Origin: Hominimerdicola alba 8
GTDB lineage: Bacteria > Bacillota > Clostridia > Oscillospirales > Ruminococcaceae
Direction: 5' to 3'
DNA: 64,000 nt
NCBI RefSeq assembly: GCF_000178155.2
Contig: NZ_ADKM02000091.1
Location: 124,001 to 188,000 of the forward strand
The first letter of the stretch is position 1. Each line of letters begins with the position of its first letter. Shown here piece after piece: positions 1 through 64,000 of this stretch. The position numbers were made by a program, and so were the translations under genes. The notes beneath the pieces are model-generated. The model made no database searches. It was not told the origin of the DNA and was given only the letters and a program-made list of their open reading frames with translations.

Positions 1-2
1 GT

Positions 3-656
3 GCTAAGGTGCTCGGCGTTTCCAGAGTTGAAAGCACAGCTACACAGGAAATGCTCGGTGAAGATAACTTCCAGTTCATCGTTGCAGACCTTTCCACTCT
101 TGATCCGATAGATAATATCATAAATACAGCTGTTGAAAAATTCGGCAGACTTGATATACTGGTAAACAACGCAGGCGTTATCAAGCGTGAAGACAGCATC
201 GACTTCTCAGTTGATAACTGGGATCTGGTAATGAACGTAAACTGCCGTACACTGTTCTTCCTGTCGCAGGCTGCTGCAAAGCAGTTCATCAAGCAGAAGA
301 GCGGCGGCAAGATCATCTCCACCGCAAGCATGCTCTCCTATCAGGGCGGCATAAGAGTTCCCAGCTACACCGCAAGTAAGTCGGCAGTAAAGGGCATAAC
401 AATGACTATGGCTAACGAGTGGGCTAAGTACGGCATCAACGTAAATGCCATCGCACCCGGCTACATGGCTACCAACAACACTAAGGCACTCCGCGCTGAT
501 GCTGAAAGAAGCGAAGCTATCCTCGAAAGGATACCCGCAGGCAGATGGGGCACACCTGATGACCTGATGGGCGCAGCAGTATTCCTTGCATCATCTGCAA
601 GTGATTATGTTAACGGCTTCACCCTCGCAGTAGACGGCGGCTGGCTGGCAAGATAA
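3..656 (+). CDS. kduD: 2-dehydro-3-deoxy-D-gluconate 5-dehydrogenase, 5' end cut
   Basis: NAD-dependent short-chain dehydrogenase that reduces 2,5-diketo-3-deoxygluconate to 2-keto-3-deoxygluconate (KDG), the step after KduI in unsaturated-uronate catabolism; cytoplasmic. The frame is open to the window edge, so the start and the N-terminal nucleotide-binding glycine motif lie upstream. About 217 codons are visible of a family length near 255. SDR marks seen: LVNNAGVIKRE, the serine of STASMLSYQGG, the catalytic YTASK and the C-terminal GGWLAR end. It lies 21 bp upstream of eda and is clearly co-transcribed with eda, kdgK, an isomerase gene and kduI. Gluconate 5-dehydrogenase is the nearest alternative, but the kduI neighbour and the overall sequence favour KduD. 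Confidence 0.9.
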   Translation, partial: AKVLGVSRVESTATQEMLGEDNFQFIVADLSTLDPIDNIINTAVEKFGRLDILVNNAGVIKREDSIDFSVDNWDLVMNVNCRTLFFLSQAAAKQFIKQKSGGKIISTASMLSYQGGIRVPSYTASKSAVKGITMTMANEWAKYGINVNAIAPGYMATNNTKALRADAERSEAILERIPAGRWGTPDDLMGAAVFLASSASDYVNGFTLAVDGGWLAR

Positions 657-677
657 GCTATCAGGAGGACGACTAAA

Positions 678-1649
678 ATGGATAATACTAAGTTTTTGGA
701 ACAGCTTGAATGCACAGGCATCGTGCCCGTAATAAAGCTGGAGAATACAGACGATGCAGTTAACCTCGCAAAGGCACTTTACGACGGCGGCATACACTGC
801 GCTGAGGTAACTTTCCGCGCTGAGGGTGCAGATAAAGTCATCTCTCAGATGGTAAAGGCTTATCCCGATATGCTGGTAGGCGCAGGCACAGTACTCACCA
901 CCGAGCAGTGCGACAGAGCCATCGAAGCAGGCGCAAAGTTCTGCGTTGCACCCGGTCTTAACCCGAAGGTAGTTCAGCACTGCCTCGATAAGGGCGTTCC
1001 TTTCGCACCGGGCGTTGCAAACGGTTCGCAGATAGAGCAGGCTATGGAACTGGGTCTGGACTTCGTTAAGTTCTTCCCCGCTGAGCAGGCAGGCGGTCTG
1101 CCTTACATCAAGGCTGTTTCCGCTCCCTATTCTTCCATGAAGTTTATGCCCACAGGCGGCGTAAATGAGAATAATCTGAACACTTATCTGGCGTTCAAGA
1201 AGATAGTATGCTGCGGCGGCAGCTGGATAGTTCCCGATAAGCTGGTAAAGGCCGGCAAGTGGGAAGAGATAACCGCTCTCTGCCGCTCGGCAGTAAACAA
1301 GATGCTGGGCTTTGAACTGGCACACATCGGCATCAACTGCGACAGCGAGTCTGAGGCACTTGATGTTACCTCCAAGTTTGACAAGCTGTTCGGCTGGGAG
1401 CAGAAGAACGGCAACAGCAGTGTGTTCGCAGGCGGCGCAGTTGAGTGCATGAAGGCACCTTTCAAGGGCGCTAAGGGTCACATCGCTGTAAGAACTAACA
1501 GTGTCCGCAGAGCAGTTTATCAGCTGGCACATCAGGGCATCGAAGCTGATATGTCTACCGCCAAGTACGATGCTGACGGCAGAATGACAGTCGTTTATCT
1601 CAAGGAAGATTTCGGCGGCTTCGCAGTACACCTTGTAGAGAAAAAGTAA
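678..1649 (+). CDS. eda: KDPG/KHG aldolase with C-terminal VOC-like domain
   Basis: Cleaves 2-keto-3-deoxy-6-phosphogluconate to pyruvate and glyceraldehyde-3-phosphate, the last step of the uronate route. The first ~205 residues are a class I aldolase: GIVPVIKL at the start, the substrate glutamate in CAEVTFR, and the Schiff-base lysine in DFVKFFPAE near residue 131. Residues ~212-323 form an added glyoxalase/VOC-like domain (FELAHIGINC, GHIAVRTNSVRRA, FGGFAVHLV). Classical bacterial Eda is about 210 residues; the longer fused form is known from clostridia, and the role of the tail is unknown. A GGAGG site precedes the ATG. The gene sits between kduD and kdgK with gaps of about 21 bp. Confidence 0.93.
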   Translation: MDNTKFLEQLECTGIVPVIKLENTDDAVNLAKALYDGGIHCAEVTFRAEGADKVISQMVKAYPDMLVGAGTVLTTEQCDRAIEAGAKFCVAPGLNPKVVQHCLDKGVPFAPGVANGSQIEQAMELGLDFVKFFPAEQAGGLPYIKAVSAPYSSMKFMPTGGVNENNLNTYLAFKKIVCCGGSWIVPDKLVKAGKWEEITALCRSAVNKMLGFELAHIGINCDSESEALDVTSKFDKLFGWEQKNGNSSVFAGGAVECMKAPFKGAKGHIAVRTNSVRRAVYQLAHQGIEADMSTAKYDADGRMTVVYLKEDFGGFAVHLVEKK

Positions 1650-1670
1650 TTCAAAGGAGATAGGATAGAT

Positions 1671-2702
1671 ATGGCAAAGATAGTTACAATGGGCGAGATA
1701 ATGCTCAGATTGTCTACCCCAAATAACGAGAAGTTCATACAGGCAAATCAGTTTGATATAAACTACGGCGGCGGAGAAGCTAACGTTGCAGTATCACTGG
1801 CAAACTACGGCCACGATGCTGAGTTCATCACCGCTGTTCCCGATAACCCCATCGGCGCAAGCGCTGTTGCAGCACTGAGAAAGTACGGCGTTGAAACCAA
1901 GCACATCGCAAGATGCGGCAAAAGACTGGGCATCTATTTCCTTGAAACAGGTGCTTCCATGAGAGCGTCAAACGTTGTATATGACAGAGCAGATTCTTCG
2001 ATCGCAACTGCACCTGCTTCTGAGTTTGACTTCGATGACATATTCAAGGATGCTGACTGGTTCCATTTCACAGGCATCACCCCCGCAGTTTCCGACCTTG
2101 CCGCACAGGTGACAGAAGAAGCTCTTAAGGCTGCCAAGAAGCATGGCGTTACCGTTTCGGTAGACCTTAACTTCCGCAAGAAGCTGTGGACTTCCGAGAA
2201 GGCACAGAAGGTCATGACCAACCTCATGCAGTATGTCGATGTCTGCATCGGCAATGAGGAAGATGCTGAAAAGGTACTTGGCTTTAAGCCGGGCAACACC
2301 GATGTTACTAAGGGCGAACTGGAACTGAACGGCTATGTTGATATCTTCAACCAGATGATAGACAAGTTCGGCTTCAAGTATGTTATCTCTTCACTGAGAG
2401 AGAGCCACTCTGCTTCCAACAACGACTGGTCAGCCTGCATCATGGACGGTGCTACCAGAGAGTTCTATCACTCCAGAAAGTATAACATTAACCCCATCGT
2501 TGACCGTGTGGGCGGCGGCGACTCCTTCGCAGGCGGTCTTATCTGCGGTCTGAACGACGGCAAGGACTTCAAGCAGGCACTGGAATTTGCAGTTGCAGCT
2601 TCTGCACTTAAGCACACTATCCCCGGTGACTTCAACCTTGTTACCCGCGCTGAAGTTGAAAACCTGGCAGGCGGCGACGCTTCGGGCAGAGTTCAGAGAT
2701 GA
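1671..2702 (+). CDS. kdgK: 2-keto-3-deoxygluconate kinase (PfkB family)
   Basis: Phosphorylates KDG to KDPG, the substrate of the upstream aldolase. The PfkB/ribokinase fold is visible: TMGEIMLRLSTP at the start, the sugar-binding YGGGEANVAVSLA near residue 31, and the nucleotide/catalytic motif DRVGGGDSFAGG near residue 277 with its catalytic aspartate. Length of 343 residues fits the family. Its stop overlaps the start of the next gene (ATGA), so the two are translationally coupled. A second, more divergent kinase of the same family is encoded at 11154-12239. Confidence 0.92.
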   Translation: MAKIVTMGEIMLRLSTPNNEKFIQANQFDINYGGGEANVAVSLANYGHDAEFITAVPDNPIGASAVAALRKYGVETKHIARCGKRLGIYFLETGASMRASNVVYDRADSSIATAPASEFDFDDIFKDADWFHFTGITPAVSDLAAQVTEEALKAAKKHGVTVSVDLNFRKKLWTSEKAQKVMTNLMQYVDVCIGNEEDAEKVLGFKPGNTDVTKGELELNGYVDIFNQMIDKFGFKYVISSLRESHSASNNDWSACIMDGATREFYHSRKYNINPIVDRVGGGDSFAGGLICGLNDGKDFKQALEFAVAASALKHTIPGDFNLVTRAEVENLAGGDASGRVQR

Positions 2703-3535
2703 TGAAATTATTTATCCGCGCTCATGACTTAGGTGTCAAGGGTGAGGAAAATATAGTATCAAGACTGAATGAGTTCGGTCTTGAAGGAGTACAGCTTGTG
2801 ACCTACAAGTGCCTCGAAGATGTTGCATACGAACAGGGCTCGCTCACAAAGGCAAGGGCTGAAAAGTTCAGGCAGACCTTTGAAGCGGCAGGCAAGAAAG
2901 TTCCGCTGATAGGCGCTTACTTCAACCCCGTTCACCCCGATGAAAAGAAGATCGAAAGGGGCATCGCGGTCTTTAAAGATCACCTTGCACTTGCTAAAGA
3001 TCTCGGCTGTGACATCGTTGGTTCCGAAACAGGTTCCTATAACGGTGAGCCGTGGATATACCACCCGCTCAACCGCACCGAAGAAGCCGTTAACAGAGTG
3101 GTGAAGACTTTTTCAGAACTTTGTGAATGCGCTGAGGAAAACGGCGTCAAAGTCGGCATGGAAGGCGCTTTCGGACATGTCTGCTTCGATGTGAAGACGC
3201 TTCACAGGGCAGTAAAGACCATAGGCTGTGACAATATAAGATATATATTTGACCTGTATAATTATCTTGACGGTTCAAATGTTGATAAAATGTACGATAT
3301 CCTTGCTGAGGGTCTACAGACCTTTGGCGACAGGATATGCGTGTTCCACATCAAGGACTGCGTAGTGAACACTGACGGTTCGCTCAAGCAGGTAGGTGTG
3401 GGTCAGGGGATATTCGACTACTCGCGCATACTTGCCGAGATAAAGAAAGTCTGCCCCGATGCAAACCTTGTCTTTGAGGGCACAACGGGCGATGATATAG
3501 CACCCGCTGTAAAGCATCTTAAAGAGCGCATGTAA
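2699..3535 (+). CDS. sugar phosphate isomerase/epimerase (xylose isomerase-like TIM barrel)
   Basis: A 278-residue AP-endonuclease-2/xylose isomerase-like TIM barrel. Metal-site residues expected of the family are visible: Glu in GSETGSYNGEPW, Glu in GVKVGMEGAFGHV, Asp in FDLYNYLD, His and Asp in VFHIKDC and the final Glu in NLVFEG. Substrate is not determinable. Its position inside the kdu operon, overlapping kdgK by 4 bp and 18 bp ahead of kduI, suggests it isomerises a uronate or keto-sugar that feeds this pathway (inference). Two adjacent ATGs (2699 and 2702) could start it; both are compatible with the coupling. Confidence 0.8.
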   Translation: MMKLFIRAHDLGVKGEENIVSRLNEFGLEGVQLVTYKCLEDVAYEQGSLTKARAEKFRQTFEAAGKKVPLIGAYFNPVHPDEKKIERGIAVFKDHLALAKDLGCDIVGSETGSYNGEPWIYHPLNRTEEAVNRVVKTFSELCECAEENGVKVGMEGAFGHVCFDVKTLHRAVKTIGCDNIRYIFDLYNYLDGSNVDKMYDILAEGLQTFGDRICVFHIKDCVVNTDGSLKQVGVGQGIFDYSRILAEIKKVCPDANLVFEGTTGDDIAPAVKHLKERM

Positions 3536-3553
3536 ATTACAAGGAGGTCTATC

Positions 3554-4390
3554 ATGACACTGGATATAAGATACAGCAATCACCCCGATGATTCCAAGCA
3601 CTATGATACCGCAGAACTTCGTAAGAACTACCTTATCGAAAAGGTGTTCGTGGCTGACGAGATAGCGCTTACATATTCCCATCAGGACAGAATGATAGCA
3701 GGCGGCGCAATGCCCGTTAAGGAAGAGCTGAAGCTGGGCAGCACCAAAGAGCTGGGCACAGAATACTTCCTTGAAAGACGCGAGATGGGCATTATAAATG
3801 TCGGCGGCAAGGGTGTTATCACTCTTGACGGTACTGAGTATGAACTTGATTATAAGGACGGCATGTATATCGGCATGGGCACTAAGGAGATATCTTTCCG
3901 CTCTGCTGACGGCAGCAAGCCTGCAAAGTTCTACATAAACTCCAGCCCCGCCCACAAGACCTACCCTACCGTTTTCATCACTAAGGAAAAGGCAAATCAC
4001 AGACCTCTCGGCAGTGAGGAGAACATGAACAAGCGTGTGGTAAACCAGTATATCCACCCGAACGTATGTGAGTCCTGTGCTTTACAGATGGGTATGACCG
4101 AACTTGACAAGACAAGTTCATGGAACACAATGCCATCGCACACCCACGAGAGAAGAATGGAAGTTTACTTCTACTTCGAGCTGGAAGATGATAATATCGT
4201 ATTCCACTTCATGGGTCAGCCTCAGGAAACAAGACATATCATTATGCACAACGAGCAGGCTGTTATCAGCCCAAGCTGGTCCATACACAGCGGTACTGCT
4301 ACCTCGAATTACACATTCATCTGGGGCATGTGCGGCGAGAACCAGACCTATGATGACATGGACACCATAGGCAATCTGGACTTAAGATAG
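3554..4390 (+). CDS. kduI: 5-dehydro-4-deoxy-D-glucuronate isomerase
   Basis: Converts 5-keto-4-deoxyuronate, formed from unsaturated uronates released by pectate or glycosaminoglycan lyases, to 2,5-diketo-3-deoxygluconate. It is a cupin-fold zinc enzyme: the metal site is visible as PSHTHERRMEVYFYFEL (His, His, Glu) and a later histidine in PSWSIHSGT. Length of 278 residues is typical. AAGGAGG lies 6-8 bp before the ATG. It is the last gene of the operon; the 448 bp that follow hold only inverted repeats. Confidence 0.95.
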   Translation: MTLDIRYSNHPDDSKHYDTAELRKNYLIEKVFVADEIALTYSHQDRMIAGGAMPVKEELKLGSTKELGTEYFLERREMGIINVGGKGVITLDGTEYELDYKDGMYIGMGTKEISFRSADGSKPAKFYINSSPAHKTYPTVFITKEKANHRPLGSEENMNKRVVNQYIHPNVCESCALQMGMTELDKTSSWNTMPSHTHERRMEVYFYFELEDDNIVFHFMGQPQETRHIIMHNEQAVISPSWSIHSGTATSNYTFIWGMCGENQTYDDMDTIGNLDLR

Positions 4391-4420
4391 CTTTTTCATA
4401 ACTTTTCCCAAAGTACCCTA

Positions 4421-4540
4421 TATACAGCTGAACGAGCAGATGCTCGGCAGGCGGGGCGGCAAAATGTCCCGGTCACATCTCCCGCAAGGGAAGGGTCGCT
4501 GTTTCGCGGCTGAGTGTCTGCTCTTGTGAGGCTGTATATA
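4421..4540 (+). other. long imperfect stem structure downstream of kduI
   Basis: Arms at 4421-4428 (TATACAGC) pair with 4531-4538 (GCTGTATA), and 4434-4440 (GAGCAGA) with 4517-4523 (TCTGCTC), enclosing a GC-rich interior with further small hairpins. No T-run follows, so it is not a plain terminator. It could be a structured RNA or a palindromic repeat element; I do not recognise it. Confidence 0.5.
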
Positions 4541-4603
4541 CTGAACTCTGCTGATATAAGTTCAGCAGGGCTCGGTATATATCACCTCCTTATTTTGAAT
4601 TTT

Positions 4604-4670
4604 GTATTGTCCCCCGCAGTTATCCGTCAAGTGCAAAAAAGGGTCGGATATCAGGCGGGGGGAGCAATAC
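4604..4670 (+). other. second long hairpin in the same intergenic region
   Basis: GTATTG (4604-4609) and CCCCCGC (4611-4617) pair with GCGGGGG (4655-4661) and CAATAC (4665-4670); inside, TATCCG (4621-4626) pairs with CGGATA (4645-4650). A third inverted repeat follows, ACTTCCC (4674-4680) with GGGAAGT (4720-4726). The stretch 4391-4838 otherwise shows no convincing gene; a 77-codon open frame here is crossed by the stems and lacks a ribosome site. Confidence 0.5.
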
Positions 4671-4838
4671 AGCACTTCCCCTTTCGGGCGCGCATCGTTT
4701 TTCGGCGGGCGGCGGAAAAGGGAAGTATACTGAAAGCGCGGCTGTAAAAATGCGGCGTTAGGTATGAACCGCTTTAGAAGTCCGTAAAATTTGACCCCCG
4801 TGATGAAACGGGAGAAAGAGAAAAGTGTGGGTTGACAT

Positions 4839-5948
4839 ATGGCTTATTTAACTTTAAAAGGTATCAACAAGATATATCCCAACGGCTATCATGCCGTACA
4901 CGATTTTAACTTACAGATAGAAAAGGGCGAATTTATAGTATTTGTCGGCTCTTCGGGCTGCGGCAAATCTACCACCCTGAGAATGATAGCGGGACTTGAA
5001 AACATCAGTAAGGGCGATTTTCTGATAGATGGTCAGCGCGCCAACGAGAAAGGTCCCCGTGAACGCGGTGTTGCAATGGTTTTCCAGAGCTATGCGCTCT
5101 ACCCGCACATGACTGTATATGATAATCTGGCATTCGGTCTGACACTGCAAGGCGTTGACGATGATGTGATAGAGCAGAGAGTAAATTCGACTGCCGCTAT
5201 ACTTGGTCTTACAGACTATCTCGACAGACTGCCGAGAGAACTTTCGGGCGGTCAGCGTCAGAGAGTGGCTGTTGGTCGTGCGATAATCAGAAAGGTAGAT
5301 ATCTTCCTGATGGACGAACCGCTGTCGAACCTCGATGCAAAGCAGAGAGTTACCATGCGTTCCGAGATAACTCAGATACACCGCGAAACAGGTGCTACTA
5401 CCATCTACGTAACTCATGACCAGACAGAGGCTATGACGATGGCTGACAGGATAGTCGTTATGAAAGACGGCTATGTTCAGCAGGTCGGTACACCATATGA
5501 CCTCTATTTTAACCCGACAAACATGTTCGTGGCAGGCTTCATAGGTGAGCCGCCCATGAACTTCATAGAGAGCCGCATAGAGAACGGCATACTGAACATC
5601 AGCAACAATCCCATCGACCTTAGCTATGTCGCTGACAGCGAAGTACTTGAAAAGTATGAAGGCAAGGAAGTTGTGTTCGGTTTCAGACCTGAGGCTGTGC
5701 GCCTGATAAACAGCAATTATGAAGTAGGCAACGCTTATAAGATGAACTGCGTTGTTGAACTGGTAGAACTGCTGGGCGATAACACCAACGTGTATGTTGA
5801 TATCTACGGTGTCAACAGCATACTCAAGGTAGATCCGCACGAGTCGCCTGAGATAAACACAGCGCTGGAATTCTCTATCCCATACGGCAGTGTGTACCTT
5901 TTCGATAAGGAAACCGAAAAGCGCATAAAGCTGAAAAACACTAAATAA
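4839..5948 (+). CDS. sugar ABC transporter ATPase (MsmX/UgpC/MalK type)
   Basis: Cytoplasmic ATPase that energises carbohydrate ABC importers. Walker A GSSGCGKST at residues 37-45, Q-loop in VFQSYALYPHM, signature LSGGQRQRVA, Walker B LMDEPLSNLDA, and the H-loop in VTHDQTEAMT. The C-terminal ~130 residues are the TOBE/MalK regulatory region. Length of 369 fits. No permease or binding-protein gene is adjacent, so it is probably a shared ATPase serving several sugar importers, as known for MsmX. The ribosome site before the ATG is weak (a purine-rich tract about 20 bp upstream). A strong hairpin closes the unit. Confidence 0.9.
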   Translation: MAYLTLKGINKIYPNGYHAVHDFNLQIEKGEFIVFVGSSGCGKSTTLRMIAGLENISKGDFLIDGQRANEKGPRERGVAMVFQSYALYPHMTVYDNLAFGLTLQGVDDDVIEQRVNSTAAILGLTDYLDRLPRELSGGQRQRVAVGRAIIRKVDIFLMDEPLSNLDAKQRVTMRSEITQIHRETGATTIYVTHDQTEAMTMADRIVVMKDGYVQQVGTPYDLYFNPTNMFVAGFIGEPPMNFIESRIENGILNISNNPIDLSYVADSEVLEKYEGKEVVFGFRPEAVRLINSNYEVGNAYKMNCVVELVELLGDNTNVYVDIYGVNSILKVDPHESPEINTALEFSIPYGSVYLFDKETEKRIKLKNTK

Positions 5949-5957
5949 TGCTATCCC

Positions 5958-6031
5958 CATTCCTTTCTCTCGGATATGTTTTTCCCCGCTCAGTGCGGGG
6001 AAAGACATATTTCCTTAAAAAGAGAGGAATG
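5958..6031 (+). terminator. extended hairpin after the ABC ATPase gene
   Basis: Nested arms: CATTCC...CTCT (5958-5970) with AGAGAGGAATG (6021-6031), ATATGT (5974-5979) with ACATAT (6005-6010), and CCCCGC (5984-5989) with GCGGGG (5995-6000). The T-run is weak, so it could act in transcript processing as well as termination. Confidence 0.6.
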
Positions 6032-6168
6032 ATCTGTATAAAAGGGCGGCTGGAAAAACAGAGTTATTTGTCAGACCGCTGAGTTTGGAGATTGAACGTT
6101 AGTCTGCATTTGACGCTTTGCATATTATGCGGTCTGCTTGCAGACAATTCTATGACAGGTGAATTGAT

Positions 6169-7605
6169 ATGAAAGAACTTAACAGAGCAAATTTTGAAAA
6201 CAAGAAAAGACCCATCAAGGTCATGCAGTTCGGTGAAGGCAACTTCCTGAGAGCATTTGTTGACTGGATATTGCAGGATCTTAACAACAAGGGCGTTATC
6301 AACGCGAATGTTGTGGTAGTTCAGCCTACACCTATGGGCAGAAACAAGGAACTGGCATCGCAGGACGGTCTGTATACGGTATGTCTGGAGGGCATCGACA
6401 AGGGCGAGAAAGTACAGTCAAGGCAGATGATAGATGTTCTGGGCGACTTTGTATGCCCTTATGATGACTATGCGAAGTTCCTTGAATATGCAAAGAGCGA
6501 GGATCTGGAGATAGTGGTATCAAACACCACAGAGGCAGGTATCGCACTGGATACTACCGATACTGACTTTACAGTATGTCCCAAGAGTTATCCGGGCAAA
6601 CTGCTGGCTTTCCTCAAGGCAAGATACGATCACTTCAACGGTGCTGAGGACAAGGGTCTTGCTATCGTTCCCTGCGAACTTATCGACTATAACGGCAGAG
6701 AACTCAAAAGGATACTTGTGGAACTGGCTGAAATAAACGGCTATGACAAGGAGTTCATCGGCTGGCTGACAAGCGCTAACCACTTTACCAGCACGCTGGT
6801 GGACAGGATAGTTCCGGGATACCCGAAGGACAAGGCAGAGGAGATCTGCAATGAAGTAGGTTACAATGACATAAATCTGGTAAAGGGCGAAGTTTTCCAC
6901 CTGTGGGTACTGGAGAAAGAACCTTTCGTTCAGGCAAAACTGCCTGCTGACAAGTCGGGTCTGAATGTCATCTTCGCTGATGATATAACACCCTACAAGC
7001 AGAGAAAGGTAAAGATACTTAATGGTTCGCACACCGCTATGGTGCCTGTTGCATACCTCAGCGGTATCGACACTGTACGTGAAGCTGTTACCGACAGTGA
7101 TGTCGGCAAGTTCGTTATGGGTCTTGTCAATGACGAGGTAAAGCCCACCATCGACCTGCCCGCTGACGAAATGGACGCTTTCGCAAATAGCGTTATCGAA
7201 AGATTTATGAACCCGTTCATCAGACATGAACTTATGTCTATCGCGCTCAATTCTACCACAAAGTTCAGGACAAGACTTCTGCCTACATACAACGATTACC
7301 GCAAAAAGTTCGGCAAGTCGCCCGAACATATACTGTTCTCGTTCGCATCGCTGTGCGTATTCTTCAAGGGCAAGAGGGGCGATGAAGATATCGCACTGAA
7401 GGACGATGAAGAGTACCTGAAGTTCTGGGCTGAACTGTGGAAAGATGATGACTGCATCGAGATAGCAAAGAAGGCTCTCTCAGCAGAGAACATCTGGCAG
7501 CAGAACCTTGATGAGGACGGCAACGCTGAAAAGGTAGCGGGCTACATCAAGGATATACTCGAACTTGGTGAGCGCGCAGCACTGAAAAAATTCTTAGGGG
7601 AATAA
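6169..7605 (+). CDS. uxaB: tagaturonate reductase (altronate oxidoreductase)
   Basis: NADH-dependent reduction of tagaturonate to altronate in galacturonate catabolism; cytoplasmic. It belongs to the mannitol dehydrogenase family: N-terminal QFGEGNFLRAFVDW for nucleotide binding, and the C-terminal catalytic segment KVKILNGSHT with its conserved Lys, Asn and His. Length of 478 residues is typical of UxaB. The next gene, uxaA, begins one base after the stop, so the two are co-transcribed. Upstream, 6073-6140 contains an inverted repeat (CAGACCGC/GCGGTCTG) that may be regulatory. Confidence 0.93.
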   Translation: MKELNRANFENKKRPIKVMQFGEGNFLRAFVDWILQDLNNKGVINANVVVVQPTPMGRNKELASQDGLYTVCLEGIDKGEKVQSRQMIDVLGDFVCPYDDYAKFLEYAKSEDLEIVVSNTTEAGIALDTTDTDFTVCPKSYPGKLLAFLKARYDHFNGAEDKGLAIVPCELIDYNGRELKRILVELAEINGYDKEFIGWLTSANHFTSTLVDRIVPGYPKDKAEEICNEVGYNDINLVKGEVFHLWVLEKEPFVQAKLPADKSGLNVIFADDITPYKQRKVKILNGSHTAMVPVAYLSGIDTVREAVTDSDVGKFVMGLVNDEVKPTIDLPADEMDAFANSVIERFMNPFIRHELMSIALNSTTKFRTRLLPTYNDYRKKFGKSPEHILFSFASLCVFFKGKRGDEDIALKDDEEYLKFWAELWKDDDCIEIAKKALSAENIWQQNLDEDGNAEKVAGYIKDILELGERAALKKFLGE

Positions 7606-7606
7606 T

Positions 7607-9085
7607 ATGAAAAATACTATCGTTATATCGCCTGCCGACTCGGTCGGTGTGGCGCTGACACCTCTTAAAAAAGGCGAGAGCGCTGAGGGCGTTATACTTA
7701 AAGAAGACATTGAAAAAGGTCACAAATTTGCACTGAGGGCTATCGCAAAAGGTGAGAAAGTCATCAAGTACGGCGAAGTCATCGGCAGGGCAAAGAGCGA
7801 TATCGGTGCGGGCGAACATGTCCACACCCACAATATGGCTACAAACCTCGAAGGTACACTGGAATACAGCTACCATAAGAAAGCTGCTGCGGAACTTGAT
7901 GCTGTCAAGCCGCGCAGTGTTGAGGTCTACGAGCGTAAGAACGGCGAAGTCGGCATACGCAACGAACTCTGGGTCATACCGACTGTTGGCTGTGTAAACT
8001 CGCAGGCTAAAGCCATCGTAAAAGAATTTGAACGCAGACACCCCAACGCAGAGGGCATTGACGGCTGTTTCACCTTTACCCACCCTTATGGCTGTTCGCA
8101 GATAGGTGATGACCATGAGCGCACAAGACTTATCTTACAGCGCATGGTAAAACACCCCAACTGCGGCGGCGTGCTGGTATTCGGTCTGGGCTGTGAAAAT
8201 AACCGCATGGATATTTTCAAAGAAACTCTGGGCGAATACGATGAGGAGCGCACTGAATTTCTGGTTGCGCAGGAAGTTGGCGATGAGATAGCTGAGGGCG
8301 TGGCTAAGCTGGAAATACTCTACGAAAAGGCTAAGAACGATAAGCGCGTCACAAAAGATATCTCCTGCCTTAAGATAGGTCTGAAATGCGGCGGTTCCGA
8401 TGGTCTTTCAGGCATAACCGCCAACCCGCTGGTAGGCAGATTTTCCGACTATATGGCGGCTGTGGGCGGCACTACCGTTCTTACAGAAGTGCCTGAGATG
8501 TTCGGCGCTGAACAGCTTTTGATGGACAGGGCTAAGGACGAAGAAACTTTCGATAAGATAGTTCACCTGATAAACGGCTTCAAAGAGTATTATCAGAAGC
8601 ATGACCAGCCTGTGTATGAGAACCCATCGCCTGGTAATAAGGCAGGCGGTATCACTACGCTGGAGGATAAGTCGCTGGGCTGTACACAGAAGTCGGGCAG
8701 GAGCGAGGTATGCGATGTGCTGTTTGACGGCGATGCACTTACCTCACACGGTCTTAATCTGCTGAATGGTCCGGGAAACGATATGGTGGCTGTGACCAAC
8801 CTTGCAAGCGCAGGCTGTCATATGGTGCTGTTCACCACAGGACGCGGCACACCTTTCGGTGGATTTGTACCCACCATAAAGATATCCACAAATTCGGATA
8901 TAGCATCGAGAAAGCCCAACTGGATAGACTTCAATGCAGGCAGTATAGTTGAGGGCGAAACTTTTGAGAGCAGACTTGAAGCGCTGATAGACCTTATCGC
9001 AGAAACAGCCAGCGGCAAGCAGACTGTGAACGAGCGTTATGATTCGAGGGATATAGCGATATTCAAGACAGGAGTAACGCTTTGA
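7607..9085 (+). CDS. uxaA: altronate dehydratase
   Basis: Dehydrates D-altronate to KDG, which the kinase and aldolase genes of this window then process. Full-length form of 492 residues: an N-terminal SAF domain (residues 1-~90, with GEHVHTHNM) joined to the large UxaA C-terminal domain (THPYGCSQIGDDHERTR, ECGG-like LKCGGSDGLSG, and a conserved TTGRGTPFG segment). These are iron-dependent enzymes in the known family. Starts one base after the uxaB stop. Its stop is followed at once by a TAATTCA-type short repeat. Confidence 0.94.
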   Translation: MKNTIVISPADSVGVALTPLKKGESAEGVILKEDIEKGHKFALRAIAKGEKVIKYGEVIGRAKSDIGAGEHVHTHNMATNLEGTLEYSYHKKAAAELDAVKPRSVEVYERKNGEVGIRNELWVIPTVGCVNSQAKAIVKEFERRHPNAEGIDGCFTFTHPYGCSQIGDDHERTRLILQRMVKHPNCGGVLVFGLGCENNRMDIFKETLGEYDEERTEFLVAQEVGDEIAEGVAKLEILYEKAKNDKRVTKDISCLKIGLKCGGSDGLSGITANPLVGRFSDYMAAVGGTTVLTEVPEMFGAEQLLMDRAKDEETFDKIVHLINGFKEYYQKHDQPVYENPSPGNKAGGITTLEDKSLGCTQKSGRSEVCDVLFDGDALTSHGLNLLNGPGNDMVAVTNLASAGCHMVLFTTGRGTPFGGFVPTIKISTNSDIASRKPNWIDFNAGSIVEGETFESRLEALIDLIAETASGKQTVNERYDSRDIAIFKTGVTL

Positions 9086-9104
9086 TAATTCATAATTCAT
9101 AATT
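9083..9104 (+). repeat. TAATTCA-type short tandem repeat abutting the uxaA stop
   Basis: Reads TGA, then TAATTCATAATTCA and TAATTATTG: two heptamer units and a tail. The same arrangement, in the same orientation relative to the gene, follows the stop codons of the pullulanase and pssA genes. Confidence 0.7.
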
Positions 9105-9344
9105 ATTGGCAGGCATTTGAGTATGCCGTTTTTGCGAAACTTTGCCGCCGGCAAAGCGGAGTAAGCACAACAAGCTGTGCGCGAGTTAAAGCGCGCGGTC
9201 AAGCCTCGCGCCAGCAGGCTTGCGGGAGTTTGAGGGCAGAGCCCTCAATCACCGAAGCACAAATCCAAAATGCAAAACAAACAATAAGAGTACGGCAAAA
9301 TGACCACCTGCAAGAAGGATAAGAACAGTATATTTTCCGACCAA

Positions 9345-9432
9345 AACACGCGGGCAATTCGCTAAGAAAAGCGCGTACTCAAATCCCGCGAAAAGCACTC
9401 CCCATGTGCGGGTGACGAATTGACCGCGTGTT
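9345..9432 (+). other. long inverted repeat in the uxaA-uxaC gap
   Basis: Arms at 9345-9361 and 9416-9432 pair almost perfectly (AACACGCGG then CAATTCG against CGAATTG then CCGCGTGTT). The rest of 9105-9587 is GC-rich, holds small hairpins such as GAGGGC-AGA-GCCCTC near 9231, and shows no credible gene on either strand. Confidence 0.5.
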
Positions 9433-9587
9433 CCAGCCGAACAGCGTAGCGCTTTCGGCGGTCGTGGCGCAGTCCATCTGATAAGAACGGTGAGCGGGTG
9501 CGGTAGTGTGGGCGTGGAATGCTTGTGTGGAGCGCGGGTGCGTTCCGTATGATGTGAAAATGCAAGGCTATGCGGGCAGTTTTATGT

Positions 9588-9637
9588 TTGACAGTCCTGC
9601 ATCAGTGATGTATAATATACTTGATGCCGTTGTCAAG
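9588..9637 (+). promoter_or_regulatory. uxaC promoter with possible operator
   Basis: TTGACA at 9588-9593, a 17-bp spacer and TATAAT at 9611-9616: consensus sigma-A promoter. Just downstream, CTTGA-N8-TCAAG (about 9620-9637) is a dyad placed where a repressor would block transcription; its regulator is unknown. Confidence 0.8.
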
Positions 9638-9689
9638 TTTTCAACAGTATTCAAGTCTTAATGTTTAAAACTATATAAAGGAGTAGACC

Positions 9690-11084
9690 ATGAAAGAGTT
9701 TATGGATAAGGACTTTGTCCTTAAAAATGACACCGCTAAGGTGCTTTATCATCAGTATGCTGAGGATATGCCGATATTCGACTTCCACTGCCACCTGAGC
9801 ATTGAAGAGATCTATAACGATAAGCAGTTCAGTTCGATAACCGAGTGCTGGCTGGGCGGCGACCACTACAAGTGGAGATTGATGCGCGAAATGGGCATCG
9901 ATGAAAGCTACATAACAGGCGATAAGAGCGACTTCGAGAAGTTCATGAAGTATGCGGAAGTTATGCCTTATGCCATCGGCAACCCCATCTATCACTGGAC
10001 TCACCTCGAACTGAGAAGATATTTCGGTATCAATGATATCCTTTCGCCTAAGACTGCTGAGGACATCTTCAATAAGTGCAACGAAAAGCTCAAGACACTG
10101 ACTGCAAGAAAACTCATCGCTGACAGCAACGTAAAGAAGCTGTTCACCACCGATGACCCCATAGATGACCTGCATTTCCACAAGCAGCTGAAGGCTGACG
10201 GCGACTTCGATGTTGAAGTTTATCCCGCTTTCAGACCGGACAAGGCTATCAATATCGAACTGCCTACCTACGTTCCTTACATCGCTAAGCTGGCTGAGGT
10301 ATCGGGCGTTGAGATAAACGGCATCGACAGCCTGTGCGAAGCACTGACCAAGAGGATAGAGTACTTCGACAGTGTTGGCTGCGTTTGCTCCGACCATGCG
10401 CTCGATGTTGTTATGTTCAAGCCCGCAGAGCGCGATATAGTTGACTATATCGTAAAGAAGGCACTGAACGGCAACGAGCTGACCTCTGATGAGATAGAGC
10501 AGTACAAGGGCTATGTTCTGGTACATCTGGGCAAGCAGTATGCAAGACTGCACTGGGTACAGCAGTACCACATCGGCGCACTGAGAAACAACTCCAGAAG
10601 ATACATGGGTCTGCTTGGTCCCGATACAGGCTTTGATGCCATCGAAGACCAGACTTTCGCAAAGAAGCTGGCTATGCTGCTGGATACTCTTGACAGCACC
10701 GATGAACTGCCAAAGACCATTCTCTACTGTCTGAACCCACGCGATAACGAAGTACTGGCTACTATCATGAACTGCTTCCAGCAGGGCGGCATAGTAGGAA
10801 AGATGCAGTTCGGTTCTGCATGGTGGTTCAATGACCAGAAGGACGGCATGGAGAAGCAGCTTACCGCACTTTCTCAGCTGGGTCTGGTATCCAAGTTCGT
10901 AGGTATGCTGACAGACAGCAGAAGTTTCCTGTCTTATACAAGACACGAGTATTTCAGAAGGATCCTCTGCAACATGTTCGGTGAACTGATAGAAGAGGGC
11001 GAATACCCCAACGAAGTTGAACTTGTCGGCAATATCGTAAAGGATATCTGCTACAACAACGCTATCAGGTATTTCTCCAAATAA
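9690..11084 (+). CDS. uxaC: glucuronate/galacturonate isomerase
   Basis: Isomerises glucuronate to fructuronate and galacturonate to tagaturonate, the entry step for UxaB/UxaA. Amidohydrolase-fold protein of 464 residues; the metal motif FDFHCHLS (His-x-His) is near residue 27, with later family segments VHLGKQYARLHW, FGSAWWFNDQ and RHEYFRR. AAAGGAG lies 8 bp before the ATG. It has its own strong promoter and a long leader. The fructuronate branch (uxuA/uxuB) is not in the window, so glucuronate use would need genes elsewhere. Confidence 0.95.
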   Translation: MKEFMDKDFVLKNDTAKVLYHQYAEDMPIFDFHCHLSIEEIYNDKQFSSITECWLGGDHYKWRLMREMGIDESYITGDKSDFEKFMKYAEVMPYAIGNPIYHWTHLELRRYFGINDILSPKTAEDIFNKCNEKLKTLTARKLIADSNVKKLFTTDDPIDDLHFHKQLKADGDFDVEVYPAFRPDKAINIELPTYVPYIAKLAEVSGVEINGIDSLCEALTKRIEYFDSVGCVCSDHALDVVMFKPAERDIVDYIVKKALNGNELTSDEIEQYKGYVLVHLGKQYARLHWVQQYHIGALRNNSRRYMGLLGPDTGFDAIEDQTFAKKLAMLLDTLDSTDELPKTILYCLNPRDNEVLATIMNCFQQGGIVGKMQFGSAWWFNDQKDGMEKQLTALSQLGLVSKFVGMLTDSRSFLSYTRHEYFRRILCNMFGELIEEGEYPNEVELVGNIVKDICYNNAIRYFSK

Positions 11085-11102
11085 ACCTTATTTTCTACCA
11101 AA

Positions 11103-11134
11103 GGGAGGTTGCGTCATGGGCGCAGCCTTTCTTT
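11103..11134 (+). terminator. hairpin between uxaC and the second kinase
   Basis: AGGTTGCG pairs with CGCAGCCT around a short loop and is followed by TTTCTTT. Probably a weak or partial terminator, since the next gene follows within 20 bp with its own AGGAGG. Confidence 0.5.
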
Positions 11135-11153
11135 ATAGCAGGAGGACTTAACG

Positions 11154-12239
11154 ATGAAAGATAAAAATCCGCTTTTGCAGAGCGACAGTGAGAACCGCTT
11201 TATCACAATAGGCGAGATAATGCTCAGGCTGACACCGCCGAACTACGAGAAGATACGCACTGCCACCAGCTTTGAAGCAAGCTACGGCGGCGCTGAGGCG
11301 AATATCGCGCTGGCGCTGGCAAATCTGGGAGTTGACAGCAGTTTTTTCAGCGTAGTACCCAATAACAGTGTGGGCAAGAGTGCTGTGCGCATGCTGCGCT
11401 CGAATGATGTGCATTGCAGCCCCATGATACTAAGTACCCCCGAAGAAACGCCGACCCACCGCATGGGAAGCTACTATCTGGAGATAGGCTACGGCATTCG
11501 TCCCAGCAAGGTCACCTATGACCGTAAGCACAGCGCTTTTTCTGAATACGACTACAGCAGTGTTGACCTTGACAGCCTGCTGGACGGCTACACATGGCTG
11601 CACCTCAGCGGTATAACGCCCGCACTTTCGCCAAGCTGCATGGAACTTCTGCGGAGGAGTCTGCGTGTCGCTAAAGAAAAAGGCATTACCGTCAGCTTTG
11701 ACGGCAATTTCAGGAGCACGCTGTGGAGCTGGGAAGAAGCGCGCGATTTCTGCACTGAATGCCTGCCTTATGTAGATGTATTGCTGGGTATCGAACCCTA
11801 TCACCTCTGGAAAGACGAGAGCGACCACAGCAAGGGCGATGTGAAAGACGGCGTACCGCTCCAGCCAAGCTACGAAGAGCAGGACGAGATATTTCGGGAG
11901 TTTGTAAAGCGCTACCCGAACATAAAGTGCATAGCGCGTCATGTAAGGTATGTACACAGCGGCAGTGAGAACAGCATGAAAGCCTATCTCTGGTATGAAG
12001 ACCACACCTTTGAGAGCAAGCTGTTCACATTCAAGATACTTGACCGTGTCGGAGGCGGCGATGCCTTTGCAAGCGGTCTGATATATGCCATGATGCACAA
12101 CTACAAGCCGATGGATATGGTGAATTTTGCAGTGGCGAGCAGTGTCATAAAGCACACTATACACGGCGATGCCAACATCACTGACGATGTGGAAACTATC
12201 CGCAATATCATGGATATGAATTACGACATCAAGAGATAA
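11154..12239 (+). CDS. PfkB-family sugar kinase, probable second KDG kinase
   Basis: A 361-residue carbohydrate kinase that resembles the KdgK at 1671-2702 over its length: TIGEIMLRLTPPNYEKI, YGGAEANIALALANLG and the catalytic DRVGGGDAFASG near residue 296. It differs by an insert around residues 220-245 (charged, WKDESDHSKGDVKDG). Likely substrate is KDG or a related keto-acid sugar, based on sequence and on its place after uxaC. Why two are kept is not clear; separate regulation of the kdu and uxa branches is plausible. GGAGG precedes the ATG. Two terminators follow. Confidence 0.8.
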   Translation: MKDKNPLLQSDSENRFITIGEIMLRLTPPNYEKIRTATSFEASYGGAEANIALALANLGVDSSFFSVVPNNSVGKSAVRMLRSNDVHCSPMILSTPEETPTHRMGSYYLEIGYGIRPSKVTYDRKHSAFSEYDYSSVDLDSLLDGYTWLHLSGITPALSPSCMELLRRSLRVAKEKGITVSFDGNFRSTLWSWEEARDFCTECLPYVDVLLGIEPYHLWKDESDHSKGDVKDGVPLQPSYEEQDEIFREFVKRYPNIKCIARHVRYVHSGSENSMKAYLWYEDHTFESKLFTFKILDRVGGGDAFASGLIYAMMHNYKPMDMVNFAVASSVIKHTIHGDANITDDVETIRNIMDMNYDIKR

Positions 12240-12270
12240 CTGCGCATGCGCGGTAAATACTTCTTTTTTG

Positions 12271-12308
12271 GGGACACTTCTGCCTGCGGCGGGAGTGTCC
12301 TTTTTTTG
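12271..12308 (+). terminator. rho-independent terminator
   Basis: GGGACACT...AGTGTCC stem (12271-12300) followed by seven T. Closes the uxaC-kinase unit. Confidence 0.85.
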
Positions 12309-12368
12309 GGTGAAGATATACGCCGAACACTTTATGCTGCTGTTAGTCGGCAAGGTGAACATAAAAAG

Positions 12369-12401
12369 AACGGGTACCCCAACGGCGGGATACCCGTTTT
12401 T
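12369..12401 (+). terminator. second terminator-like hairpin
   Basis: AACGGGTA (12369-12376) pairs with TACCCGTT and is followed by TTTTG. It probably serves as a backup terminator. Confidence 0.65.
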
Positions 12402-12416
12402 GTCATATTTAGATAT

Positions 12417-12511
12417 GTGGTTATCCCGCTGACACACCACAAAAACAGCGGCTATACAGAACTTAAGGTTCTTGTCGTATATTTAGTTGGTGTGCTAAAG
12501 GGATAGTCATA
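12417..12511 (-). mobile_element. MITE-like element, internally deleted copy (95 bp)
   Basis: Reverse-oriented copy of the 125-bp element seen at 34660 and 39469. The ends match (GTGGTTATCCCGCTGACACA at one side, CTAAAGGGATAGTCATA at the other), but about 30 bp are missing from the middle. Flanks TTTAGATAT (12408-12416) and TTTAAATGT (12512-12520) agree at 7 of 9 bases, consistent with an aged 9-bp target duplication. Confidence 0.75.
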
Positions 12512-12521
12512 TTTAAATGTG

Positions 12522-14354
12522 TCACAAAGCCATTTCAAAGCAGGGGACAAGTCTGCCGCTTGCACCTCTGGCAGAGGGTCTGTCTGCATCGGGACGCCAT
12601 GCGTAGCGCACTTTGTCGGCGGAAGTGCAGTTCAGCAGAATACCGCTTCCGCTTTCGGCGGCGGTGACTTTCTGCCAGCCCTCTGAGGTGTGTGCTTCAA
12701 AATAATCTGTGGAATGGTCGGTCAGACGGACTTCTTCGGTGAAATCCAGCTGTATGCCGTTTTTCGTCTGTTTTATGCTGACAGGGCTGAGTGGGCGCGG
12801 ATCGCCTTTACCGTAGATAAGGCGCAGTACCGCATCGCAGAGCGCCTCACCCACCGATGCCTTGTCAATGGGGTGTAAGTCATTATTCTCGCCCATGCCC
12901 AGCGTGACAGCCATCGATGTGTTGGGGATAGCACAGCATTCCAGCTGTTTCTGGCGTATCATCACCCAGCCTTCGCCGCCCGGCTGCCAGTTGGGAAGCT
13001 GTACCGATACCACAGGTATCTCACTGCCGCACCGCATACGGTAGTATTCTACAAATCGCCTGTATAACTTGTCATAGAGTTGCGCCTGCCATGCGTTCGT
13101 TTCGCCCTGATATACCAGCATGCCCTTGAAAGCAAGGCGGTAGGCGGGGGCTGTCATATAGGCATACTCGCCCAGTTCAAGTCCCGGCAGAAACTCCACA
13201 GGCTTGCGTTTTTCAGTCTTTACAGCAACAGTGTAGTTCCACTGTCCGTCTATGTCTATGAAGTTGTCGCCCAGCTTTACACAGAAACGCTTGCCCTCAG
13301 TGAATCCGCCGTTTGAAGCGTTTATGTCCAGTGCGACAGCAACGCGGTTCTCGCCAATTTTCAGCAGACCCTTTGGTATGGGGTAATAGCGCGGCGGGTA
13401 GAGGTAGCCTGTACTTCCGACTTTTTTGCCGTTGATGTAAGCAGTATCGCCGTCAACAAGCGTGCCTAGTATCAGCATAGGTCCTGTGAGGTCAGCATCA
13501 TCGGGTACTTCAAAGGTTCGCCAGAACCATATCCTGCCGCAGAACCCGTCAAGGTCGGGCAGGTCGTTGACCCGCATGGGCACAGTGCAGGATAGTGCAT
13601 CGGCAGGATATTCGCCCCTTATTATGCTTGTGCCTATGTGGTCATTCTTCTTAATGATATCGTCCCACTCGCGTTCGTTTTCTGCGCCCTCTTTTTCGGT
13701 GTTTTCCATGAAGTTTTCAGCCGTCACGCGGTCGGTCACAGCATCGAGTTCGGGGAACTCTCGTATGACTTCTGCGGGCAGTCTGCCCTCAATGGGCGAA
13801 CCGCCCGCAGAGGTGTTCACAAGCCCGATGGGTACACCTATCTGCTTAAACAGCTTCTTCGCGAAATAGTAGCCTGCGGCACTCATTTCAAGGTCTTTGT
13901 CATCACAGGCGCGTACCCATTTTCCGCCCTCGAACCTGTTCGCCTCCTTGCCCGCTTCAAAGCATAGCTTTATCGGCACGCGGTATTCGCGTATAAGTTC
14001 TTCTTCGGGAACAGGCACTTCGCCCACAAAAGGCGAGTAAGTGCGGCTGAGGGGAAGTTCCATATTCGACTGACCCGTGATGTGGAAGACATCACCGAAA
14101 TATACATCGCTTATTACCAGCATAAGACTGCCGCATCGGATATTAATAGTGTATGGCAGGCAGTCAGCCTCACCTGCGGGGACGGCTATGCGCCACCTGC
14201 CGTCAGCGGCTATGCGCGAACGACCGCATATCCTGTCATCGCGTTCAAGCGTCAGTGTGACAGTGCCCTCACCGTCACCTGTGATGAAGTTTTCGGCATC
14301 TCGCTGTAGTATCATGCCGTCAGAAAAAATGTCATCTGCCTTGAATTTTATCAT
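12522..14354 (-). CDS. sialate O-acetylesterase/acetylxylan esterase-like SGNH hydrolase
   Basis: A 610-residue esterase of the 9-O-acetylesterase (DUF303) type. Block I is GQSNMELP (nucleophile Ser) near residue 94; LVNTSAGGSPIEGR and YQGETNAW are further family blocks; DLHP near residue 495 supplies the catalytic Asp/His. A jelly-roll insert lies about residues 270-350 (FWRTFEVPDDADLTGPMLI). No signal peptide is seen, so it acts in the cytoplasm. It lies 23 bp downstream of the GH67 gene in the same direction, so the likely job is deacetylating imported acetylated glucuronoxylan oligomers (inference from context). Sialate activity is the name of the family, not supported here. Confidence 0.82.
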   Translation of the reverse strand: MIKFKADDIFSDGMILQRDAENFITGDGEGTVTLTLERDDRICGRSRIAADGRWRIAVPAGEADCLPYTINIRCGSLMLVISDVYFGDVFHITGQSNMELPLSRTYSPFVGEVPVPEEELIREYRVPIKLCFEAGKEANRFEGGKWVRACDDKDLEMSAAGYYFAKKLFKQIGVPIGLVNTSAGGSPIEGRLPAEVIREFPELDAVTDRVTAENFMENTEKEGAENEREWDDIIKKNDHIGTSIIRGEYPADALSCTVPMRVNDLPDLDGFCGRIWFWRTFEVPDDADLTGPMLILGTLVDGDTAYINGKKVGSTGYLYPPRYYPIPKGLLKIGENRVAVALDINASNGGFTEGKRFCVKLGDNFIDIDGQWNYTVAVKTEKRKPVEFLPGLELGEYAYMTAPAYRLAFKGMLVYQGETNAWQAQLYDKLYRRFVEYYRMRCGSEIPVVSVQLPNWQPGGEGWVMIRQKQLECCAIPNTSMAVTLGMGENNDLHPIDKASVGEALCDAVLRLIYGKGDPRPLSPVSIKQTKNGIQLDFTEEVRLTDHSTDYFEAHTSEGWQKVTAAESGSGILLNCTSADKVRYAWRPDADRPSARGASGRLVPCFEMAL

Positions 14355-14377
14355 ATTCCTTTGCTCCTTATCGGTGA

Positions 14378-16330
14378 TCAGTTGTATATCTTTCGCCCCT
14401 GCTTATCGTCAATGCCCGAAAGACGGTGGAAGAACGTGTTGATGATGTCCCGCCATTCCTTCGCACAGTTCAGCTGTTCTTCAAAGCGTTCGCTGACATT
14501 TTTGAAAGTGCGTTCGTCCACTCTGCCTTTGAGCGAAGCCCACAGCGCCGCAAAATGTTCAGCCTGCTCATAACCCTCGAAATGTGCGTCATATATGTGC
14601 TGTATCACAGTCTTGCCGCCGCGCAGTTTGTGTGTATAGGGTACGCGGTGGAAGAACAGCAGCAGGTCATCGGGGCATCGGTCTATATCGCCGTAAACTT
14701 CTGCCCATTCAGGTGCGTACTGCGCCGAATATCCTGTGCCTGCGGGCGACCTGTCAACGCCGATACCATTGCGGTCAGCGCGGTTGTAGGTGCCCCAGCG
14801 GTCAAATTCATAGCCCCACGGGTCGGGACCGTAGTGATGGTTGGGCTTGCACATCCAGCCCAGCCCCAGCGGAACAGTGTAGTCCTCGTAGGCTTTGTGA
14901 GAACCTTTCAGTATCTCGCTGACTGCTGATATGACCTGTTCATCATCACCGAAAGTCAGCTGTGCCCACTCCTCAGCCAGTTCGTCAAGGTCAGTGTCTT
15001 CGTTGAACAGCAGTCTGCCGTAGCCGTAGAGGTTTGCGGCGGCAAGTTCACTGCCCGTCCAGCAGAAGTCGTCACCAGTATTTGCCACTGCCGCCACACC
15101 GCAGACAGTCCTGCTGACACGATCATCCTGCATGTCGTGCTTTGTGTGGAATCCCAGTATATCCTTTATCATGGGTACCAGCCAGCATACGTGCTTCTGC
15201 TGACCTGTATATTCCTGTGCCAGCTGGAACTCCGCCATCAGTTTCGTGTGCTTCATGGCACCGAACAGCGGGTGTACAGGTTCGCGCACCTGAAAGTCCA
15301 TTGGACCGTTCTTGACTTGAAGTATAACGTTGTCGTCAAATCTGCCGTCCAGCGGCATGAAGTTGTCATATCCCGAACGAGCGCGGTCGGTCTTGAGGTC
15401 GCGCCAGTCCTGCGCACAGTTGTAGACGAAACAGCGCCAGATGACCAGTCCGCCGAATGGTGCGACTGCCCTTGCCAGCATATTTGCACCGTCAGCATGA
15501 TCTCTGCCGTAGGCAAACGGTCCCGGCTGACCTTCCGAGTCTGCTTTGACGAGGAAACCGCCTAAATTCGGTATTCGGCTGAACAGCGAAGCACAGCATT
15601 CCTTCCACCAGTTTATGACTCTTTCATCAAGAGGGTCGGCGCTGTCAAGCCCGCCGACTGATATCGGAGCGGCAAAATCAGGGCAGATGAACAGCTTTAT
15701 CCCGTATCTGCCGAAAAGTTCGCCCAGTTCTTCAAGACTGTCAGCGTAGTCTTTGGTAAGCAGGCGCTTTGCACTGCCGCGCACGTTCACATTGTTGATA
15801 ACTACCCCGTTGATGCCTACAGAAGCCATCAGGCGGGCATACATGACAGTCCTCTCGTTCACCAATAGTTCGCCGTCTTTAAAGAAAAATGACTTGCCCG
15901 AATATCCGCGCTCTATCGAACCGTCAGCGTTGTCCCAGTGGTCAAGCATCCGCAATGGCTGAGATGGCTTTGCCTGCGCATTGAAACCGATAAATCCCCC
16001 CGCAAGGGCGGTGCGCTTAAGAAACTCGAAAACGCCGTAAAGCAGACCCGCTTCACTGCCGCCGCATATCTCTGTTATGTTCAGCGAAGCGGCTATCGTG
16101 TATTCCTCACGGTCGAGTTCGGGGTGTATGCCCAGCACGATAAGGTAGGAGTCATCATCGAACACCTCGCTCTTCCACAGCACAATGGCTTCGGGAAGCA
16201 TGGCTTTCATGGCAGTCTGCAATTCTTCAAATGCCGCCGACTCTTTCAGCGAATGTTCACAGCTTATAAGTATCCTTTTGCGCGTATCATCGAGTTTTTT
16301 GTAGTTCAGCCAGAGTTTTGAAAATACCAT
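14378..16330 (-). CDS. aguA: GH67 alpha-glucuronidase
   Basis: Removes (4-O-methyl)glucuronic acid from the non-reducing end of xylo-oligosaccharides; intracellular, as no signal peptide is present. Family marks: GGFLVKADSEGQPGP with the catalytic-acid Glu, and PLDGRFDDNVILQVKNG followed by PMDFQVREP, carrying the Asp/Glu general-base pair; WQLTFG-like EEWAQLTFGDDE and GLGWMCKPNHHYGP near the C-terminus. 650 residues, close to the family's usual 670-700. I place the start at 16330, where AAGGA is 6 bp upstream, rather than at an ATG 10 codons earlier that lacks a ribosome site. It leads an operon with the esterase gene. Confidence 0.93.
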   Translation of the reverse strand: MVFSKLWLNYKKLDDTRKRILISCEHSLKESAAFEELQTAMKAMLPEAIVLWKSEVFDDDSYLIVLGIHPELDREEYTIAASLNITEICGGSEAGLLYGVFEFLKRTALAGGFIGFNAQAKPSQPLRMLDHWDNADGSIERGYSGKSFFFKDGELLVNERTVMYARLMASVGINGVVINNVNVRGSAKRLLTKDYADSLEELGELFGRYGIKLFICPDFAAPISVGGLDSADPLDERVINWWKECCASLFSRIPNLGGFLVKADSEGQPGPFAYGRDHADGANMLARAVAPFGGLVIWRCFVYNCAQDWRDLKTDRARSGYDNFMPLDGRFDDNVILQVKNGPMDFQVREPVHPLFGAMKHTKLMAEFQLAQEYTGQQKHVCWLVPMIKDILGFHTKHDMQDDRVSRTVCGVAAVANTGDDFCWTGSELAAANLYGYGRLLFNEDTDLDELAEEWAQLTFGDDEQVISAVSEILKGSHKAYEDYTVPLGLGWMCKPNHHYGPDPWGYEFDRWGTYNRADRNGIGVDRSPAGTGYSAQYAPEWAEVYGDIDRCPDDLLLFFHRVPYTHKLRGGKTVIQHIYDAHFEGYEQAEHFAALWASLKGRVDERTFKNVSERFEEQLNCAKEWRDIINTFFHRLSGIDDKQGRKIYN

Positions 16331-16393
16331 ATATATCCTTCTTTCATTTACCGTATGCAAAAATGTGCAAATTGTAAAATAACGCTTAACAAT

Positions 16394-16438
16394 ATTATAT
16401 TCCTAAAAGTGGCAGTAAAGCAATACATTTATTGCGAA
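16394..16438 (-). promoter_or_regulatory. promoter and palindromic operator of the GH67 operon
   Basis: On the minus strand: TTGCTT (16418-16423), an 18-bp spacer and TATAAT (16394-16399). The -35 lies inside the palindrome GCAATA-CATT-TATTGC (16420-16435). The extended site TTCGCAATAAATGTATTG closely matches the one on the -35 of the GGDEF gene (36854-36872). Confidence 0.7.
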
Positions 16439-16503
16439 CTTTAGCCCATTATTTGATAAGGAAAATAAAAATGTGAACATTTTGAAAAAATCACAAAAAG
16501 CTC

Positions 16504-16532
16504 TTGACATTTCGCTCTGAAGATGATATAAT
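16504..16532 (+). promoter_or_regulatory. tRNA-Pro promoter
   Basis: TTGACA (16504-16509), 17-bp spacer, TATAAT (16527-16532). An AT-rich segment upstream resembles the one before the tRNA-Thr promoter. Confidence 0.85.
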
Positions 16533-16563
16533 ATTAAAGCTGTCTGACGAGAGATGACATCAT

Positions 16564-16637
16564 CGAGACGTAACTCAGTTTGGTAGAGTGCTTGCTTTGG
16601 GAGCAAGATGCCGCAGGTTCGAATCCTGTCGTCTCGA
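16564..16637 (+). tRNA. tRNA-Pro (TGG)
   Basis: Cloverleaf folds with acceptor arm CGAGACG/CGTCTCG, D-arm with AGTTTGGTA, anticodon stem CTTGC/GCAAG around TTTGGGA (anticodon TGG), and T-arm GCAGG-TTCGAAT-CCTGT. CCA is not encoded. Confidence 0.95.
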
Positions 16638-16742
16638 CTTTGTTTTCAGCAGGTTCGCAAAGTTGTTCTTCACGGCTTCGGGAGAAGTTCGTTGGTGAAG
16701 AAAAAACAAATGTGAATAATTTGAAAACATTAAAAAAAGCGC

Positions 16743-16771
16743 TTGACAAGCGAAAGAAAATGTGGTATAAT
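16743..16771 (+). promoter_or_regulatory. tRNA-Thr promoter
   Basis: TTGACA (16743-16748), 17-bp spacer, TATAAT (16766-16771). Probably drives both tRNA-Thr and tRNA-Tyr. Confidence 0.85.
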
Positions 16772-16835
16772 GATTAAGTCGTCAGGGAGATGACGAAAAC
16801 AAAAAACACATCGGAATTACCGCTAAAGTCAATTA

Positions 16836-16911
16836 GCTGGTGTAGCACAGTTGGTAGTGCAGCTGATTTGTAATCAGCAGGTCGGGGGTTCGAGTCCGTC
16901 CACCAGCTCCA
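16836..16911 (+). tRNA. tRNA-Thr (TGT)
   Basis: Acceptor GCTGGTG/CACCAGC with discriminator T and an encoded CCA; anticodon stem GCTGA/TCAGC around TTTGTAA (anticodon TGT); T-arm contains GTTCGAGTC. Confidence 0.95.
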
Positions 16912-16946
16912 GCAAATTCATTCGGGAAGTATTCCGGGTGAATAAT

Positions 16947-17031
16947 GGGAGAATTCCCGAGCGGCCAAAGGGGGCAGACTGTAAATCTGTTGCTACTAGC
17001 TTCGATGGTTCGAATCCATCTTCTCCCACCA
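16947..17031 (+). tRNA. tRNA-Tyr (GTA)
   Basis: Acceptor GGGAGAA/TTCTCCC with encoded CCA; anticodon stem CAGA/TCTG around CTGTAAA (anticodon GTA); a long variable arm and T-arm with GGTTCGAATCC. At 85 nt it is a typical class II tRNA. Confidence 0.95.
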
Positions 17032-17033
17032 TT

Positions 17034-17068
17034 TAGCTCCATAGCTTAGGCTGTGGAGCTATTATTTT
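17034..17068 (+). terminator. weak terminator after the tRNAs
   Basis: TAGCTCCA (17034-17041) pairs with TGGAGCTA (17054-17061), then TTATTTT. The next gene starts 24 bp later, so read-through is possible. Confidence 0.5.
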
Positions 17069-17091
17069 GCTTAAATTACGGAGGTATCCTT

Positions 17092-18222
17092 TTGGATAGG
17101 GCTTTGAGATTTTTAAAACGTGAGCCGATGCTGACTGTGTCCGCATTGGCGGCTGTGGCGGCAATGTTCATAACTCCGCCAAGCGGCACACTCCTGAAAG
17201 CCATAGACTGGCGGACTCTCGGCACACTGCTGATGATGCTTTGCGTGCTGGAAGGCTTCAAGCAGGAGAATGTTCTCGACCCGCTGGTGAAACTGTCGCT
17301 CAGAGCTAAGACTATGACAGGACTTTCGCTTTTTTACATATTTGGCGTGTTTTTTTCCTCAATGTTCGTCACTAACGATGTGTCACTGATGATATTTGTA
17401 CCGCTTACGATATTCACATTTCGCGGCGGCGGTAAGGAAAAATACATTCTGCCCGTTATCACGCTTGAAAATATCGCGGCGATAAGAGGTTCATTGCTGA
17501 CACCCTTCGGCAGTCCGCAGAATTTGTTCCTGTACAGCAGGTTCGGCATAAGCGCAGGACGCTTCATGCTGCACATGCTGCCGCTTTGCGCAGGTTCAGC
17601 TTTGCTGCTGACGGTCTTCGTGCTGGTGCTTTACCGAAAAGGTCTGCACGAGGAGATAGAGTTCGACCACTCTCGGCTGGGCGAAAAAGCTGGCAGCAAA
17701 CGTGTGTTTTATCTGGTGCTGTTCGGTATAGTGATATTCACCATAGTCAGCAGAACAGCCTACTGGTGGGCGGCTGTGGCAATAGTCGTTTGCGCGATAC
17801 TTGCGGCTGACAGAAAGCTGTTCCTTAAAGTTGACTATGTGCTGATATTCACGTTCCTGTTCTTCTTCGTGTTTTCGTCTTCTATCGCGGCGAATGCCGG
17901 CATAGCACGTTTTCTTGATGCGGCTGTCGGCGGAAGTGAGTATTGGTGGGCTATAGGGCTTAGTCAGCTGATATCGAACGTTCCCGCTTCGATAGTGCTT
18001 TATCCGTTTGCCGACAGCCACGCGGGACTTATCTACGGTGCGGACACTGCTGGGCTGTGCTCGCTTATCGGTTCGCTGGCATCGGTGATTAATTACCGCA
18101 TCTACGTGCGCGAATATCCCGATAAGGGCAGAGATTTCATCAAGGTGTTCACACTTATCAGCTGGGCGTTCTTCCTGCTGGTGGTAATACCCGGTTTTCT
18201 TCTCTCTGGGTGGGAAATGTGA
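17092..18222 (+). CDS. SLC13/ArsB-type anion permease
   Basis: Integral membrane protein of 376 residues with about ten hydrophobic helices, of the ion-transporter superfamily that includes citrate, dicarboxylate and arsenite carriers. The paired re-entrant loops show as FFSSMFVTNDVSLMIFVPL and RGSLLTPFGSPQNLFLYS. Substrate is not readable; a carboxylate or other small anion is likely. I start it at TTG 17092 because GAGG lies 7 bp upstream; an in-frame GTG at 17053 falls in the terminator hairpin and has no ribosome site. It follows the tRNA cluster and ends before a strong terminator. Confidence 0.8.
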   Translation: MDRALRFLKREPMLTVSALAAVAAMFITPPSGTLLKAIDWRTLGTLLMMLCVLEGFKQENVLDPLVKLSLRAKTMTGLSLFYIFGVFFSSMFVTNDVSLMIFVPLTIFTFRGGGKEKYILPVITLENIAAIRGSLLTPFGSPQNLFLYSRFGISAGRFMLHMLPLCAGSALLLTVFVLVLYRKGLHEEIEFDHSRLGEKAGSKRVFYLVLFGIVIFTIVSRTAYWWAAVAIVVCAILAADRKLFLKVDYVLIFTFLFFFVFSSSIAANAGIARFLDAAVGGSEYWWAIGLSQLISNVPASIVLYPFADSHAGLIYGADTAGLCSLIGSLASVINYRIYVREYPDKGRDFIKVFTLISWAFFLLVVIPGFLLSGWEM

Positions 18223-18242
18223 TATATTATATAAAGGTATAG

Positions 18243-18271
18243 GCAGACCTGTTCGGCGGGTCTGCTTTTTT
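18243..18271 (+). terminator. rho-independent terminator after the permease
   Basis: GCAGACC (18243-18249) pairs with GGTCTGC (18259-18265), followed by six T. Confidence 0.88.
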
Positions 18272-18558
18272 GTTTCCAAAACGGAAATAATTCCGTAAAA
18301 TTGCATGAATTTATTGCATTTGTTTTTATGCAAGTACACGATTTAACATTTAAGAAATTAATAGTACGTTCACAAAAAAACGGCTGAGTGCGAATAAATT
18401 CATATTTATAACCAGAAATGTTATTTGAGATTTGACTGCAAAATGTCGCTGAAACGCCTTGTTTTCGCGGCCGTATTAGGCTTTGACTGTTGGTTATGAC
18501 AATGGTAATATTTGCTACTGGTATAAAATTCTAAAAGAAATGTGGTTTAGTTAAATGC

Positions 18559-18587
18559 TTGACATAGATAAACTGAAATGCTATAAT
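18559..18587 (+). promoter_or_regulatory. promoter of the sipW surface operon
   Basis: TTGACA (18559-18564), 17-bp spacer, TATAAT (18582-18587). The stretch 18272-18558 is AT-rich and I see no gene or clear operator in it. Confidence 0.8.
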
Positions 18588-18634
18588 TATTAATAAATAA
18601 TTGAATGATAGCCTTTAGAAGTAAGGAGAATAAT

Positions 18635-19225
18635 ATGGAAACAAATCACGAACCGCCGAAGAGCAAGAGCTTAGCGATGCTCGGCATTTTGCGGACGGTG
18701 TTTATATATCTGCTGGCGGCAGGCATAATAATTGCCGCATTGCTGTTTGCGGCATCAAAAAGCCCGAACAAGTCTATTTTCGGATACCGTTATTACACGA
18801 TACTCACGCCGTCGATGGAACCCACCCATCATGTGGGAGATATGGTATTCGTAAAGATAGAAAATGCCGATGAAATATCTGTCGGCGATGTCATAACTTT
18901 CAACCCGTCATCGGGCAGTGAAGCCTACCTTACCCACCGAGTCACCGAAAAGATGACCGACTATGAGGGTACAGGCGTGACCTGCTTCAAGACAAAGGGT
19001 GATGCGAATGACAGTGAAGACTCGTTCCTGATAGACGAGTCAAGGGTCATCGGCGCAGTGAAGCTGGGCATACCGAAACTTGGCTATGTGGTCAGGTTCG
19101 TACAGCTTAGGTGGTATTTTGTAGTACCGCTGGCAGTTCTGGTGCTGATATTCTTTAAACTTATGGGTATTTACCTTGCACCTGCCGAAAATGAAACGGC
19201 TGATGACAAGGCGCAGACCAAATAA
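18635..19225 (+). CDS. sipW: SipW-type signal peptidase I
   Basis: Membrane-bound type I signal peptidase of the ER/archaeal-like S26B group that processes TasA/BsaA-class precursors. 196 residues: one N-terminal membrane helix (about 19-40), catalytic serine in TPSMEPTHHVGD (Ser60), catalytic histidine in YLTHRV (His101), conserved KGDANDSED, and a C-terminal helix. That the second catalytic residue is His rather than Lys marks the SipW type. Start at 18635 has AAGGAG 7 bp upstream; an earlier ATG at 18605 has none. First gene of the operon that carries its probable substrate 24 bp downstream. Confidence 0.9.
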   Translation: METNHEPPKSKSLAMLGILRTVFIYLLAAGIIIAALLFAASKSPNKSIFGYRYYTILTPSMEPTHHVGDMVFVKIENADEISVGDVITFNPSSGSEAYLTHRVTEKMTDYEGTGVTCFKTKGDANDSEDSFLIDESRVIGAVKLGIPKLGYVVRFVQLRWYFVVPLAVLVLIFFKLMGIYLAPAENETADDKAQTK

Positions 19226-19249
19226 ATTATTATGAAAGGATGAAAAAAT

Positions 19250-20728
19250 ATGACAAACACAAAAAAGAAGTCCGCTAAGGAAAAACGCATACTCGTTGCT
19301 TCTATCATCGTCGCAGCAACGATCGTTGCAGGTTCTACTTTCGCGTGGTTCACATCTAAGGACGAAGTTACCAACCGTCTGTCGGCAAGTGCAAAGTATG
19401 ATGTAAGCATTGCCGAAGATTTCCAGCCCCCCGAGGAATGGGTACCGGGTCAGACCATCAACAAGGACGTTTCCGCTGTCAACACAGGCAACGTTGATGC
19501 GTTCGTAAGAATGTGGCTCGGCGGTCAGATGAGATTGCTGAATGAGGATACACCCTCTGTTGATGCAACTTCAAATGTTTCATTTACAGCTGTTAATGAT
19601 CAGAAACTTATTGATCTTGGATTGACTTACGGCACAGGAAACAATGTTTATTATCGCGAACTGAGTCAGAAACAGATCGATAATCCTAAGGACGAAGCAC
19701 ATAAGACTGATGCTAATGAGAACACAAATCAGCCTGCAACATTCAGTGAAGTTCAGTCTGTACAGGCTGGCGGTGTGCTGGTCTATGCACCTGAAAAAGC
19801 AGGTTATACATGGGAGCTTGAACAGGCTACAGAATTGCCGATCTATACTGGTGGCACCGCTACAATGACAAATGTAGCAAAGGGTACAAAAGTTGGTACG
19901 GGTAATTCTACAGCTGAAAATAAGATAACAGCTACTGACACAAATTACTTTGGTGCTATCGATGCTTCTACATTTAAGCCTGAAACAACAGGTCTGTATA
20001 TTTTCAGAAGAAATGTAGCAGAAACTGCTGATGGCACTGAAAATAAGTATGAGTACAGCGGTTATTACTATGATGCTACTCTTAACAAGTATTTTGCACT
20101 GCACAATGAAATCGGTGCTAACGGTCATTCTGACTATGTTCTGCCTGCGGGTACTATAAATGATAACAGCACAGCTACGCCCAGTAAAGATCAGGTTCTT
20201 CCTGTGACTATTAATGAAGGTAAAAAGGTATATCTGTACACCGCATCTGAAAAGGTCATAAATACAGGTTCGACAGATAATGATCTTAAATGGACTTATG
20301 ATGCAACAAATAAAAAGTTTGTAGTAACTTACGGTACCGGTGATAAGGCTGTTTCGATCGATGTAAATCTTGATAATATAGGTGATGGTGCTGAGGCATG
20401 GACTGCTATAAGCGGTACGGCAGCAGACCATACTACTACGTTCTACTACAACAACGATGTTGAAGCAGGCGACTCCACAACAAAGCTGGTTGACAGCGTA
20501 AAGTTGTCGGAGAATACCAAGAATGGTGCTTACCTTGCATTTGATTTTGACCTTGATGTATTCCTTGACTCTGTTCAGGTTACTATGGACGAGGCAGGCA
20601 ACGAGAATTTTGAACCTGTCAAGGATGGCTGGACTGTAGCAACAGGTGATACTGCAACGGCTGCAAAGGCTGAAGCGACAGTTGGCGCTCCTGAAATCAA
20701 TACTATTACTTGGACAGCTGCCAACTGA
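19250..20728 (+). CDS. BsaA/TasA-like SipW-dependent biofilm matrix protein
   Basis: Secreted protein of 492 residues and probable SipW substrate. The N-terminus carries the SipW-type signal: KEKRILVASI, a hydrophobic run, then STFAWFTSKDEVTNRLSA, with cleavage expected near the alanine of TFAW or after the Asn-Arg segment. TasA/BsaA/camelysin-family proteins assemble into extracellular fibres or matrix; that is family knowledge. The middle section, about nt 19540-20440, is visibly more AT-rich and uses other codons than the flanks, suggesting an exchanged cassette. No anchor is seen at the C-terminus. GAAAGGATG precedes the start. Confidence 0.82.
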   Translation: MTNTKKKSAKEKRILVASIIVAATIVAGSTFAWFTSKDEVTNRLSASAKYDVSIAEDFQPPEEWVPGQTINKDVSAVNTGNVDAFVRMWLGGQMRLLNEDTPSVDATSNVSFTAVNDQKLIDLGLTYGTGNNVYYRELSQKQIDNPKDEAHKTDANENTNQPATFSEVQSVQAGGVLVYAPEKAGYTWELEQATELPIYTGGTATMTNVAKGTKVGTGNSTAENKITATDTNYFGAIDASTFKPETTGLYIFRRNVAETADGTENKYEYSGYYYDATLNKYFALHNEIGANGHSDYVLPAGTINDNSTATPSKDQVLPVTINEGKKVYLYTASEKVINTGSTDNDLKWTYDATNKKFVVTYGTGDKAVSIDVNLDNIGDGAEAWTAISGTAADHTTTFYYNNDVEAGDSTTKLVDSVKLSENTKNGAYLAFDFDLDVFLDSVQVTMDEAGNENFEPVKDGWTVATGDTATAAKAEATVGAPEINTITWTAAN

Positions 20729-20783
20729 TCTAACCCCAAAAAATCTCCAAACACACTATTATTTTCCCGAAAGGAGGCTGTCC

Positions 20784-21623
20784 ATGAAAATCAAACAATT
20801 TTTCACTTCGATCATGGGCAGTCTGCTTATCGGGATAAACGCAATGGGCATAACAGCCCTTGCGGAAACTTCTTTGCCCGATGGCGCGGTAAAGGGGCTT
20901 CCGGAAAGGCTGGCGGCACTCGATGACGAGGGCAATGCAGTAAATTCCGCTACGGGTGAGTACTTCTTCCATGTGGAGGATATGCAGTTCGGTGAGGTCT
21001 ACAGCAAAAATATACAGCTGATGAACCTGCGCGAAGATCATTCGTATCACATTTATTTCTATGTCGAACCGCTTTTCAAGGCTGGCGAGATAGACCTCGA
21101 AAAGGGCTGTGAATGCAGTTTTTTTCTTGACGGTGAAGAGATATATCGCGGTGATGTCAACGGCAAAGGCAATTTTGACCTTAGCGAACAGCATTTCGAC
21201 TGCGGCAATTATGAACCGGGTGAGTCGCATGTGCTTAGGTGCGAGATAGTCTGGAACGATATAGATGTCATTCAGAACGTTGATAACGGACACAGGCTTG
21301 TCGATAAGGACGGCGAACATGTGCTGGTGGGTCCCGGTGATTCGGGTTATGCTGAGGGCGAGATAGAGTTCAAGTGGATATTCTATGCGATGGTCGATGT
21401 ACCCGACTCGCAGACAGATATCGATGACCGCAGGAGTTCTGTCCCCGACAAGCAGGAAAGCGCGGCGATACCGACCTCAAAGGCTGATGGATTTTTCCCG
21501 CCGTACACGGGCGCTGTGCTTAAAAACGGTACCGTGTGGCTGGCTGCGATGGGTGTCATCACAGTGATGATAGCTGTGCTGCTGGTGCTGATAAAGAAGC
21601 AGAAAAAGGATAAGGATAAGTGA
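20784..21623 (+). CDS. sortase-anchored surface protein with PPYTG sorting signal
   Basis: 279 residues: Sec signal peptide (residues 1-~28, ending ITALAE), a folded extracellular domain of no family I recognise (EYFFHVEDMQFGEVYSKNI, HSYHIYFYVEP, ECSFFLDGEEIYRGD), then PPYTG, a hydrophobic helix (WLAAMGVITVMIAVLLVLI) and a KKQKKDKDK tail. PPYTG fits the (S/P)PxTG type recognised by class B sortase of Clostridioides difficile rather than LPxTG. The next gene is a class B sortase whose GTG start overlaps this stop, so enzyme and substrate are coupled. Start at 20784 follows AAAGGAGG; in-frame upstream codons have no ribosome site. Confidence 0.78.
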   Translation: MKIKQFFTSIMGSLLIGINAMGITALAETSLPDGAVKGLPERLAALDDEGNAVNSATGEYFFHVEDMQFGEVYSKNIQLMNLREDHSYHIYFYVEPLFKAGEIDLEKGCECSFFLDGEEIYRGDVNGKGNFDLSEQHFDCGNYEPGESHVLRCEIVWNDIDVIQNVDNGHRLVDKDGEHVLVGPGDSGYAEGEIEFKWIFYAMVDVPDSQTDIDDRRSSVPDKQESAAIPTSKADGFFPPYTGAVLKNGTVWLAAMGVITVMIAVLLVLIKKQKKDKDK

Positions 21624-22399
21624 AAAAACTCGTTTTGTGGGCGATGGTCGTCATACTCGCCTGCGCGGGGATATATTGTGCGAAACGCTACTATGATGAA
21701 GCGTATCTGCCGCGAAAACAGCTGAAAGATGCCGACAAAGAACAGCGTGAACTGTTTGATAGGGTAAGACCCGATGTTTCCGTGACTGAGGCGCAGGCTG
21801 TCAGTAAAGAAAATGAAAGTCAGCCCGAATATGACCCGCTGGCAGACCTTAAAGCCGAAAATGACGAGTCTGTTGGCTGGCTGACCATTGATGGTACAGG
21901 CATCGATTACCCGATAGTTCAGGCATCTGATAACAGTTTCTATTTGCAGAACGGCTTTGACAAGCAGTATAACTGCGGTCTGGGCTGCCCGTTTCTGGAC
22001 TATAGGTGCGAGGGCTTCGGAGAAAGTGTTTCGATAGTCTACGCCCACCATATTCAGGGCGAACAGGCGATGTTCGCAGATATTGCAAAATATAAGGAAA
22101 GTTCTTATATGGCGGCTCACCCGCGCGGTGAACTGCTGACGGCTGATGGCATGTGTGAAGTGGATTTCTTTGCATACCTCAACATACCCAGCGATGACTA
22201 TGCCTATCAGGTGGGGCTGACAAAAAAGTCTGACCGTGACGGGTATATAGATCACATTTTTTCAAGCGCGTCATACACTTCGGGCTTTACGGCTGATGAG
22301 TTGAAACGCGGTGACACACGGCTGCTGCTGCTCTCGACCTGCACCTATGAATTCTGGGAGGCAAGGGGAGTGCTGGTGGGGGTTATCAAACAGAAATAA
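21620..22399 (+). CDS. srtB: class B sortase
   Basis: Membrane-anchored transpeptidase that joins sorted proteins to the cell wall or to each other. 259 residues: an N-terminal helix (LVLWAMVVILACAGIYCAK), then the beta-barrel with DGTGIDYPIVQASDN, the catalytic His in VYAHHIQGE near residue 143, the catalytic Cys in LLLSTCTYEF near residue 240, and a late Arg in EARGVLVGV. These features place it in class B. The GTG start overlaps the upstream substrate gene by 4 bp. The giant SpaA-like protein gene follows. Confidence 0.9.
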   Translation: MKKLVLWAMVVILACAGIYCAKRYYDEAYLPRKQLKDADKEQRELFDRVRPDVSVTEAQAVSKENESQPEYDPLADLKAENDESVGWLTIDGTGIDYPIVQASDNSFYLQNGFDKQYNCGLGCPFLDYRCEGFGESVSIVYAHHIQGEQAMFADIAKYKESSYMAAHPRGELLTADGMCEVDFFAYLNIPSDDYAYQVGLTKKSDRDGYIDHIFSSASYTSGFTADELKRGDTRLLLLSTCTYEFWEARGVLVGVIKQK

Positions 22400-22568
22400 G
22401 CGGTTTTTCTTGTTTTACACCGCCTAAACGGAAATTTACGGCAGCGTATACTGCCTGATGTATATATTCTTGCTATGAAATAATAACGCATCTGATTTCC
22501 GCAAAACTGGGATTCGGGTGCGCGTTATGTTATATGGAGATATTTTTCTGAAAGGAGATGATCGGATA

Positions 22569-25500
22569 ATGAGAACAAAGACAGCTTTCGGACGAGTGAT
22601 GGCTTTTATGCTGGCACTGGTCATGGTGCTTGATCTGTTCGGTGAACGCACTGCGTATGAGATACTGGGCGGATTGAAAACATATGCGGCGGCTTCCGAT
22701 TATTCGGTCGGATTTCACTGGGATACAACAGGTCTTGGCGAGAACAACGGTACAGACCGTGAATACTCCCTTGACAAGAACAGCACCGAACTGACACTGA
22801 CAGAGAAAACAGATGAAAACCCTGTGCTAAAAACCACTTTCTTCTTCAATCTGGCAAAGAAGATAGAACCGGGCAACATGGAATTCACCATAACAGGTCT
22901 TGATGAACTTATCAGAAACGGCAAGCTGACCATGAACCTCAACGACCCTAACCTCGTAGGCACATGGGATTATGTCAAGGACGAGGCGACTGATACCTAT
23001 ACTTTCATCAACAAGGTGGAGATAAGTTCAAATAACGAAACTACTTTCACATGGCAGTTCAATTCGCGCGATGCTGTGGACGGCGCGGATATCGAACTTA
23101 AGACCTCCGTAAAGGTCACTGAGGTCGAAACAAAGAAGACATATGACGAAGAAAAGGGCGAATGGGTGACCGAGAAGATACCGAAACTCCCCGCTATCAC
23201 ACTTGAGTCGAACCCCATAAACTTAAAGTACCATTCGGTGCATGATGAGAACAATGTCAAGATAGTCTGCAAGGATATAAACGATACCGATTTCAATAAC
23301 CTGAACAGCAAATATGACTGGCGAAGCTACCGTTCGGTGCTGGGTCTTGACGGCATGACCGAGTATACGAAGAAAAACGGTACAGCGACCGATGCCTCAA
23401 ATCAGGAATTAGATGCCCATATCATCGAACAGAACTATGATGAACAGGTAGCTAGCCGAAAGTCGAGGGGCATAAAGACATCGGATCATTTCATCGAGGT
23501 CAAATTAGACGGATTGCAGAAAGAAGATCTGATGGTCGTAAACTCGGCAGGCAATGTAGTGCCGCTGGTGATGAACGGCGATATGCTGGGCTTCTACGAT
23601 TTTCGCGGAAGAGGTGACCAGAAGGCGGGTCAGAGTTACACTTCTGAGTACCGCATCGGTGTTCTGAATGATGTCATCGACTCAACAGGCAGCCAGAAGA
23701 TAACGCTGACATCTCACTACCTTGTGCAGTATGACGATGAACAGACAGTTGTCGATATCACCGATACCGCCGCCCATTACCTTTCAACGGAAGACAAACA
23801 GCCTGTTGGCAACGGCGGTTATATGGTCAAGTATAATGAGTATGAGATAAATCTGGCGAAAGAATATGACAAGCATTGGTATGAATCCCATGCAAGACAT
23901 TACAACGGCGCTAATCAGTTGTTGTATGATAACATATTCAGCGGCAAGGTCGTCACCTATAGTCTTACAGGCCGCACACCGCGTCTGGAAGAAAAGAACT
24001 CAGCAGGTGATGTGATATCCGTTCCCGAATATGACCTTGTCTACTTTGACGGCGCACCCGATATCAAAAACCTTAAGGATATCGAAAGCAGACAGCTGGA
24101 GTACAGCGAGTATGACTTCACGCGCATATCCGTGAAAAAACTGGTAAAGGGCGATTCTGTCACTCTTGACCCCAATACCACTACAGGTTTTGATTTTGAT
24201 ATTTTTGTCAGGTCGAATGACCCTCAGTCTGAACTTTACGGCAAATGGACAAAGGTCGATGTTTCGGGCAATGCCATAACAGGTGCGGCGCACACGGGCA
24301 ATACTGTCACCGAAACGCCTGTGTATCTGCCTGCGGGCGTTGATGAGATACAGCTTATAGTGCGCGACCTGAACATTCGTGCCGATGTTGGCGCAAATGT
24401 CGATATCGCCTACAACGTCAGGGAAGAGGACTACGACCGCATCATCATCGATACCGAGAATTTCTATAACAGCGCTGGCAGGGCGACAGAAAATTCAAAC
24501 TTCGGCACTAAGCTGGTGAACTATTTTGAACGCAGACAGTTTGTCGGTGATTATGATGTCACCAAGACTTATGCCGAGAATGACAGTTCTTCTGCTTACG
24601 AAAACGGCAAGATAGTCAGGAATACCCACAACACTGTGCATTCAAATACGTGGCTGAGAGATTCTGTTACCACCATAGATGCCAAAGCAGGCATGAAAGA
24701 TTTTGAGTACCACGAAATGACAGGTCATGGCGCGAGCAATTATTACTCCGCCGAGATAACTGCGGGCGGCACTGTACAGTCTGATACGCAGAAAGCGCTT
24801 CAGCGATTTGCGGTATATTCGCGCGTGCCCGATAACCTGACCATTGACGAAAACTGGCTGGAAAAGTTCAGACAGTCGCTTAAATTCAGCGGAACTCTGC
24901 TGGGCGGTTCGACTGCTGTTGATGAGAACTTTGTGCTGGAAAACGATGCGGTAACCGTGTACTATGATGAAGAGCGGAAGTGTGTCGTGGCAGAATTTGA
25001 TTTCAGGGGCATGGCACTCGATTCAAGTGCGCTGACCTCTGTTGAATTTGGGTATGATGCGAATATAACCCAGATGCAGTTCAGTGCACTGGATACATCG
25101 ACCGAATGGTTCCGTACAAATGCTTTCATCACTGTGCTCGATGATAATGTGCGGCTCTCCGCATCGAAAGACCACAACAAGACCCTTCTGCCCGCACGCG
25201 ACAGCCTGAACCCCACAAAAGGCACTGCCTATGAGCGTGAAGTGTCGATGGACTCGGCACAGGTGTCGATACATGCGCTCGGCTCGCAGAAGAGCAACTA
25301 TGTGAACAAGTACGTGTCAAGCTATTACAACGGTTGGGTCTATGACAACTCAGCTGAGGTAGATGGCAGTAACGCCGAACACCTCGATGAAAACACAAAG
25401 CGCATGACATCGGAGTATACCTATAAGCTGTTGTTCAACAGATATTCCACCGATGCGCGCGAGAAAGTTTCAGACCCGATATTGCTTGATATCGTTGACG

Positions 25501-28500
25501 GTCTGCAAGACTCCGCATGGCATGGCTATGTCAGAAATGTGCATTTTGAAGCGGGCGACAACTATGAATACACCCCGGAGGTCTACTATCTGCTGAGAGA
25601 GTCAGCAGGTGTTTCGGAAAGTACAGACGGCACATACAACCATGCCTATGGTAAAGTCGATGATTCGATATCACATCTGAGTCAGTACGGCGCGACACCC
25701 GCATCTACAGATGTTGGCAGTAACTATGCCGCAGACCTCGCCGTATACAGCGGACTTAAAGATGATATAAGTACTAGCTGGGAAAAAGCGCAGTATACTG
25801 ACGGAAAATATGTCATAAACCGCCAGAATGTCTATGCCGTAGCCGTTATTTTTAAGGGCGCACACATTGTTGGTGATGACAAGGAAATGCAGTTGAGGGC
25901 TTACATCGATATGAGCGCACCCTCATTGACCAATGACGGTGCTGATGCCAACAATAACCGCGCAGCTTATAACGATACCCACGTTTTTGCAGAGGGTGAG
26001 AACAGCGTCAACGGTGTTGATTTCCCAATGTACTCTGTCAGCAATACAACAATGGTGATCATGCGCCATAACGTAGAACTGATGAAAGTAAGCGCAAAGG
26101 ACGGAAGCAAGCGTCTGACAGGCGCTAGGTTCAACGTTTATAAGGGTTCGCCTGCGGCGGGTACTGAAGTTGATTCTGATGACAATTTAGTTTGGTACTA
26201 TGAAAAGGGCGGAAATGAGCAGTTCCCGATGGAAAACAAAGCCGTAAATCTGGCAGGCGTTTTGCAGATGAACCTTTCGCCGGGCATCTATTATTACAAG
26301 GAAACCAAAGCACCTGCCGGTTATGTGCTTGACCCGACCCTGTTCAGGTTCCGCGCCATATCAGATGAAAATTCGGTGTTCTATTACACCACCGATCTGA
26401 AAACTGCGGAAGAGATCGATCGTGAACACCTGATAGTCAACAAGATGGAGTATGATGCTTATCAAAACTCTGTCTACAGCGGCAGAGATCCGGTCGATGC
26501 AAACAAAGTCTTCCACATCTACAGTGATGACGGAATTATGTTAACAGAACTTGCATATGATGCAGTTCAACAGGAATACATCTATGACCCTGACAGTGAG
26601 TCGGCTTCTGCTGTTCTTAAGTGTCAGTGTGTCGATCACGGTGTCAGATGCCTGAAAGTGTCATCGCTGCCTGCGGGTTCATATTTTATTGGCAGCAGCG
26701 CTGATGACCCCGATGGCTATTGGTTCAGTGTTGCAGATAACAGCACCATCACTTTCATGATACTTAAAAAGATGCCTATGGCAGGCGTGAAGTATCAGCT
26801 GAGGCTTATGGAGGGTTCAGAACCCGCCGCAAATGACGAACAGCTTTATGAGATAACAACAGGCAGTGATGGTCTGGTGCACCTGACAGGGCTTGACAGC
26901 AGCAAAAAGTATTATCTGGTGAACACTGCTGCCCCGATAGGCTACAAACTTGTTAAATATCAGCCTGTCACACCCGATGCAAACGGCGAGATAGATCTGT
27001 ATTCGGCAGAACAGCTTGAAAAGACCGAACGCCTTGTGGTCGAAGATGACCCCATCGAAACCGCGATGGCTAAATTCCGTAAGATCGATGCGAACAGATA
27101 CAGCGAAGAGGGCAAACCTGAGGTCCCCCTCAACGATGCTGTCTACCACATGTATTATATCGAGGATGACGGCTCTGAGTCACTGTTGTATTTTGCATAC
27201 AGCGAAGCTAAAAAAAGCTACACGCTCAAAGGCACAAGCGGTTCAAGCAGTCATACGGCTGACCTGACCAGCGTCAGCTACACCGAAAAGAATGCTCTTA
27301 GCGAAGATTTCACCGCCGATGGCATGATAGTTGTCAGCGGGCTGACCTACGGCACATATATCCTTGAAGAAGTATCTGCACCATTGGGCTATCAGCTGAA
27401 CAGGCAAAGGCAGTATTTCAACGTTATGCCCTCTTATATAGACGAGTTCGGAAATGTCAATTTCTCTGATGAGGGCGAACTGAAAGGTACGCTTTTGCTG
27501 AAAGATGAAGAGGTGCTGAGCAGGATAAGGCTGACAAAGTCAGATGCACAGGATAAGAAAAACGTGCTGAAAAATGCGGCATACAATGTCTACAGACTGT
27601 CTGAGAATACCGATGATACCCTGTCGGCTGAGGACTACCTTACAGCGGCAGAGAATGCGGCGGTCAATTCGCTGGGCATCACAAACTCCGCAAACTTCAT
27701 GAAGTACTGGGGCGAGCCGATAAAGCAGGTGACCACCAATGCAAGCGGTGAAGCGCTTATCGAAAACCTGCCATTCGGCACATATCTGCTGTATGAGTTC
27801 CTGCCGCCTGTGGGCTATCTTTGGAACAATGATATGGGCAAGTGGGAAACGTGGTCTTTCATCGACGGTGAAAACACTGCTGATGACCTGCACAGTCAGG
27901 TGGTCGTTATCGATCAGCAGACCATCACCCACAACAGCACGCTCACCGATACAGCAGTTGCCGATGAAAACGGCACACAGCCCAATGAAGACGGCTGGAT
28001 AGAAACTTATCGCAAAGTGCCTGAGTACCATGAATTTTTCGCATCGCACTCCGATGAACGCAAAAACGGCAAGGCAAGACTCATCAAGACCAACGAAGAC
28101 AGACTGGGCTTGTCAGACGGTGTGTTCGCGCTTTATCAGGTTAACCTGACCGATGCTGAAAAAGCGAAAGTGCTGGGCAAAACTCCCGAAGAGTTCGCGG
28201 CTATGTCTGACAGTGATATCAGAAAAGAACTGGCTAAGACCGACCCTGAGATAACCGATATAAACATCAGCGACCATTTTGACTTATCTAAGGGCAGACC
28301 AAAGACTGTGGTCGGTAATACCGATGTGACCATAGACAAGGCGATAAAGCAGGATATGCAGACCAACGGCGACCCTGCCAAGCGCGGTGCTACCATTACC
28401 GCTGACGGTCTTGAATGGGGCATCTATTACTTCTATGAGGTCAAAGCACCTGCGGGCTATCAGGAAGACAGAACGCCTTATGTGTTCGCAGTGAACTCCC

Positions 28501-31500
28501 GTTCGGTGGACACACTTATCGAGGTCGAGGTCACCGATGCCAAGACCTACGGCAAGGTATGGCTTTATAAACAGGCTAAGGAAAGCGTTGACGGTAATCA
28601 CACCAAGCTGTTCGGCGCACAGTTCAATTTGTATACAGGCGATAATGAAAAGGTCATGTCAGTGCCGATGCTCAGGCTGTCCGATAAGCCGAACGCTTCG
28701 GTAACTACCAAAGAACTGTTGGTTGACAGCTTTACTGTCAATGACAAGGATAAGCTGACCTTTAATCTCAAAGACGGCGGCAGTGTGACCGTAACATACA
28801 AACTTGACAACAGCGGCGATATATTACATGTTGCTGCAAGTGACGATTTTGCAGACATCTACGGCTTTACGCCGACGGTCAGCGACCTGCGCCTTACTTA
28901 CTACGCAGTTTCGGCAGACGGCAGCAGCTATTATGACGATAACAAGAAAAAGTATGTCTTGTTTGACGGTTCGGCTGACAGCCAAAAGATAAAAAGCTGT
29001 ATCACTGACACTTACGTGACGGCAGACCAGGGCGGTCAGCTTTGTGTCAGAGGTCTTGACTGGAAGTCATACTACTTCCGCGAAACTGTCCCGCCTGAGG
29101 GCTACGGTCTTGCAGATGATGTGGTGTTCACAGTGAATGCCTATAACTGCGATAACCAGTTCCTCAAATGCGAAGACCCAAGTGCTATGGCGGCAATAAT
29201 CGTTGACAAGGAGATACCGAGCGCTGAGTACTTCAAGGCTTACGGCGAACCGACTTTCATGTTCAAGGTCTATGGGCTGAGTACAGAGGCAAAAGGCAGT
29301 GCTGTGAGAACGGTGAACGGCGATGACTACTACAAAACAGGCAAGGAGTACACCCTTGCGATACACCTTTCGGCGGCTAATGCGGCGGCTGACGGCACTG
29401 TGAGTGGTTCGGCTATGGTAAGTGTGCCTGAGGGTCAGTATCTTATCGAAGAACTGCCTGTGTCGAGGTACGAGTGCTATGGTCTGGAAATGGTCGGTGA
29501 CCCCGCTGACACAACAGCAAAGTACAAGTCTGTCGGCATGGACGATAAGACTTCTTACACGGTATGCAGGTCTGATAAACATAAGTACGAAGTTGACGGC
29601 GGCGCGTCATGGCAGGCTTTCTGTGACCTGACAGAAAGCGACTTAGACGATATTCCTGTATTCCGTGTAAAATACAAGAACAGGATAAATCGTTACGACA
29701 ATTTCAGTCAGGTGTCATACGCCGACAACCGCATACCCGAAAGCGAGTATCTGACAGCTTTCAAACCCATCTACAAACCCCTTGTGCCTGTATATGGCGG
29801 CGCTGAAAGTACCTACACCTATGAGATAGACCTTAAGTCTGCGCTGGGAAGTGCTGACAAGGACTTTGAAGCGGTGCTGAGTTACAACACAGGCACTACA
29901 AGACCGCTGACTTCACTGAACAATGTTTCGTTCAAGTCAACCGTTGATAATGTGGATAATATCACCGATGTGTCATTTGATTCCGCATCGGGCATACTGA
30001 AAATAACTGCCCAAAACCCCGCAAGTTTCGCAGGTCAGACTATTCTGCTGGACGTAGGCTACGGCAACGACGGCGAATACAACGAGGGCGATACGGGAAT
30101 GGTCAAGAGCACGCTTAACCTTACGTTCAGCGAGATTCAGGCTGACACAGTAAAAAAGCTGGTGCTGAAAAACGATGTGTCTAACAGGTCGTATTTCCCG
30201 CAGGCGGAAGGTGCAGGCAAGGACAGCACAGTGGCAGTCATCTACACAAAGCCTGTGGGCAGCAACACCTACACAAAGTCTATGCAGGACGCTTCACAGA
30301 CTGACACGCTGACCGTTCTTGACGGCTATGCGCTGTCATACTGGTATCTGCTTGGTGATGACGGCAGACCTCTGACAGACATAAACGGCGATGTGATACA
30401 GTTCAGGCGGAATGAAGATGCGTCAAAGGACGAGATAGTGCAGTACATTTTCAGCGGAACATGGCCTGCATATCTTGCCGCCAACGACAAACACGGCGAC
30501 CTCCTGCCCGAAAAATATACCCGCCCGCAGCCGGTCGATAACATTTCGGCATTCACATTCCAGGCAGTTGTCGGAAAAATCACGGAAAAGCCGTTGACTG
30601 CTAGGGTGATATTGACTACTAAAGATGCGCTTAATGACAGCGGTATATTAGGCATAAATAATGCAGGATATGTATCCGGTAAGATCACTGGTGTGACTCC
30701 ATCAAATATGACCGCATTTAAGGAGGGTAACGAAGCTGGTTGGAATAGCTGTGATGATAACCATAGATTGACATATGACTCTTATGCAGGAAATTATCCT
30801 TCCGGTTCTCCTTATCCTGATTATGTTCGATTCTATGCTATTGGTACAGAAGTCTACTGGTATACTGTAGATAGAGAAACTCTTCTTCCTACAAATGGAA
30901 CAGTATATTTGGTGCAGAACGAAAATAATTATAAAAATACGCCCAACCTGTTTATGAATTATAAAATGCTTTCAGATGTAAGCGGCATGTTTGATTGGGA
31001 TTTTTCCGGCATGAATATGTGTGGATATATGTTCCAAAATACAGCTATCACCGAGTTTACATTATACAGACCTATTAAGAAAACCGGGTTGATGTATTTG
31101 AGCAGAATGTTCCGTGATTGTAAAAAACTGGTTTCTGTTTCAATGACAGTGGATACGTCTGAAGCTGGAAACGGTACTGTATGGGGACCGGAAGATACAT
31201 ATATTTCCGCGCAAACAAAGCAGATGTTCTTTGGATGTGAAAATTTAACTACACTAGATCTTTCAGGTGATTTCTCAAATCTGTTTAATGCGCAAGAAAT
31301 GTTCAGAGGATGTAAGGGGCTTACAGCTTCTGAGTTTAAGCGAGCATTCTCAACATGGATCTGGAATACCAATGATAATATCAATATGCAAAAATATGGC
31401 AAAAACAATGGTGACTATATTTTCGAGAATTATAACAATGTGGAAGATCTTCAAGGTATTGACCTTGTTGATGCAAATGGAAATCACTTTCAGCGTAAAT

Positions 31501-31526
31501 ACAACACAATTATTAATGCTTCATAA
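22569..31526 (+). CDS. giant SpaA/Cna-B-domain surface protein with BspA-like C-terminus
   Basis: About 2985 residues. Signal peptide at 1-~45 (FGRVMAFMLALVMVLDLFG...TYAAA). Residues ~45-1160 form a large N-terminal region resembling adhesin head domains. From ~1165 to ~2300 there are about seven prealbumin-like SpaA/Cna-B repeats, recognisable by end motifs YYYKETKAPAGY, YILEEVSAPLGY, YLLYEFLPPVGY, YYFYEVKAPAGY and YYFRETVPPEGY, whose Glu supports Lys-Asn isopeptide bonds. One repeat has Asn in place of that Glu (YYLVNTAAPIGY). Residues ~2770-2980 resemble DUF285/BspA repeats (SGMFDWDFSGMNMCGYMFQN, MFRDCKKL, MFFGCENLTTLDLSGDF). No LPxTG-type signal or terminal helix is present. The last ~900 bp are AT-richer than the rest. 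AAGGAG lies 11 bp before the ATG at 22569. Last gene of the locus. Confidence 0.82.
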   Translation: MRTKTAFGRVMAFMLALVMVLDLFGERTAYEILGGLKTYAAASDYSVGFHWDTTGLGENNGTDREYSLDKNSTELTLTEKTDENPVLKTTFFFNLAKKIEPGNMEFTITGLDELIRNGKLTMNLNDPNLVGTWDYVKDEATDTYTFINKVEISSNNETTFTWQFNSRDAVDGADIELKTSVKVTEVETKKTYDEEKGEWVTEKIPKLPAITLESNPINLKYHSVHDENNVKIVCKDINDTDFNNLNSKYDWRSYRSVLGLDGMTEYTKKNGTATDASNQELDAHIIEQNYDEQVASRKSRGIKTSDHFIEVKLDGLQKEDLMVVNSAGNVVPLVMNGDMLGFYDFRGRGDQKAGQSYTSEYRIGVLNDVIDSTGSQKITLTSHYLVQYDDEQTVVDITDTAAHYLSTEDKQPVGNGGYMVKYNEYEINLAKEYDKHWYESHARHYNGANQLLYDNIFSGKVVTYSLTGRTPRLEEKNSAGDVISVPEYDLVYFDGAPDIKNLKDIESRQLEYSEYDFTRISVKKLVKGDSVTLDPNTTTGFDFDIFVRSNDPQSELYGKWTKVDVSGNAITGAAHTGNTVTETPVYLPAGVDEIQLIVRDLNIRADVGANVDIAYNVREEDYDRIIIDTENFYNSAGRATENSNFGTKLVNYFERRQFVGDYDVTKTYAENDSSSAYENGKIVRNTHNTVHSNTWLRDSVTTIDAKAGMKDFEYHEMTGHGASNYYSAEITAGGTVQSDTQKALQRFAVYSRVPDNLTIDENWLEKFRQSLKFSGTLLGGSTAVDENFVLENDAVTVYYDEERKCVVAEFDFRGMALDSSALTSVEFGYDANITQMQFSALDTSTEWFRTNAFITVLDDNVRLSASKDHNKTLLPARDSLNPTKGTAYEREVSMDSAQVSIHALGSQKSNYVNKYVSSYYNGWVYDNSAEVDGSNAEHLDENTKRMTSEYTYKLLFNRYSTDAREKVSDPILLDIVDGLQDSAWHGYVRNVHFEAGDNYEYTPEVYYLLRESAGVSESTDGTYNHAYGKVDDSISHLSQYGATPASTDVGSNYAADLAVYSGLKDDISTSWEKAQYTDGKYVINRQNVYAVAVIFKGAHIVGDDKEMQLRAYIDMSAPSLTNDGADANNNRAAYNDTHVFAEGENSVNGVDFPMYSVSNTTMVIMRHNVELMKVSAKDGSKRLTGARFNVYKGSPAAGTEVDSDDNLVWYYEKGGNEQFPMENKAVNLAGVLQMNLSPGIYYYKETKAPAGYVLDPTLFRFRAISDENSVFYYTTDLKTAEEIDREHLIVNKMEYDAYQNSVYSGRDPVDANKVFHIYSDDGIMLTELAYDAVQQEYIYDPDSESASAVLKCQCVDHGVRCLKVSSLPAGSYFIGSSADDPDGYWFSVADNSTITFMILKKMPMAGVKYQLRLMEGSEPAANDEQLYEITTGSDGLVHLTGLDSSKKYYLVNTAAPIGYKLVKYQPVTPDANGEIDLYSAEQLEKTERLVVEDDPIETAMAKFRKIDANRYSEEGKPEVPLNDAVYHMYYIEDDGSESLLYFAYSEAKKSYTLKGTSGSSSHTADLTSVSYTEKNALSEDFTADGMIVVSGLTYGTYILEEVSAPLGYQLNRQRQYFNVMPSYIDEFGNVNFSDEGELKGTLLLKDEEVLSRIRLTKSDAQDKKNVLKNAAYNVYRLSENTDDTLSAEDYLTAAENAAVNSLGITNSANFMKYWGEPIKQVTTNASGEALIENLPFGTYLLYEFLPPVGYLWNNDMGKWETWSFIDGENTADDLHSQVVVIDQQTITHNSTLTDTAVADENGTQPNEDGWIETYRKVPEYHEFFASHSDERKNGKARLIKTNEDRLGLSDGVFALYQVNLTDAEKAKVLGKTPEEFAAMSDSDIRKELAKTDPEITDINISDHFDLSKGRPKTVVGNTDVTIDKAIKQDMQTNGDPAKRGATITADGLEWGIYYFYEVKAPAGYQEDRTPYVFAVNSRSVDTLIEVEVTDAKTYGKVWLYKQAKESVDGNHTKLFGAQFNLYTGDNEKVMSVPMLRLSDKPNASVTTKELLVDSFTVNDKDKLTFNLKDGGSVTVTYKLDNSGDILHVAASDDFADIYGFTPTVSDLRLTYYAVSADGSSYYDDNKKKYVLFDGSADSQKIKSCITDTYVTADQGGQLCVRGLDWKSYYFRETVPPEGYGLADDVVFTVNAYNCDNQFLKCEDPSAMAAIIVDKEIPSAEYFKAYGEPTFMFKVYGLSTEAKGSAVRTVNGDDYYKTGKEYTLAIHLSAANAAADGTVSGSAMVSVPEGQYLIEELPVSRYECYGLEMVGDPADTTAKYKSVGMDDKTSYTVCRSDKHKYEVDGGASWQAFCDLTESDLDDIPVFRVKYKNRINRYDNFSQVSYADNRIPESEYLTAFKPIYKPLVPVYGGAESTYTYEIDLKSALGSADKDFEAVLSYNTGTTRPLTSLNNVSFKSTVDNVDNITDVSFDSASGILKITAQNPASFAGQTILLDVGYGNDGEYNEGDTGMVKSTLNLTFSEIQADTVKKLVLKNDVSNRSYFPQAEGAGKDSTVAVIYTKPVGSNTYTKSMQDASQTDTLTVLDGYALSYWYLLGDDGRPLTDINGDVIQFRRNEDASKDEIVQYIFSGTWPAYLAANDKHGDLLPEKYTRPQPVDNISAFTFQAVVGKITEKPLTARVILTTKDALNDSGILGINNAGYVSGKITGVTPSNMTAFKEGNEAGWNSCDDNHRLTYDSYAGNYPSGSPYPDYVRFYAIGTEVYWYTVDRETLLPTNGTVYLVQNENNYKNTPNLFMNYKMLSDVSGMFDWDFSGMNMCGYMFQNTAITEFTLYRPIKKTGLMYLSRMFRDCKKLVSVSMTVDTSEAGNGTVWGPEDTYISAQTKQMFFGCENLTTLDLSGDFSNLFNAQEMFRGCKGLTASEFKRAFSTWIWNTNDNINMQKYGKNNGDYIFENYNNVEDLQGIDLVDANGNHFQRKYNTIINAS

Positions 31527-31538
31527 TCCATAAACACT

Positions 31539-31573
31539 GATGCCCGCAGGCAAGATCTGCGGGCATCTTTTTA
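31539..31573 (+). terminator. terminator of the giant-protein gene
   Basis: GATGCCCGCAG (31539-31549) pairs with CTGCGGGCATC (31557-31567), followed by five T. Confidence 0.9.
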
Positions 31574-31576
31574 TGC

Positions 31577-31605
31577 AAAAAAGCCGCCGAAAAAACTCGG
31601 CGGCT
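31577..31605 (-). terminator. terminator of the convergent SipW operon
   Basis: AGCCGCCGA (31582-31590) pairs with TCGGCGGCT (31597-31605); on the minus strand a run of six T follows. Confidence 0.88.
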
Positions 31606-31617
31606 GAAATATTTTGT

Positions 31618-32301
31618 TTATCCCGCAAAATCATGCCACGCACTTTTCCAGCCGTTCTGTTCATCGGCTGTGTAGTCGGTGCCGTCTTCGGCTTTTACAG
31701 TCTGTACGCTTTCGGCGTAAACATAAACATCGTGGGCGGCGGGGTCGGTGCCGCTGTAGTCCATGTGTACCCATGAAAGCAGTTCTTTCGTGGACTCGCC
31801 CGCCTCGACAGGCTTTGTGTAGTAATAATAGCCTGCGGTCACTGACGGTTCGGTGGGGCTTTCCTCACGAACATACACCCAGCCTTCGGGCAGATCGTTT
31901 ATGTAGTACTTCGTGTCTTCTGTGTCTTCTCCGACTTCTGCCTTCCTGAATGTGGCAAGAAAGTCATCATAACCGTCATCGCTGACATTCGGCGCTTCTT
32001 CGCGCATATCAGCCGAGAATGAAGCCTTCGACTGTATATCAGAGTCGGACATCTCCAGCCGTACCCGCACATAACAGGGAACACTGCCCGTGTTGTCTAT
32101 CTGTACCAGCTTGCGGTAGAAAAAGTCGTTCGTCTGGTCGGGCGGCGTGAAAACTTCTGAAACGTTTATCTTGTCTTCGCCCACGCCCACAAGGTTAGGC
32201 TTTTTGTCTTTGGCACCGAAATATGCCAGTACAGCCCCGATCGCCGCCAGCATAAGAACACCGACCGAAACAGCGGCGGCAGTTTTCTTTTTCTTTGTCA
32301 T
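31618..32301 (-). CDS. SipW-type exported protein
   Basis: 227 residues with an N-terminal KKKK tract, one hydrophobic segment ending AVLAYFGAKDK, and an extracellular region with DKINVSEVF and IDNTGSVPCYVRVRLEMSD, the beta-sandwich pattern of camelysin/BsaA proteins. The signal is a degenerate SipW type: AYF is kept but the usual D-x-xTN is lost. Last gene of the minus operon, 14 bp after its neighbour, with AAAGGAG 7 bp before the ATG. No anchor. Function beyond being a surface or matrix subunit is not evident. Confidence 0.7.
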   Translation of the reverse strand: MTKKKKTAAAVSVGVLMLAAIGAVLAYFGAKDKKPNLVGVGEDKINVSEVFTPPDQTNDFFYRKLVQIDNTGSVPCYVRVRLEMSDSDIQSKASFSADMREEAPNVSDDGYDDFLATFRKAEVGEDTEDTKYYINDLPEGWVYVREESPTEPSVTAGYYYYTKPVEAGESTKELLSWVHMDYSGTDPAAHDVYVYAESVQTVKAEDGTDYTADEQNGWKSAWHDFAG

Positions 32302-32315
32302 CTGACAGCTCCTTT

Positions 32316-33143
32316 CTATGGGGTCGCCTCTTTATTGCTGACGACTGCGTATATCTTTTTAAGGTCATCGGCGCTGTAAGGGCGATCTGCTGTGCCGTCA
32401 CCCGAAAGTCCGCTTATCTCCAGCGCGTCAGCCTGAATGGTATAAGCATTTATCTGCACCTGACCCACAGTCCCTTCCGCAATATCAGCATCAACTACAC
32501 TGCGCATCTGCAAGCGGTCAAAGATGGGTATGGTGACCTTGTCAGGGGCGACCCATTCGCTGTAGCCCAGCAGATATATGTCATAACTGCCGTCCATCAT
32601 GCCCTGAACTTTGGTTATATCTTCGGTGCGCGGCGATATATCTGTCAGTTCAAGATATTCCCACCCCGCCGCCGAATTTGTGGCTTTGTTGTAAGAGAAT
32701 TCCCACTTGCACTTATCTGTCGGTTCAAGGATATAGCCTTTTTCTGTGCCGTCCTCAACGCCTGCCAGCAGATTGAATATCGCCTGCGTTTGCAGAAATT
32801 CCTCAGCCTTTGGCGGTTCTGACAGCGTGACCCCGTCAGGGACGATGCGCTGACCGTCCGCATCAAGGAATGCGGCTTCCATACGCGGCAGATAAACTTC
32901 TGCAAAGAAAAGTTCTTTTACACTGCCCGTATTTTTCACGCTGGGCTGTTTGGTTATTATCTGACCCGCAGAAAGTTTTTGGTCTTCATCGAAATCCTCT
33001 TCTATCTTAAGCGCGACCTTGCCGACAGTGAACTTGTTGACGGCATTGTCTGTGCTTGTCAGGAAAGCGAGCGTCGCACCGACCAGTGCCAGCGCACTAA
33101 GGCTCGCGATCAGTGCTATTTTTTTCAGCTTTGAACGTTCCAC
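32316..33143 (-). CDS. SipW-dependent exported protein
   Basis: 275 residues. N-terminal SipW-type signal: KKIALIASLSALALVGATL, then AFLTSTDNAVNKFTVG. The mature part begins VALKIEEDFDEDQKL and carries KQPSVKNTGSVKELFFAEVYLPR, the same layout as the plus-strand BsaA protein (AEDF, VPGQTINKDVSAVNTGNV). Starts at GTG 33143 with AAGGAG 7-8 bp upstream, inside the last 47 bp of the signal peptidase gene, which implies translational coupling with the enzyme that cleaves it. Confidence 0.78.
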   Translation of the reverse strand: MERSKLKKIALIASLSALALVGATLAFLTSTDNAVNKFTVGKVALKIEEDFDEDQKLSAGQIITKQPSVKNTGSVKELFFAEVYLPRMEAAFLDADGQRIVPDGVTLSEPPKAEEFLQTQAIFNLLAGVEDGTEKGYILEPTDKCKWEFSYNKATNSAAGWEYLELTDISPRTEDITKVQGMMDGSYDIYLLGYSEWVAPDKVTIPIFDRLQMRSVVDADIAEGTVGQVQINAYTIQADALEISGLSGDGTADRPYSADDLKKIYAVVSNKEATP

Positions 33144-33678
33144 TTTTTATCTCCTTTCCTGTTTTTTCATCTTTTTTAGTCGGTATGAAGCTGGTGACCA
33201 TCAACAGTACTATTACAACTGCCGCCAGCACCCTGCCTGTCCTGCGGTGTAAAAAAACAGCGGCAGTACCTATCTTCGGTATAACGAATACCGTCTTGCC
33301 GATGTAATTTTCAGCAGTCACGGGCGAGGTGTCCTCAGTGTTGTTGGCATCGCCTTTTGTGGTGTATCTGCCGTCGTTTATGGCTGTTACCCTGTGGGTG
33401 ACCAGCGCACTCTCGCCCATTCTGAAAGATATCACATCACCGACCGCAATGCTTTCCAGCGTGGCGTTCTCGTTAACGAAGCATACGCTGTGTACAGGTA
33501 TCGCAGGTACCATCGAACCTGTTGTGACCACATAAGGCTTTATCTTTGCCAGAAAAAGCGCCGTTACCGCTATCGCACATATTATGATGAGCGTTGTCAC
33601 AAAAGAAGCAGCCTTCTGAACCGCCGACCATATTGTACGCAAGATCACGGTCACAGTTCTTTGCTCAGGTAATGCCAT
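33097..33678 (-). CDS. second SipW-type signal peptidase
   Basis: 193 residues: N-terminal helix (VTTLIIICAIAVTALFLA), catalytic Ser in VVTTGSMVPAIPVHS (Ser55), catalytic His in ALVTHRV (His95), conserved KGDANNTEDTSPV, and a C-terminal helix followed by a charged tail. As in the gene at 18635, Ser and His but no catalytic Lys are seen, so it is of the SipW/S26B group. It overlaps genes on both sides (28 bp and 47 bp), each encoding a protein with a SipW-type signal. The two SipW loci converge and probably serve separate substrate sets. Confidence 0.87.
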   Translation of the reverse strand: MALPEQRTVTVILRTIWSAVQKAASFVTTLIIICAIAVTALFLAKIKPYVVTTGSMVPAIPVHSVCFVNENATLESIAVGDVISFRMGESALVTHRVTAINDGRYTTKGDANNTEDTSPVTAENYIGKTVFVIPKIGTAAVFLHRRTGRVLAAVVIVLLMVTSFIPTKKDEKTGKEIKSGTFKAEKNSTDREP

Positions 33679-34373
33679 ACTTTATCTGCCTTTGTTTCTG
33701 TTTCGTCAGAGGATTTGAGATACTCTGTCTGAATGCCGAAGACTTTTATATCTATGAACTGCGAACTGCCCGAAAGCGCATCGTCCTCGCGGGCGTTGCA
33801 GAATATCACCTTGTCAAACAGGGGAGTATCAGTGGTCTTGCCGGGATACAGCACCGCCATGTCATCGACAGCGGGGTCATCATTATCTGTCCATGCGTAA
33901 AGGTATGTTATTCCCGTGACTTTGCCGCTGTCATCGGTATTTTTGCGGGTATAGTCTGCCATCGGGTGCCAGCCCTTGTTGAACAGCTGTTCACTGCCGA
34001 GTGCATCGGCTGAATATTCATCATCGCTGTTTATAAAGCGAAAAAGCGGTACAGAACAGGTATTAAGTTTTATGCCCTTGTCATCGCCGCTGTTTTTTTC
34101 AAGTGTTACCTCCTGTACAGGCACAGTCACCTGCATGAAGACATAAGCGGGTGTCTTGTCGGTATTGACGATATACGGGTCTTTATCGACCTTCTGTTCG
34201 GGGACTATAGTCGGGTCATTCCGCCAGTGCGGTTCGGTGACACGTATCTGCAAAGTCGCTGACCCGAAAGTATTTGTTACATTGTCAACGCTTGTAAAAT
34301 ACGCAAGCGTCCCCGCAATGACTGTGAGCGCAGTCATTGACAGCGCCAGCATGCGGCGTTTGTTTCTTCCCAT
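33651..34373 (-). CDS. SipW-dependent exported protein, first gene of the minus operon
   Basis: 240 residues. Signal RRMLALSMTALTVIAGTLAY then FTSVDNVTNTFGSA is a textbook SipW-type sequence. The mature part has RVTEPHW and DPYIVNTDKTPAYVFMQVTVPV, a TasA/BsaA-like pattern. Start at 34373 (AAGGTG upstream) rather than eight codons earlier. A minus-strand promoter lies about 110 bp upstream. No anchor motif. Confidence 0.78.
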   Translation of the reverse strand: MGRNKRRMLALSMTALTVIAGTLAYFTSVDNVTNTFGSATLQIRVTEPHWRNDPTIVPEQKVDKDPYIVNTDKTPAYVFMQVTVPVQEVTLEKNSGDDKGIKLNTCSVPLFRFINSDDEYSADALGSEQLFNKGWHPMADYTRKNTDDSGKVTGITYLYAWTDNDDPAVDDMAVLYPGKTTDTPLFDKVIFCNAREDDALSGSSQFIDIKVFGIQTEYLKSSDETETKADKVWHYLSKEL

Positions 34374-34482
34374 TTTTTCACCTTCGTTCTGTTTCACAAG
34401 CCTGCATATAAAGCGTGTGTGCTATTATGCGCTATTTTGCTTTTGTGTTAAAAATATGGTCGTGCAATATTTATATACTGTT

Positions 34483-34511
34483 ATTATAACATGAACAAGC
34501 TGAAAATGCAA
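34483..34511 (-). promoter_or_regulatory. promoter of the minus-strand SipW operon
   Basis: On the minus strand: TTGCAT (34506-34511), 17-bp spacer, TATAAT (34483-34488). Confidence 0.7.
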
Positions 34512-34650
34512 GGGCTTTTGCATATAAATATATATGGTAAATTACGGAAGCAGCGCGGCATATCTTCTGCCGATATACTATATATAAACAACATGTCGGC
34601 AGACGTATCGATATCATGCAGTTTTCTTCACCCACCGCCTGCACTGTGTA

Positions 34651-34793
34651 AAAAAAGAATATGACTATCCCTTTAGCACACCAACTAAAAAAGCGGTGAA
34701 CAAAAGGATAATTGAGCACCATACGCCAAGAACCTTAAGTTCTGTATAGCCGCTGTTTTTGTGGTGTGTCAGCGGGATAACCACAAAAAAGAA
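34651..34793 (+). mobile_element. MITE-like element, full 125-bp copy with 9-bp target duplication
   Basis: Element at 34660-34784, from TATGACTATCCCTTTAGCAC to GTCAGCGGGATAACCAC. The ends are imperfect inverted repeats of about 23 bp, with TATCCC...CACACCA in common. It is flanked by AAAAAAGAA at 34651-34659 and 34785-34793. Inside is the palindrome AGAAC-CTTAA-GTTCT. It has no coding capacity, so any transposase would be supplied elsewhere. Confidence 0.85.
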
Positions 34794-34838
34794 TAAACAG
34801 ATTCGAGCGCACTACAGCAGGCTTTCATCTGTTTATTC
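34791..34838 (-). terminator. hairpin after the GGDEF gene
   Basis: GAATAAACAGAT (34791-34802) pairs with ATCTGTTTATTC (34827-34838). It lies just downstream of the minus-strand GGDEF gene; its A/T-rich flank on the minus strand could support termination. One arm overlaps the MITE target duplication. Confidence 0.55.
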
Positions 34839-34858
34839 TCAGTTATCATATTATCAGA

Positions 34859-36769
34859 TCATCTATTGGCAGACATTCGGGCTTTTTTAGCCTGCTTTGC
34901 TTCATACATATGTTCGTCAGCGACCTTTATAAGTTCTTCGACATCGCAGGCGGCACCTATCTCGTGTATATAAGCGCCAAAGCTGGCATCAAGCAGATAT
35001 GGCTTTTCACCTTTCGAGTTGAATTCGGATATCTTTTCAAGAAATTCTCTTCGGAACGATTCTGCTTTCGATTCATCACAGCACGGCACAAAAATGTAGA
35101 ACTCGTCACCGCCTGTCCTGCCCGCTATCTTACCTCCGATGGAACAGCTGTTTATGATCTCAGCGATCTTCCTTATGGCAAAATCGCCCTCTGCATGTCC
35201 GTAGTGGTCGTTGACTTTCTTAAGACCATCCATATCTATGACCATTGCACACGCAAGTTCATCGCGGTGCATTCTGCGTGCGGCTTCGGCAGAACGTGTT
35301 TCAAACCCCCGACGGTTGTAAAGCCCCGTAAGACCATCACGTACACTGGTATCTTCAAGACTGCTTATCAGTTCGCGGATATTGTTCTGCCTCAGCAGTG
35401 ACTCCAGTGCCACCGCCAGCGTAGCTATCCATACATTGAAGAATTCGTTGAAAATACCCGAACCCGTCATGGCGATGCTGCAATACCCGAATACCCTGTC
35501 GCCGCAGTGCATGCTGGTGACATACATCATCTTCGGGTCGTTGTCAGACTCTTCAGGAAGAAATTCCTCAGTGGAGAATACCTTGCGCTCACAGCCCTCA
35601 AAATCATGCCATTTGTCTACCATCATTGCAGGGTAGACCTTGCTTGTAGGCAGGGTCATCGCTTTTTCCAGTGAGGTCTTTCCGCTTTTCTCATCTACGT
35701 ATGTCATAAGGCAGAAAGTCCTGTATCCGCCGAAATTCACCGCATGTTCGGCAAAAGCACTCTCAAGGTCTTCTATCGATTCCACAAGGTTCATCTTAAG
35801 GGTAGCGCCGATAACATCGCCCAGATAATAATTGACAGTCCTGTTCTGCTCAGTGCTCAGATTAACGCGCCTTACTTCTTTTTTATAGTCGATGCTCTTG
35901 CATCCGCAGGTGTTGGCAAGTATAAGGCTCGCCTTTACCTTGACGAGTTTTGGACATTTCTCACCCTTTACCATCTTGTCTATCATGCGCACAGCTTCAT
36001 CAGCCACTACCTCGCGCTTGCGGTCAACAGTAGTCAGTCTTGGTATGAACGACTGACCCTCTTCAGTGCCGTCAAATCCTGTCAGTATCACATCTTCCGG
36101 CACTCGTATGCCGCGTTCTTTCAGGGCTTTGTAAAGACCCATCAACATGTAATCGTTCGCACAAACTATCGCTTCGGGACGCTCCCTGCCCTCCCCGAAG
36201 AAGAAATCTGCCGCTTCAACACTTTTGTTGAACCAGAAATTGCCCTCAAATATGCCCGCACCCTCTTCGGGAAGCCCCAGCTTCTTCATAACGACCTTGA
36301 AAGCTGCCAGCCTTGCAGCAGCATCGGGGTGTTCAAAAGGTCCCGAAAGAAAGCCTATCTCACGGCAGCCGTGAACATCGTATAGGTGCTGTACCATCTG
36401 TTCGACACCCGATGCGTCATCAAAAACTATATTGTAAAAATCCTCCATATAGCTGCTGCCGCTGATGACAGGGCAGTGCGCCTTTTCTTTTATCTGTGCG
36501 ACCAGCTTTTCTACCATTCCGTCGATAGTAAAACTCTCTTCATCAAAAATAATGCCTGCAAATTCGCCGTAAGGGATAACATCTATGAATTTGTATTCGT
36601 AGTTACCGTAATCGCGGTGCTTGCCGCCAATGATACCCATGAAATTTATGAACACCACGTTATATCCCAGTGAAGTAGCTGTGGAATTTATAGTTTCGCA
36701 GAAAGTCCTGCGATAACCTGTAGTGACCTGATTGGTGAAAACAGCAATGGATTTTCGGTTGTTAATCAT
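34859..36769 (-). CDS. diguanylate cyclase with LacI-type ligand-binding sensor
   Basis: 636 residues, soluble. Residues ~5-290 form a LacI/GalR periplasmic-binding-like fold (SIAVFTNQVTTGYRRTFCE, GCREIGFLSGPFEHPDA, PEAIVCANDYMLMGLYKALKE, ILTGFDGTEEGQS) but lack the usual N-terminal helix-turn-helix. Residues ~330-470 are a linker, perhaps GAF-like. The C-terminal ~165 residues are a GGDEF domain: DGLTGLYNRRGFE, DMDGLKKVNDHYGHAEGD, and an intact active site RTGGDEF near residue 555. It likely makes c-di-GMP in response to a sugar. Start at 36769 has GGAGA about 9 bp upstream. Its promoter shares an operator with the GH67 operon. Confidence 0.85.
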   Translation of the reverse strand: MINNRKSIAVFTNQVTTGYRRTFCETINSTATSLGYNVVFINFMGIIGGKHRDYGNYEYKFIDVIPYGEFAGIIFDEESFTIDGMVEKLVAQIKEKAHCPVISGSSYMEDFYNIVFDDASGVEQMVQHLYDVHGCREIGFLSGPFEHPDAAARLAAFKVVMKKLGLPEEGAGIFEGNFWFNKSVEAADFFFGEGRERPEAIVCANDYMLMGLYKALKERGIRVPEDVILTGFDGTEEGQSFIPRLTTVDRKREVVADEAVRMIDKMVKGEKCPKLVKVKASLILANTCGCKSIDYKKEVRRVNLSTEQNRTVNYYLGDVIGATLKMNLVESIEDLESAFAEHAVNFGGYRTFCLMTYVDEKSGKTSLEKAMTLPTSKVYPAMMVDKWHDFEGCERKVFSTEEFLPEESDNDPKMMYVTSMHCGDRVFGYCSIAMTGSGIFNEFFNVWIATLAVALESLLRQNNIRELISSLEDTSVRDGLTGLYNRRGFETRSAEAARRMHRDELACAMVIDMDGLKKVNDHYGHAEGDFAIRKIAEIINSCSIGGKIAGRTGGDEFYIFVPCCDESKAESFRREFLEKISEFNSKGEKPYLLDASFGAYIHEIGAACDVEELIKVADEHMYEAKQAKKARMSANR

Positions 36770-36827
36770 ATGTATCATCTCCGAACAAAAGAATTGCAGC
36801 AAAAACATTCTTACATCATTTAATAAT

Positions 36828-36872
36828 ATTATACCACGACACCAATTCAAAGTCAATACAAATTATTGCGAA
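36828..36872 (-). promoter_or_regulatory. promoter and operator of the GGDEF sensor gene
   Basis: On the minus strand: TTGACT (36851-36856), 17-bp spacer, TATAAT (36828-36833). The -35 is overlapped by TTCGCAATAATTTGTATTG (36854-36872), nearly identical to the site on the GH67 promoter. Confidence 0.72.
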
Positions 36873-36946
36873 ATGAAGCACTGTACGTTCAAAAATTGCC
36901 AAAAAAAGTTCACATTAAGTAAAAATTAACACCAATTCAGACAACA

Positions 36947-36981
36947 TTCGCAATAAACGGTGCGTTTGGCGCAATTATTGA
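36947..36981 (+). promoter_or_regulatory. further TTCGCAATAA site upstream of the solute-binding gene
   Basis: TTCGCAATAA at 36947-36956 followed at about 36970 by GCGCAATTATTGATAAG. This repeats the core of the GH67/GGDEF operator, about 215 bp upstream of the solute-binding promoter. I see no gene in 36770-37266. Confidence 0.45.
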
Positions 36982-37162
36982 TAAGAAAATATCTTAAAAA
37001 GATAATATAATGTTATCAGGATAAGGAATGGGGCAGCACGAAATTATCGGGAATGTTCATTTAAAGTTTGAATTGGCGCTTTATGGCAAAATTTACACAT
37101 TGTTTATTGGCTCTTCGGCAAAATTGACGAAATTTCATCTTCAAAAATGTGATAAAAGCGAA

Positions 37163-37191
37163 TTGACTTTAGGTGAACAAACTGTTAAAAT
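37163..37191 (+). promoter_or_regulatory. promoter of the solute-binding lipoprotein gene
   Basis: TTGACT (37163-37168), 17-bp spacer, TAAAAT (37186-37191). Confidence 0.7.
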
Positions 37192-37266
37192 AATATTTGC
37201 ATAGTAGTGTTGCAGGCGTCGGCACGAAAAAGACATGACGCTTTTGATCAAGGAGGGTATTTTATT

Positions 37267-38703
37267 ATGAAAATGACAAAGAGATTTCTTGCAGGTCTGT
37301 TTGCTCTGACCATGTGCGTAGGCATGGCAGCATGCGGTAGCGATTCGGGTAATGACGGCGAAGCAAGTTCTGTTAAAGCTAAAGAGATCGCGCAGGAAGA
37401 TAAGGATAAGCTGAACGAAGTGGCACAGAACAAACTGGATACCACTGAGCTTGAGAATAAGACCATCAGGTTCCTTTCCCACTGGGATATCAACCCCAGC
37501 GAGGGCGGCGTTGTAGGTGCAGATCTTCAGATGTTCTGGGATACCTATGACGGTAAGATAGAGTATGTACAGACCACATGGGAAAACCGTTATCAGGATC
37601 TTGCGAAGATGGTAATGGCGAATGACTCGCCCGACTTCTTCTCCGCAATGGATATGGACGGCTTCCCTAAGGGCGCAATAAAGGCTATGTTTGAGCCTAT
37701 CGATGACTATGTTGACCTTGACAGCGAGCTGTGGGCACCTGCAAAGGCAACCTGCGATGCGTTCGTGTTCAACGGCGGTCACTATGTTGCAGGTATACAG
37801 TCCTATCCTCAGTATGTATGTGTTTATAACACAAAGACCATCGAGGAGAACGGTCTGGACGATCCTGCTGAACTTTATTACAATGACGAGTGGACTTGGT
37901 CTAAGTTCACTGAGATGTGTACCGAATTCACCAATCAGGAAGAGGAGAAGGTAGGTCTTGACGGCTGGTGGTATGCAGCAGCGCTGAACGATACCTGCGG
38001 TGTTCCTCTGATCGGTCTTAAGGACGGTAAACTTGTCAATAATATGGAAGATCCTAAGGTAGCAAAGGTTCAGGAACTGATGTACAATCTGGGCAAGAAC
38101 GATGTATTCTTCGACAGAGCATCCAATAACTGGTCTATCAGAGGCGATGGCACAACAGGTCTTGGCGTTGGTACTTATCAGACCTTGTTCTATCCTGTTG
38201 GTCTGTGGGGCATTGAGGGTACTCCCGAGAGCGTAAGCGCATTCGGTGATGTTGAAGCAGGCGAGATCATGTTCGTACCAATGCCCAGAATGGACGACAG
38301 CGATACTTACTGGGTAACTTCCAGAGTTGATGGCTATCTGCTCTGCAAGAATGCTCCTAACCCCAAGGGCTTCGCAGCATATATGAACTGCCGTATGGCT
38401 ACACTGAGCGAAGCTGATGAGATCGGCAGAAAGCAGCACATCGAAGACTATAAGTGGAACGACGACATGATGAAGATGAGAGATGAAGTTATTGCACTTT
38501 GTAACGATCACCCTCTGTATGACTTCCAGGAAGGTGTATCTGAAGAACTCAAGACCACTATGGAGACCGTTCGTCAGGCTACTGTACTTACAGGCGGCGG
38601 CGCTACCACATGGACTCAGTGTGTTGAAGAGAACAAGGCTTCTGTTGACTACCTGCTGAAGGAAGCTAACGAGAATATACAGTCTGAGCCTACTGCTGAG
38701 TGA
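37267..38703 (+). CDS. ABC sugar-binding lipoprotein (family 1 extracellular SBP)
   Basis: 478 residues. Lipoprotein signal peptide with lipobox GMAAC (Cys23), an acidic linker, then a family 1 extracellular solute-binding fold (IRFLSHWDINPSEGG, TWENRYQDLAKMVMANDSPD, GLGVGTYQTLFYPVG, DGYLLCKNAPNPKGFAAYMN). Such proteins deliver oligosaccharides to ABC importers. No permease gene is adjacent; the only sugar-ABC ATPase in the window is 31 kb away, so partners lie elsewhere. Start at 37267 follows GGAGG. The upstream region carries a site like the GH67 operator, which hints at xylo- or uronyl-oligosaccharide uptake (inference). Confidence 0.87.
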   Translation: MKMTKRFLAGLFALTMCVGMAACGSDSGNDGEASSVKAKEIAQEDKDKLNEVAQNKLDTTELENKTIRFLSHWDINPSEGGVVGADLQMFWDTYDGKIEYVQTTWENRYQDLAKMVMANDSPDFFSAMDMDGFPKGAIKAMFEPIDDYVDLDSELWAPAKATCDAFVFNGGHYVAGIQSYPQYVCVYNTKTIEENGLDDPAELYYNDEWTWSKFTEMCTEFTNQEEEKVGLDGWWYAAALNDTCGVPLIGLKDGKLVNNMEDPKVAKVQELMYNLGKNDVFFDRASNNWSIRGDGTTGLGVGTYQTLFYPVGLWGIEGTPESVSAFGDVEAGEIMFVPMPRMDDSDTYWVTSRVDGYLLCKNAPNPKGFAAYMNCRMATLSEADEIGRKQHIEDYKWNDDMMKMRDEVIALCNDHPLYDFQEGVSEELKTTMETVRQATVLTGGGATTWTQCVEENKASVDYLLKEANENIQSEPTAE

Positions 38704-38785
38704 TTAATTACGCTTTCCAGATATTACGCATTGATCGTGTGCAAGCAATTGATGCGAAAAATATCCTTCATTTTTACCCTACGAG

Positions 38786-38813
38786 AAGACCGAGGTTCTG
38801 CCTCGGTCTTTTC
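38786..38813 (+). terminator. terminator between the lipoprotein and acetyltransferase genes
   Basis: AAGACCGAGG pairs with CCTCGGTCTT over a TTCTG loop, followed by TTC. Located just before the ribosome site of the next gene. Confidence 0.75.
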
Positions 38814-38834
38814 GGTTGTAAGGAGGTCAATAAT

Positions 38835-39464
38835 ATGTGCGAGATAAACAAACTTCACACAGGCGAACTCTATCTGCCTAACGACAGCGCTATCCTCGAA
38901 GAACAGGTAAGGTTCCTTGACAGACTCTATGACTATAATCACACCCGCCCCACTGAGTCAGCAAAGCGCGAAGCTATGCTGAAAGAGATGTTTGCCGAAA
39001 TAGGCGAGGGCTGTTATATCGAGCCGCCTTTCCACGCAAATTTCGGCGGAAAACACTGCCATTTCGGTAAGATGGTCTATGCCAATTTCAACCTTACACT
39101 GGTGGACGACACGCATATCTACGTGGGCGATTACACAATGTTCGGACCGAACGTGGTGGTGGCATCAGCAGGACACCCGCTTAATGCGGCGCTCAGGACT
39201 GACGGCTACCAGTATAATATGCCTGTTCACATCGGAAAATGCTGCTGGATAGGCGCGGGTGTCATTATCGTACCCGGCGTGACCATCGGTGATAACGTGG
39301 TCATCGGCGCAGGCAGCGTGGTCACTAAGGATATCCCGTCAAATGTTCTTGCGTTTGGCGACCCCTGCAAAGTCCATCGTAATATAGGTGACCATGACCG
39401 CGAGTTTTACTTCAAAGACAGAAGGATACCCGATGAACTCCGCGAGAGATATCATCTGAAATAA
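38835..39464 (+). CDS. maa: maltose/galactoside O-acetyltransferase family protein
   Basis: 209-residue left-handed beta-helix acetyltransferase using acetyl-CoA. N-terminal MAT helix (LYLPNDSAILEEQVRFLDRLYDYN), hexapeptide repeats (IYVGDYTMFGPNVVVASAGHP with the catalytic His, VHIGKCCWIGAGVIIVPG, GDNVVIGAGSVVTKDIP). Probably acetylates accumulated sugars, which removes them from the cell; the true substrate is unknown. Start at 38835 follows AGGAGG; codons upstream are in the terminator. A MITE-like element begins 5 bp after its stop. Confidence 0.85.
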   Translation: MCEINKLHTGELYLPNDSAILEEQVRFLDRLYDYNHTRPTESAKREAMLKEMFAEIGEGCYIEPPFHANFGGKHCHFGKMVYANFNLTLVDDTHIYVGDYTMFGPNVVVASAGHPLNAALRTDGYQYNMPVHIGKCCWIGAGVIIVPGVTIGDNVVIGAGSVVTKDIPSNVLAFGDPCKVHRNIGDHDREFYFKDRRIPDELRERYHLK

Positions 39465-39602
39465 AAATTATGACTATCCCTTTAGCACACCAACTAAAAA
39501 TGCGGTAAACAAAAGGATAATTGAGCACCATACGCCAAGAACCTTAAGTTCTGTATAGCCGCTGTTTTTGTGGTGTGTCAGCGGGATAACCACAATAAAA
39601 AT
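39460..39602 (+). mobile_element. MITE-like element, full 125-bp copy with 9-bp target duplication
   Basis: Element 39469-39593, nearly identical to the copy at 34660-34784. It is flanked by the perfect 9-bp duplication AATAAAAAT (39460-39468 and 39594-39602). The left duplication overlaps the acetyltransferase stop codon, so it inserted right at the gene end. Confidence 0.88.
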
Positions 39603-39640
39603 AGCCCGAAAGCGTGAAACATACCGCTTTCGGGCTTTTG
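39603..39640 (-). terminator. bidirectional terminator
   Basis: AGCCCGAAAGCG (39603-39614) pairs with CGCTTTCGGGCT (39625-39636), with T-rich tracts on both strands. Serves the minus-strand nitroreductase-iorBA unit and possibly the plus-strand acetyltransferase gene. Confidence 0.82.
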
Positions 39641-39643
39641 TGT

Positions 39644-40138
39644 TTATAGATAATGTATTCGGCTCTCGTCAAACCTGTCCTGCTGCGGACGGCTTTCTGC
39701 GGGGTATCCCACAGGTATCACCGCGAATACCCGCATTCCTTTGGGATTTCCAAGAACTTTCTCGGCGGCAGTCATTCTGTCCTCCAGCGGTGCGGCGCAC
39801 AGCCACACTCCGCCAAGTCCCTGCGCGGTTATCTCCAGCAGAATGTTCTCGGTAGCGCATGATAAGTCTATCTCTGCAAATTCGCCCCAGCGCAGTCCCT
39901 CTGTCCTGTAACAGGGGACTATCACAGCAGGTGCCCCCGCCGCACAGCCTGCATATGGGCTTATCTTTGAAAGCGCTTCTATCTTAGCCTTGTCGGTCAC
40001 CACGAAAAATTCCCACGGCTGCTGATTGCCCGCTGAGGGCGCAGCCATCGCCGCTTTGAGTATCTTTGTGAGCTTTTCCTGCTCAACAGGTCTGTCCTCA
40101 AATTTTCTTATGCTGACCCTTGTGAATATCTCGTCCAT
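39644..40138 (-). CDS. nitroreductase-family protein
   Basis: 164-residue FMN-dependent oxidoreductase of the nitroreductase family. RVSIRKFEDRPV near the N-terminus and APSAGNQQPWEFFVV form the FMN-binding region, GLGGVWLCA the second block, and VIPVGYPAE the C-terminal one. It is a short clostridial form. Physiological substrate unknown. It lies one base after iorB in the same direction and so is probably the last gene of the ior operon. Confidence 0.85.
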   Translation of the reverse strand: MDEIFTRVSIRKFEDRPVEQEKLTKILKAAMAAPSAGNQQPWEFFVVTDKAKIEALSKISPYAGCAAGAPAVIVPCYRTEGLRWGEFAEIDLSCATENILLEITAQGLGGVWLCAAPLEDRMTAAEKVLGNPKGMRVFAVIPVGYPAESRPQQDRFDESRIHYL

Positions 40139-40139
40139 G

Positions 40140-40712
40140 CTATATCTCCAGTCTTAGCGCCTTTACATTCATCTCGACAAACTGCGGCTTTACCGTCTTT
40201 TTCATGACTTCCTCCACCGCATCTATGTCAAAAGGCAGAACGCCCGTCTTTACAGCCTGACCCAGCATCACCATGTTTAGTGCGCGGGGCGACCCGACTT
40301 CCTTGCACGCCGCTTCGCCGTCAATAGTTTTCAGGTCGTCTACTTTCTTCGCCAGATATTCAAGCATCTCGCTGCCGTTGTAGCTGCTGCCTTTCAGCGC
40401 CGCAGTTACAGGCATTATCGGGTGTGTGTTGACTATCACCTTGCCGCCCTCTTTCAGATAAGGCAGCATGCGCACTGCTTCGGCAGGCTCGAAAGCTATC
40501 AGCAGGTCAGCAGTCTTTTCTGGGAACATCGGGCAGTAAAGCCCGTCACCCAGCCTCAAAAAACTGAAAACGCTGCCGCCTTTCTGTGCCATACCGATAG
40601 TTTCCGCGCTCATTACAGGAATATCCTGCGCCATAGCCGATGCCGCTATCAGCTTTGAGGTCAGCACTATGCCCTGTCCGCCAACGCCGCAAATAAGTAT
40701 GTTATTCTGCAT
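40140..40712 (-). CDS. iorB: indolepyruvate ferredoxin oxidoreductase, beta subunit
   Basis: Gamma-type domain of 2-oxoacid:ferredoxin oxidoreductases, 190 residues (NILICGVGGQGIVLTSKLIA, SAETIGMAQKGGSVFSFLR, DLLIAFEPAEAVRML). With IorA it oxidatively decarboxylates aryl pyruvates from aromatic amino acids to acyl-CoA, reducing ferredoxin, or runs in reverse for amino-acid synthesis. Its start overlaps the iorA end by 11 bp. Confidence 0.92.
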   Translation of the reverse strand: MQNNILICGVGGQGIVLTSKLIAASAMAQDIPVMSAETIGMAQKGGSVFSFLRLGDGLYCPMFPEKTADLLIAFEPAEAVRMLPYLKEGGKVIVNTHPIMPVTAALKGSSYNGSEMLEYLAKKVDDLKTIDGEAACKEVGSPRALNMVMLGQAVKTGVLPFDIDAVEEVMKKTVKPQFVEMNVKALRLEI

Positions 40713-42522
40713 TTTCGCCGCCTCCTATCGCATTTACGGGACATACCTGCGAACACAGCCCGCAGCCCGTACACAGGCTTGCTTCGATAGCCGCCTTGCC
40801 GTCCTTTATCACCAGACCGGGACAGCCCAGAGAATTTATGCACTTCTTGCAGTTGATGCACTTGACGCTGTCGATGACTGCGGGTGCTTTGCCCTTTATC
40901 AGCACCGCACATGGCGACTTGAATATGATAGCCTTAACGCCCTTTTCTGCCGATACACGCTTTACGCAGTCAACAGCCGCATCAAGTTTCAGGGGATCGA
41001 CCGTTTCAACAGTCTTCACGCCGATGCCCCTCAGCACAGCTTCTATGCTTACCTTGTCTACCACCTGACCCATCATCGTCCTGCCTGTACCGGGGTGCGG
41101 CTGATGACCTGTCATAGCGGTGGTCGAGTTGTCCAGCACCACAAGGGTCATGTCAGCCTGATTGTACACCGCGTTGATAACGCCTGTTATAGCCGATGCA
41201 AAGAAAGTCGAGTCGCCCACAAAAGCGAAGCAGTTAGTATCGGGTTCTATCCTGCCGATGCCCTGTGTGATGTTCACGCCTGCACCCATGCAAAGGCAGG
41301 TGTCCACCATGTCGAGGGGCATGGCGTTGCCCAGTGTGTAACAGCCGATGTCGCCGCAGAAAACGCTCTTTTTGCCTTTCATCGCCTGCTTTACCGCGAA
41401 GAACGATGCCCTGTGCGGACAGCCCGCGCACAGCACAGGCGGTCTTACAGGCAGTGGGGGAACATCTTCTGCTTTTTCCTCAGCAGTCAGTTCAACGCCC
41501 ATGAACTGCGAAACAGCCCTCTTCACCGAAGCACAGGTGTTCTCGCCCGCAGGCGGTATGTGACCTGTCAGCTTGCCGATTATCTTTGTCTTAAGCCCGT
41601 ATTTTCCGCATACGAATATCAGCCCGCGCTCAATTACAGGGTCGAGTTCCTCTATGCACAGCACTTCCTCAAGACCGCCGTTCGCCGTCAGGAATTCAAC
41701 TGCCGCTTCCTCAGGGAACGGGAAAGGCGTGCCGACCTTGAATATCTCAGGCGAAACGCCCAGCGCCTTTACAGCTTCCATCGTGTAAGTGTAGCTTATG
41801 CCGTGTGTCGCGATGCCCCGTCTGCCGCCGTTTGCGGTAACAGGGTTCAGCCCGCTTTCGCTGAACACTTTTGAAAGACAGACATTCCTCTTCTCTATCG
41901 CGCCGTGTGCCGCAAAAGAAAGTCTTGGGAATATCACCCACTTCGAGGGGTCACGTACAAATCCCTCAGGCGCATTCTTTTTACATTCGTCCTCGTCCTT
42001 TACCTCTATGGAAGCATAGCCGTGACAGACACGGGTAGTCGGTCTGAACAATACAGGTGTGTGGTATTCCTCCGAATACTCGAACGCCTTCTGTATCATG
42101 TCATACGCTTCCTGCACCGACGACGGGTCAAAGCAGGGGAGTTTTGAGAACTCCGCGAACTTTCTGGTGTCCTGTTCTGTCTGCGACGATATCGGACCGG
42201 GGTCATCAGCCACCATAATGACCATGCCGCCCTTTACTCCGATATAAGCAAGGCTCATCAGCGGGTCAGAAGCCACGTTAAGCCCCACCTGCTTCATAGT
42301 CACCATAGTGCGCGCGCCGCTGTAAGCCGCGCCTGCGCCCAGTTCAAGCGCCGCCTTTTCGTTTACCGACCACTCAACATACAGACTGCCGTCATTACAC
42401 TTAGCAGTCGTTTCCAGCACCTCCGTAGAGGGTGTACCGGGATACCCCGAGATAACATTCAGCCCCGCCGCTATCGCACCTCTTGCGATTGCCGCGTTGC
42501 CCATCAAAAATTCCTTGTGCAT
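40702..42522 (-). CDS. iorA: indolepyruvate ferredoxin oxidoreductase, alpha subunit
   Basis: 606 residues combining pyrimidine-binding, thiamine-diphosphate-binding and ferredoxin domains. N-terminal GNAAIARGAIAAGLNVISGYPGTPSTE; TPP region GDIGCYTLGNAMPLD and FVGDSTFFASAITGVINA; a CAGCPHR motif before it; C-terminal two [4Fe-4S] ferredoxin motifs CINCKKCINSLGCPG and CTGCGLCSQVCP. First gene of an iorA-iorB-nitroreductase operon. The 316-bp gap upstream carries several inverted repeats and no clear consensus promoter. Confidence 0.94.
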   Translation of the reverse strand: MHKEFLMGNAAIARGAIAAGLNVISGYPGTPSTEVLETTAKCNDGSLYVEWSVNEKAALELGAGAAYSGARTMVTMKQVGLNVASDPLMSLAYIGVKGGMVIMVADDPGPISSQTEQDTRKFAEFSKLPCFDPSSVQEAYDMIQKAFEYSEEYHTPVLFRPTTRVCHGYASIEVKDEDECKKNAPEGFVRDPSKWVIFPRLSFAAHGAIEKRNVCLSKVFSESGLNPVTANGGRRGIATHGISYTYTMEAVKALGVSPEIFKVGTPFPFPEEAAVEFLTANGGLEEVLCIEELDPVIERGLIFVCGKYGLKTKIIGKLTGHIPPAGENTCASVKRAVSQFMGVELTAEEKAEDVPPLPVRPPVLCAGCPHRASFFAVKQAMKGKKSVFCGDIGCYTLGNAMPLDMVDTCLCMGAGVNITQGIGRIEPDTNCFAFVGDSTFFASAITGVINAVYNQADMTLVVLDNSTTAMTGHQPHPGTGRTMMGQVVDKVSIEAVLRGIGVKTVETVDPLKLDAAVDCVKRVSAEKGVKAIIFKSPCAVLIKGKAPAVIDSVKCINCKKCINSLGCPGLVIKDGKAAIEASLCTGCGLCSQVCPVNAIGGGENAE

Positions 42523-42545
42523 TTTAACACGCTCCTATTCAAAAT

Positions 42546-42700
42546 GGGGGCTGACCACGTTCGACACAGTCAACGTTGCCCCCAATCCCCAAACATCAGC
42601 TTTGCTGATGTTGCGCTCAACCTCGGCGTGAGGGTTATCGCTTCACTCTCAAAATGCCCCTACAGGTCGTTTTGTTCGTTCCCGCGATAACGCGCCGAGG
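42546..42700. other. inverted-repeat cluster between iorA and the pullulanase gene
   Basis: Three dyads in 155 bp: GGGGGC (42546-42551) with GCCCCC (42578-42583); ACATCAGC-TTT-GCTGATGT (42593-42611); and CCTCGGCG...TTATCGC (42621-42641) with GCGATAA...CGCCGAGG (42684-42700). The remainder of 42523-42838 shows no gene. Confidence 0.5.
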
Positions 42701-42807
42701 GTCGCTGTTTGCCATGACCGAAGGCTTTGCCGCGCCCTCAATATTCTGTTTAAAACTATTTATAATTGGGACAATTCCCACGTTAAACCGCGATTTTTTC
42801 GTTAATG

Positions 42808-42841
42808 TCAATAATTATGAATTATGAATTATGAATTATTA
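42808..42841 (-). repeat. TAATTCA heptamer repeat abutting the pullulanase stop
   Basis: On the minus strand, the stop TAA is followed by three TAATTCA units and then TAATTATTGACAT. Same element type and orientation as after uxaA and pssA. Confidence 0.75.
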
Positions 42842-44815
42842 AACCCTCTTGAACACTGTTGCCGACAGAGGTGCGCACCTTACATATCCCGACTGTTCCT
42901 CTTCGTCGATGAAGCCGAATTCGTCCAGTCGGCGGTAAAATATGCCCCACGGCAGATTGAAATACCTCTCTTCGAGGTAAGGGTTCAGCGCTATCACGAA
43001 ACATTCCTTGTCATCTTCCAGCTTCCATATCACGAAATTGTAGTCGCCCGTGTCCAAAAACTGTAAATGCTGCCCGACCTCGCCCTTGTCTGCCATTCTG
43101 AAAAGCGGACTTGAACGCCGTACCTTTATCAGCGCCTTGTAGTAGTTGAAAACACAGCGGTACTTGTTCTTTTTGTCCCATTTTATGGCGTTAGTGAAAT
43201 CAGGCGCGTTGTAGCTGTCTTGACTGTATATGTTCACCTCGTTGGGACTTTCTCCCTCGTTCAGCTTTCGCGGCTTGCTCCTCAGAAAATCCTGCCCCAA
43301 CTGTATGAACGGCATGCCCTGTGACAGTATTATTATCGCCGCCGCCAGCCTGTCCATCTTTATCAGGTCAGCGGGACTGTAATGGTTGCTGCCCGATATT
43401 TTCAGCTTGTCCCACAGCGTATGGTTGTCATGCGCCTCCACATAGTTGACAGCCTGTGTCGGTTCAAATGCCCAGCACGCTTCCGAAGCATCGTGAAGCT
43501 GGTGGTGCGGCACCGAACCCGCAATGCCGCGCCTCAGTATCGAAGCCGTGTTTCTGTTGCCGCTGATAAATCCCAAGTCATACGGATTGAAAGTTCCGCC
43601 CTTTACCGAGTCGCGTATGTTGTCGTTGAAAAGTCCCACTCTGCCGAAATCGTAGCTGTTCCACTTGTACGCCAGCTTGTCTGCGGGCATGGGCGACTCG
43701 CCGCCCGTCCAACCCTCACCGTACATCAACAGCTGAGGGTCTATCTTGTTCAGTTCGTCCCTGATGATGTTGACAGTTTCTATGTCGTGCAGTGCCATCA
43801 GGTCAAACCTGAAACCGTCCACCTTGTATTCGGTCGCCCAGAATTTCAGCGAATCTATCATGAATTTGCGGTACATCATGTGGTCTGAAGCAGTTTCGTT
43901 CCCGCACCCCGAACCGTTCGAGAAACTGCCGTCCCTGCGTGTGCGGTGGTAGTACTTCGGAAAAGCCTTTTCAAAGGCACTCTCCTCAGTGTAATATGTA
44001 TGGTTGTATACTACATCCATTATAACGCCGATGCCGTTCTTGTGCAGTGTCATCACCAGTTCCTTGAACTCGCGTATGCGGCATTTCGGGTCAGCAGGGT
44101 CGGTGGAATACGAACCCTCTAAACAGTTGTAGTTTTTGGGGTCGTAGCCCCAGTTGTACTGCTTTTTCTCAGGGTGTGCCTCATCAACGGTAGCATAGTC
44201 AGCCACAGGCAGAAGATGCACATGTGTTATGCCCAGTTCCTTAAGATGGTCAAGACAAGTTTCCGACTTGCCGCATCGCGTCCTGCTGTGTGTAAATCCC
44301 AGAAATTTCCCGCGATGTTCAGGACAGACCCCCGAACTTTCATCAATTGAGAAATCCCTCACATGGCATTCGTAGACTATCGCCTGACAAGCATTCTCAC
44401 ACTTCGGCTTTTCCACCTTGTCCCAGCCCTTAGGGTCAGTGTCGGAAAAGTCTACCACAGCGCCCCTGTTTCCGTTGACACCGCAGGCTTTGGCGTATAT
44501 GTCTATGGTTTCTAACCTGTTGTGGGCGTTCTCAAACTCATATGAAAAAGTGTAGAAAAGCCCGTCACAGCTGCGGAAAAGTTCAACATACCACACTCCC
44601 TTGTCCAGCTTTTCCATAGGCACCGTTTCGATGCGGTTGTCACCCTCCCCATCAAGGTAAAGATTGAGATATACCCCCGTTGCCAGCGGCGACCATGTCT
44701 TGAAGACAGTCCTGTCTTTGTTTTCACCTATGATATTAGCGCCTAAGTCATCGCCGTCATAGTAATACTTTTTGTCGATATCTGCTGCATCGTATCTCAG
44801 CAATTGGTTCACCAA
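42839..44815 (-). CDS. pulA: type I pullulanase (GH13)
   Basis: Debranching enzyme for alpha-1,6 links in glycogen, pullulan or limit dextrins. 658 residues without a signal peptide, so cytoplasmic and probably used on stored glycogen or imported maltodextrins. N-terminal CBM48-like domain (TVFKTWSPLATGVYLNLY), type I signature YNWGYDPKNYN, GH13 regions DVVYNHTYY, VDGFRFDLMALHD (nucleophile Asp), YGEGWTGG (acid Glu) and YVEAHDNHTLWDK. Single gene between a MITE-like copy upstream and a heptamer repeat downstream. Confidence 0.93.
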   Translation of the reverse strand: MVNQLLRYDAADIDKKYYYDGDDLGANIIGENKDRTVFKTWSPLATGVYLNLYLDGEGDNRIETVPMEKLDKGVWYVELFRSCDGLFYTFSYEFENAHNRLETIDIYAKACGVNGNRGAVVDFSDTDPKGWDKVEKPKCENACQAIVYECHVRDFSIDESSGVCPEHRGKFLGFTHSRTRCGKSETCLDHLKELGITHVHLLPVADYATVDEAHPEKKQYNWGYDPKNYNCLEGSYSTDPADPKCRIREFKELVMTLHKNGIGVIMDVVYNHTYYTEESAFEKAFPKYYHRTRRDGSFSNGSGCGNETASDHMMYRKFMIDSLKFWATEYKVDGFRFDLMALHDIETVNIIRDELNKIDPQLLMYGEGWTGGESPMPADKLAYKWNSYDFGRVGLFNDNIRDSVKGGTFNPYDLGFISGNRNTASILRRGIAGSVPHHQLHDASEACWAFEPTQAVNYVEAHDNHTLWDKLKISGSNHYSPADLIKMDRLAAAIIILSQGMPFIQLGQDFLRSKPRKLNEGESPNEVNIYSQDSYNAPDFTNAIKWDKKNKYRCVFNYYKALIKVRRSSPLFRMADKGEVGQHLQFLDTGDYNFVIWKLEDDKECFVIALNPYLEERYFNLPWGIFYRRLDEFGFIDEEEQSGYVRCAPLSATVFKRV

Positions 44816-44834
44816 CTTTATAAAAAATTTATTA

Positions 44835-44951
44835 TATGATTATCCTTTTGGCACACCGTCTGAAAATGCGGTAAACAAAAGGATAATTCAGCGTTGTATA
44901 TTTTAAGTTCTGTAAAACTGCTGTTTTTGTGGTGTGTCATTCGTTATACAC
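44835..44951 (+). mobile_element. degenerate MITE-like element (about 117 bp)
   Basis: Begins TATGATTATCCTTTTGGCAC, keeps the central AAAAGGATAATT and TTAAGTTCTGTA blocks, and ends GTGGTGTGTCATTCGTTATA then CAC. It aligns over its length with the copies at 34660 and 39469 but has many substitutions and no visible target duplication. The rest of the 44816-45055 gap holds nothing else I can name. Confidence 0.75.
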
Positions 44952-45055
44952 CTGAAAAAGGCGGTATAACAAGGCAAAACCTGTGTGCTGTTATCTCCCC
45001 GCTCAAGCACCCCCAAAAAGAACATCAGCCTATAGTTACCGCGCGCCTGTAACTG

Positions 45056-45928
45056 TCATACCTTAGACACCGCCAGCTGTTCGCCCTGACGCACCTTTGT
45101 TTCGCAGTTTTCTTTTGTGTTCTGTATAAGGTCAGCATCGACTTCTGCCTTGCCCTTTTCAAGCAAAAGCACTATGGTCGAGCCGCCAAACTCGAACATG
45201 CCCTTTTCTTCGCCCTGCCGTACCCTGTGATTTCCCCACGGGTGGTGATTGGTTATCTTGCCGACCATCAGCGCCCCCACTTCCATCTGTATCACATCAC
45301 CGAAGAACTCAGTCCTCAGCATGCAGTATGTGCGGGAATTTTCCTTGTACACCTCCACATGGCGGTTCGCCACAGGGTTCACAGTGTTCAGGAAACCCTT
45401 TATCTCGCGGTCATGACTCTTAAGACCGCTTATGGGGTAGATGTATCTGTGGTAGTCGTCAACACTCAGCCTGATGACCAGCGCATACCCGCCCGCATAC
45501 TTTTCAGCCAGCTTCTTGTCCCTCAGCAGACTGTCAACGCTGTAGACTGAGTTCTTGATAACGAAAGTCCTGGATGGTGTTATCTCGTAGGCACTCACCT
45601 TGCCGTCAGACGGTGAAACTATCTTGTGTTCGTCTTTCTCAAAGTACCTTCTGCCGGGTTTTATGCGGCGGGTGAAAAATTCATTGAATGTTGAGTACTG
45701 CTTGTCCTCATAATCAAACATGTCGATGCCGTTGCTTTCAGCGAACTGCTCGACAAATCCGCCGCTCAGCCTGCTGTTGAGAACACCTCTGCTCAGCTTG
45801 GAGAATATGGGCAGAGAAGCTATCTCCAGCACGCTCCTGCCAATAAAGCTGTCATAAGCATCATTCAGCAGTCTGTCCTGCTTTGTGGTCACTTTGTATG
45901 TGTGACCCTGTCTGTCTTTGTATTTCAT
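45056..45928 (-). CDS. psd: phosphatidylserine decarboxylase proenzyme
   Basis: Converts phosphatidylserine to phosphatidylethanolamine. 290 residues; the conserved DYHRYIYPISG and HHPWGNHRV segments are present, and the self-cleavage site occurs as FGGST near the C-terminus, where the Ser would become the pyruvoyl group. Belongs to the clostridial type II-like group. Start at 45928 has GGAG 8 bp upstream. It works with pssA encoded just upstream on the same strand. Confidence 0.92.
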   Translation of the reverse strand: MKYKDRQGHTYKVTTKQDRLLNDAYDSFIGRSVLEIASLPIFSKLSRGVLNSRLSGGFVEQFAESNGIDMFDYEDKQYSTFNEFFTRRIKPGRRYFEKDEHKIVSPSDGKVSAYEITPSRTFVIKNSVYSVDSLLRDKKLAEKYAGGYALVIRLSVDDYHRYIYPISGLKSHDREIKGFLNTVNPVANRHVEVYKENSRTYCMLRTEFFGDVIQMEVGALMVGKITNHHPWGNHRVRQGEEKGMFEFGGSTIVLLLEKGKAEVDADLIQNTKENCETKVRQGEQLAVSKV

Positions 45929-46072
45929 GTTTATCACTCCGTTCGCATTGTTGTTTACAGCAATTGTCAGATAACAGTTTCAGAGCCGTATACTCTGCAC
46001 ACTGCGTTTAAGCAAACGTCCAAACCGCTCACAGTACGCTGCTGCTCCGCTCCTGTCAGTAATTATGAATAT

Positions 46073-46185
46073 AGTTATCCCTTTGGCACACCAACACAAA
46101 GCGCTATATAACAAGGAAAAATCGTGTTGATGTTATCCTGTCCATGTCAATAATTATAAATTGTGGTTATCCCGCTGACACACCA
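46073..46185 (+). repeat. fragments of the MITE-like element
   Basis: AGTTATCCCTTTGGCACACC at 46074 matches the left end, and GTGGTTATCCCGCTGACACA at 46163 matches the inverted right end. Both are in the same relative orientation, so this is a rearranged or nested remnant. Between them is TGTCCATGTCAATAATTATA, part of the heptamer-repeat tail. The remainder of the 45929-46338 gap has no gene. Confidence 0.6.
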
Positions 46186-46228
46186 AAATAAACGATGTTT
46201 GTTATATCGGGAACTGAATATAGTTGGC

Positions 46229-46267
46229 GGTTATCTTTCCCCAGCCTGCGTCGGGGGAAAGATAACC
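46229..46267. other. 14-bp perfect hairpin
   Basis: GGTTATCTTTCCCC (46229-46242) pairs with GGGGAAAGATAACC (46254-46267). No T-run on either side; possibly transcript processing between pssA and psd. Confidence 0.55.
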
Positions 46268-46286
46268 AATAATAATACGCAGTTCT

Positions 46287-46341
46287 TCCGTCCATGTCAA
46301 TAATTATGAATTATGAATTATGAATTATGAATTATGAATTA
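46287..46341 (-). repeat. TAATTCA heptamer repeat, five units, containing the pssA stop
   Basis: AATTATG occurs five times in tandem at 46302-46336 plus AATTA. On the minus strand this reads as the pssA stop TAA inside the first unit, the repeats, then TAATTATTGACATGGAC. Longest copy of the element in the window. Confidence 0.8.
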
Positions 46342-46968
46342 AATAATGTGGTTCATTTTAAGGTAACTGAAAAAGATTATCAGCCCCAGCGTGAACATTA
46401 TCAGCAGACCCTTGTTGCTGGGCTTGTTGACCTTTATCTTAGCCACGAACAGCGCAGATATCAGTATCAGGAAACCCTGAAAAACATAAGGGAAAATGTG
46501 CGGCGGTATGTTGTGCCTGCCGATGTACAGAAGCGGCAGTACTATGCAGACGCTCGTAACAGGCAGACCCTCGTATTCCTTGCGGTTCTCGGCAGTTTCC
46601 CGCTGACGCTCTTCTTCCATCACGTTGAAGTATCCCAGCCTTATGACCGCCGCCAGCACTATCATCAGCGAGGGTATCAGCCTCATCGGGTAGATCGTGT
46701 GGTAGTGATATCCCAGCACTGCGGGGAAAACTCCGAAGCAGACCAGATCGCACAGCGAGTCTATCTGTATTCCGAAGACCTTTTCATGGTCGGTGCGGTT
46801 CTTCATGCTTCTTGCTATCTTTCCGTCAAACAAGTCGCAGATGCCCGATGCCACAAGGCAGAAAAATGCGATGGCATCATGCCCCTCAAATACCTGTGTT
46901 ATGCCGAAGACCGATGAAAGCAGTCCCACGTATGTCAGTATTACCGAATAATTGTAAAATCCTATCAT
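46339..46968 (-). CDS. pssA: CDP-diacylglycerol-serine O-phosphatidyltransferase
   Basis: Makes phosphatidylserine from CDP-diacylglycerol and serine. 209 residues with about six membrane helices; the CDP-alcohol phosphatidyltransferase signature is DGKIAR followed by GIQIDSLCDLV, giving the DGxxAR-x8-GxxxDxxxD pattern. It supplies psd, 410 bp downstream on the same strand. The C-terminal end lies in a heptamer repeat, so slippage there would change the last residues. Confidence 0.92.
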   Translation of the reverse strand: MIGFYNYSVILTYVGLLSSVFGITQVFEGHDAIAFFCLVASGICDLFDGKIARSMKNRTDHEKVFGIQIDSLCDLVCFGVFPAVLGYHYHTIYPMRLIPSLMIVLAAVIRLGYFNVMEEERQRETAENRKEYEGLPVTSVCIVLPLLYIGRHNIPPHIFPYVFQGFLILISALFVAKIKVNKPSNKGLLIMFTLGLIIFFSYLKMNHII

Positions 46969-47140
46969 GTCTTATCACTTGATCCTATCTTAAATAAATA
47001 ACTTTACTCTTAATTGGGATCGTCTATCTCCCATTGCCGCCCGCTTTTGTGCTGACGGCTCATTCCGTTCTCTCAGATTATTTTCAGCAGGAAAGTCCCT
47101 GCCCGATATCGCCGCATCACCTGCGCGGCAGAGTTCTGTA

Positions 47141-48169
47141 TCATCGATGTTCTTTCGGTATATTCAGCCGCTTGTCCGAACGCATCACCTTTATGTGCGC
47201 TATCAGCGTGACGATCCCGCCCGCTATCAGTACAGCATAGAATGTCAGCCCTCTGCTGAGAAGCAGTGCAGGCTTGACCAGCGCCGCTCCGAAAATGTTC
47301 TCAAACACCAGCAGGAAGCTGGCTTCCGTTACACCTGCCGCACCCGGCAGCGGCAGCATCTCCACCGCTATGGCTATCATTACCTGCATGGTCACTATGT
47401 CAATGAAGCTGACCCCCGACAGCCCGTAGGACTTGTACACTACCCATGTCACCGCAAACAGGCAAATCCTCTGCACAAGTGTCATGGCGAAGACTTTTGC
47501 CACCACCACAGCGTTCTCTCTTACATAAGAAGAACCTATAACATATGTATCGCAGATTCGGTTTATCTTGTCTATCCACTTGCCGTGATTTTTTTCTTTG
47601 ACTATCTTCCAGTCTGTCAGCTTGTTGAGTATCGTTATGCCCGCACGCCTTGCCCAGTCGGGTTTGGTTATTATGAATGTCAGCCCCGCGATGAATGCAC
47701 AGTTCAGCACAAAACCTATAACCAGCAGCCATGCAAGTCTGCCGCCGTAGTTGTATACTGCGCCGAAATTGAATATCAGCAGCAGAAGCCCCAGTATCAC
47801 CAGCACCGATTTGTATGCTATGGTCACCAGCAGCATTACCAGTGTCGAGAATCCTATCTTCACACCGTCTTTTTTCATATAGTACATCTGTGCAGGCTGT
47901 CCGCCCGAAGATGACGGCGTTATGTAACTGAAAAAGAACCCGATGAACGAGTATTTAAGACAGCTTGCAAAGGGTACTTTCTGTTTGCAGACTCTCAGCG
48001 TGTAATGTATTATGCAGCTTTCGCCCGCCACAAAGCAGAATGTCAGCACCAGTCCCACAGCTATCCAGCCCATGTTGGCAGTCTTAAGGTCTTTGATTAT
48101 CTCGGAAAGTTCCTGTCCCGAAAACAGCAGACGGAAAGTCAGCCACATTATAATGCCTATAAATCCCAC
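47141..48169 (-). CDS. lysylphosphatidylglycerol synthase TM-like flippase (UPF0104)
   Basis: Polytopic membrane protein, at least 342 residues, of the UPF0104/MprF-membrane-domain family. YSFIGFFFSYITPSSSGGQP is the family's most conserved block, with LPLPGAAGVTEASFLLVF near the C-terminus. Relatives flip or synthesise modified lipids; only the membrane half is present here, so lipid translocation is likelier than synthesis. The first clear start is GTG at 48169, without a ribosome site. The frame continues upstream for about 15 codons with a positively charged, well-conserved-looking N-terminus (IKRIIKKYFKYILD) preceded by AGGTGAG, but with no standard start. Confidence 0.78.
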   Translation of the reverse strand: MGFIGIIMWLTFRLLFSGQELSEIIKDLKTANMGWIAVGLVLTFCFVAGESCIIHYTLRVCKQKVPFASCLKYSFIGFFFSYITPSSSGGQPAQMYYMKKDGVKIGFSTLVMLLVTIAYKSVLVILGLLLLIFNFGAVYNYGGRLAWLLVIGFVLNCAFIAGLTFIITKPDWARRAGITILNKLTDWKIVKEKNHGKWIDKINRICDTYVIGSSYVRENAVVVAKVFAMTLVQRICLFAVTWVVYKSYGLSGVSFIDIVTMQVMIAIAVEMLPLPGAAGVTEASFLLVFENIFGAALVKPALLLSRGLTFYAVLIAGGIVTLIAHIKVMRSDKRLNIPKEHR

Positions 48170-48346
48170 ATCAAGGATATATTTGAAGTATTTCTTTATG
48201 ATCCGTTTTATTGTATCTCACCTGTCTTTTAATGTGGACACAGCAGCGTAAGAGATCCTTGTGTCCGCATCGTCTTTCTGTTCTTTATATCTGTTTTTTG
48301 TAAGCCGAAGTCTTAGCTGTAACACGCATCACGCATCGCAGGCGCT

Positions 48347-49408
48347 TCATCTTACCCCAAGAAGATTGCCGCCGTTGATGGCTGACAGATAGAGTATATC
48401 TATCACCAGCTGTATGATGACAGATCTCAGTACCACCTGTGTGTCCGACCAGCCCTTGTTCTTGCGGCAGTGGTCGTGCAGAGGTGTGCGTATATCCTTC
48501 ATGAAGTTCTTCATCTTAAGGAAGCGTATAAAGCTGATCTTCAGCAGGCTAAGACCGCCGTCAAGTATGATGACTATGCAGGCGGGTATGAAACCGAATG
48601 GGTTGCCCGTCACAAGGAACAGCACTGCCAGCATAACGCCCAGCGCACGCGAACCCGCATCGCCCATCAGCATCGTAGACGGCGAACAGTTGAACCAGAG
48701 GTAAGCCGCCAGTGTCGCAAGCATAATAACAGGTACAAGATGTTCAAAGTTCTTGCAGACTGTCTGCGAAAGCACACCGCTTGTGATGACAAAGCCCAGC
48801 ATCACCGTCATTACCAGCGAAGCACACAGCCCGTCCACACCATCGGTGCAGTTGGTCACGTTTATGGCAGTCCACACAAGCATCGCCGCCAGCGCGATGT
48901 AGATCACAGCAGGCAGATGAAAGCTGAGATGCAGAAGCGGCATCTTTACAGGCACCATGCTGTGTTCAGCAGGCACAGTTGTCGAGTACCACCACTGGTC
49001 TATGGCAGCGCCCAGCGATATCGCAAGGTCCAGCAGACCTTTCTTAAGTCGGCCCCACGGTACTTTTGAAGCGTCGTCTAAATAGCCTGTCAGCATTGCG
49101 GCGTAGATAAGCGCCAGATAGATGACATATTCAAGCGTCAGCGGGATGAACAGTGCGGCTGTCAGCGTGAACGTGGTCATGAATATCAGCCCGCACCCTC
49201 TTGCCTTGCCCTGTGAAAGTTCGCCGTTCACCGCGAACTCTCGTCCCTGGTCTTTAGGGAGTATATTGCGGAAAAATTTCAGCGCAAGAAAACTCGACCA
49301 AAAGGCAAAAGCTATCATCAAGACAATGAACAGCGAATATTTTGATATATCGCCCTCGTCAAAAAAATCAAATGTGTTACCGAAAAGCAGTTTGAAAATC
49401 ATTTTCAT
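48347..49408 (-). CDS. MraY-like phospho-sugar-pentapeptide transferase
   Basis: 353-residue membrane enzyme of the MraY/WecA family, which moves a phospho-N-acetyl sugar onto undecaprenyl phosphate. Family loops are clear: TGYLDDASK (Asp-Asp), NVTNCTDGVDGL, SPSTMLMGDAGSRALG, and TPLHDHCRKNKGWSDTQVV, matching the HxHxxxKGW region of true MraY. No division-and-cell-wall cluster surrounds it, so it may be a second MraY paralogue or the main copy displaced. Neighbours suggest envelope synthesis. Confidence 0.85.
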   Translation of the reverse strand: MKMIFKLLFGNTFDFFDEGDISKYSLFIVLMIAFAFWSSFLALKFFRNILPKDQGREFAVNGELSQGKARGCGLIFMTTFTLTAALFIPLTLEYVIYLALIYAAMLTGYLDDASKVPWGRLKKGLLDLAISLGAAIDQWWYSTTVPAEHSMVPVKMPLLHLSFHLPAVIYIALAAMLVWTAINVTNCTDGVDGLCASLVMTVMLGFVITSGVLSQTVCKNFEHLVPVIMLATLAAYLWFNCSPSTMLMGDAGSRALGVMLAVLFLVTGNPFGFIPACIVIILDGGLSLLKISFIRFLKMKNFMKDIRTPLHDHCRKNKGWSDTQVVLRSVIIQLVIDILYLSAINGGNLLGVR

Positions 49409-49539
49409 CTTCCTTTTAAATAAAAATACTCATACATCATATATTATACTACATCTCTTGAAAAAATGCAAATTTTACAGCGTGGCATTTTGCACAAAAT
49501 TTAGGCATTTGCGTGATGCGGTCGGTCTTACAGAAAATA

Positions 49540-49597
49540 ACTGTGTATATACAGTCAGCGGTCGTGATATACACAGTTCGGGTGTGATATATACAGT
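49540..49597 (+). promoter_or_regulatory. three phased operator-like sites (ACTGT-N6-ACAGT family)
   Basis: ACTGTGTATATACAGT (49540-49555) is a full dyad; TCGTGATATACACAGT (49562-49577) and GTGTGATATATACAGT (49582-49597) keep the right half. Starts are 22 and 20 bp apart, about two helical turns. Located 110-170 bp upstream of a promoter carrying the same motif. The rest of 49409-49841 shows no gene. Confidence 0.65.
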
Positions 49598-49708
49598 CCA
49601 AAGGTCATAAACAGCGCAGAAATATGCCATTTTATGTGATAATGCACAAAAGCAAAAGCGGATTGTGCTGCATTCATTGTATATCTATACGATTATCAGC
49701 GAACTATA

Positions 49709-49787
49709 TTGACAAAACTGTGTAAACTGTGTATACTGTATACATACAGTTAAGGCTGCAATAACAGTCATAACAGAAATAACAGTA
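49709..49787 (+). promoter_or_regulatory. promoter with 9-bp direct repeats and dyad operator
   Basis: TTGACA (49709-49714), 17-bp spacer, TATACT (49732-49737). ACTGT recurs at 49717, 49726 and 49735 (9-bp period), and ACTGTATACATACAGT (49735-49750) is a dyad on the -10. Downstream, ATAACAGNN repeats three times at 49761-49787, again with a 9-bp period. This drives the small-membrane-protein genes. Confidence 0.75.
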
Positions 49788-49841
49788 AACAACATTAAAG
49801 AGACAGTTGTGGGGCGTGTCCCCGTAAGAAAGGAGTACATC

Positions 49842-50006
49842 ATGAAAGCAAAGAGAATTATTATGGTATTGAGGATACTGGCGGCGTTGCTGTTCATAAC
49901 AGGCATAACTAAGGTCTTTGGCGCAGGCGCTGTTTCAACTGTCTGCTTATGCAGCGGTATAGGTCTGGTGGTATTATCTAATTGGATATACCGCTTCAAT
50001 AGTTGA
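49842..50006 (+). CDS. small two-helix membrane protein A (54 aa)
   Basis: Starts MKAKRIIMVLRILAALL and has two hydrophobic segments (about residues 6-25 and 31-47) with a short polar end. AGGAG lies 6 bp before the ATG; a GGGG-CGTGT-CCCC hairpin (49811-49823) lies just before that. First of five small proteins with the same plan. No family recognised. Confidence 0.7.
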   Translation: MKAKRIIMVLRILAALLFITGITKVFGAGAVSTVCLCSGIGLVVLSNWIYRFNS

Positions 50007-50031
50007 TAAGTCAGACAAAAGAGATAACATT

Positions 50032-50046
50032 CCCCGAAAAACGGGG
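50032..50046 (+). promoter_or_regulatory. hairpin upstream of small protein B
   Basis: CCCCG-AAAAA-CGGGG, 4 bp before AAAGGAG. Comparable hairpins precede the other small genes: 49811-49823, 50261-50271, 50665-50692, 51046-51071, 51393-51413 and 53658-53671. Confidence 0.7.
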
Positions 50047-50066
50047 CAGTAAAGGAGATGACAGAA

Positions 50067-50243
50067 ATGAAAGACAAAAGAGTATATGCGCTGAGAGGTA
50101 TCGGAGCTGTCATGCTGCTGCTGGGCATAGCAGCGGCAGTCAGGGGGAACTATTCTTCTTGTGCTTGCTTCTGCAGTTCTGCAAGCGTGATAAATGCCTC
50201 AAATATTATCAGCAGGAAGAATAAGGAAAACAACAAAGAATGA
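50067..50243 (+). CDS. small membrane protein B (58 aa), second helix perhaps frameshifted
   Basis: Begins MKDKRVYALRGIGAVMLLLG, one clear hydrophobic helix, then a Cys/Ser-rich tail (NYSSCACFCSSAS) that is not membrane-like. In the -1 frame the same DNA reads ELFFLCLLLQFCKRDKC, which would supply the second helix seen in its neighbours, so a frameshift (mutation or programmed) is possible. Start chosen at the second ATG, 9 bp after GGAG. Confidence 0.6.
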   Translation: MKDKRVYALRGIGAVMLLLGIAAAVRGNYSSCACFCSSASVINASNIISRKNKENNKE

Positions 50244-50294
50244 CCCGTCAGCCGGTATCGGGGCTTTGCCCGTTAATGAAAGGTGATGACAGAT

Positions 50295-50474
50295 ATGAAT
50301 GAGAGAAATATCAGAAAAGGTGTGACGATAGCGGCGGTGCTGGCAGTAACAGGGCTTCTGGGTCAGAAGTTTATCGAAATGTCAGAACATTTCAGCGGAG
50401 TCATGGGCGTGGTGATGTCAGCACTGATAGTATGGGTGCTTTTCGGCGTTTTCCGCAGACGCTTCATGAGATGA
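50295..50474 (+). CDS. small two-helix membrane protein C (59 aa)
   Basis: MNERNIRKGVTIAAVLAVTG with two hydrophobic segments and an RRRFMR end. AGGTG is 10 bp upstream and a GGGC-TTT-GCCC hairpin lies before it. No family recognised. Confidence 0.65.
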   Translation: MNERNIRKGVTIAAVLAVTGLLGQKFIEMSEHFSGVMGVVMSALIVWVLFGVFRRRFMR

Positions 50475-50587
50475 CGGTGCTTCGGCTGATCGATGCGAGC
50501 ATTGACAAAACGGACTGCATCTGTGCGTCGGCAATGGCATGAAACCTGTCGTTTGGGGATTTTGGGGCTTTTCAATGACCTCGTTTT

Positions 50588-50655
50588 CCATTCGCGACAA
50601 AAAATGTACCATTCGCGCAAAAAATCCACACGTTTTAATAAAATCGTACTATAAT
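50588..50655 (+). promoter_or_regulatory. direct repeats typical of a LytTR regulator, with promoter
   Basis: CCATTCGCG at 50588-50596 and 50609-50617, exactly 21 bp apart and both followed by a run of A. TATAAT at 50650-50655 has no good -35. LytTR-domain activators bind 9-bp direct repeats separated by 12-13 bp upstream of weak promoters, so this is a good candidate activated promoter for the genes from 50738 on. Confidence 0.6.
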
Positions 50656-50737
50656 ATGAATGAAGAAAGGGAAAGATATATATATCCCTTTCGGCATGAA
50701 CAAAAGAAAGGATAAACAGCAAAAGGAGGCAGACAAA

Positions 50738-50938
50738 ATGAAAGAGAGAAACATCAATAAGATTTGGTCGGCGGCACTGCTTATGATCGGTATATGCGCG
50801 ATCTTTCAGGGCGTATTCGGAATGACTGATACAGAATATAAAGACATTTTTATCAGGGTCTTCGGCGTGTCTGAACTGCTTGCACTGCCTGTGCTTGCAT
50901 TCACAACTGTGCTGAGGATAAAGAACAGACAGCGCTGA
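50738..50938 (+). CDS. small two-helix membrane protein D (66 aa)
   Basis: MKERNINKIWSAALLMIGIC followed by an acidic loop (TDTEYKD) and a second helix (LLALPVLAFTTVL) ending KNRQR. AAAGGAGG is 8 bp before the ATG. The hairpin GAAAGGGA/TCCCTTTC (50665-50692) is in its leader, after the LytTR-like promoter. First gene behind that promoter. Confidence 0.68.
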   Translation: MKERNINKIWSAALLMIGICAIFQGVFGMTDTEYKDIFIRVFGVSELLALPVLAFTTVLRIKNRQR

Positions 50939-51088
50939 CAAACGAGAGAACAAAAGAAAGAAGAACGCGGGGCGGATAGTATATATTACAGTGCGTTTCG
51001 GCAAGCTGGCAGTGTGTACGGCATTGTGCCGTCATATCTGCCGCAGTCGGGACAGCAGAGTTCCCCCCGACAGCAAAAGGAGATAAAA

Positions 51089-51322
51089 ATGAAAGCTGAT
51101 AAAAGACAGCTTGTGATAGTTTCATTAAAGGGCATCGCGGCGGCATTGCTGATTGCAGGTTGCTTTTTCGCGTTTAACGGCAGACTCCCTGCGGCGGACG
51201 ACATCAATGGCATGGTCGCACTGACGGCGGTCTGCATGGCGGGCAGTTTTGGCGGTATCATGACCGATACGGCAGAAAATGATCTTCATCCGACAGAAAA
51301 TGCAGGCAATAGCCCCATATAG
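51089..51322 (+). CDS. small two-helix membrane protein E (77 aa)
   Basis: MKADKRQLVIVSLKGIAAAL, a hydrophobic helix, the loop NGRLPAADDINGM and a second weaker helix, then a polar tail (TAENDLHPTENAGNSPI). AAAAGGAG is 8 bp upstream and GTCGGG/CCCGAC (51046-51071) forms the leader hairpin. It ends 109 bp before the ABC ATPase gene. Confidence 0.65.
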   Translation: MKADKRQLVIVSLKGIAAALLIAGCFFAFNGRLPAADDINGMVALTAVCMAGSFGGIMTDTAENDLHPTENAGNSPI

Positions 51323-51431
51323 TAAAAGATGAAAGCTTTGTGAGGTCTTTTCTTGTAAGGCGCACAAAAGACAGTTTAATGACAGCATTTTACTGCCCGT
51401 CAGCGGCGGGCAGATGACTAACAGGAGAATT

Positions 51432-52181
51432 ATGATGGAAAACGAAAAGGTGCTGGAAGTCAAAGGACTTTCCAAGCAATACAAAAAGGGCGTGTACGCT
51501 TCCGAGAAAGTCACGTTCGATGTACACAGGGGCGAGATATTCGCTCTTATAGGACCAAACGGTGCAGGCAAGACCACCACTATACGCATGATATCGACCC
51601 TTTTACAGGCAACTGAGGGCGATGCTGTGGTAAGCGGTCACAGTATACTGACCGAACCCGAAAAGGTCAGAAAGAGTATCACCTACCTGCCCGATGAAGC
51701 AGGCGCTTATAAGAACATGAAAGGTATCGACTACCTTAAATTCATGGCTGAACTCTATGCCGATAACAAGTCGCAGGCTGAGGAATATGTCAAAACAGGC
51801 AGAGAGATATGCGAACTAGGTGACAGGCTCAACGATAAGATAGCCAGCTATTCGCGAGGCATGCAGAGAAAACTTCTGCTGGCAAGGGCGATAATGTCAA
51901 AGCCCGACCTCGCCATTCTCGATGAACCGACCAGCGGTCTTGATATAATAAATGCGCTTGAGATAAGGCGTATGATAAAACAGCTGGCGGCAGAGGGCAT
52001 GAGTTTCCTGCTCTCTTCCCACAACATGCTGGAGATAGAATATGTTTCCGACAGAGTAGGCATAATCGCAAAAGGACATCTGCTGGAAACAGGCACTCCC
52101 GCCGAACTGATAGAAAAGTACAAGGCAGACAACCTCGAAGATGTATTTGAACTTGTCGTTATGAAGAAAGATATCAAGTAG
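51432..52181 (+). CDS. ABC-2 exporter ATPase (NatA-like)
   Basis: About 249 residues. Walker A GPNGAGKTT, an altered signature YSRGMQRKLLLARA in place of LSGGQ, Walker B LAILDEPTSGLD and an H-loop in LSSHNM. The overall type resembles NatA/antibiotic- or peptide-exporting ATPases. AGGAG precedes two adjacent ATGs (51432, 51435). The hairpin CTGCCCG/CGGGCAG (51393-51413) is in the gap from protein E. Pairs with the permease 12 bp downstream. Confidence 0.9.
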   Translation: MMENEKVLEVKGLSKQYKKGVYASEKVTFDVHRGEIFALIGPNGAGKTTTIRMISTLLQATEGDAVVSGHSILTEPEKVRKSITYLPDEAGAYKNMKGIDYLKFMAELYADNKSQAEEYVKTGREICELGDRLNDKIASYSRGMQRKLLLARAIMSKPDLAILDEPTSGLDIINALEIRRMIKQLAAEGMSFLLSSHNMLEIEYVSDRVGIIAKGHLLETGTPAELIEKYKADNLEDVFELVVMKKDIK

Positions 52182-52193
52182 GGGGAGAGCAGC

Positions 52194-53510
52194 ATGAAAT
52201 TTCGTACATTATTTTTGAAAGAACTGCGCGAGATGCTCAGTTCCCAGACTATCCTTATGATGATAGTGTCGGTCGTCATACTTTCCTTTGCGGGTCAGGC
52301 TATGAGCAATGCCGTCGAGGACAATGCCGAAACAATGATGGATATAAACATCTGTGACCTTGATGATACCGAGTTCACACACAATATGATAAAGTGCCTT
52401 ACAGCCAATATAAACGCTCTTGACGGCGAAGTCAATACGGTGGATATAACTTCCGATAACTACGCCGAAGAACTGAAAAAAGCTAATGTGAAGAGCGTGG
52501 TCATAATCCCGGAGGGCTTTACCGAAAGTGTTGAGAAGAGCGAAGCGGCAACGGTCAAATTCGTTCAGCGGCTCAATTCGCTGGCAACTTTGTCGAATAT
52601 GAATGCAGGTTCACAGGTGGCTGTTGACTATCTGTCAAGTGCGGTAAAGGAAGTCGTTTACAGCACAAAAGTGGCAAACGGCAAGCTGACAAGCAGTGAG
52701 GTGTCATTCCTCAACGAACCATTAAAGCTGGAAGAATCAACAGTAGTTGCTGATAAGAGCGAGGACATCTCAGCGAGCATAGTTATGTCGCTCTGCTCTG
52801 CACAGGGCATGATAGTGCCGATAATGATGTTTGTACTGGTCATGATGTCTTCTAATATGATACTCAATGCAGTCAGCACCGAGAAGATAGACAAAACACT
52901 GGAAACTCTGCTCTCTGCCCCCATATCAAGGCTCTCGGTCATCGCCGCGAAGATGCTCTCGGCTGCGGTGGTCGCAGCGATGCAGGCGGCTGTCTATATG
53001 ATAGGCGCAAAGAATATGATGAACGGCGTGCTTGACAATGTCAGCGGTGAGAGCGGCTACAGCGAAGCGCTGAATAATCTGGGACTTACGATGGACGCTT
53101 CACAGTATGTGCTGGTCGGCTTGCAGATGTTCCTGTCAATACTCATAGCACTTTCGGTATCGCTGATACTCGGCGTGCTGGCAAGGGACGCAAAAAGCGC
53201 ACAGACGCTCACACTGCCCATCATGATGTGTACTATGATACCTTATATGCTGTCGATGTTCGTTGATATAAAAACAATGTCGCCTGCGGTAAGGTATATC
53301 GTCTACGCGATACCTTTTACTCACTCCTTCATGGCATCTGAGAACGCTATGTTCGGCAATACGGGCGTATATGTCGGCGGACTCATCTATCAGGTGATAT
53401 TCTTAGCAGTCTGCATGTTCCTCGCACTGAGGATATTCATGAGTGACAGGATATTCACCATGTCTATCGGCGGAAGAAGAGCAAAAACAGGCGGCGAAGC
53501 ATCTCAGTAA
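52194..53510 (+). CDS. ABC-2 exporter permease (NatB-like)
   Basis: 438 residues: an N-terminal helix (SQTILMMIVSVVILSFAG), a large extracytoplasmic domain (about residues 40-200), and five or six C-terminal helices (GMIVPIMMFVLVMMSSNMIL, LSVIAAKMLSAAVVAAMQ and following). This is the NatB/ABC-2 layout. The cargo is unknown; the upstream small membrane proteins are either cargo, partners or immunity factors (inference). GGGGGAGAG precedes the ATG. Confidence 0.88.
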   Translation: MKFRTLFLKELREMLSSQTILMMIVSVVILSFAGQAMSNAVEDNAETMMDINICDLDDTEFTHNMIKCLTANINALDGEVNTVDITSDNYAEELKKANVKSVVIIPEGFTESVEKSEAATVKFVQRLNSLATLSNMNAGSQVAVDYLSSAVKEVVYSTKVANGKLTSSEVSFLNEPLKLEESTVVADKSEDISASIVMSLCSAQGMIVPIMMFVLVMMSSNMILNAVSTEKIDKTLETLLSAPISRLSVIAAKMLSAAVVAAMQAAVYMIGAKNMMNGVLDNVSGESGYSEALNNLGLTMDASQYVLVGLQMFLSILIALSVSLILGVLARDAKSAQTLTLPIMMCTMIPYMLSMFVDIKTMSPAVRYIVYAIPFTHSFMASENAMFGNTGVYVGGLIYQVIFLAVCMFLALRIFMSDRIFTMSIGGRRAKTGGEASQ

Positions 53511-53657
53511 CAGCTACAGATAAAGACAGAAAAGCTATAGTGTAAAAAAGCGCATGTCATCGGCGGGCGACAGCACAGCGATATGAAAAGAAACTCAAAT
53601 CAAACGGAAGATGAAACAAACAACAGACTATAAGACAGAACAAGAACGTTAGTCGGC

Positions 53658-53671
53658 AGGGGATATCCCCT
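53658..53671 (+). promoter_or_regulatory. palindromic hairpin before a small gene
   Basis: AGGGGATATCCCCT, a perfect palindrome, 11 bp before AGGTGATG. Same placement as the hairpins in the upstream small-gene cluster. Confidence 0.6.
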
Positions 53672-53693
53672 ATTCAGAACAGGTGATGACAAA

Positions 53694-53846
53694 ATGAACG
53701 AGTATAAAATAATCAAGGCGACCCGCGACAAGGGTTTCAGAACGGCAGCACAGGTCATGAAATATATGTCCGCAAGGGGCTGGACGGCAGTGAATGTCCG
53801 CCCGCAGGACGACAGTGTGCTGATAACATTTAAAAAAGATATATAA
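53694..53846 (+). CDS. small soluble protein (50 aa)
   Basis: Reads MNEYKIIKATRDKGFRTAAQ, then VMKYMSARGWTAVNVRP and an end in VLITFKKDI. The layout (start xEYK, GW in the middle, beta-strand end) recalls the short DUF4177-type proteins, but the match is by eye. AGGTGATG is 8 bp upstream. Begins 183 bp after the exporter permease; a hairpin precedes it. No function known. Confidence 0.6.
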   Translation: MNEYKIIKATRDKGFRTAAQVMKYMSARGWTAVNVRPQDDSVLITFKKDI

Positions 53847-53866
53847 TAGAAAGAACGGGACAACAA

Positions 53867-54043
53867 ATGAAAACAAGAAGTATCATCAGAATGGTCACGG
53901 CGGCACTTGCGGCAGGCGCGGCAGTGCTCGGTATGCTGTCAACGGTGTGCGCGACAGGCGTTTCGGAAGAGCAAATACCCGAAGAAAAACCTGTCTATGC
54001 CGTGTGCAGAGGACTCCTGCCTACCCATGTCACAATAAGATGA
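53867..54043 (+). CDS. small secreted protein (58 aa)
   Basis: Starts MKTRSIIRMVTAALAAGAAV with a hydrophobic core to LGMLSTVCATG, likely a signal peptide cleaved near residue 30, leaving about 28 residues (VSEEQIPEEKPVYAVCRGLL and PTHVTIR). The ribosome site is weak (GGGACAA). Its short charged mature part and its place after an ABC-2 exporter make a secreted peptide plausible. No family recognised. Confidence 0.5.
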   Translation: MKTRSIIRMVTAALAAGAAVLGMLSTVCATGVSEEQIPEEKPVYAVCRGLLPTHVTIR

Positions 54044-54054
54044 CACCCATAAAT

Positions 54055-54209
54055 GTGATAAATATGTCACTGTGATGTATTTATCACATTTATTTTACCC
54101 TGATTTTGTGTAAGCCTACAAAAGTGATAAAAACATCACTTTTTCTGTTGACTTCTGCCTGTAGAAGTGATATAATTATCACATCAGGTGAGAAATATAT
54201 CACCTGATG
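54055..54209 (+). promoter_or_regulatory. five-copy GTGA-N8-TCAC operator array and promoter
   Basis: 16-bp sites: GTGATAAATATGTCAC (54055-54070), GTGATGTATTTATCAC (54072-54087), GTGATAAAAACATCAC (54124-54139), GTGATATAATTATCAC (54167-54182) and GTGAGAAATATATCAC (54188-54203). The last lies in a 28-bp palindrome (54182-54209). Promoter: TTGACT (54148-54153), 17-bp spacer, TATAAT (54171-54176). Site 4 covers the -10, site 5 the start region, so repression is expected. Confidence 0.85.
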
Positions 54210-54255
54210 CGGAAAGACAATAAAACTATAGACAGAGCAAACGGAGGCAGAAAAA

Positions 54256-54813
54256 ATGAAACAGGACAAGACGATCAAGGAACTTTATGAAAAGTATAAG
54301 AAGCCCGATATGACCCGCGCTGAGCGTCAGGAACTTATGGAAACCATATACAGAGAGCGCTACAAGCAGGATCCCCGCAAACCCATCACTCAGAAAGGGC
54401 AGGCTTTGCTGAATCTGGTATTCGGTGCTGTTATGACGGTGGAAAGCGTACTGGAGCTTACTTGTGCGCGTCTGCTGGGCAGTAATGGTCTGGGCATTCT
54501 GTCAATGGTATCTATGGCGGTGATACTGCTTATGATCTTTTTTGAACATAAGCGTAAAAAAGAACCTGCTGACGAGATGACAAAGACATTCATGCTGAAA
54601 GCGGCATCTTTAGCCGCAGTTTGTGAACTGACAGTCATGTTTGTTATGATGCTGGCAGTAATTATCGTGAACAACGCACGAGGTATCAATAATATAGTCG
54701 TGAACTGCGACCAGCTGTTCGATACAGCAAGCCTTCTGCTGGGCGTTTATATGACAGTCAGATACGGCGCATATCTCTGGCTTGACAGGGCTCCCGCCTG
54801 TGAGGAGGAATGA
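54256..54813 (+). CDS. membrane protein of unknown function (185 aa)
   Basis: N-terminal charged helix (KTIKELYEKYKKPDMTRAER...RERYKQDP, residues 1-~45), then four hydrophobic helices (GAVMTVESVLELTC, GILSMVSMAVILLMIFF, ASLAAVCELTVMFVMMLAVI, FDTASLLLGVYMTVRYGAY). I do not recognise the family. ACGGAGG precedes the ATG. First gene behind the five-operator promoter; the XRE regulator and CPBP protease follow. Confidence 0.78.
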   Translation: MKQDKTIKELYEKYKKPDMTRAERQELMETIYRERYKQDPRKPITQKGQALLNLVFGAVMTVESVLELTCARLLGSNGLGILSMVSMAVILLMIFFEHKRKKEPADEMTKTFMLKAASLAAVCELTVMFVMMLAVIIVNNARGINNIVVNCDQLFDTASLLLGVYMTVRYGAYLWLDRAPACEEE

Positions 54814-54816
54814 GCG

Positions 54817-54873
54817 ATGAACAATAAAGCAGTTTCTCCCGAAGCGTTGACAGCGAGGTCTGACCATGCCTGA
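54817..54873 (+). CDS. possible 18-codon leader peptide
   Basis: ATG at 54817, 7 bp after GAGGA, encodes [18 protein letters not shown] and stops inside the start of the XRE gene (8-bp overlap). Size and overlap suggest translational coupling; expression is unproven. Confidence 0.3.
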
Positions 54874-55075
54874 GTTAAAAACAAGATTAAAGGAATACCG
54901 CGCCGCTCAAAACATGAAACAGGGTGACCTTGCCGAATTGGTGGGTGTCAGGCGCGAAACTATCATACGACTGGAAAAAGGACAGTATAACCCGTCACTC
55001 AAACTGGCTATGGATATAGCAAAAGTTTTCGGGGCAACTGTTGAAGAAATATTCTCTTTTGAAGAAGATCAATAA
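54866..55075 (+). CDS. XRE-family transcription regulator (69 aa)
   Basis: Short cytoplasmic HTH protein: [58 protein letters not shown]. This is the minimal Cro/CI-like domain found with membrane proteins in Firmicutes (YozG/YvaO type). It is the best candidate to bind the GTGA-N8-TCAC sites upstream of its own operon. GAGG is 7 bp before the ATG. Confidence 0.88.
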
Positions 55076-55092
55076 GAAAGGAATAAACAATT

Positions 55093-56004
55093 ATGGAGAA
55101 CGATTTTTCACAGGGATATATCCAAACAGACGGACAGTACGCACCGCCGCCCGCACCGAGAGCATCGGGCGCAAAGACTGCGGCAGTGGTCATCGGTACG
55201 ATAGTCGGCTATCTGGTCATCAGCGGCCTTTCGGGTGCTCTTATAACCGGATTGCTGAAATTCAAGCCGAGCAACGATTATCAGATACAGTTTTTAGGCT
55301 CGATACCCGTTTTCCTGTTCCTGTTCGTCATGCTTTATTTTGCACTCGGCAAGAAAAAGGCTGTCACAATGAAAGGCAACGGCTTTCTCAAAGGTCTGAT
55401 CGCAGGCGGCTATCTGTTAGTTGCAGGTATAATAAACTTCCTGTCGGGCATGTTCACCCATGTCAATGATAAAGGTGTGTCCGAATACGGTATGCCTGAG
55501 GGTATGCACTTCGGCAGTTTGCAGGTGTGGTGCATCGCGGCGCTGATACTCAGCGCGGGCATCTGTGAAGAACTGATGTTCAGGGGCATAATACTTAATG
55601 CCTTGCGCGACTTCTTCGGCAGGGACACATTTAAAGGCACAGCTCTTGCGATATTCATTTCAGGCGCAATGTTCGGCTGTCTGCATTTTATCAACCTGCT
55701 GGCAGGTGTGTCTTTGCTCAATGTTATCATACAGGTCGTGTCGGTCATAGGCATGGGGTTCTTTTTCGGCGCAGTCTATTGCAGATGCGGCAATTTAAAG
55801 GTGACTATGTTCATACACGCTCTGGTAGATATTTGTATACTTATCCCTCAGAGTATGCAGACACACTCGGCAGATCTGGGGAAGTCGCTCAATGACAGCA
55901 TAAACCCTATGGCACTTGTCAGCATCATCACCTACACAGCTATCACACTTTTCCTGCTGAGGAAAGAAGTCAGAGGTCAGCTTTTCACATATACCGTTGA
56001 ATGA
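55093..56004 (+). CDS. CPBP-family intramembrane protease
   Basis: 303 residues with about eight helices after a proline-rich cytoplasmic N-terminus (YAPPPAPRASG). Abi/CPBP motifs: EELMFRGIILNALRDFFG (EExxxR), FGCLHFINLL (FxxxH) and FIHALVDICI (HxxxD). Rce1-like glutamic proteases; in Firmicutes such genes often sit beside bacteriocin or peptide-export genes and may give immunity or process peptides. Start 17 bp after the XRE gene, with AAAGGAA. Confidence 0.86.
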   Translation: MENDFSQGYIQTDGQYAPPPAPRASGAKTAAVVIGTIVGYLVISGLSGALITGLLKFKPSNDYQIQFLGSIPVFLFLFVMLYFALGKKKAVTMKGNGFLKGLIAGGYLLVAGIINFLSGMFTHVNDKGVSEYGMPEGMHFGSLQVWCIAALILSAGICEELMFRGIILNALRDFFGRDTFKGTALAIFISGAMFGCLHFINLLAGVSLLNVIIQVVSVIGMGFFFGAVYCRCGNLKVTMFIHALVDICILIPQSMQTHSADLGKSLNDSINPMALVSIITYTAITLFLLRKEVRGQLFTYTVE

Positions 56005-56029
56005 TCTCACATCAGAATACAGATATCAG

Positions 56030-56060
56030 GCGCTCACAGAAGTTCTGTGGGCGCTTTTTT
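56030..56060 (+). terminator. terminator after the CPBP gene
   Basis: GCGCTCACAGAA pairs with TTCTGTGGGCGC, followed by six T. Confidence 0.88.
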
Positions 56061-56154
56061 GCGGCAGACAGTCCATGCGATATGTTAAAGACCGTCATCG
56101 CCTCATACAGAAAATATTCACTTGATAACAGATATTGGTAAATCTGACTCGTAA

Positions 56155-56285
56155 GTTAGTTTTAACTAACGTTAACTCTGATCCAAACCGCCAAACTGCG
56201 GACTTTAAAACAGACTCGAAAAAGTTAGCTCAAATTAAAAATTTTTGTAAAAAGACTTGATTTGAGAAGTAAAATGTAGTATTAT
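56155..56285 (+). promoter_or_regulatory. promoter and palindrome upstream of the GGGtGRT operon
   Basis: GTTAGTT-TT-AACTAAC (56155-56170) is a perfect palindrome; GTTAACT follows it and AGTTAGCT recurs near 56223. Promoter: TTGATT (56257-56262), 17-bp spacer, TATTAT (56280-56285). Nothing else is seen in 56061-56334. Confidence 0.6.
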
Positions 56286-56334
56286 ATTATAGAAGGCGGC
56301 AAGTTCGCCTAAAAACCGAAAGGAGTATTTATCA

Positions 56335-57027
56335 ATGATCTATTCGCACGAAGTTGAAACAATGTGCCCTATCGCACAGGGCGTTGCTCACGGCGCTGCT
56401 CCTATCCCTGAGGAGGCTAAGTGGGTCAAGGCAAAGGAGATAAAGGATATTTCCGGCTTTACACACGGCATCGGCTGGTGTGCACCTCAGCAGGGTACCT
56501 GCAAGCTGACACTGAATGTCAAGGAGGGCGTTATACAGGAGGCTCTGGTAGAAACTATCGGCTGCTCAGGTATGACCCATTCTGCTGCTATGGCATCTGA
56601 GATACTGCCCGGCAGAACTATCCTCGAGGCTCTGAATACCGACCTCGTTTGTGACGCTATCAACACCGCTATGAGAGAGCTGTTCCTGCAGATCGTTTAC
56701 GGTCGTTCGCAGTCCGCATTCTCTGAGGACGGTCTGGTAGTAGGCGCAGGTCTGGAAGATCTGGGCAAGGGTCTGCGTTCACAGGTAGGTACTATGTACG
56801 GTACACTGGCTAAGGGTCCCCGCTATCTGGAGATGACCGACGGCTATGTTACAGGTCTGGCACTGAATGAGGACAATGAGATCATCGGCTATAAGTTCGT
56901 TAACTTCGGCAAGATGATGGACTTCATCAAGGCTGGCGATGACGCTAACACAGCTTTCGAGAAGGCACAGGGTCAGTACGGCAGAGTTGCTGATGCCGTT
57001 AAGATCGTTGACCCCAGAAAGGAATAA
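56335..57027 (+). CDS. NifU-like iron-sulfur scaffold protein, partner of GGGtGRT protein
   Basis: 230 residues of the NifU/IscU-N-like family that accompanies GGGtGRT proteins. Cysteines that may bind a cluster: GWCAPQQGTCKL and ETIGCSGMTHSA, plus one in TMCPIAQG. The C-terminal part (GYVTGLALNEDNEIIGYKFV) is specific to this group. AAAGGAG precedes the ATG. It sits 14 bp before the GGGtGRT gene; the pair is conserved in anaerobic Firmicutes and its role is unknown. Confidence 0.85.
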   Translation: MIYSHEVETMCPIAQGVAHGAAPIPEEAKWVKAKEIKDISGFTHGIGWCAPQQGTCKLTLNVKEGVIQEALVETIGCSGMTHSAAMASEILPGRTILEALNTDLVCDAINTAMRELFLQIVYGRSQSAFSEDGLVVGAGLEDLGKGLRSQVGTMYGTLAKGPRYLEMTDGYVTGLALNEDNEIIGYKFVNFGKMMDFIKAGDDANTAFEKAQGQYGRVADAVKIVDPRKE

Positions 57028-57041
57028 GGAGGATCAGTAAA

Positions 57042-58043
57042 ATGGCATTATTTGAGTCTTATGAGAGAAGAGAAAAGCAGATCCTTGCCGTTATAAAGGA
57101 ATACGGCATCAATTCCATCGAGGAGTGCGCTGATGTCTGCAAGGCAAAGGGTCTGGATATATACAAGCTGGTCGAGGGCATTCAGCCTATCTGCTTCGAG
57201 AACGCTAAGTGGGCTTACACTGTAGGCTGCGCTATCGCTATCAAGAAGGGCTGCACCAGGGCTGCTGACGCTGCTGCTGCTATCGGTGAAGGTCTTCAGG
57301 CTTTCTGCATCCCCGGTTCTGTTGCAGATCAGAGAAAAGTTGGTCTGGGTCACGGCAATCTGGGCAAGATGCTGCTGGAAGAGGATACCGAGTGCTTCGC
57401 TTTCCTGGCAGGTCACGAGTCCTTCGCTGCTGCTGAGGGCGCTATCGGTATAGCTGAAAAGGCTAACAAGGTAAGAAAGAAACCTCTGAGAGTTATCCTG
57501 AACGGTCTGGGCAAGGACGCTGCACAGATCATCGCACGTATCAACGGCTTCACCTACGTTGAAACTGAGATGGATTACCACACAGGCGAGGTCAAGGAAG
57601 TATTCCGCAAGGCATACTCCGACGGTCTGAGAGCAAAGGTAAACTGCTACGGTGCAAACGATGTTACCGAAGGCGTTGCTATCATGTGGAAGGAGAACGT
57701 TGACGTTTCCATCACAGGTAACTCCACTAACCCCACTCGTTTCCAGCACCCTGTTGCAGGTACATACAAGAAGGAAAGAACTGACGCAGGCAAGAAGTAC
57801 TTCTCTGTTGCTTCGGGCGGCGGCACAGGCAGAACTCTGCACCCCGATAACATGGCAGCAGGTCCCGCTTCCTACGGTATGACCGATACAATGGGTCGTA
57901 TGCACTCTGATGCACAGTTTGCAGGTTCGTCCTCAGTTCCCGCTCACGTTGAGATGATGGGTCTGATAGGCATGGGCAACAACCCCATGGTTGGTGCTAC
58001 TGTTGCTTGCGCAGTTGCTGTTGAAGAGGCTATGAAGGGCTAA
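57042..58043 (+). CDS. GGGtGRT protein
   Basis: 333 residues, named for the motif seen here as ASGGGTGRTLHPDN near residue 257. Also present: GKMLLEEDTECFAFLAGHES, NGLGKDAAQIIARINGFTYV and GNSTNPTRFQHPVAGTYKKE. Cytoplasmic, no membrane segments. AAGGAGG precedes the ATG. Codon use is strongly biased (CTG, GGC, AAG), suggesting high expression. Function is unknown; linkage to the scaffold gene points to Fe-S biology. Confidence 0.9.
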   Translation: MALFESYERREKQILAVIKEYGINSIEECADVCKAKGLDIYKLVEGIQPICFENAKWAYTVGCAIAIKKGCTRAADAAAAIGEGLQAFCIPGSVADQRKVGLGHGNLGKMLLEEDTECFAFLAGHESFAAAEGAIGIAEKANKVRKKPLRVILNGLGKDAAQIIARINGFTYVETEMDYHTGEVKEVFRKAYSDGLRAKVNCYGANDVTEGVAIMWKENVDVSITGNSTNPTRFQHPVAGTYKKERTDAGKKYFSVASGGGTGRTLHPDNMAAGPASYGMTDTMGRMHSDAQFAGSSSVPAHVEMMGLIGMGNNPMVGATVACAVAVEEAMKG

Positions 58044-58105
58044 AATACGTTGTTTTCTGAATTTCAGAAATTTAACAAAATTTGCCAAACAGCTCGAAAA
58101 CACGA

Positions 58106-58172
58106 TTTGTCACCCATTTGTCACCCTAAATTCTAAGTGGATGACAAGGCGGATGACAAAATCGGATGACAA
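58106..58172. repeat. five TTGTCAYCC/GGRTGACAA repeats at a region boundary
   Basis: TTTGTCACCC at 58106-58115 and 58117-58126; GGATGACAA at 58139-58147, 58151-58159 and 58164-58172, inverted relative to the first two. They mark the change from the GGGtGRT operon to accessory genes. Could be recombinase or regulator sites. Confidence 0.6.
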
Positions 58173-58182
58173 GAATCATAAA

Positions 58183-58219
58183 CCGCCGTTCAGGTTCGTC
58201 CTGAGCGGCGGCTTTTTTT
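58183..58219 (+). terminator. terminator of the GGGtGRT operon
   Basis: CCGCCGTTCAGG pairs with CCTGAGCGGCGG (one mismatch), followed by seven T. It reaches the stop of the convergent ATPase gene. Confidence 0.85.
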
Positions 58220-59592
58220 CATTCGTTGAAGTAAAGTGTTTTTCCGTCAATGAGTGTGAATCCCTCAGCACCCTCGAACGCAAATCCTCCCGTGCAGACA
58301 AATCCCACGCCCGACACGGTGATGCCCTTGATGCTGTCAAGCTGTTCCTTTTCCTGACGGCATTCTTCAAGGGTCATGGGGCGGTCGAAGTATTTGCATT
58401 CGTAGAAATCATACTGCTTCCCACGCCGTATCACGCAGTCAAACTCGCCGTTTGTTTTCGTAGCAAGATCATCGTACCAATAGCTCCCGAAATCGTCAAT
58501 ATCGGGGTAGTTGCCGAGCATAGCGGCTCTGTGGAAGTATTGCAGAGCGATGCCCTCAAGTCGTCTGCTGACGAATTGCTCCAGAACAGCGTCAATATTT
58601 CGGTTGTAGAACTGTTCCTCACCGATACGGGCGATCGTTCCCGCCTTGCCGAAAATAAACGTGAAATAGAACCGCATCAGATTATCCACGATCTCATAGA
58701 ACTGTTTTTTCTTGTCATTCCGGCGGTTGATCGGCTCGGTCTTCTGAATGGTCTCCATGTCGAGCAGAATTTTCAACTGCTTGTCGAGCAGACCTGTCTC
58801 GCTACTTATAATTTTGTCCCGTATCTCGCTGTAACGCTTCTTGCCGTTGCCGAGAATTTCCAATATCCTCGCATCGAATGTCTTCTGTATCTCTTTGAGC
58901 ATAACATTCTCGATATGTGAACGCACCAGACCCGTTTCGGGCAGCAGCAGACGCTCGATGTTCTCACGGAGTGTCAAACCCGTGTCAAGATTCTCCAGAA
59001 CATAGGGACTTCCGCCGAACACGGCATAGAAAGCGACTTTGTCCCGAACGGAAAACTCGGGATAGAATTTCGCTGCGTCAAGGTAATCGAAATCACGGAT
59101 ATGCTGTATCAGCGAGAACCGTCCGAACAGCGGATTGCCCTCCTCCAGCAGTTCCTTCATCACTGTGATATACGAACCGCAAAGCACCAGCTTGACATTT
59201 TCTGGCAGCCTGTCGATGACCGCCTGCATATAGGAATCCACTTCGTTTTTCTTTTTGGTCTGTTTCAGATAGGGGTATTCGTCAATGATGAGCAGTATCT
59301 TTTTGTCCAGTGTTTTCATGTAGTCCATCATCTCAAAGAGAGAGCCGAATCGGATATTCGGCAGTCCGAGCCCCTCCGAAACGCTCTGATAGATCAGCTC
59401 CATATTGCCCTCAAAGGTGCTTGTCACGCACATATGGTTGATGACGACACCCTCAAAGCTCTTTGCAGCTTCGCTCAGCAAAGTGGATTTTCCGACTCTG
59501 CGTTTGCCGTAGACCAGCACCGCCGTTTTGCGTTTCCATGAAGAAAGTTCGGCGTTTAACTGCTTGAGTTCTTTTTCTCTGCCGATAAACAT
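58219..59592 (-). CDS. AAA ATPase with DUF234/PD-(D/E)XK-like C-terminus
   Basis: 457 residues. Walker A YGKRRVGKSTLL near residue 30, Walker B KILLIIDEYPYL, sensor-like VKLVLCGSY; then a winged-helix segment (ARILEILGNGKKRYSEIRDK) and a C-terminal domain with GEFDCVIRRGKQYDFYECKY, an Asp...Glu-x-Lys pattern of PD-(D/E)XK nucleases. This is the archaeal-type ATPase/DUF234 group, common in clostridia and of unknown role. It has a perfect promoter with two matching dyads, so it is tightly regulated. Confidence 0.85.
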   Translation of the reverse strand: MFIGREKELKQLNAELSSWKRKTAVLVYGKRRVGKSTLLSEAAKSFEGVVINHMCVTSTFEGNMELIYQSVSEGLGLPNIRFGSLFEMMDYMKTLDKKILLIIDEYPYLKQTKKKNEVDSYMQAVIDRLPENVKLVLCGSYITVMKELLEEGNPLFGRFSLIQHIRDFDYLDAAKFYPEFSVRDKVAFYAVFGGSPYVLENLDTGLTLRENIERLLLPETGLVRSHIENVMLKEIQKTFDARILEILGNGKKRYSEIRDKIISSETGLLDKQLKILLDMETIQKTEPINRRNDKKKQFYEIVDNLMRFYFTFIFGKAGTIARIGEEQFYNRNIDAVLEQFVSRRLEGIALQYFHRAAMLGNYPDIDDFGSYWYDDLATKTNGEFDCVIRRGKQYDFYECKYFDRPMTLEECRQEKEQLDSIKGITVSGVGFVCTGGFAFEGAEGFTLIDGKTLYFNE

Positions 59593-59622
59593 AGCATCAC
59601 TTCTTTTCTGAAAATATTTTCT

Positions 59623-59696
59623 CTGAATAATTTTTCAGTATAATGATATTATACCACAGTACTTTGTGCTTGTCAAGTTTCTGAATGGAAATTCAG
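59623..59696 (-). promoter_or_regulatory. promoter of the AAA ATPase gene flanked by CTGAA-N6-TTCAG dyads
   Basis: On the minus strand: TTGACA (59671-59676), 17-bp spacer, TATAAT (59648-59653). CTGAATAATTTTTCAG (59623-59638) and CTGAATGGAAATTCAG (59681-59696) lie on either side; a further half-site TTATTCAG is near 59704. Confidence 0.75.
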
Positions 59697-59768
59697 TGAA
59701 AAGTTATTCAGAAAGCTATGCTGCTGATTTGATGACCTGGTATTGATAGTATGCCTCAGATGCATAAT

Positions 59769-59969
59769 TCAATCCTTATTATCCTCATATTCCGTCAGAA
59801 ATATAACATCATCTGGCTTAGGCGCACTGAAACGGACATATTCCTTGCCTCCGTCAATCGCACATTTCTTACAGCTGCACATTACATAATCATGTGTATA
59901 CTTCGACTCTATTATATCTCCGCACAGCTTGCATTGAAGTCTGTTCCGCTTTATTTTCCTATGTTCCAT
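59769..59969 (-). CDS. small zinc-ribbon-like protein (66 aa)
   Basis: NRLQCKLCGDIIESKYTHDY then VMCSCKKCAIDGGKEYVRF: Cys pairs CxxC and CxCxxC suggest a zinc ribbon. Similar short proteins occur in Firmicutes mobile regions. AAGGAATG is upstream of the ATG. Function unknown. Confidence 0.7.
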   Translation of the reverse strand: MEHRKIKRNRLQCKLCGDIIESKYTHDYVMCSCKKCAIDGGKEYVRFSAPKPDDVIFLTEYEDNKD

Positions 59970-59973
59970 ATTA

Positions 59974-60156
59974 TCATTCCTTTTTTATCCAATCATCAAA
60001 CAAAGACCTGACAAGTACCGCATTATTAGGATCGGCACAGAAGCGGATAAACTGCTCCGCAACAAATTCAGGAGTCAAGCCCATAGGTGTGAGTATTTCT
60101 TTGAGCTGTTTCAAGAGATCATCGTCGATTTCAATACATATCTCAGCCATTTTCAT
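59974..60156 (-). CDS. ribbon-helix-helix-like small protein (60 aa)
   Basis: Reads MKMAEICIEIDDDLLKQLKE, then LTPMGLTPEFVAEQFIRF: a beta-strand followed by two helices, like RelB/DinJ antitoxins and other RHH proteins. No matching toxin gene is seen next to it. Its ATG overlaps the stop of the upstream gene (ATGA), and the zinc-ribbon gene follows 4 bp later. Confidence 0.65.
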   Translation of the reverse strand: MKMAEICIEIDDDLLKQLKEILTPMGLTPEFVAEQFIRFCADPNNAVLVRSLFDDWIKKE

Positions 60157-60608
60157 CACTCATCTATCTCCCACGGTCTGCGGCAATCCTGATAATGCCA
60201 GCAATCTTCCGAGCATTTTTCCTCGATATACTTACGCATTTCAGCTCCTGTACCCGGTGCAATGGTATCCAGCAGCTTTTCAAAGCATTCACTGCACAGG
60301 AAATAATCAGCGACCTTTGCATCTATAGCTCTGATCTCTTGATGATGTTCGTTCTCAAAGGAATGTGGAATGTCGTAAAGACTGTATATCGTATCGCCCT
60401 CAGACAGCTTTTTCAGACAGTATCCGCACCGCATCTGATGCATTTGTATCATTGCTTCGTTTTCGTTCCCATCACACCAGTGAACACCTTTGCGGCAGGC
60501 ATACAGCAGATCTCTTGCTGTATTGACACTTATCTCTCCTGAATCGAGCTTTTCAAGAATAACTTTTACTACGGAACTCAAACCTCTGCCAATATCGTGA
60601 CAACTCAT
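60156..60608 (-). CDS. cysteine-rich protein of unknown function (150 aa)
   Basis: N-terminal helical part (VVKVILEKLDSGEISVNTAR), then MRCGYCLKKLSEGDTIY with FLCSECFEKLLD, two CxxC pairs suited to a zinc site, and a third Cys cluster at the C-terminus (EDCWHYQDCRRPWEIDE). I do not recognise a family. GGAGG precedes the ATG. Leads a three-gene accessory operon with the RHH and zinc-ribbon genes. Confidence 0.65.
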   Translation of the reverse strand: MSCHDIGRGLSSVVKVILEKLDSGEISVNTARDLLYACRKGVHWCDGNENEAMIQMHQMRCGYCLKKLSEGDTIYSLYDIPHSFENEHHQEIRAIDAKVADYFLCSECFEKLLDTIAPGTGAEMRKYIEEKCSEDCWHYQDCRRPWEIDE

Positions 60609-60696
60609 CTTTCATTACCTCCATTGTTATCATATGCGAGCTTATCGGTATATTCATTATAGCACAGTTCCATATCGAAATAAAGGCATTTTGCGA

Positions 60697-60722
60697 CATG
60701 ATTTTGCTTCTCCCAAAATCAT
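60697..60722 (-). terminator. hairpin downstream of the minus-strand XRE gene
   Basis: CATGATTTTG pairs with CAAAATCATG. A second small hairpin, GCGCC-TGAAAT-GGCGC, follows near 60740. Weak T-runs. Confidence 0.5.
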
Positions 60723-60834
60723 GTGTGAAACCTCAAAGCGCCTGAAATGGCGCATCTTACAAAAATCGCATATTTTTTCACAAAGATTGCTTGCCTATAA
60801 GACAACCTTTGACTATGGGTTTATTGTAATTTGG

Positions 60835-61215
60835 TCAGTATGCCTTTATACTTGTCTTGATCTCACTCTCAATCAGTGTCCTGTTCTGTCTGATCGTCAC
60901 TTTCATGGAATGAAGCATCTCATAAAGAACACGCTTCTCATACGGAGAGCAGTCGTTCATCATCTCCGATATCTCCTTTTCGTATGTTCCTGTGTCAGTG
61001 TTCTGATTGCCTTCCAAAAGGGAGTCGACTGTCGTGTCAAGCTCCCTTGCTATCCTGATTATCACCTCCAGACTGGGTGTTTTTCTTCCGCACTCGATGT
61101 AGCTGAGATAAGAGTCGCTGATATCGCATTTTTCCGCAAGCAGCATCTGCGGCATCTTTCTCGCTGTACGCACTTCTTTTATTCGTTTACCGATAAGTTT
61201 CGCATTTATTATCAT
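60835..61215 (-). CDS. XRE-family regulator (126 aa), minus strand
   Basis: HTH at residues 7-65: LIGKRIKEVRTARKMPQMLL, CDISDSYLSYIECGRKTPSL, then a C-terminal helical part with CSPYEKRVLYEMLHSMK. Resembles the divergent plus-strand regulator in layout, including the C-terminal CxPxEK segment. GGAGG is 9 bp before the ATG. Likely represses one or both divergent promoters. Confidence 0.82.
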   Translation of the reverse strand: MIINAKLIGKRIKEVRTARKMPQMLLAEKCDISDSYLSYIECGRKTPSLEVIIRIARELDTTVDSLLEGNQNTDTGTYEKEISEMMNDCSPYEKRVLYEMLHSMKVTIRQNRTLIESEIKTSIKAY

Positions 61216-61260
61216 TAATCGCAGCCTCCTGAATGCGATTTTTGCAAAATGTCCTTATCT

Positions 61261-61345
61261 ATTATAAACTATCGGTTAAAACTTCGTCAATCGTTTATTC
61301 CATTTACAACAAATAATTTATATAATAGTTTAAGTGATAATCAAT
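61261..61345. promoter_or_regulatory. divergent promoter region between two XRE genes
   Basis: Minus-strand promoter TTGACG (61285-61290), 18-bp spacer, TATAAT (61261-61266). Plus-strand TATAAT-like near 61321. ATCGGTTAA occurs twice, near 61271 and near 61344, where a regulator could bind on each promoter. Confidence 0.6.
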
Positions 61346-61364
61346 CGGTTAAGGAGAAGCTGCC

Positions 61365-61724
61365 GTGAGTGATACAAAAGAAAGGCTCATTCCTATCGGA
61401 GAGCGTATAAAACAGGCTCGCAAGGAGCTTGATATAAGTCAGACGGAACTTGCCGAGAGAGCCGATATCTCCGTTCCGTATCTGAGTAAGATCGAAATGG
61501 GAAAATCTGACTTCGGTGTCAGCGTACTGATACGCATATCCGAAGCACTACAGATCTCAACGGACAAACTGCTGAGACCGGATATACCTGAAACTACCAT
61601 TATCGCTGCCGATGATCTTTCAAAGGTGCTTGACGGCTGTACTCCCGTGGAAAAAGCATCTATCATAGAGACCGCCAAGAATATGCGAAAAGCTTTTACA
61701 GAAGCTAAAAAGAATAAAATCTGA
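61365..61724 (+). CDS. XRE-family regulator (119 aa), plus strand
   Basis: PIGERIKQARKELDISQTEL, AERADISVPYLSKIEMGKSD, then a linker and DLSKVLDGCTPVEKASIIET. Starts at GTG 61365, 8 bp after GGAG. With its divergent neighbour it forms a two-repressor switch arrangement typical of integrative elements, next to a recombinase gene. Confidence 0.82.
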   Translation: MSDTKERLIPIGERIKQARKELDISQTELAERADISVPYLSKIEMGKSDFGVSVLIRISEALQISTDKLLRPDIPETTIIAADDLSKVLDGCTPVEKASIIETAKNMRKAFTEAKKNKI

Positions 61725-61742
61725 AAATATTTTATGAATCTT

Positions 61743-61777
61743 AAACCGGAAGTCAAGTCTTGACCTCCGGTTTATTC
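61743..61777 (+). terminator. terminator between the XRE and recombinase genes
   Basis: AAACCGGA (61743-61750) pairs with TCCGGTTT (61766-61773); inside, GTCAAG pairs with CTTGAC; then a T-rich tail. Confidence 0.75.
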
Positions 61778-61837
61778 TATTTATACAGTATTTATGCTAT
61801 GATAGACTTATCCTAAAACAGCAAAGAGGTATGGGGC

Positions 61838-63694
61838 ATGATCGGCAGCGAAGAAAGATATACTACACCTGAAGAACGAAAAGCAAAAATAAGGGAGCGT
61901 TACAAGGGCATTGACCCGAATGAGCTTGATGTTATCCCTGCAATAAAGCCTGCGGATTTTTACAGTGATAAGAGCAATAAGCGTGTTGCCGTCTATGCAA
62001 GAGTATCGACCGATGATCCGAATCAGACCTCATCGTATGAGCTTCAGAAGAATCATTACACCGATGTTGTGTCACGGCATGAAGGCTGGGAGCTTAGTCA
62101 GATATACGCTGACGAGGGTATCAGCGGTACATCGCTACAGCACAGAGACTCATTTGTAAGAATGATACAGGACTGCAAGACAGGAAAAATCGACCTTATC
62201 ATCACAAAGAGTGTATCCCGTTTTGCAAGAAACGTCCTTGACTGCATCGGCTATGTCAGGGAGCTTGCAAAATTACAGCCGCCGATAGGTGTTTTCTTTG
62301 AGACAGAGAACATATATACACTCAATCCCAACAGCGAAATGAGCCTGTCATTTATCTCTACGCTAGCTCAGGAAGAAAGCCATAACAAAAGCGAGATCAT
62401 GAATTCCTCTATTGAGATGCGTTTCCGACGGGGAATCTTCCTGACACCGCCGCTGCTTGGGTACGATCAGGACGAGAACGGTGACCTTGTTATCAATCAG
62501 GAAGAAGCAAAGACGGTCAGGCTGATTTTTTTCATGTACCTATACGGGTATACTTGTGTTCAGATTGCTGAAACACTTACACGATTAGGGCGAAGAACGA
62601 AAAAAGGAAATACAAAATGGTCTCCTAGGGCGGTCCTGCAACAGCTTGAAAATGAACGTCACTGCGGTGATGTTCTTGCAAGAAAGACCTGGACACCGAG
62701 CTATCTGGACCATAAAGCCAAGAAAAACAAGCAAGACCGCAATCAGTATCTTATGAGAGATCACCATGAAGCTATCATATCAAGAGATGATTTTATAGCC
62801 GTTCAGCGCCTGATAAGCAATGCCAAGTACGGTTGCAGCAGGATACTGCCACAGCTCAGTGTTATACATGAGGGAGCATTAAAGGGATTTGTCATTATCA
62901 ATCCGAAATGGGCAGCTTTTACAGCAGACGATTACAGGAATGCCAGTGCAAGCGTTTATGAGGACGGTCATGTTTTCTTGGATGAGCAGCAAATCAATGT
63001 CAATGCAGGAGATTTTGACCTCAGAGGTTTTCAGGTCGCAAGAGCAGAATTGTTCAATACACGGGAGAAAACCAGTATCTCATTCTCAACTTCTAATATC
63101 AAGTTCTCAGCCGGATGCCTGAAAAAGCTCCCTAAAGTGATATATGTTGAAATGCTGATACACCCCGAATTAAAACTGCTTGCAGTGCGTCCTGCGGCAA
63201 AGAACAACAAGAATGCGATCAAGTGGTGTGTCCTGAAAGAGACCGATCATCAGCCAAAATCCATAGGCGGTAAAGCGTTTTTGCCGAGAATATTTGAATT
63301 GCTCGATTGGGATACAAACTGTAAATACAGCGTCAGAGGTGAGCGCTTATCTAATGAATCTGGAACAGAGGCAGTTATTCTTTTCAAAATGACCGATACC
63401 GAAGTATTCTATCGGGATAAACCACCCGAAGGCGATGATGTTGTATCCCCCGTCAGTTCCAAGACTATTCGTGCATTTCCTTTGCACTGGACAGCGAGTT
63501 TCGGAGATGAATACTACCGTCAGGCACAGATCAAGGAATTGTTGAACTTTACAAATAATAAGACGTGGAATACCTCCTCTGAGGGCATACCATATATAAC
63601 AGAGGAGCTTGATGTTACTTCGCCGTCCGTTCTTGAAGCGGAGATCGGCAGTATGATCGAAAATATTGAGAAAGCAGATGATAACCATGAATGA
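61838..63694 (+). CDS. large serine recombinase
   Basis: 618 residues. Resolvase catalytic domain with VAVYARVSTDDPNQTSSYEL (nucleophile Ser57), GISGTSLQHRDSFVRMI and SVSRFARNVLD (active-site Arg); recombinase domain with GYTCVQIAETLTRLGR then WSPRAVLQQLENERHCGDVL; and DHHEAIISRDDFIAVQRLI. The usual zinc-ribbon Cys pairs are not evident. Instead, residues ~405-470 hold a domain (ISFSTSNIKFSAGCLKKLP, LLAVRPAAKNNKNAIKW) also found in the next gene. Such enzymes integrate and excise ICEs or phages. Start ATG 61838; ribosome site GAGG 10 bp upstream. Confidence 0.9.
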   Translation: MIGSEERYTTPEERKAKIRERYKGIDPNELDVIPAIKPADFYSDKSNKRVAVYARVSTDDPNQTSSYELQKNHYTDVVSRHEGWELSQIYADEGISGTSLQHRDSFVRMIQDCKTGKIDLIITKSVSRFARNVLDCIGYVRELAKLQPPIGVFFETENIYTLNPNSEMSLSFISTLAQEESHNKSEIMNSSIEMRFRRGIFLTPPLLGYDQDENGDLVINQEEAKTVRLIFFMYLYGYTCVQIAETLTRLGRRTKKGNTKWSPRAVLQQLENERHCGDVLARKTWTPSYLDHKAKKNKQDRNQYLMRDHHEAIISRDDFIAVQRLISNAKYGCSRILPQLSVIHEGALKGFVIINPKWAAFTADDYRNASASVYEDGHVFLDEQQINVNAGDFDLRGFQVARAELFNTREKTSISFSTSNIKFSAGCLKKLPKVIYVEMLIHPELKLLAVRPAAKNNKNAIKWCVLKETDHQPKSIGGKAFLPRIFELLDWDTNCKYSVRGERLSNESGTEAVILFKMTDTEVFYRDKPPEGDDVVSPVSSKTIRAFPLHWTASFGDEYYRQAQIKELLNFTNNKTWNTSSEGIPYITEELDVTSPSVLEAEIGSMIENIEKADDNHE

Positions 63695-64000
63695 ACCTGA
63701 ATACAGAAACGCTGTCCAGCCCTCTATGATATTGGCAAATGCTGAGATGTCTGAAACCGAAGACATTGAGGTAGATGACAGTTTTTTTGATGATGAAATA
63801 GATGTTGTAAGAGCTGAATACGCATCTGACAGCAATGAGCCGACCATATCATTCAATAACTGTCAGCTATATGTCAATATGGTCTGCATTAAAAAGTTCC
63901 CTGAGACCGACTATGTGCAGTTCCTTATCAACAAAACAAAGAAACAGCTCGCACTGCTCCCGTGCCGGGGAGACGAACGGGACGCATTTCTTTGGCGGAC
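63687..64000 (+). CDS. recombinase partner protein, 3' end cut
   Basis: Starts at 63687, overlapping the recombinase stop by 8 bp, and stays open to the window end (about 104 codons). Acidic N-terminus (MSETEDIEVDDSFFDDEIDV), then TISFNNCQLYVNMVCIKKFP and LALLPCRGDERDAFLW. This second half aligns with residues ~405-470 of the recombinase. No catalytic resolvase motif is present in the visible part. Probably an accessory or directionality factor, or a second subunit of the recombinase (inference). Confidence 0.72.
   Translation, partial: MNEPEYRNAVQPSMILANAEMSETEDIEVDDSFFDDEIDVVRAEYASDSNEPTISFNNCQLYVNMVCIKKFPETDYVQFLINKTKKQLALLPCRGDERDAFLWR

Follow-up and report, generated by a model that had tools for sequence, protein, structure and literature searches.

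The locus studied here raises the question of whether genes for TasA/BsaA-type fibers and genes for a sortase and its substrate, which lie side by side, serve to build one surface structure. It is located in a 64,000-nucleotide stretch of DNA, referred to below as the window, and its gene order had led to the proposal, in a preliminary description, of a single combined organelle at positions 18635 to 34373. ORF calls placed all nine genes at the positions assigned to them, within 18635 to 34397. The earlier boundary at 34373 corresponds to a real ATG, from which the last protein, E3, would be 240 amino acids (aa) in length, but this codon is internal to a frame that is open to 34397.

On the plus strand, the gene for a SipW-type signal peptidase, SipW1 (18635 to 19225; 196 aa), is preceded by a promoter-like site at 18559 to 18587 (TTGACA-17-TATAAT with an extended -10 element; a 12/12 match to the sigma-70-type consensus and only that). 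It is followed by genes for a BsaA-family protein with a SipW-type signal (Bsa; 19250 to 20728; 492 aa), proposed here as the major fiber subunit, a PPYTG protein (20784 to 21623; 279 aa) with a C-terminal sorting signal and, as judged by eye, a Sec-type signal, proposed as a wall-linked base, and a class B sortase-like protein, SrtB (21620 to 22399; 259 aa), whose gene overlaps that of the PPYTG protein by 4 bases. The unit ends with a giant exported protein (22569 to 31526; 2,985 aa from the ATG at 22569). Stems resembling terminators and readable on both strands (31539 to 31605; a consensus match only) separate this unit from a convergent one on the minus strand, which encodes the exported protein E3 (33651 to 34397; 248 aa), a second SipW-type signal peptidase, SipW2 (33097 to 33678; 193 aa), and the exported proteins E2 (32316 to 33143; 275 aa) and E1 (31618 to 32301; 227 aa). 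The region contains 40 promoter-like sites versus 27.1 in shuffled sequences and 24 terminator-like sites versus 14.1, all of them consensus matches only. Neither the window nor any of six related loci gave a c-di-GMP riboswitch match at the gathering threshold.

The presence of two SipW-type peptidases, with Ser60/His101 and Ser55/His95 as described previously, was confirmed. Both exceed the TIGR02228 cut-off of 51.85 (84.5 bits for SipW1 and 86.4 bits for SipW2), and both fall below the cut-off of 190 for the Bacillus SipW equivalog NF046067, with 79 and 74 bits, respectively. In a phylogenetic tree that carried a long-branch warning and from which L079, L110, and L119 were excluded, the SipW1 rows formed one clade of 41 rows with support of 100/100, while 31 SipW2 rows fell in a 32-row group whose remaining member is a long-branch outsider (L006). 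The two peptidases thus form separate groups, a result that is partly expected, as the rows had been labeled by their scores against the two proteins of the window.

Each peptidase had been assigned its own SipW-signal proteins, one BsaA-like protein on the plus strand and three exported proteins on the minus strand. All four proteins are present, but of the latter three the SipW-type signal model TIGR04088 (cut-off, 19) recognizes E2 (24.1 bits) and E3 (31.7 bits), with no match to E1. Bsa meets the curated TIGR04090 cut-off of 60 (86.6 bits), which E1, E2, and E3 miss (51.3, 40.5, and 25.4 bits, respectively). E1 matches the Bsa family profile with an hhalign probability of 98.9 over 79 N-terminal columns, signal included. 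Because its TIGR04090 score is below the cut-off and its profile kinship spans those 79 columns, E1 is assigned to the BsaA superfamily only, and E2 and E3 are likewise classified from their sequences as superfamily members rather than members of the TIGR04090 family proper. The one TasA-type trait visible in the fiber candidates is the SipW-type N-terminal motif. A structural model of Bsa (pLDDT of 81.2, fair confidence) gave no convincing fold match, and searches of PDB sequences with the PPYTG and Bsa alignments returned nothing relevant.

The sortase and its neighbor are better defined. The PPYTG sorting signal attributed to the neighbor is indeed present, and a sorting signal was found in 50 of 51 members of the PPYTG family, the window's included, with a PPxTG pentapeptide in 34 of the 50; one of the 51 calls (SRRTS) is probably a wrong pick of the pentapeptide. 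None of 97 BsaA-type proteins carries such a signal. Judged by these motifs, the PPYTG protein is the sole recognizable substrate of SrtB in the cluster. For SrtB of C. difficile, the available part of one report proposes the PPxTG form and shows cleavage of SPKTG (PMC4371152). The identification of the enzyme in the window as a sortase B stands in that it is class B-like, with catalytic His, Cys, and Arg motifs (AHH, STCT, and ARG, starting at residues 142, 239, and 248) that are conserved in three aligned orthologs, but its TIGR03064 score of 124.2 bits is under the equivalog cut-off of 153.75. The sortase of L164, a locus from another genus, passes this cut-off (158.4 bits). The genome of the window has other sortase places as well (L047 and L048). 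Profile comparisons revealed no reliable homology between the PPYTG protein and BsaA-type proteins (P of 0.001 to 0.22), the best of them aligning signal peptides only. A Foldseek search with the PPYTG model gave a weak match to TasA (8aur; rank 11; E value of 1.7e-3; probability of 1.00; TM scores of 0.33/0.39), and other folds had better E values. Given these profile comparisons and the weak Foldseek match, we do not regard a TasA fold as proven for the PPYTG protein.

The giant has the size and repeats attributed to it, with six SpaA stretches (PF17802, 6.1e-49) in its 2,985 residues and a PARCEL-type repeat at its C terminus; its N-terminal region of about 1,100 aa contains no family's best significant stretch. 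Seven giants, among which that of the window was the only one of its type, were scanned for the fibro-slime domain TIGR02148 (cut-off, 45). The domain was found in five of them (L087, L088, L101, L106, and L111; 47.2 to 55.4), with no match in the giants of the window and L164. Counts of giants are low, as the SpaA model, built from one domain of the window, missed frames of about 2,600 to 2,900 aa in L091, L092, L104, L113, and L126, the last of which runs off the stretch.

Do these genes belong together? A search with the PPYTG family yielded 56 loci, which with the window make 57 places, some repeating one genome or locus (L079 is L041, L110 is L042, and L119 is L039; further pairs are L108/L109, L101/L130, L129/L134, and L094/L115); repeats were kept in the linkage, sorting-signal, giant-tail, and strand counts. 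Of the 39 places with at least 4 kb upstream, 34 have SipW1 no farther than 4 kb from the PPYTG gene, and a sortase lies within 2.5 kb in 46 of the 51 places with at least 2.5 kb downstream. In 48 of 51 cases, the next gene 3' of the PPYTG gene is that for SrtB. As SrtB was not found beside the PPYTG gene in 5 of the 51 places (L081, L082, L084, L087, and L119), its presence at the locus is not obligatory. SipW units without a PPYTG protein are invisible in loci found by means of that protein, and these were covered by searches of 396 family genomes, including that of the window, drawn evenly from a larger group (thresholds chosen at 1e-3, 1e-30, and 1e-25); these searches scored the first 6 to 8 candidates per genome, and absences are not certain. 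SipW1 is present in 16 of the 396 genomes, and all 16 have the PPYTG protein. One additional genome (G331) has a strong PPYTG match, with no SipW1 found at the threshold used and with another SipW adjoining. Apart from SipW1, a SipW2-profile match occurs in 14 of the 16 SipW1 genomes versus 56 of the 380 others. The proposal that the two SipW units and the sortase unit form a combined system thus passed the neighborhood test, as their co-occurrence is far above chance and not random. Distribution is patchy; in a genus of 29 genomes, the module was identified in four (G000, G001, G002, and G018).

The gene content, the conserved linkage, the single sorting-signal protein beside a sortase, and the SipW-type signals lead us to favor, with moderate confidence, the reading that the locus is one surface-fiber module, here split into two convergent operons. 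SipW1 would release the large BsaA-type protein, which may assemble extracellularly into polymers by TasA-like strand exchange, and SipW2 would release the smaller E1 to E3 subunits as accessory or alternative fiber parts. SrtB would couple the PPYTG protein to peptidoglycan, where the latter could act as the base or nucleator of the fiber, the role thought to be that of TapA in Bacillus. The giant, with an ordinary signal and no anchor of its own, would attach noncovalently to the fiber or wall and act as an elongated adhesin to which isopeptide-type domains lend stiffness. The module may serve adhesion or community building in the rumen, possibly by holding plant fiber or other cells. Adhesion to plant fiber is hinted at through the fibro-slime domains of relatives only.

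The locus could also hold two adjoining fiber systems, SipW1-Bsa-PPYTG-SrtB-giant and E3-SipW2-E2-E1, whose linkage would reflect only a joint transfer of surface genes. Each unit encodes a separate signal peptidase and is provided, in the window, with a promoter-like site and a terminator-like stem of its own, and the two are on opposite strands in eight places (the window, L097, L039, L156, L157, L160, L161, and L167/L168). In one genome (G087), E3-SipW2-E2-E1 occurs together with a further BsaA-type gene and a partial large frame of the surface type, with SipW1 and PPYTG not found, and two others (G307 and G408) have SipW1 and PPYTG with no SipW2-profile match, although G408 is in 270 contigs and the SipW1 match of G307 has two stops, with several genes in pieces. 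Against this, the two SipW genes share a strand in 24 of the 26 stretches showing both, a tally that disfavors the wide convergent layout, and likewise in L163 and L164. The SipW1 and SipW2 genes abut or overlap in L110, L111, and L112, and E3-E2-E1 continue directly into PPYTG-SrtB in L122 and L124. In L164, all parts form one run on a single strand (BsaA-type, SipW1, Bsa, PPYTG, SipW2-type, BsaA-type, SrtB, and a frame of 1,873 aa). We consider two separate systems unlikely. The units belong together, as gene order had suggested, but the convergent arrangement is only one of several layouts.

The preliminary description had also made the giant part of a sortase-built structure. The SpaA/Cna-B-like domains of the giant and the position of its gene directly downstream of the sortase gene would suit a covalent pilus, with the giant polymerized or attached by SrtB as shaft or tip. 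However, the giant of the window has neither a sorting signal nor a YPK-type pilin motif, and a sorting signal was found in none of the 26 giants whose C-terminal end is intact. On these grounds, the giant was rejected as a pilus shaft, and the earlier placement is not supported. In addition, pili are built by class C sortases, whereas SrtB is class B-like. We consider a covalent pilus of either form highly improbable. A further reading takes the locus as a C. perfringens-like biofilm-matrix operon whose SrtB anchors some unrelated surface protein, the PPYTG protein being no part of the fiber. This reading agrees with the Sec-type rather than SipW-type signal (by eye) of that protein, with its lack of shown homology to fiber proteins, and with the retention of BsaA polymers and pellicles in C. 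perfringens srtB mutants, in the available part of that report (PMC7395162). Nevertheless, the PPYTG protein is strongly conserved (mean column identity of 48% over 47 rows, with 35 invariant columns, versus 25% over 39 rows for Bsa), lies between Bsa and SrtB in many loci, and is present in all 16 SipW1 genomes, and we find its exclusion from the fiber rather doubtful. A bolder elaboration is a hybrid organelle, whose TasA-type strand-exchange fiber would rise from a sortase-anchored base and be capped by a giant fiber-binding protein that plugs in noncovalently via a donor-strand-like tail. Fourteen of 28 giants scored, locus repeats included, have a tail of the type AYLSSQAYAENTI that starts 14 to 25 residues from the C terminus. 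At most one other stretch of the same protein matches the N-terminal motif of the fiber subunits better than this tail, which scores a modest 4 to 11 bits versus a mean of 35 for true N termini. The tail is absent from the other 14, the window's included; it was noticed before scoring, and the giants are related, so these cases amount to about one independent observation. We regard this hybrid as a tentative and unlikely possibility.

In rumen Ruminococcus, this conserved gene set appears to build protein fibers, for which one enzyme may provide attachment to the cell wall. It is described in none of the open-license papers listed on BsaA, SipW, or TasA with sortase, on Ruminococcus, or on SrtB motifs, donor strands, and fibro-slime proteins, as judged mostly from titles and the beginnings of abstracts, and a term search of the available text of a paper on the extracellular proteome of R. 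flavefaciens 007 (PMC3672088) found nothing. The available part of a study in gnotobiotic sheep mentions type IV pili and the cellulosome and not this cluster (PMC8092306). Wall retention of TasA/BsaA-type fibers seems poorly settled, given that, in the available parts of the respective reports, the B. cereus system is described as sortase independent (PMC13082335) and C. perfringens srtB was dispensable for polymer and pellicle (PMC7395162). With a conserved cluster that pairs fiber genes with a sorting-signal protein and a sortase, covalent anchoring can be put to a direct test. For rumen ruminococci, the cluster further adds a possible adhesion system to the cellulosomes and type IV pili. 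These bacteria include R. flavefaciens FD-1, whose copies of the cluster are L101 and L130 and whose giant carries the fibro-slime domain known from Fibrobacter cellulose-adhesion proteins.

SpaA-type sortase pili of Gram-positive bacteria combine SpaA/Cna-B-like domains with a neighboring sortase, as does this locus, which differs from them in its giant without sorting signal or pilin motif and in the class of its sortase. The comparisons that follow refer to the available parts of the papers cited. In B. subtilis tapA-sipW-tasA, as is proposed here, SipW releases a fiber protein, and the presumed role of an accessory protein is to anchor or nucleate the fiber (PMC9674648, PMC10151520). TasA fibers form via an N-terminal donor strand (PMC9674648). 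That operon as described has no sortase and no SpaA giant, and TapA is itself processed by SipW, whereas the PPYTG protein pairs a Sec-type signal with a sorting signal. The TasA-CalY-CapP system of B. cereus resembles the locus in combining a pair of TasA-type subunits with an accessory protein associated with the surface, but all three are processed by SipW and the system is sortase independent according to its authors (PMC13082335). A close likeness is to C. perfringens, where srtB lies in the 5' flank of sipW-bsaABCRSD (Obana 2020, PMC7395162), in a study that also compares TasA and BsaA. Fibers of this type and sortases had been said to be normally described apart, and this arrangement is a published precedent to the contrary. 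Both loci have a SipW-type peptidase, a BsaA-family fiber protein, other exported proteins, and a neighboring srtB. BsaA polymerizes without sortase, no anchored partner of srtB is described in the available part of that paper, and no two-component sensor or regulator like that of C. perfringens is among the genes called at 18605 to 34397. The window locus has two SipWs rather than one, and it also encodes a giant SpaA-repeat protein and, from a gene placed between those for BsaA and SrtB, a conserved sorting-signal protein. The cluster is thus a variant of the published C. perfringens SipW-BsaA/srtB combination.

The window, part of a 4.05-Mb genome, carries nine genes that fill positions 18635 to 34397 in two facing units. 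The plus-strand unit encodes, in order, a SipW-type signal peptidase (SipW1), a BsaA-family protein (Bsa; 492 aa), an exported protein with a C-terminal sorting signal (the PPYTG protein; 279 aa), a class B-like sortase (SrtB), and a giant protein with SpaA repeats (2985 aa). The minus-strand unit reads E3, SipW2, E2, and E1, representing three BsaA-superfamily proteins and a second SipW. Intergenic gaps are 24, 55, and -4 bases as far as SrtB, whose gene overlaps that of the PPYTG protein by four bases, and 169 bases ahead of the giant; those of the minus-strand unit are 14, -47, and -28 bases. Ahead of SipW1 is a promoter-like site with a perfect match, and stems that resemble terminators are found where the two convergent units meet. 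The coordinates, catalytic residues, and signals reported for this cluster in the preliminary description match the gene calls, family-model scores, and a residue check. Directly upstream of the minus-strand unit, on the same strand (34859 to 36856), lies a gene for a protein with a LacI-type periplasmic-binding domain and GGDEF, which could tie this unit to c-di-GMP signaling.

The linkage of the parts, their co-occurrence in 396 family genomes, and the SipW tree all oppose independent occurrence and support the earlier proposal of one system. A genome-collection search with four PPYTG orthologues as queries gave 56 loci, of which 34 are in records named Ruminococcus (R. flavefaciens among them) and the remainder in Oscillospiraceae, Lachnospiraceae, Clostridia, and similar; many derive from rumen or other ruminant-gut samples. 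Among places with at least 4 kb of upstream sequence, the window included, SipW1 is present within 4 kb of the PPYTG gene in 34 of 39 (absent in L094, L118, L122, L128, and L130). A BsaA-type gene is present within the same distance in 35 of 39 (all but L094, L115, L118, and L122), and SrtB lies no more than 2.5 kb away in 46 of the 51 places with at least 2.5 kb of downstream sequence (all but L081, L082, L084, L087, and L119). In 48 of 51 cases, the gene immediately after that of the PPYTG protein is SrtB. SipW1 (E up to 1e-30) occurs in 16 of the 396 genomes, all 16 of which harbor the PPYTG protein, itself found in 19 genomes with an E-value of at most 0.001 (17 of them at E below 1e-30). 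SipW2-profile matches (E up to 1e-25; 70 of 396 genomes) are present in 14 of the 16 SipW1 genomes, always at a site other than SipW1, versus 56 of the 380 without SipW1 (Fisher 8e-10, a p-value inflated by shared ancestry), and 9 of the 10 genomes scoring above 190 bits harbor SipW1. In the tree, 41 SipW1 rows form one clade (100/100) and 31 SipW2 rows fall together within a 32-row group (100/97), separate from the remaining SipWs in the genus, a grouping partly expected because rows were labeled by similarity. Counting against a single module, G087 harbors E3-SipW2-E2-E1 together with a portion of a large frame, with neither SipW1 nor the PPYTG protein found by the searches of the 396 genomes, and G307 and G408 harbor SipW1 with no SipW2-profile match at E up to 1e-25.

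The window's genome has three further matches elsewhere to TIGR02228, the SipW-type peptidase model, two over cut-off. A 998-aa frame with a DUF2357 region and a SipW-type peptidase domain adjoins another SipW gene (G000:C15, about 206 to 213 kb; L046, 11611 to 14607 and 16267 to 16932), and frames of 973 to 1027 aa with a TIGR02228 or SipW2-like match are present in several further members of the genus as well as among the genomes of the loci.

Both SipWs are visible in 26 stretches of the 57 places (window and 56 loci), on one strand in all but the window and L097, a count of 24 that is biased because the convergent layout puts some 14 kb between SipW1 and SipW2, so that SipW2 is mostly outside the stretches read. 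In loci read over a longer stretch or examined separately, the two are on opposite strands in L039, L156, L157, L160, L161, and L167/L168 and on one strand in L163 and L164. A frequent one-strand order is SipW1-Bsa-PPYTG-SrtB-SipW2-BsaA-type-giant-BsaA-type; R. flavefaciens FD-1, Y1, and MA2007 have it. L156, L157, L160, and L161 share the convergent order of the window, L039 does so minus SrtB, and L155, L158, and L159 show part of it. L110, L111, and L112 read giant-E1-SipW2-SipW1-Bsa-PPYTG-SrtB, and L122 and L124 have E3-E2-E1 ahead of PPYTG-SrtB. L164, from another genus of the family (G280), is a single one-strand run of BsaA-type, SipW1, Bsa, PPYTG, SipW2-type, BsaA-type, SrtB, and a 1873-aa frame with a DUF11-type repeat and no match to the giant or SpaA models. 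Given these varied arrangements, one-strand runs included, the convergent form is therefore one layout among several of a single module. In L085 (6360 to 7226), one 288-aa frame combines SipW2 with the latter half of a BsaA-type protein, through either a fusion or an effect of assembly or of a deletion. The PPYTG gene and its neighbors occur twice on contig ACOK01000109 of R. flavefaciens FD-1 (L101, L130); in the second copy, the PPYTG gene is spread over three frames and is apparently broken.

A rule-based scan for C-terminal sorting signals, counting only giants with an intact C-terminal end, identified one in 50 of 51 PPYTG-family proteins (PPxTG in 34 of the 50; TPFTG, SPITG, and so on in the others), in 0 of 97 BsaA-type proteins, and in 0 of 26 giants. 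This confinement to the PPYTG family among the cluster proteins scanned points, at the sequence level, to the PPYTG protein as the one recognizable substrate of SrtB within the cluster. For C. difficile SrtB, SPxTG or PPxTG has been proposed as the motif, and SPKTG cleavage has been demonstrated (PMC4371152). The giant is, on present evidence, neither anchored nor polymerized by SrtB. A parallel locus in another family of the order (G056; L045, 4679 to 11352) combines a SipW with four BsaA-type proteins, a DUF5979 protein of 958 aa, and a protein with a PPQTG sorting signal.

The PPYTG protein is strongly conserved (35 invariant columns in a 47-row alignment), and its model (pLDDT 78.7) matches the TasA fiber 8aur weakly, at rank 11 (E 1.7e-3, probability 1.00, TM 0.33/0.39); BcsB and CBM6E are among matches with slightly better E-values but lower TM. 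A fold search with the Bsa model (pLDDT 81.2) gave no convincing match. Profile comparison relates E1 to Bsa (79 N-terminal columns, 98.9) and to its counterparts in the other arrangement (183 columns, 98.2). The giant has an ordinary signal, judged by eye, a long N-terminal region with no significant family stretch reported, six SpaA stretches with partial kinship to isopeptide adhesins and pilins, and a PARCEL-type repeat below cut-off. The NCBIfam fibro-slime domain (TIGR02148, cut-off 45), known from Fibrobacter cellulose-adhesion proteins (PMC4668043), is over cut-off in five of seven giants scanned (L087, L088, L101, L106, and L111), all from other arrangements, and absent from those of L164 and the window, the latter the sole giant of its type among the seven. 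Giants of L087 to L089, L093, L096 to L099, L101, L102, L106, L107, L128, and L130 have a conserved C-terminal tail like AYLSSQAYAENTI, which resembles the N-terminal motif of fiber subunits.

The signals, linkage, and sorting signal are the observed parts of the module's mechanism, and we infer the rest. SipW and BsaA adjoining srtB, as in the window cluster, have already been published for C. perfringens, where srtB deletion left both polymers and pellicle unchanged (PMC7395162). Our literature searches found no description of a single conserved module that brings together a pair of dedicated SipWs, a conserved partner protein with a sorting signal, and a giant.
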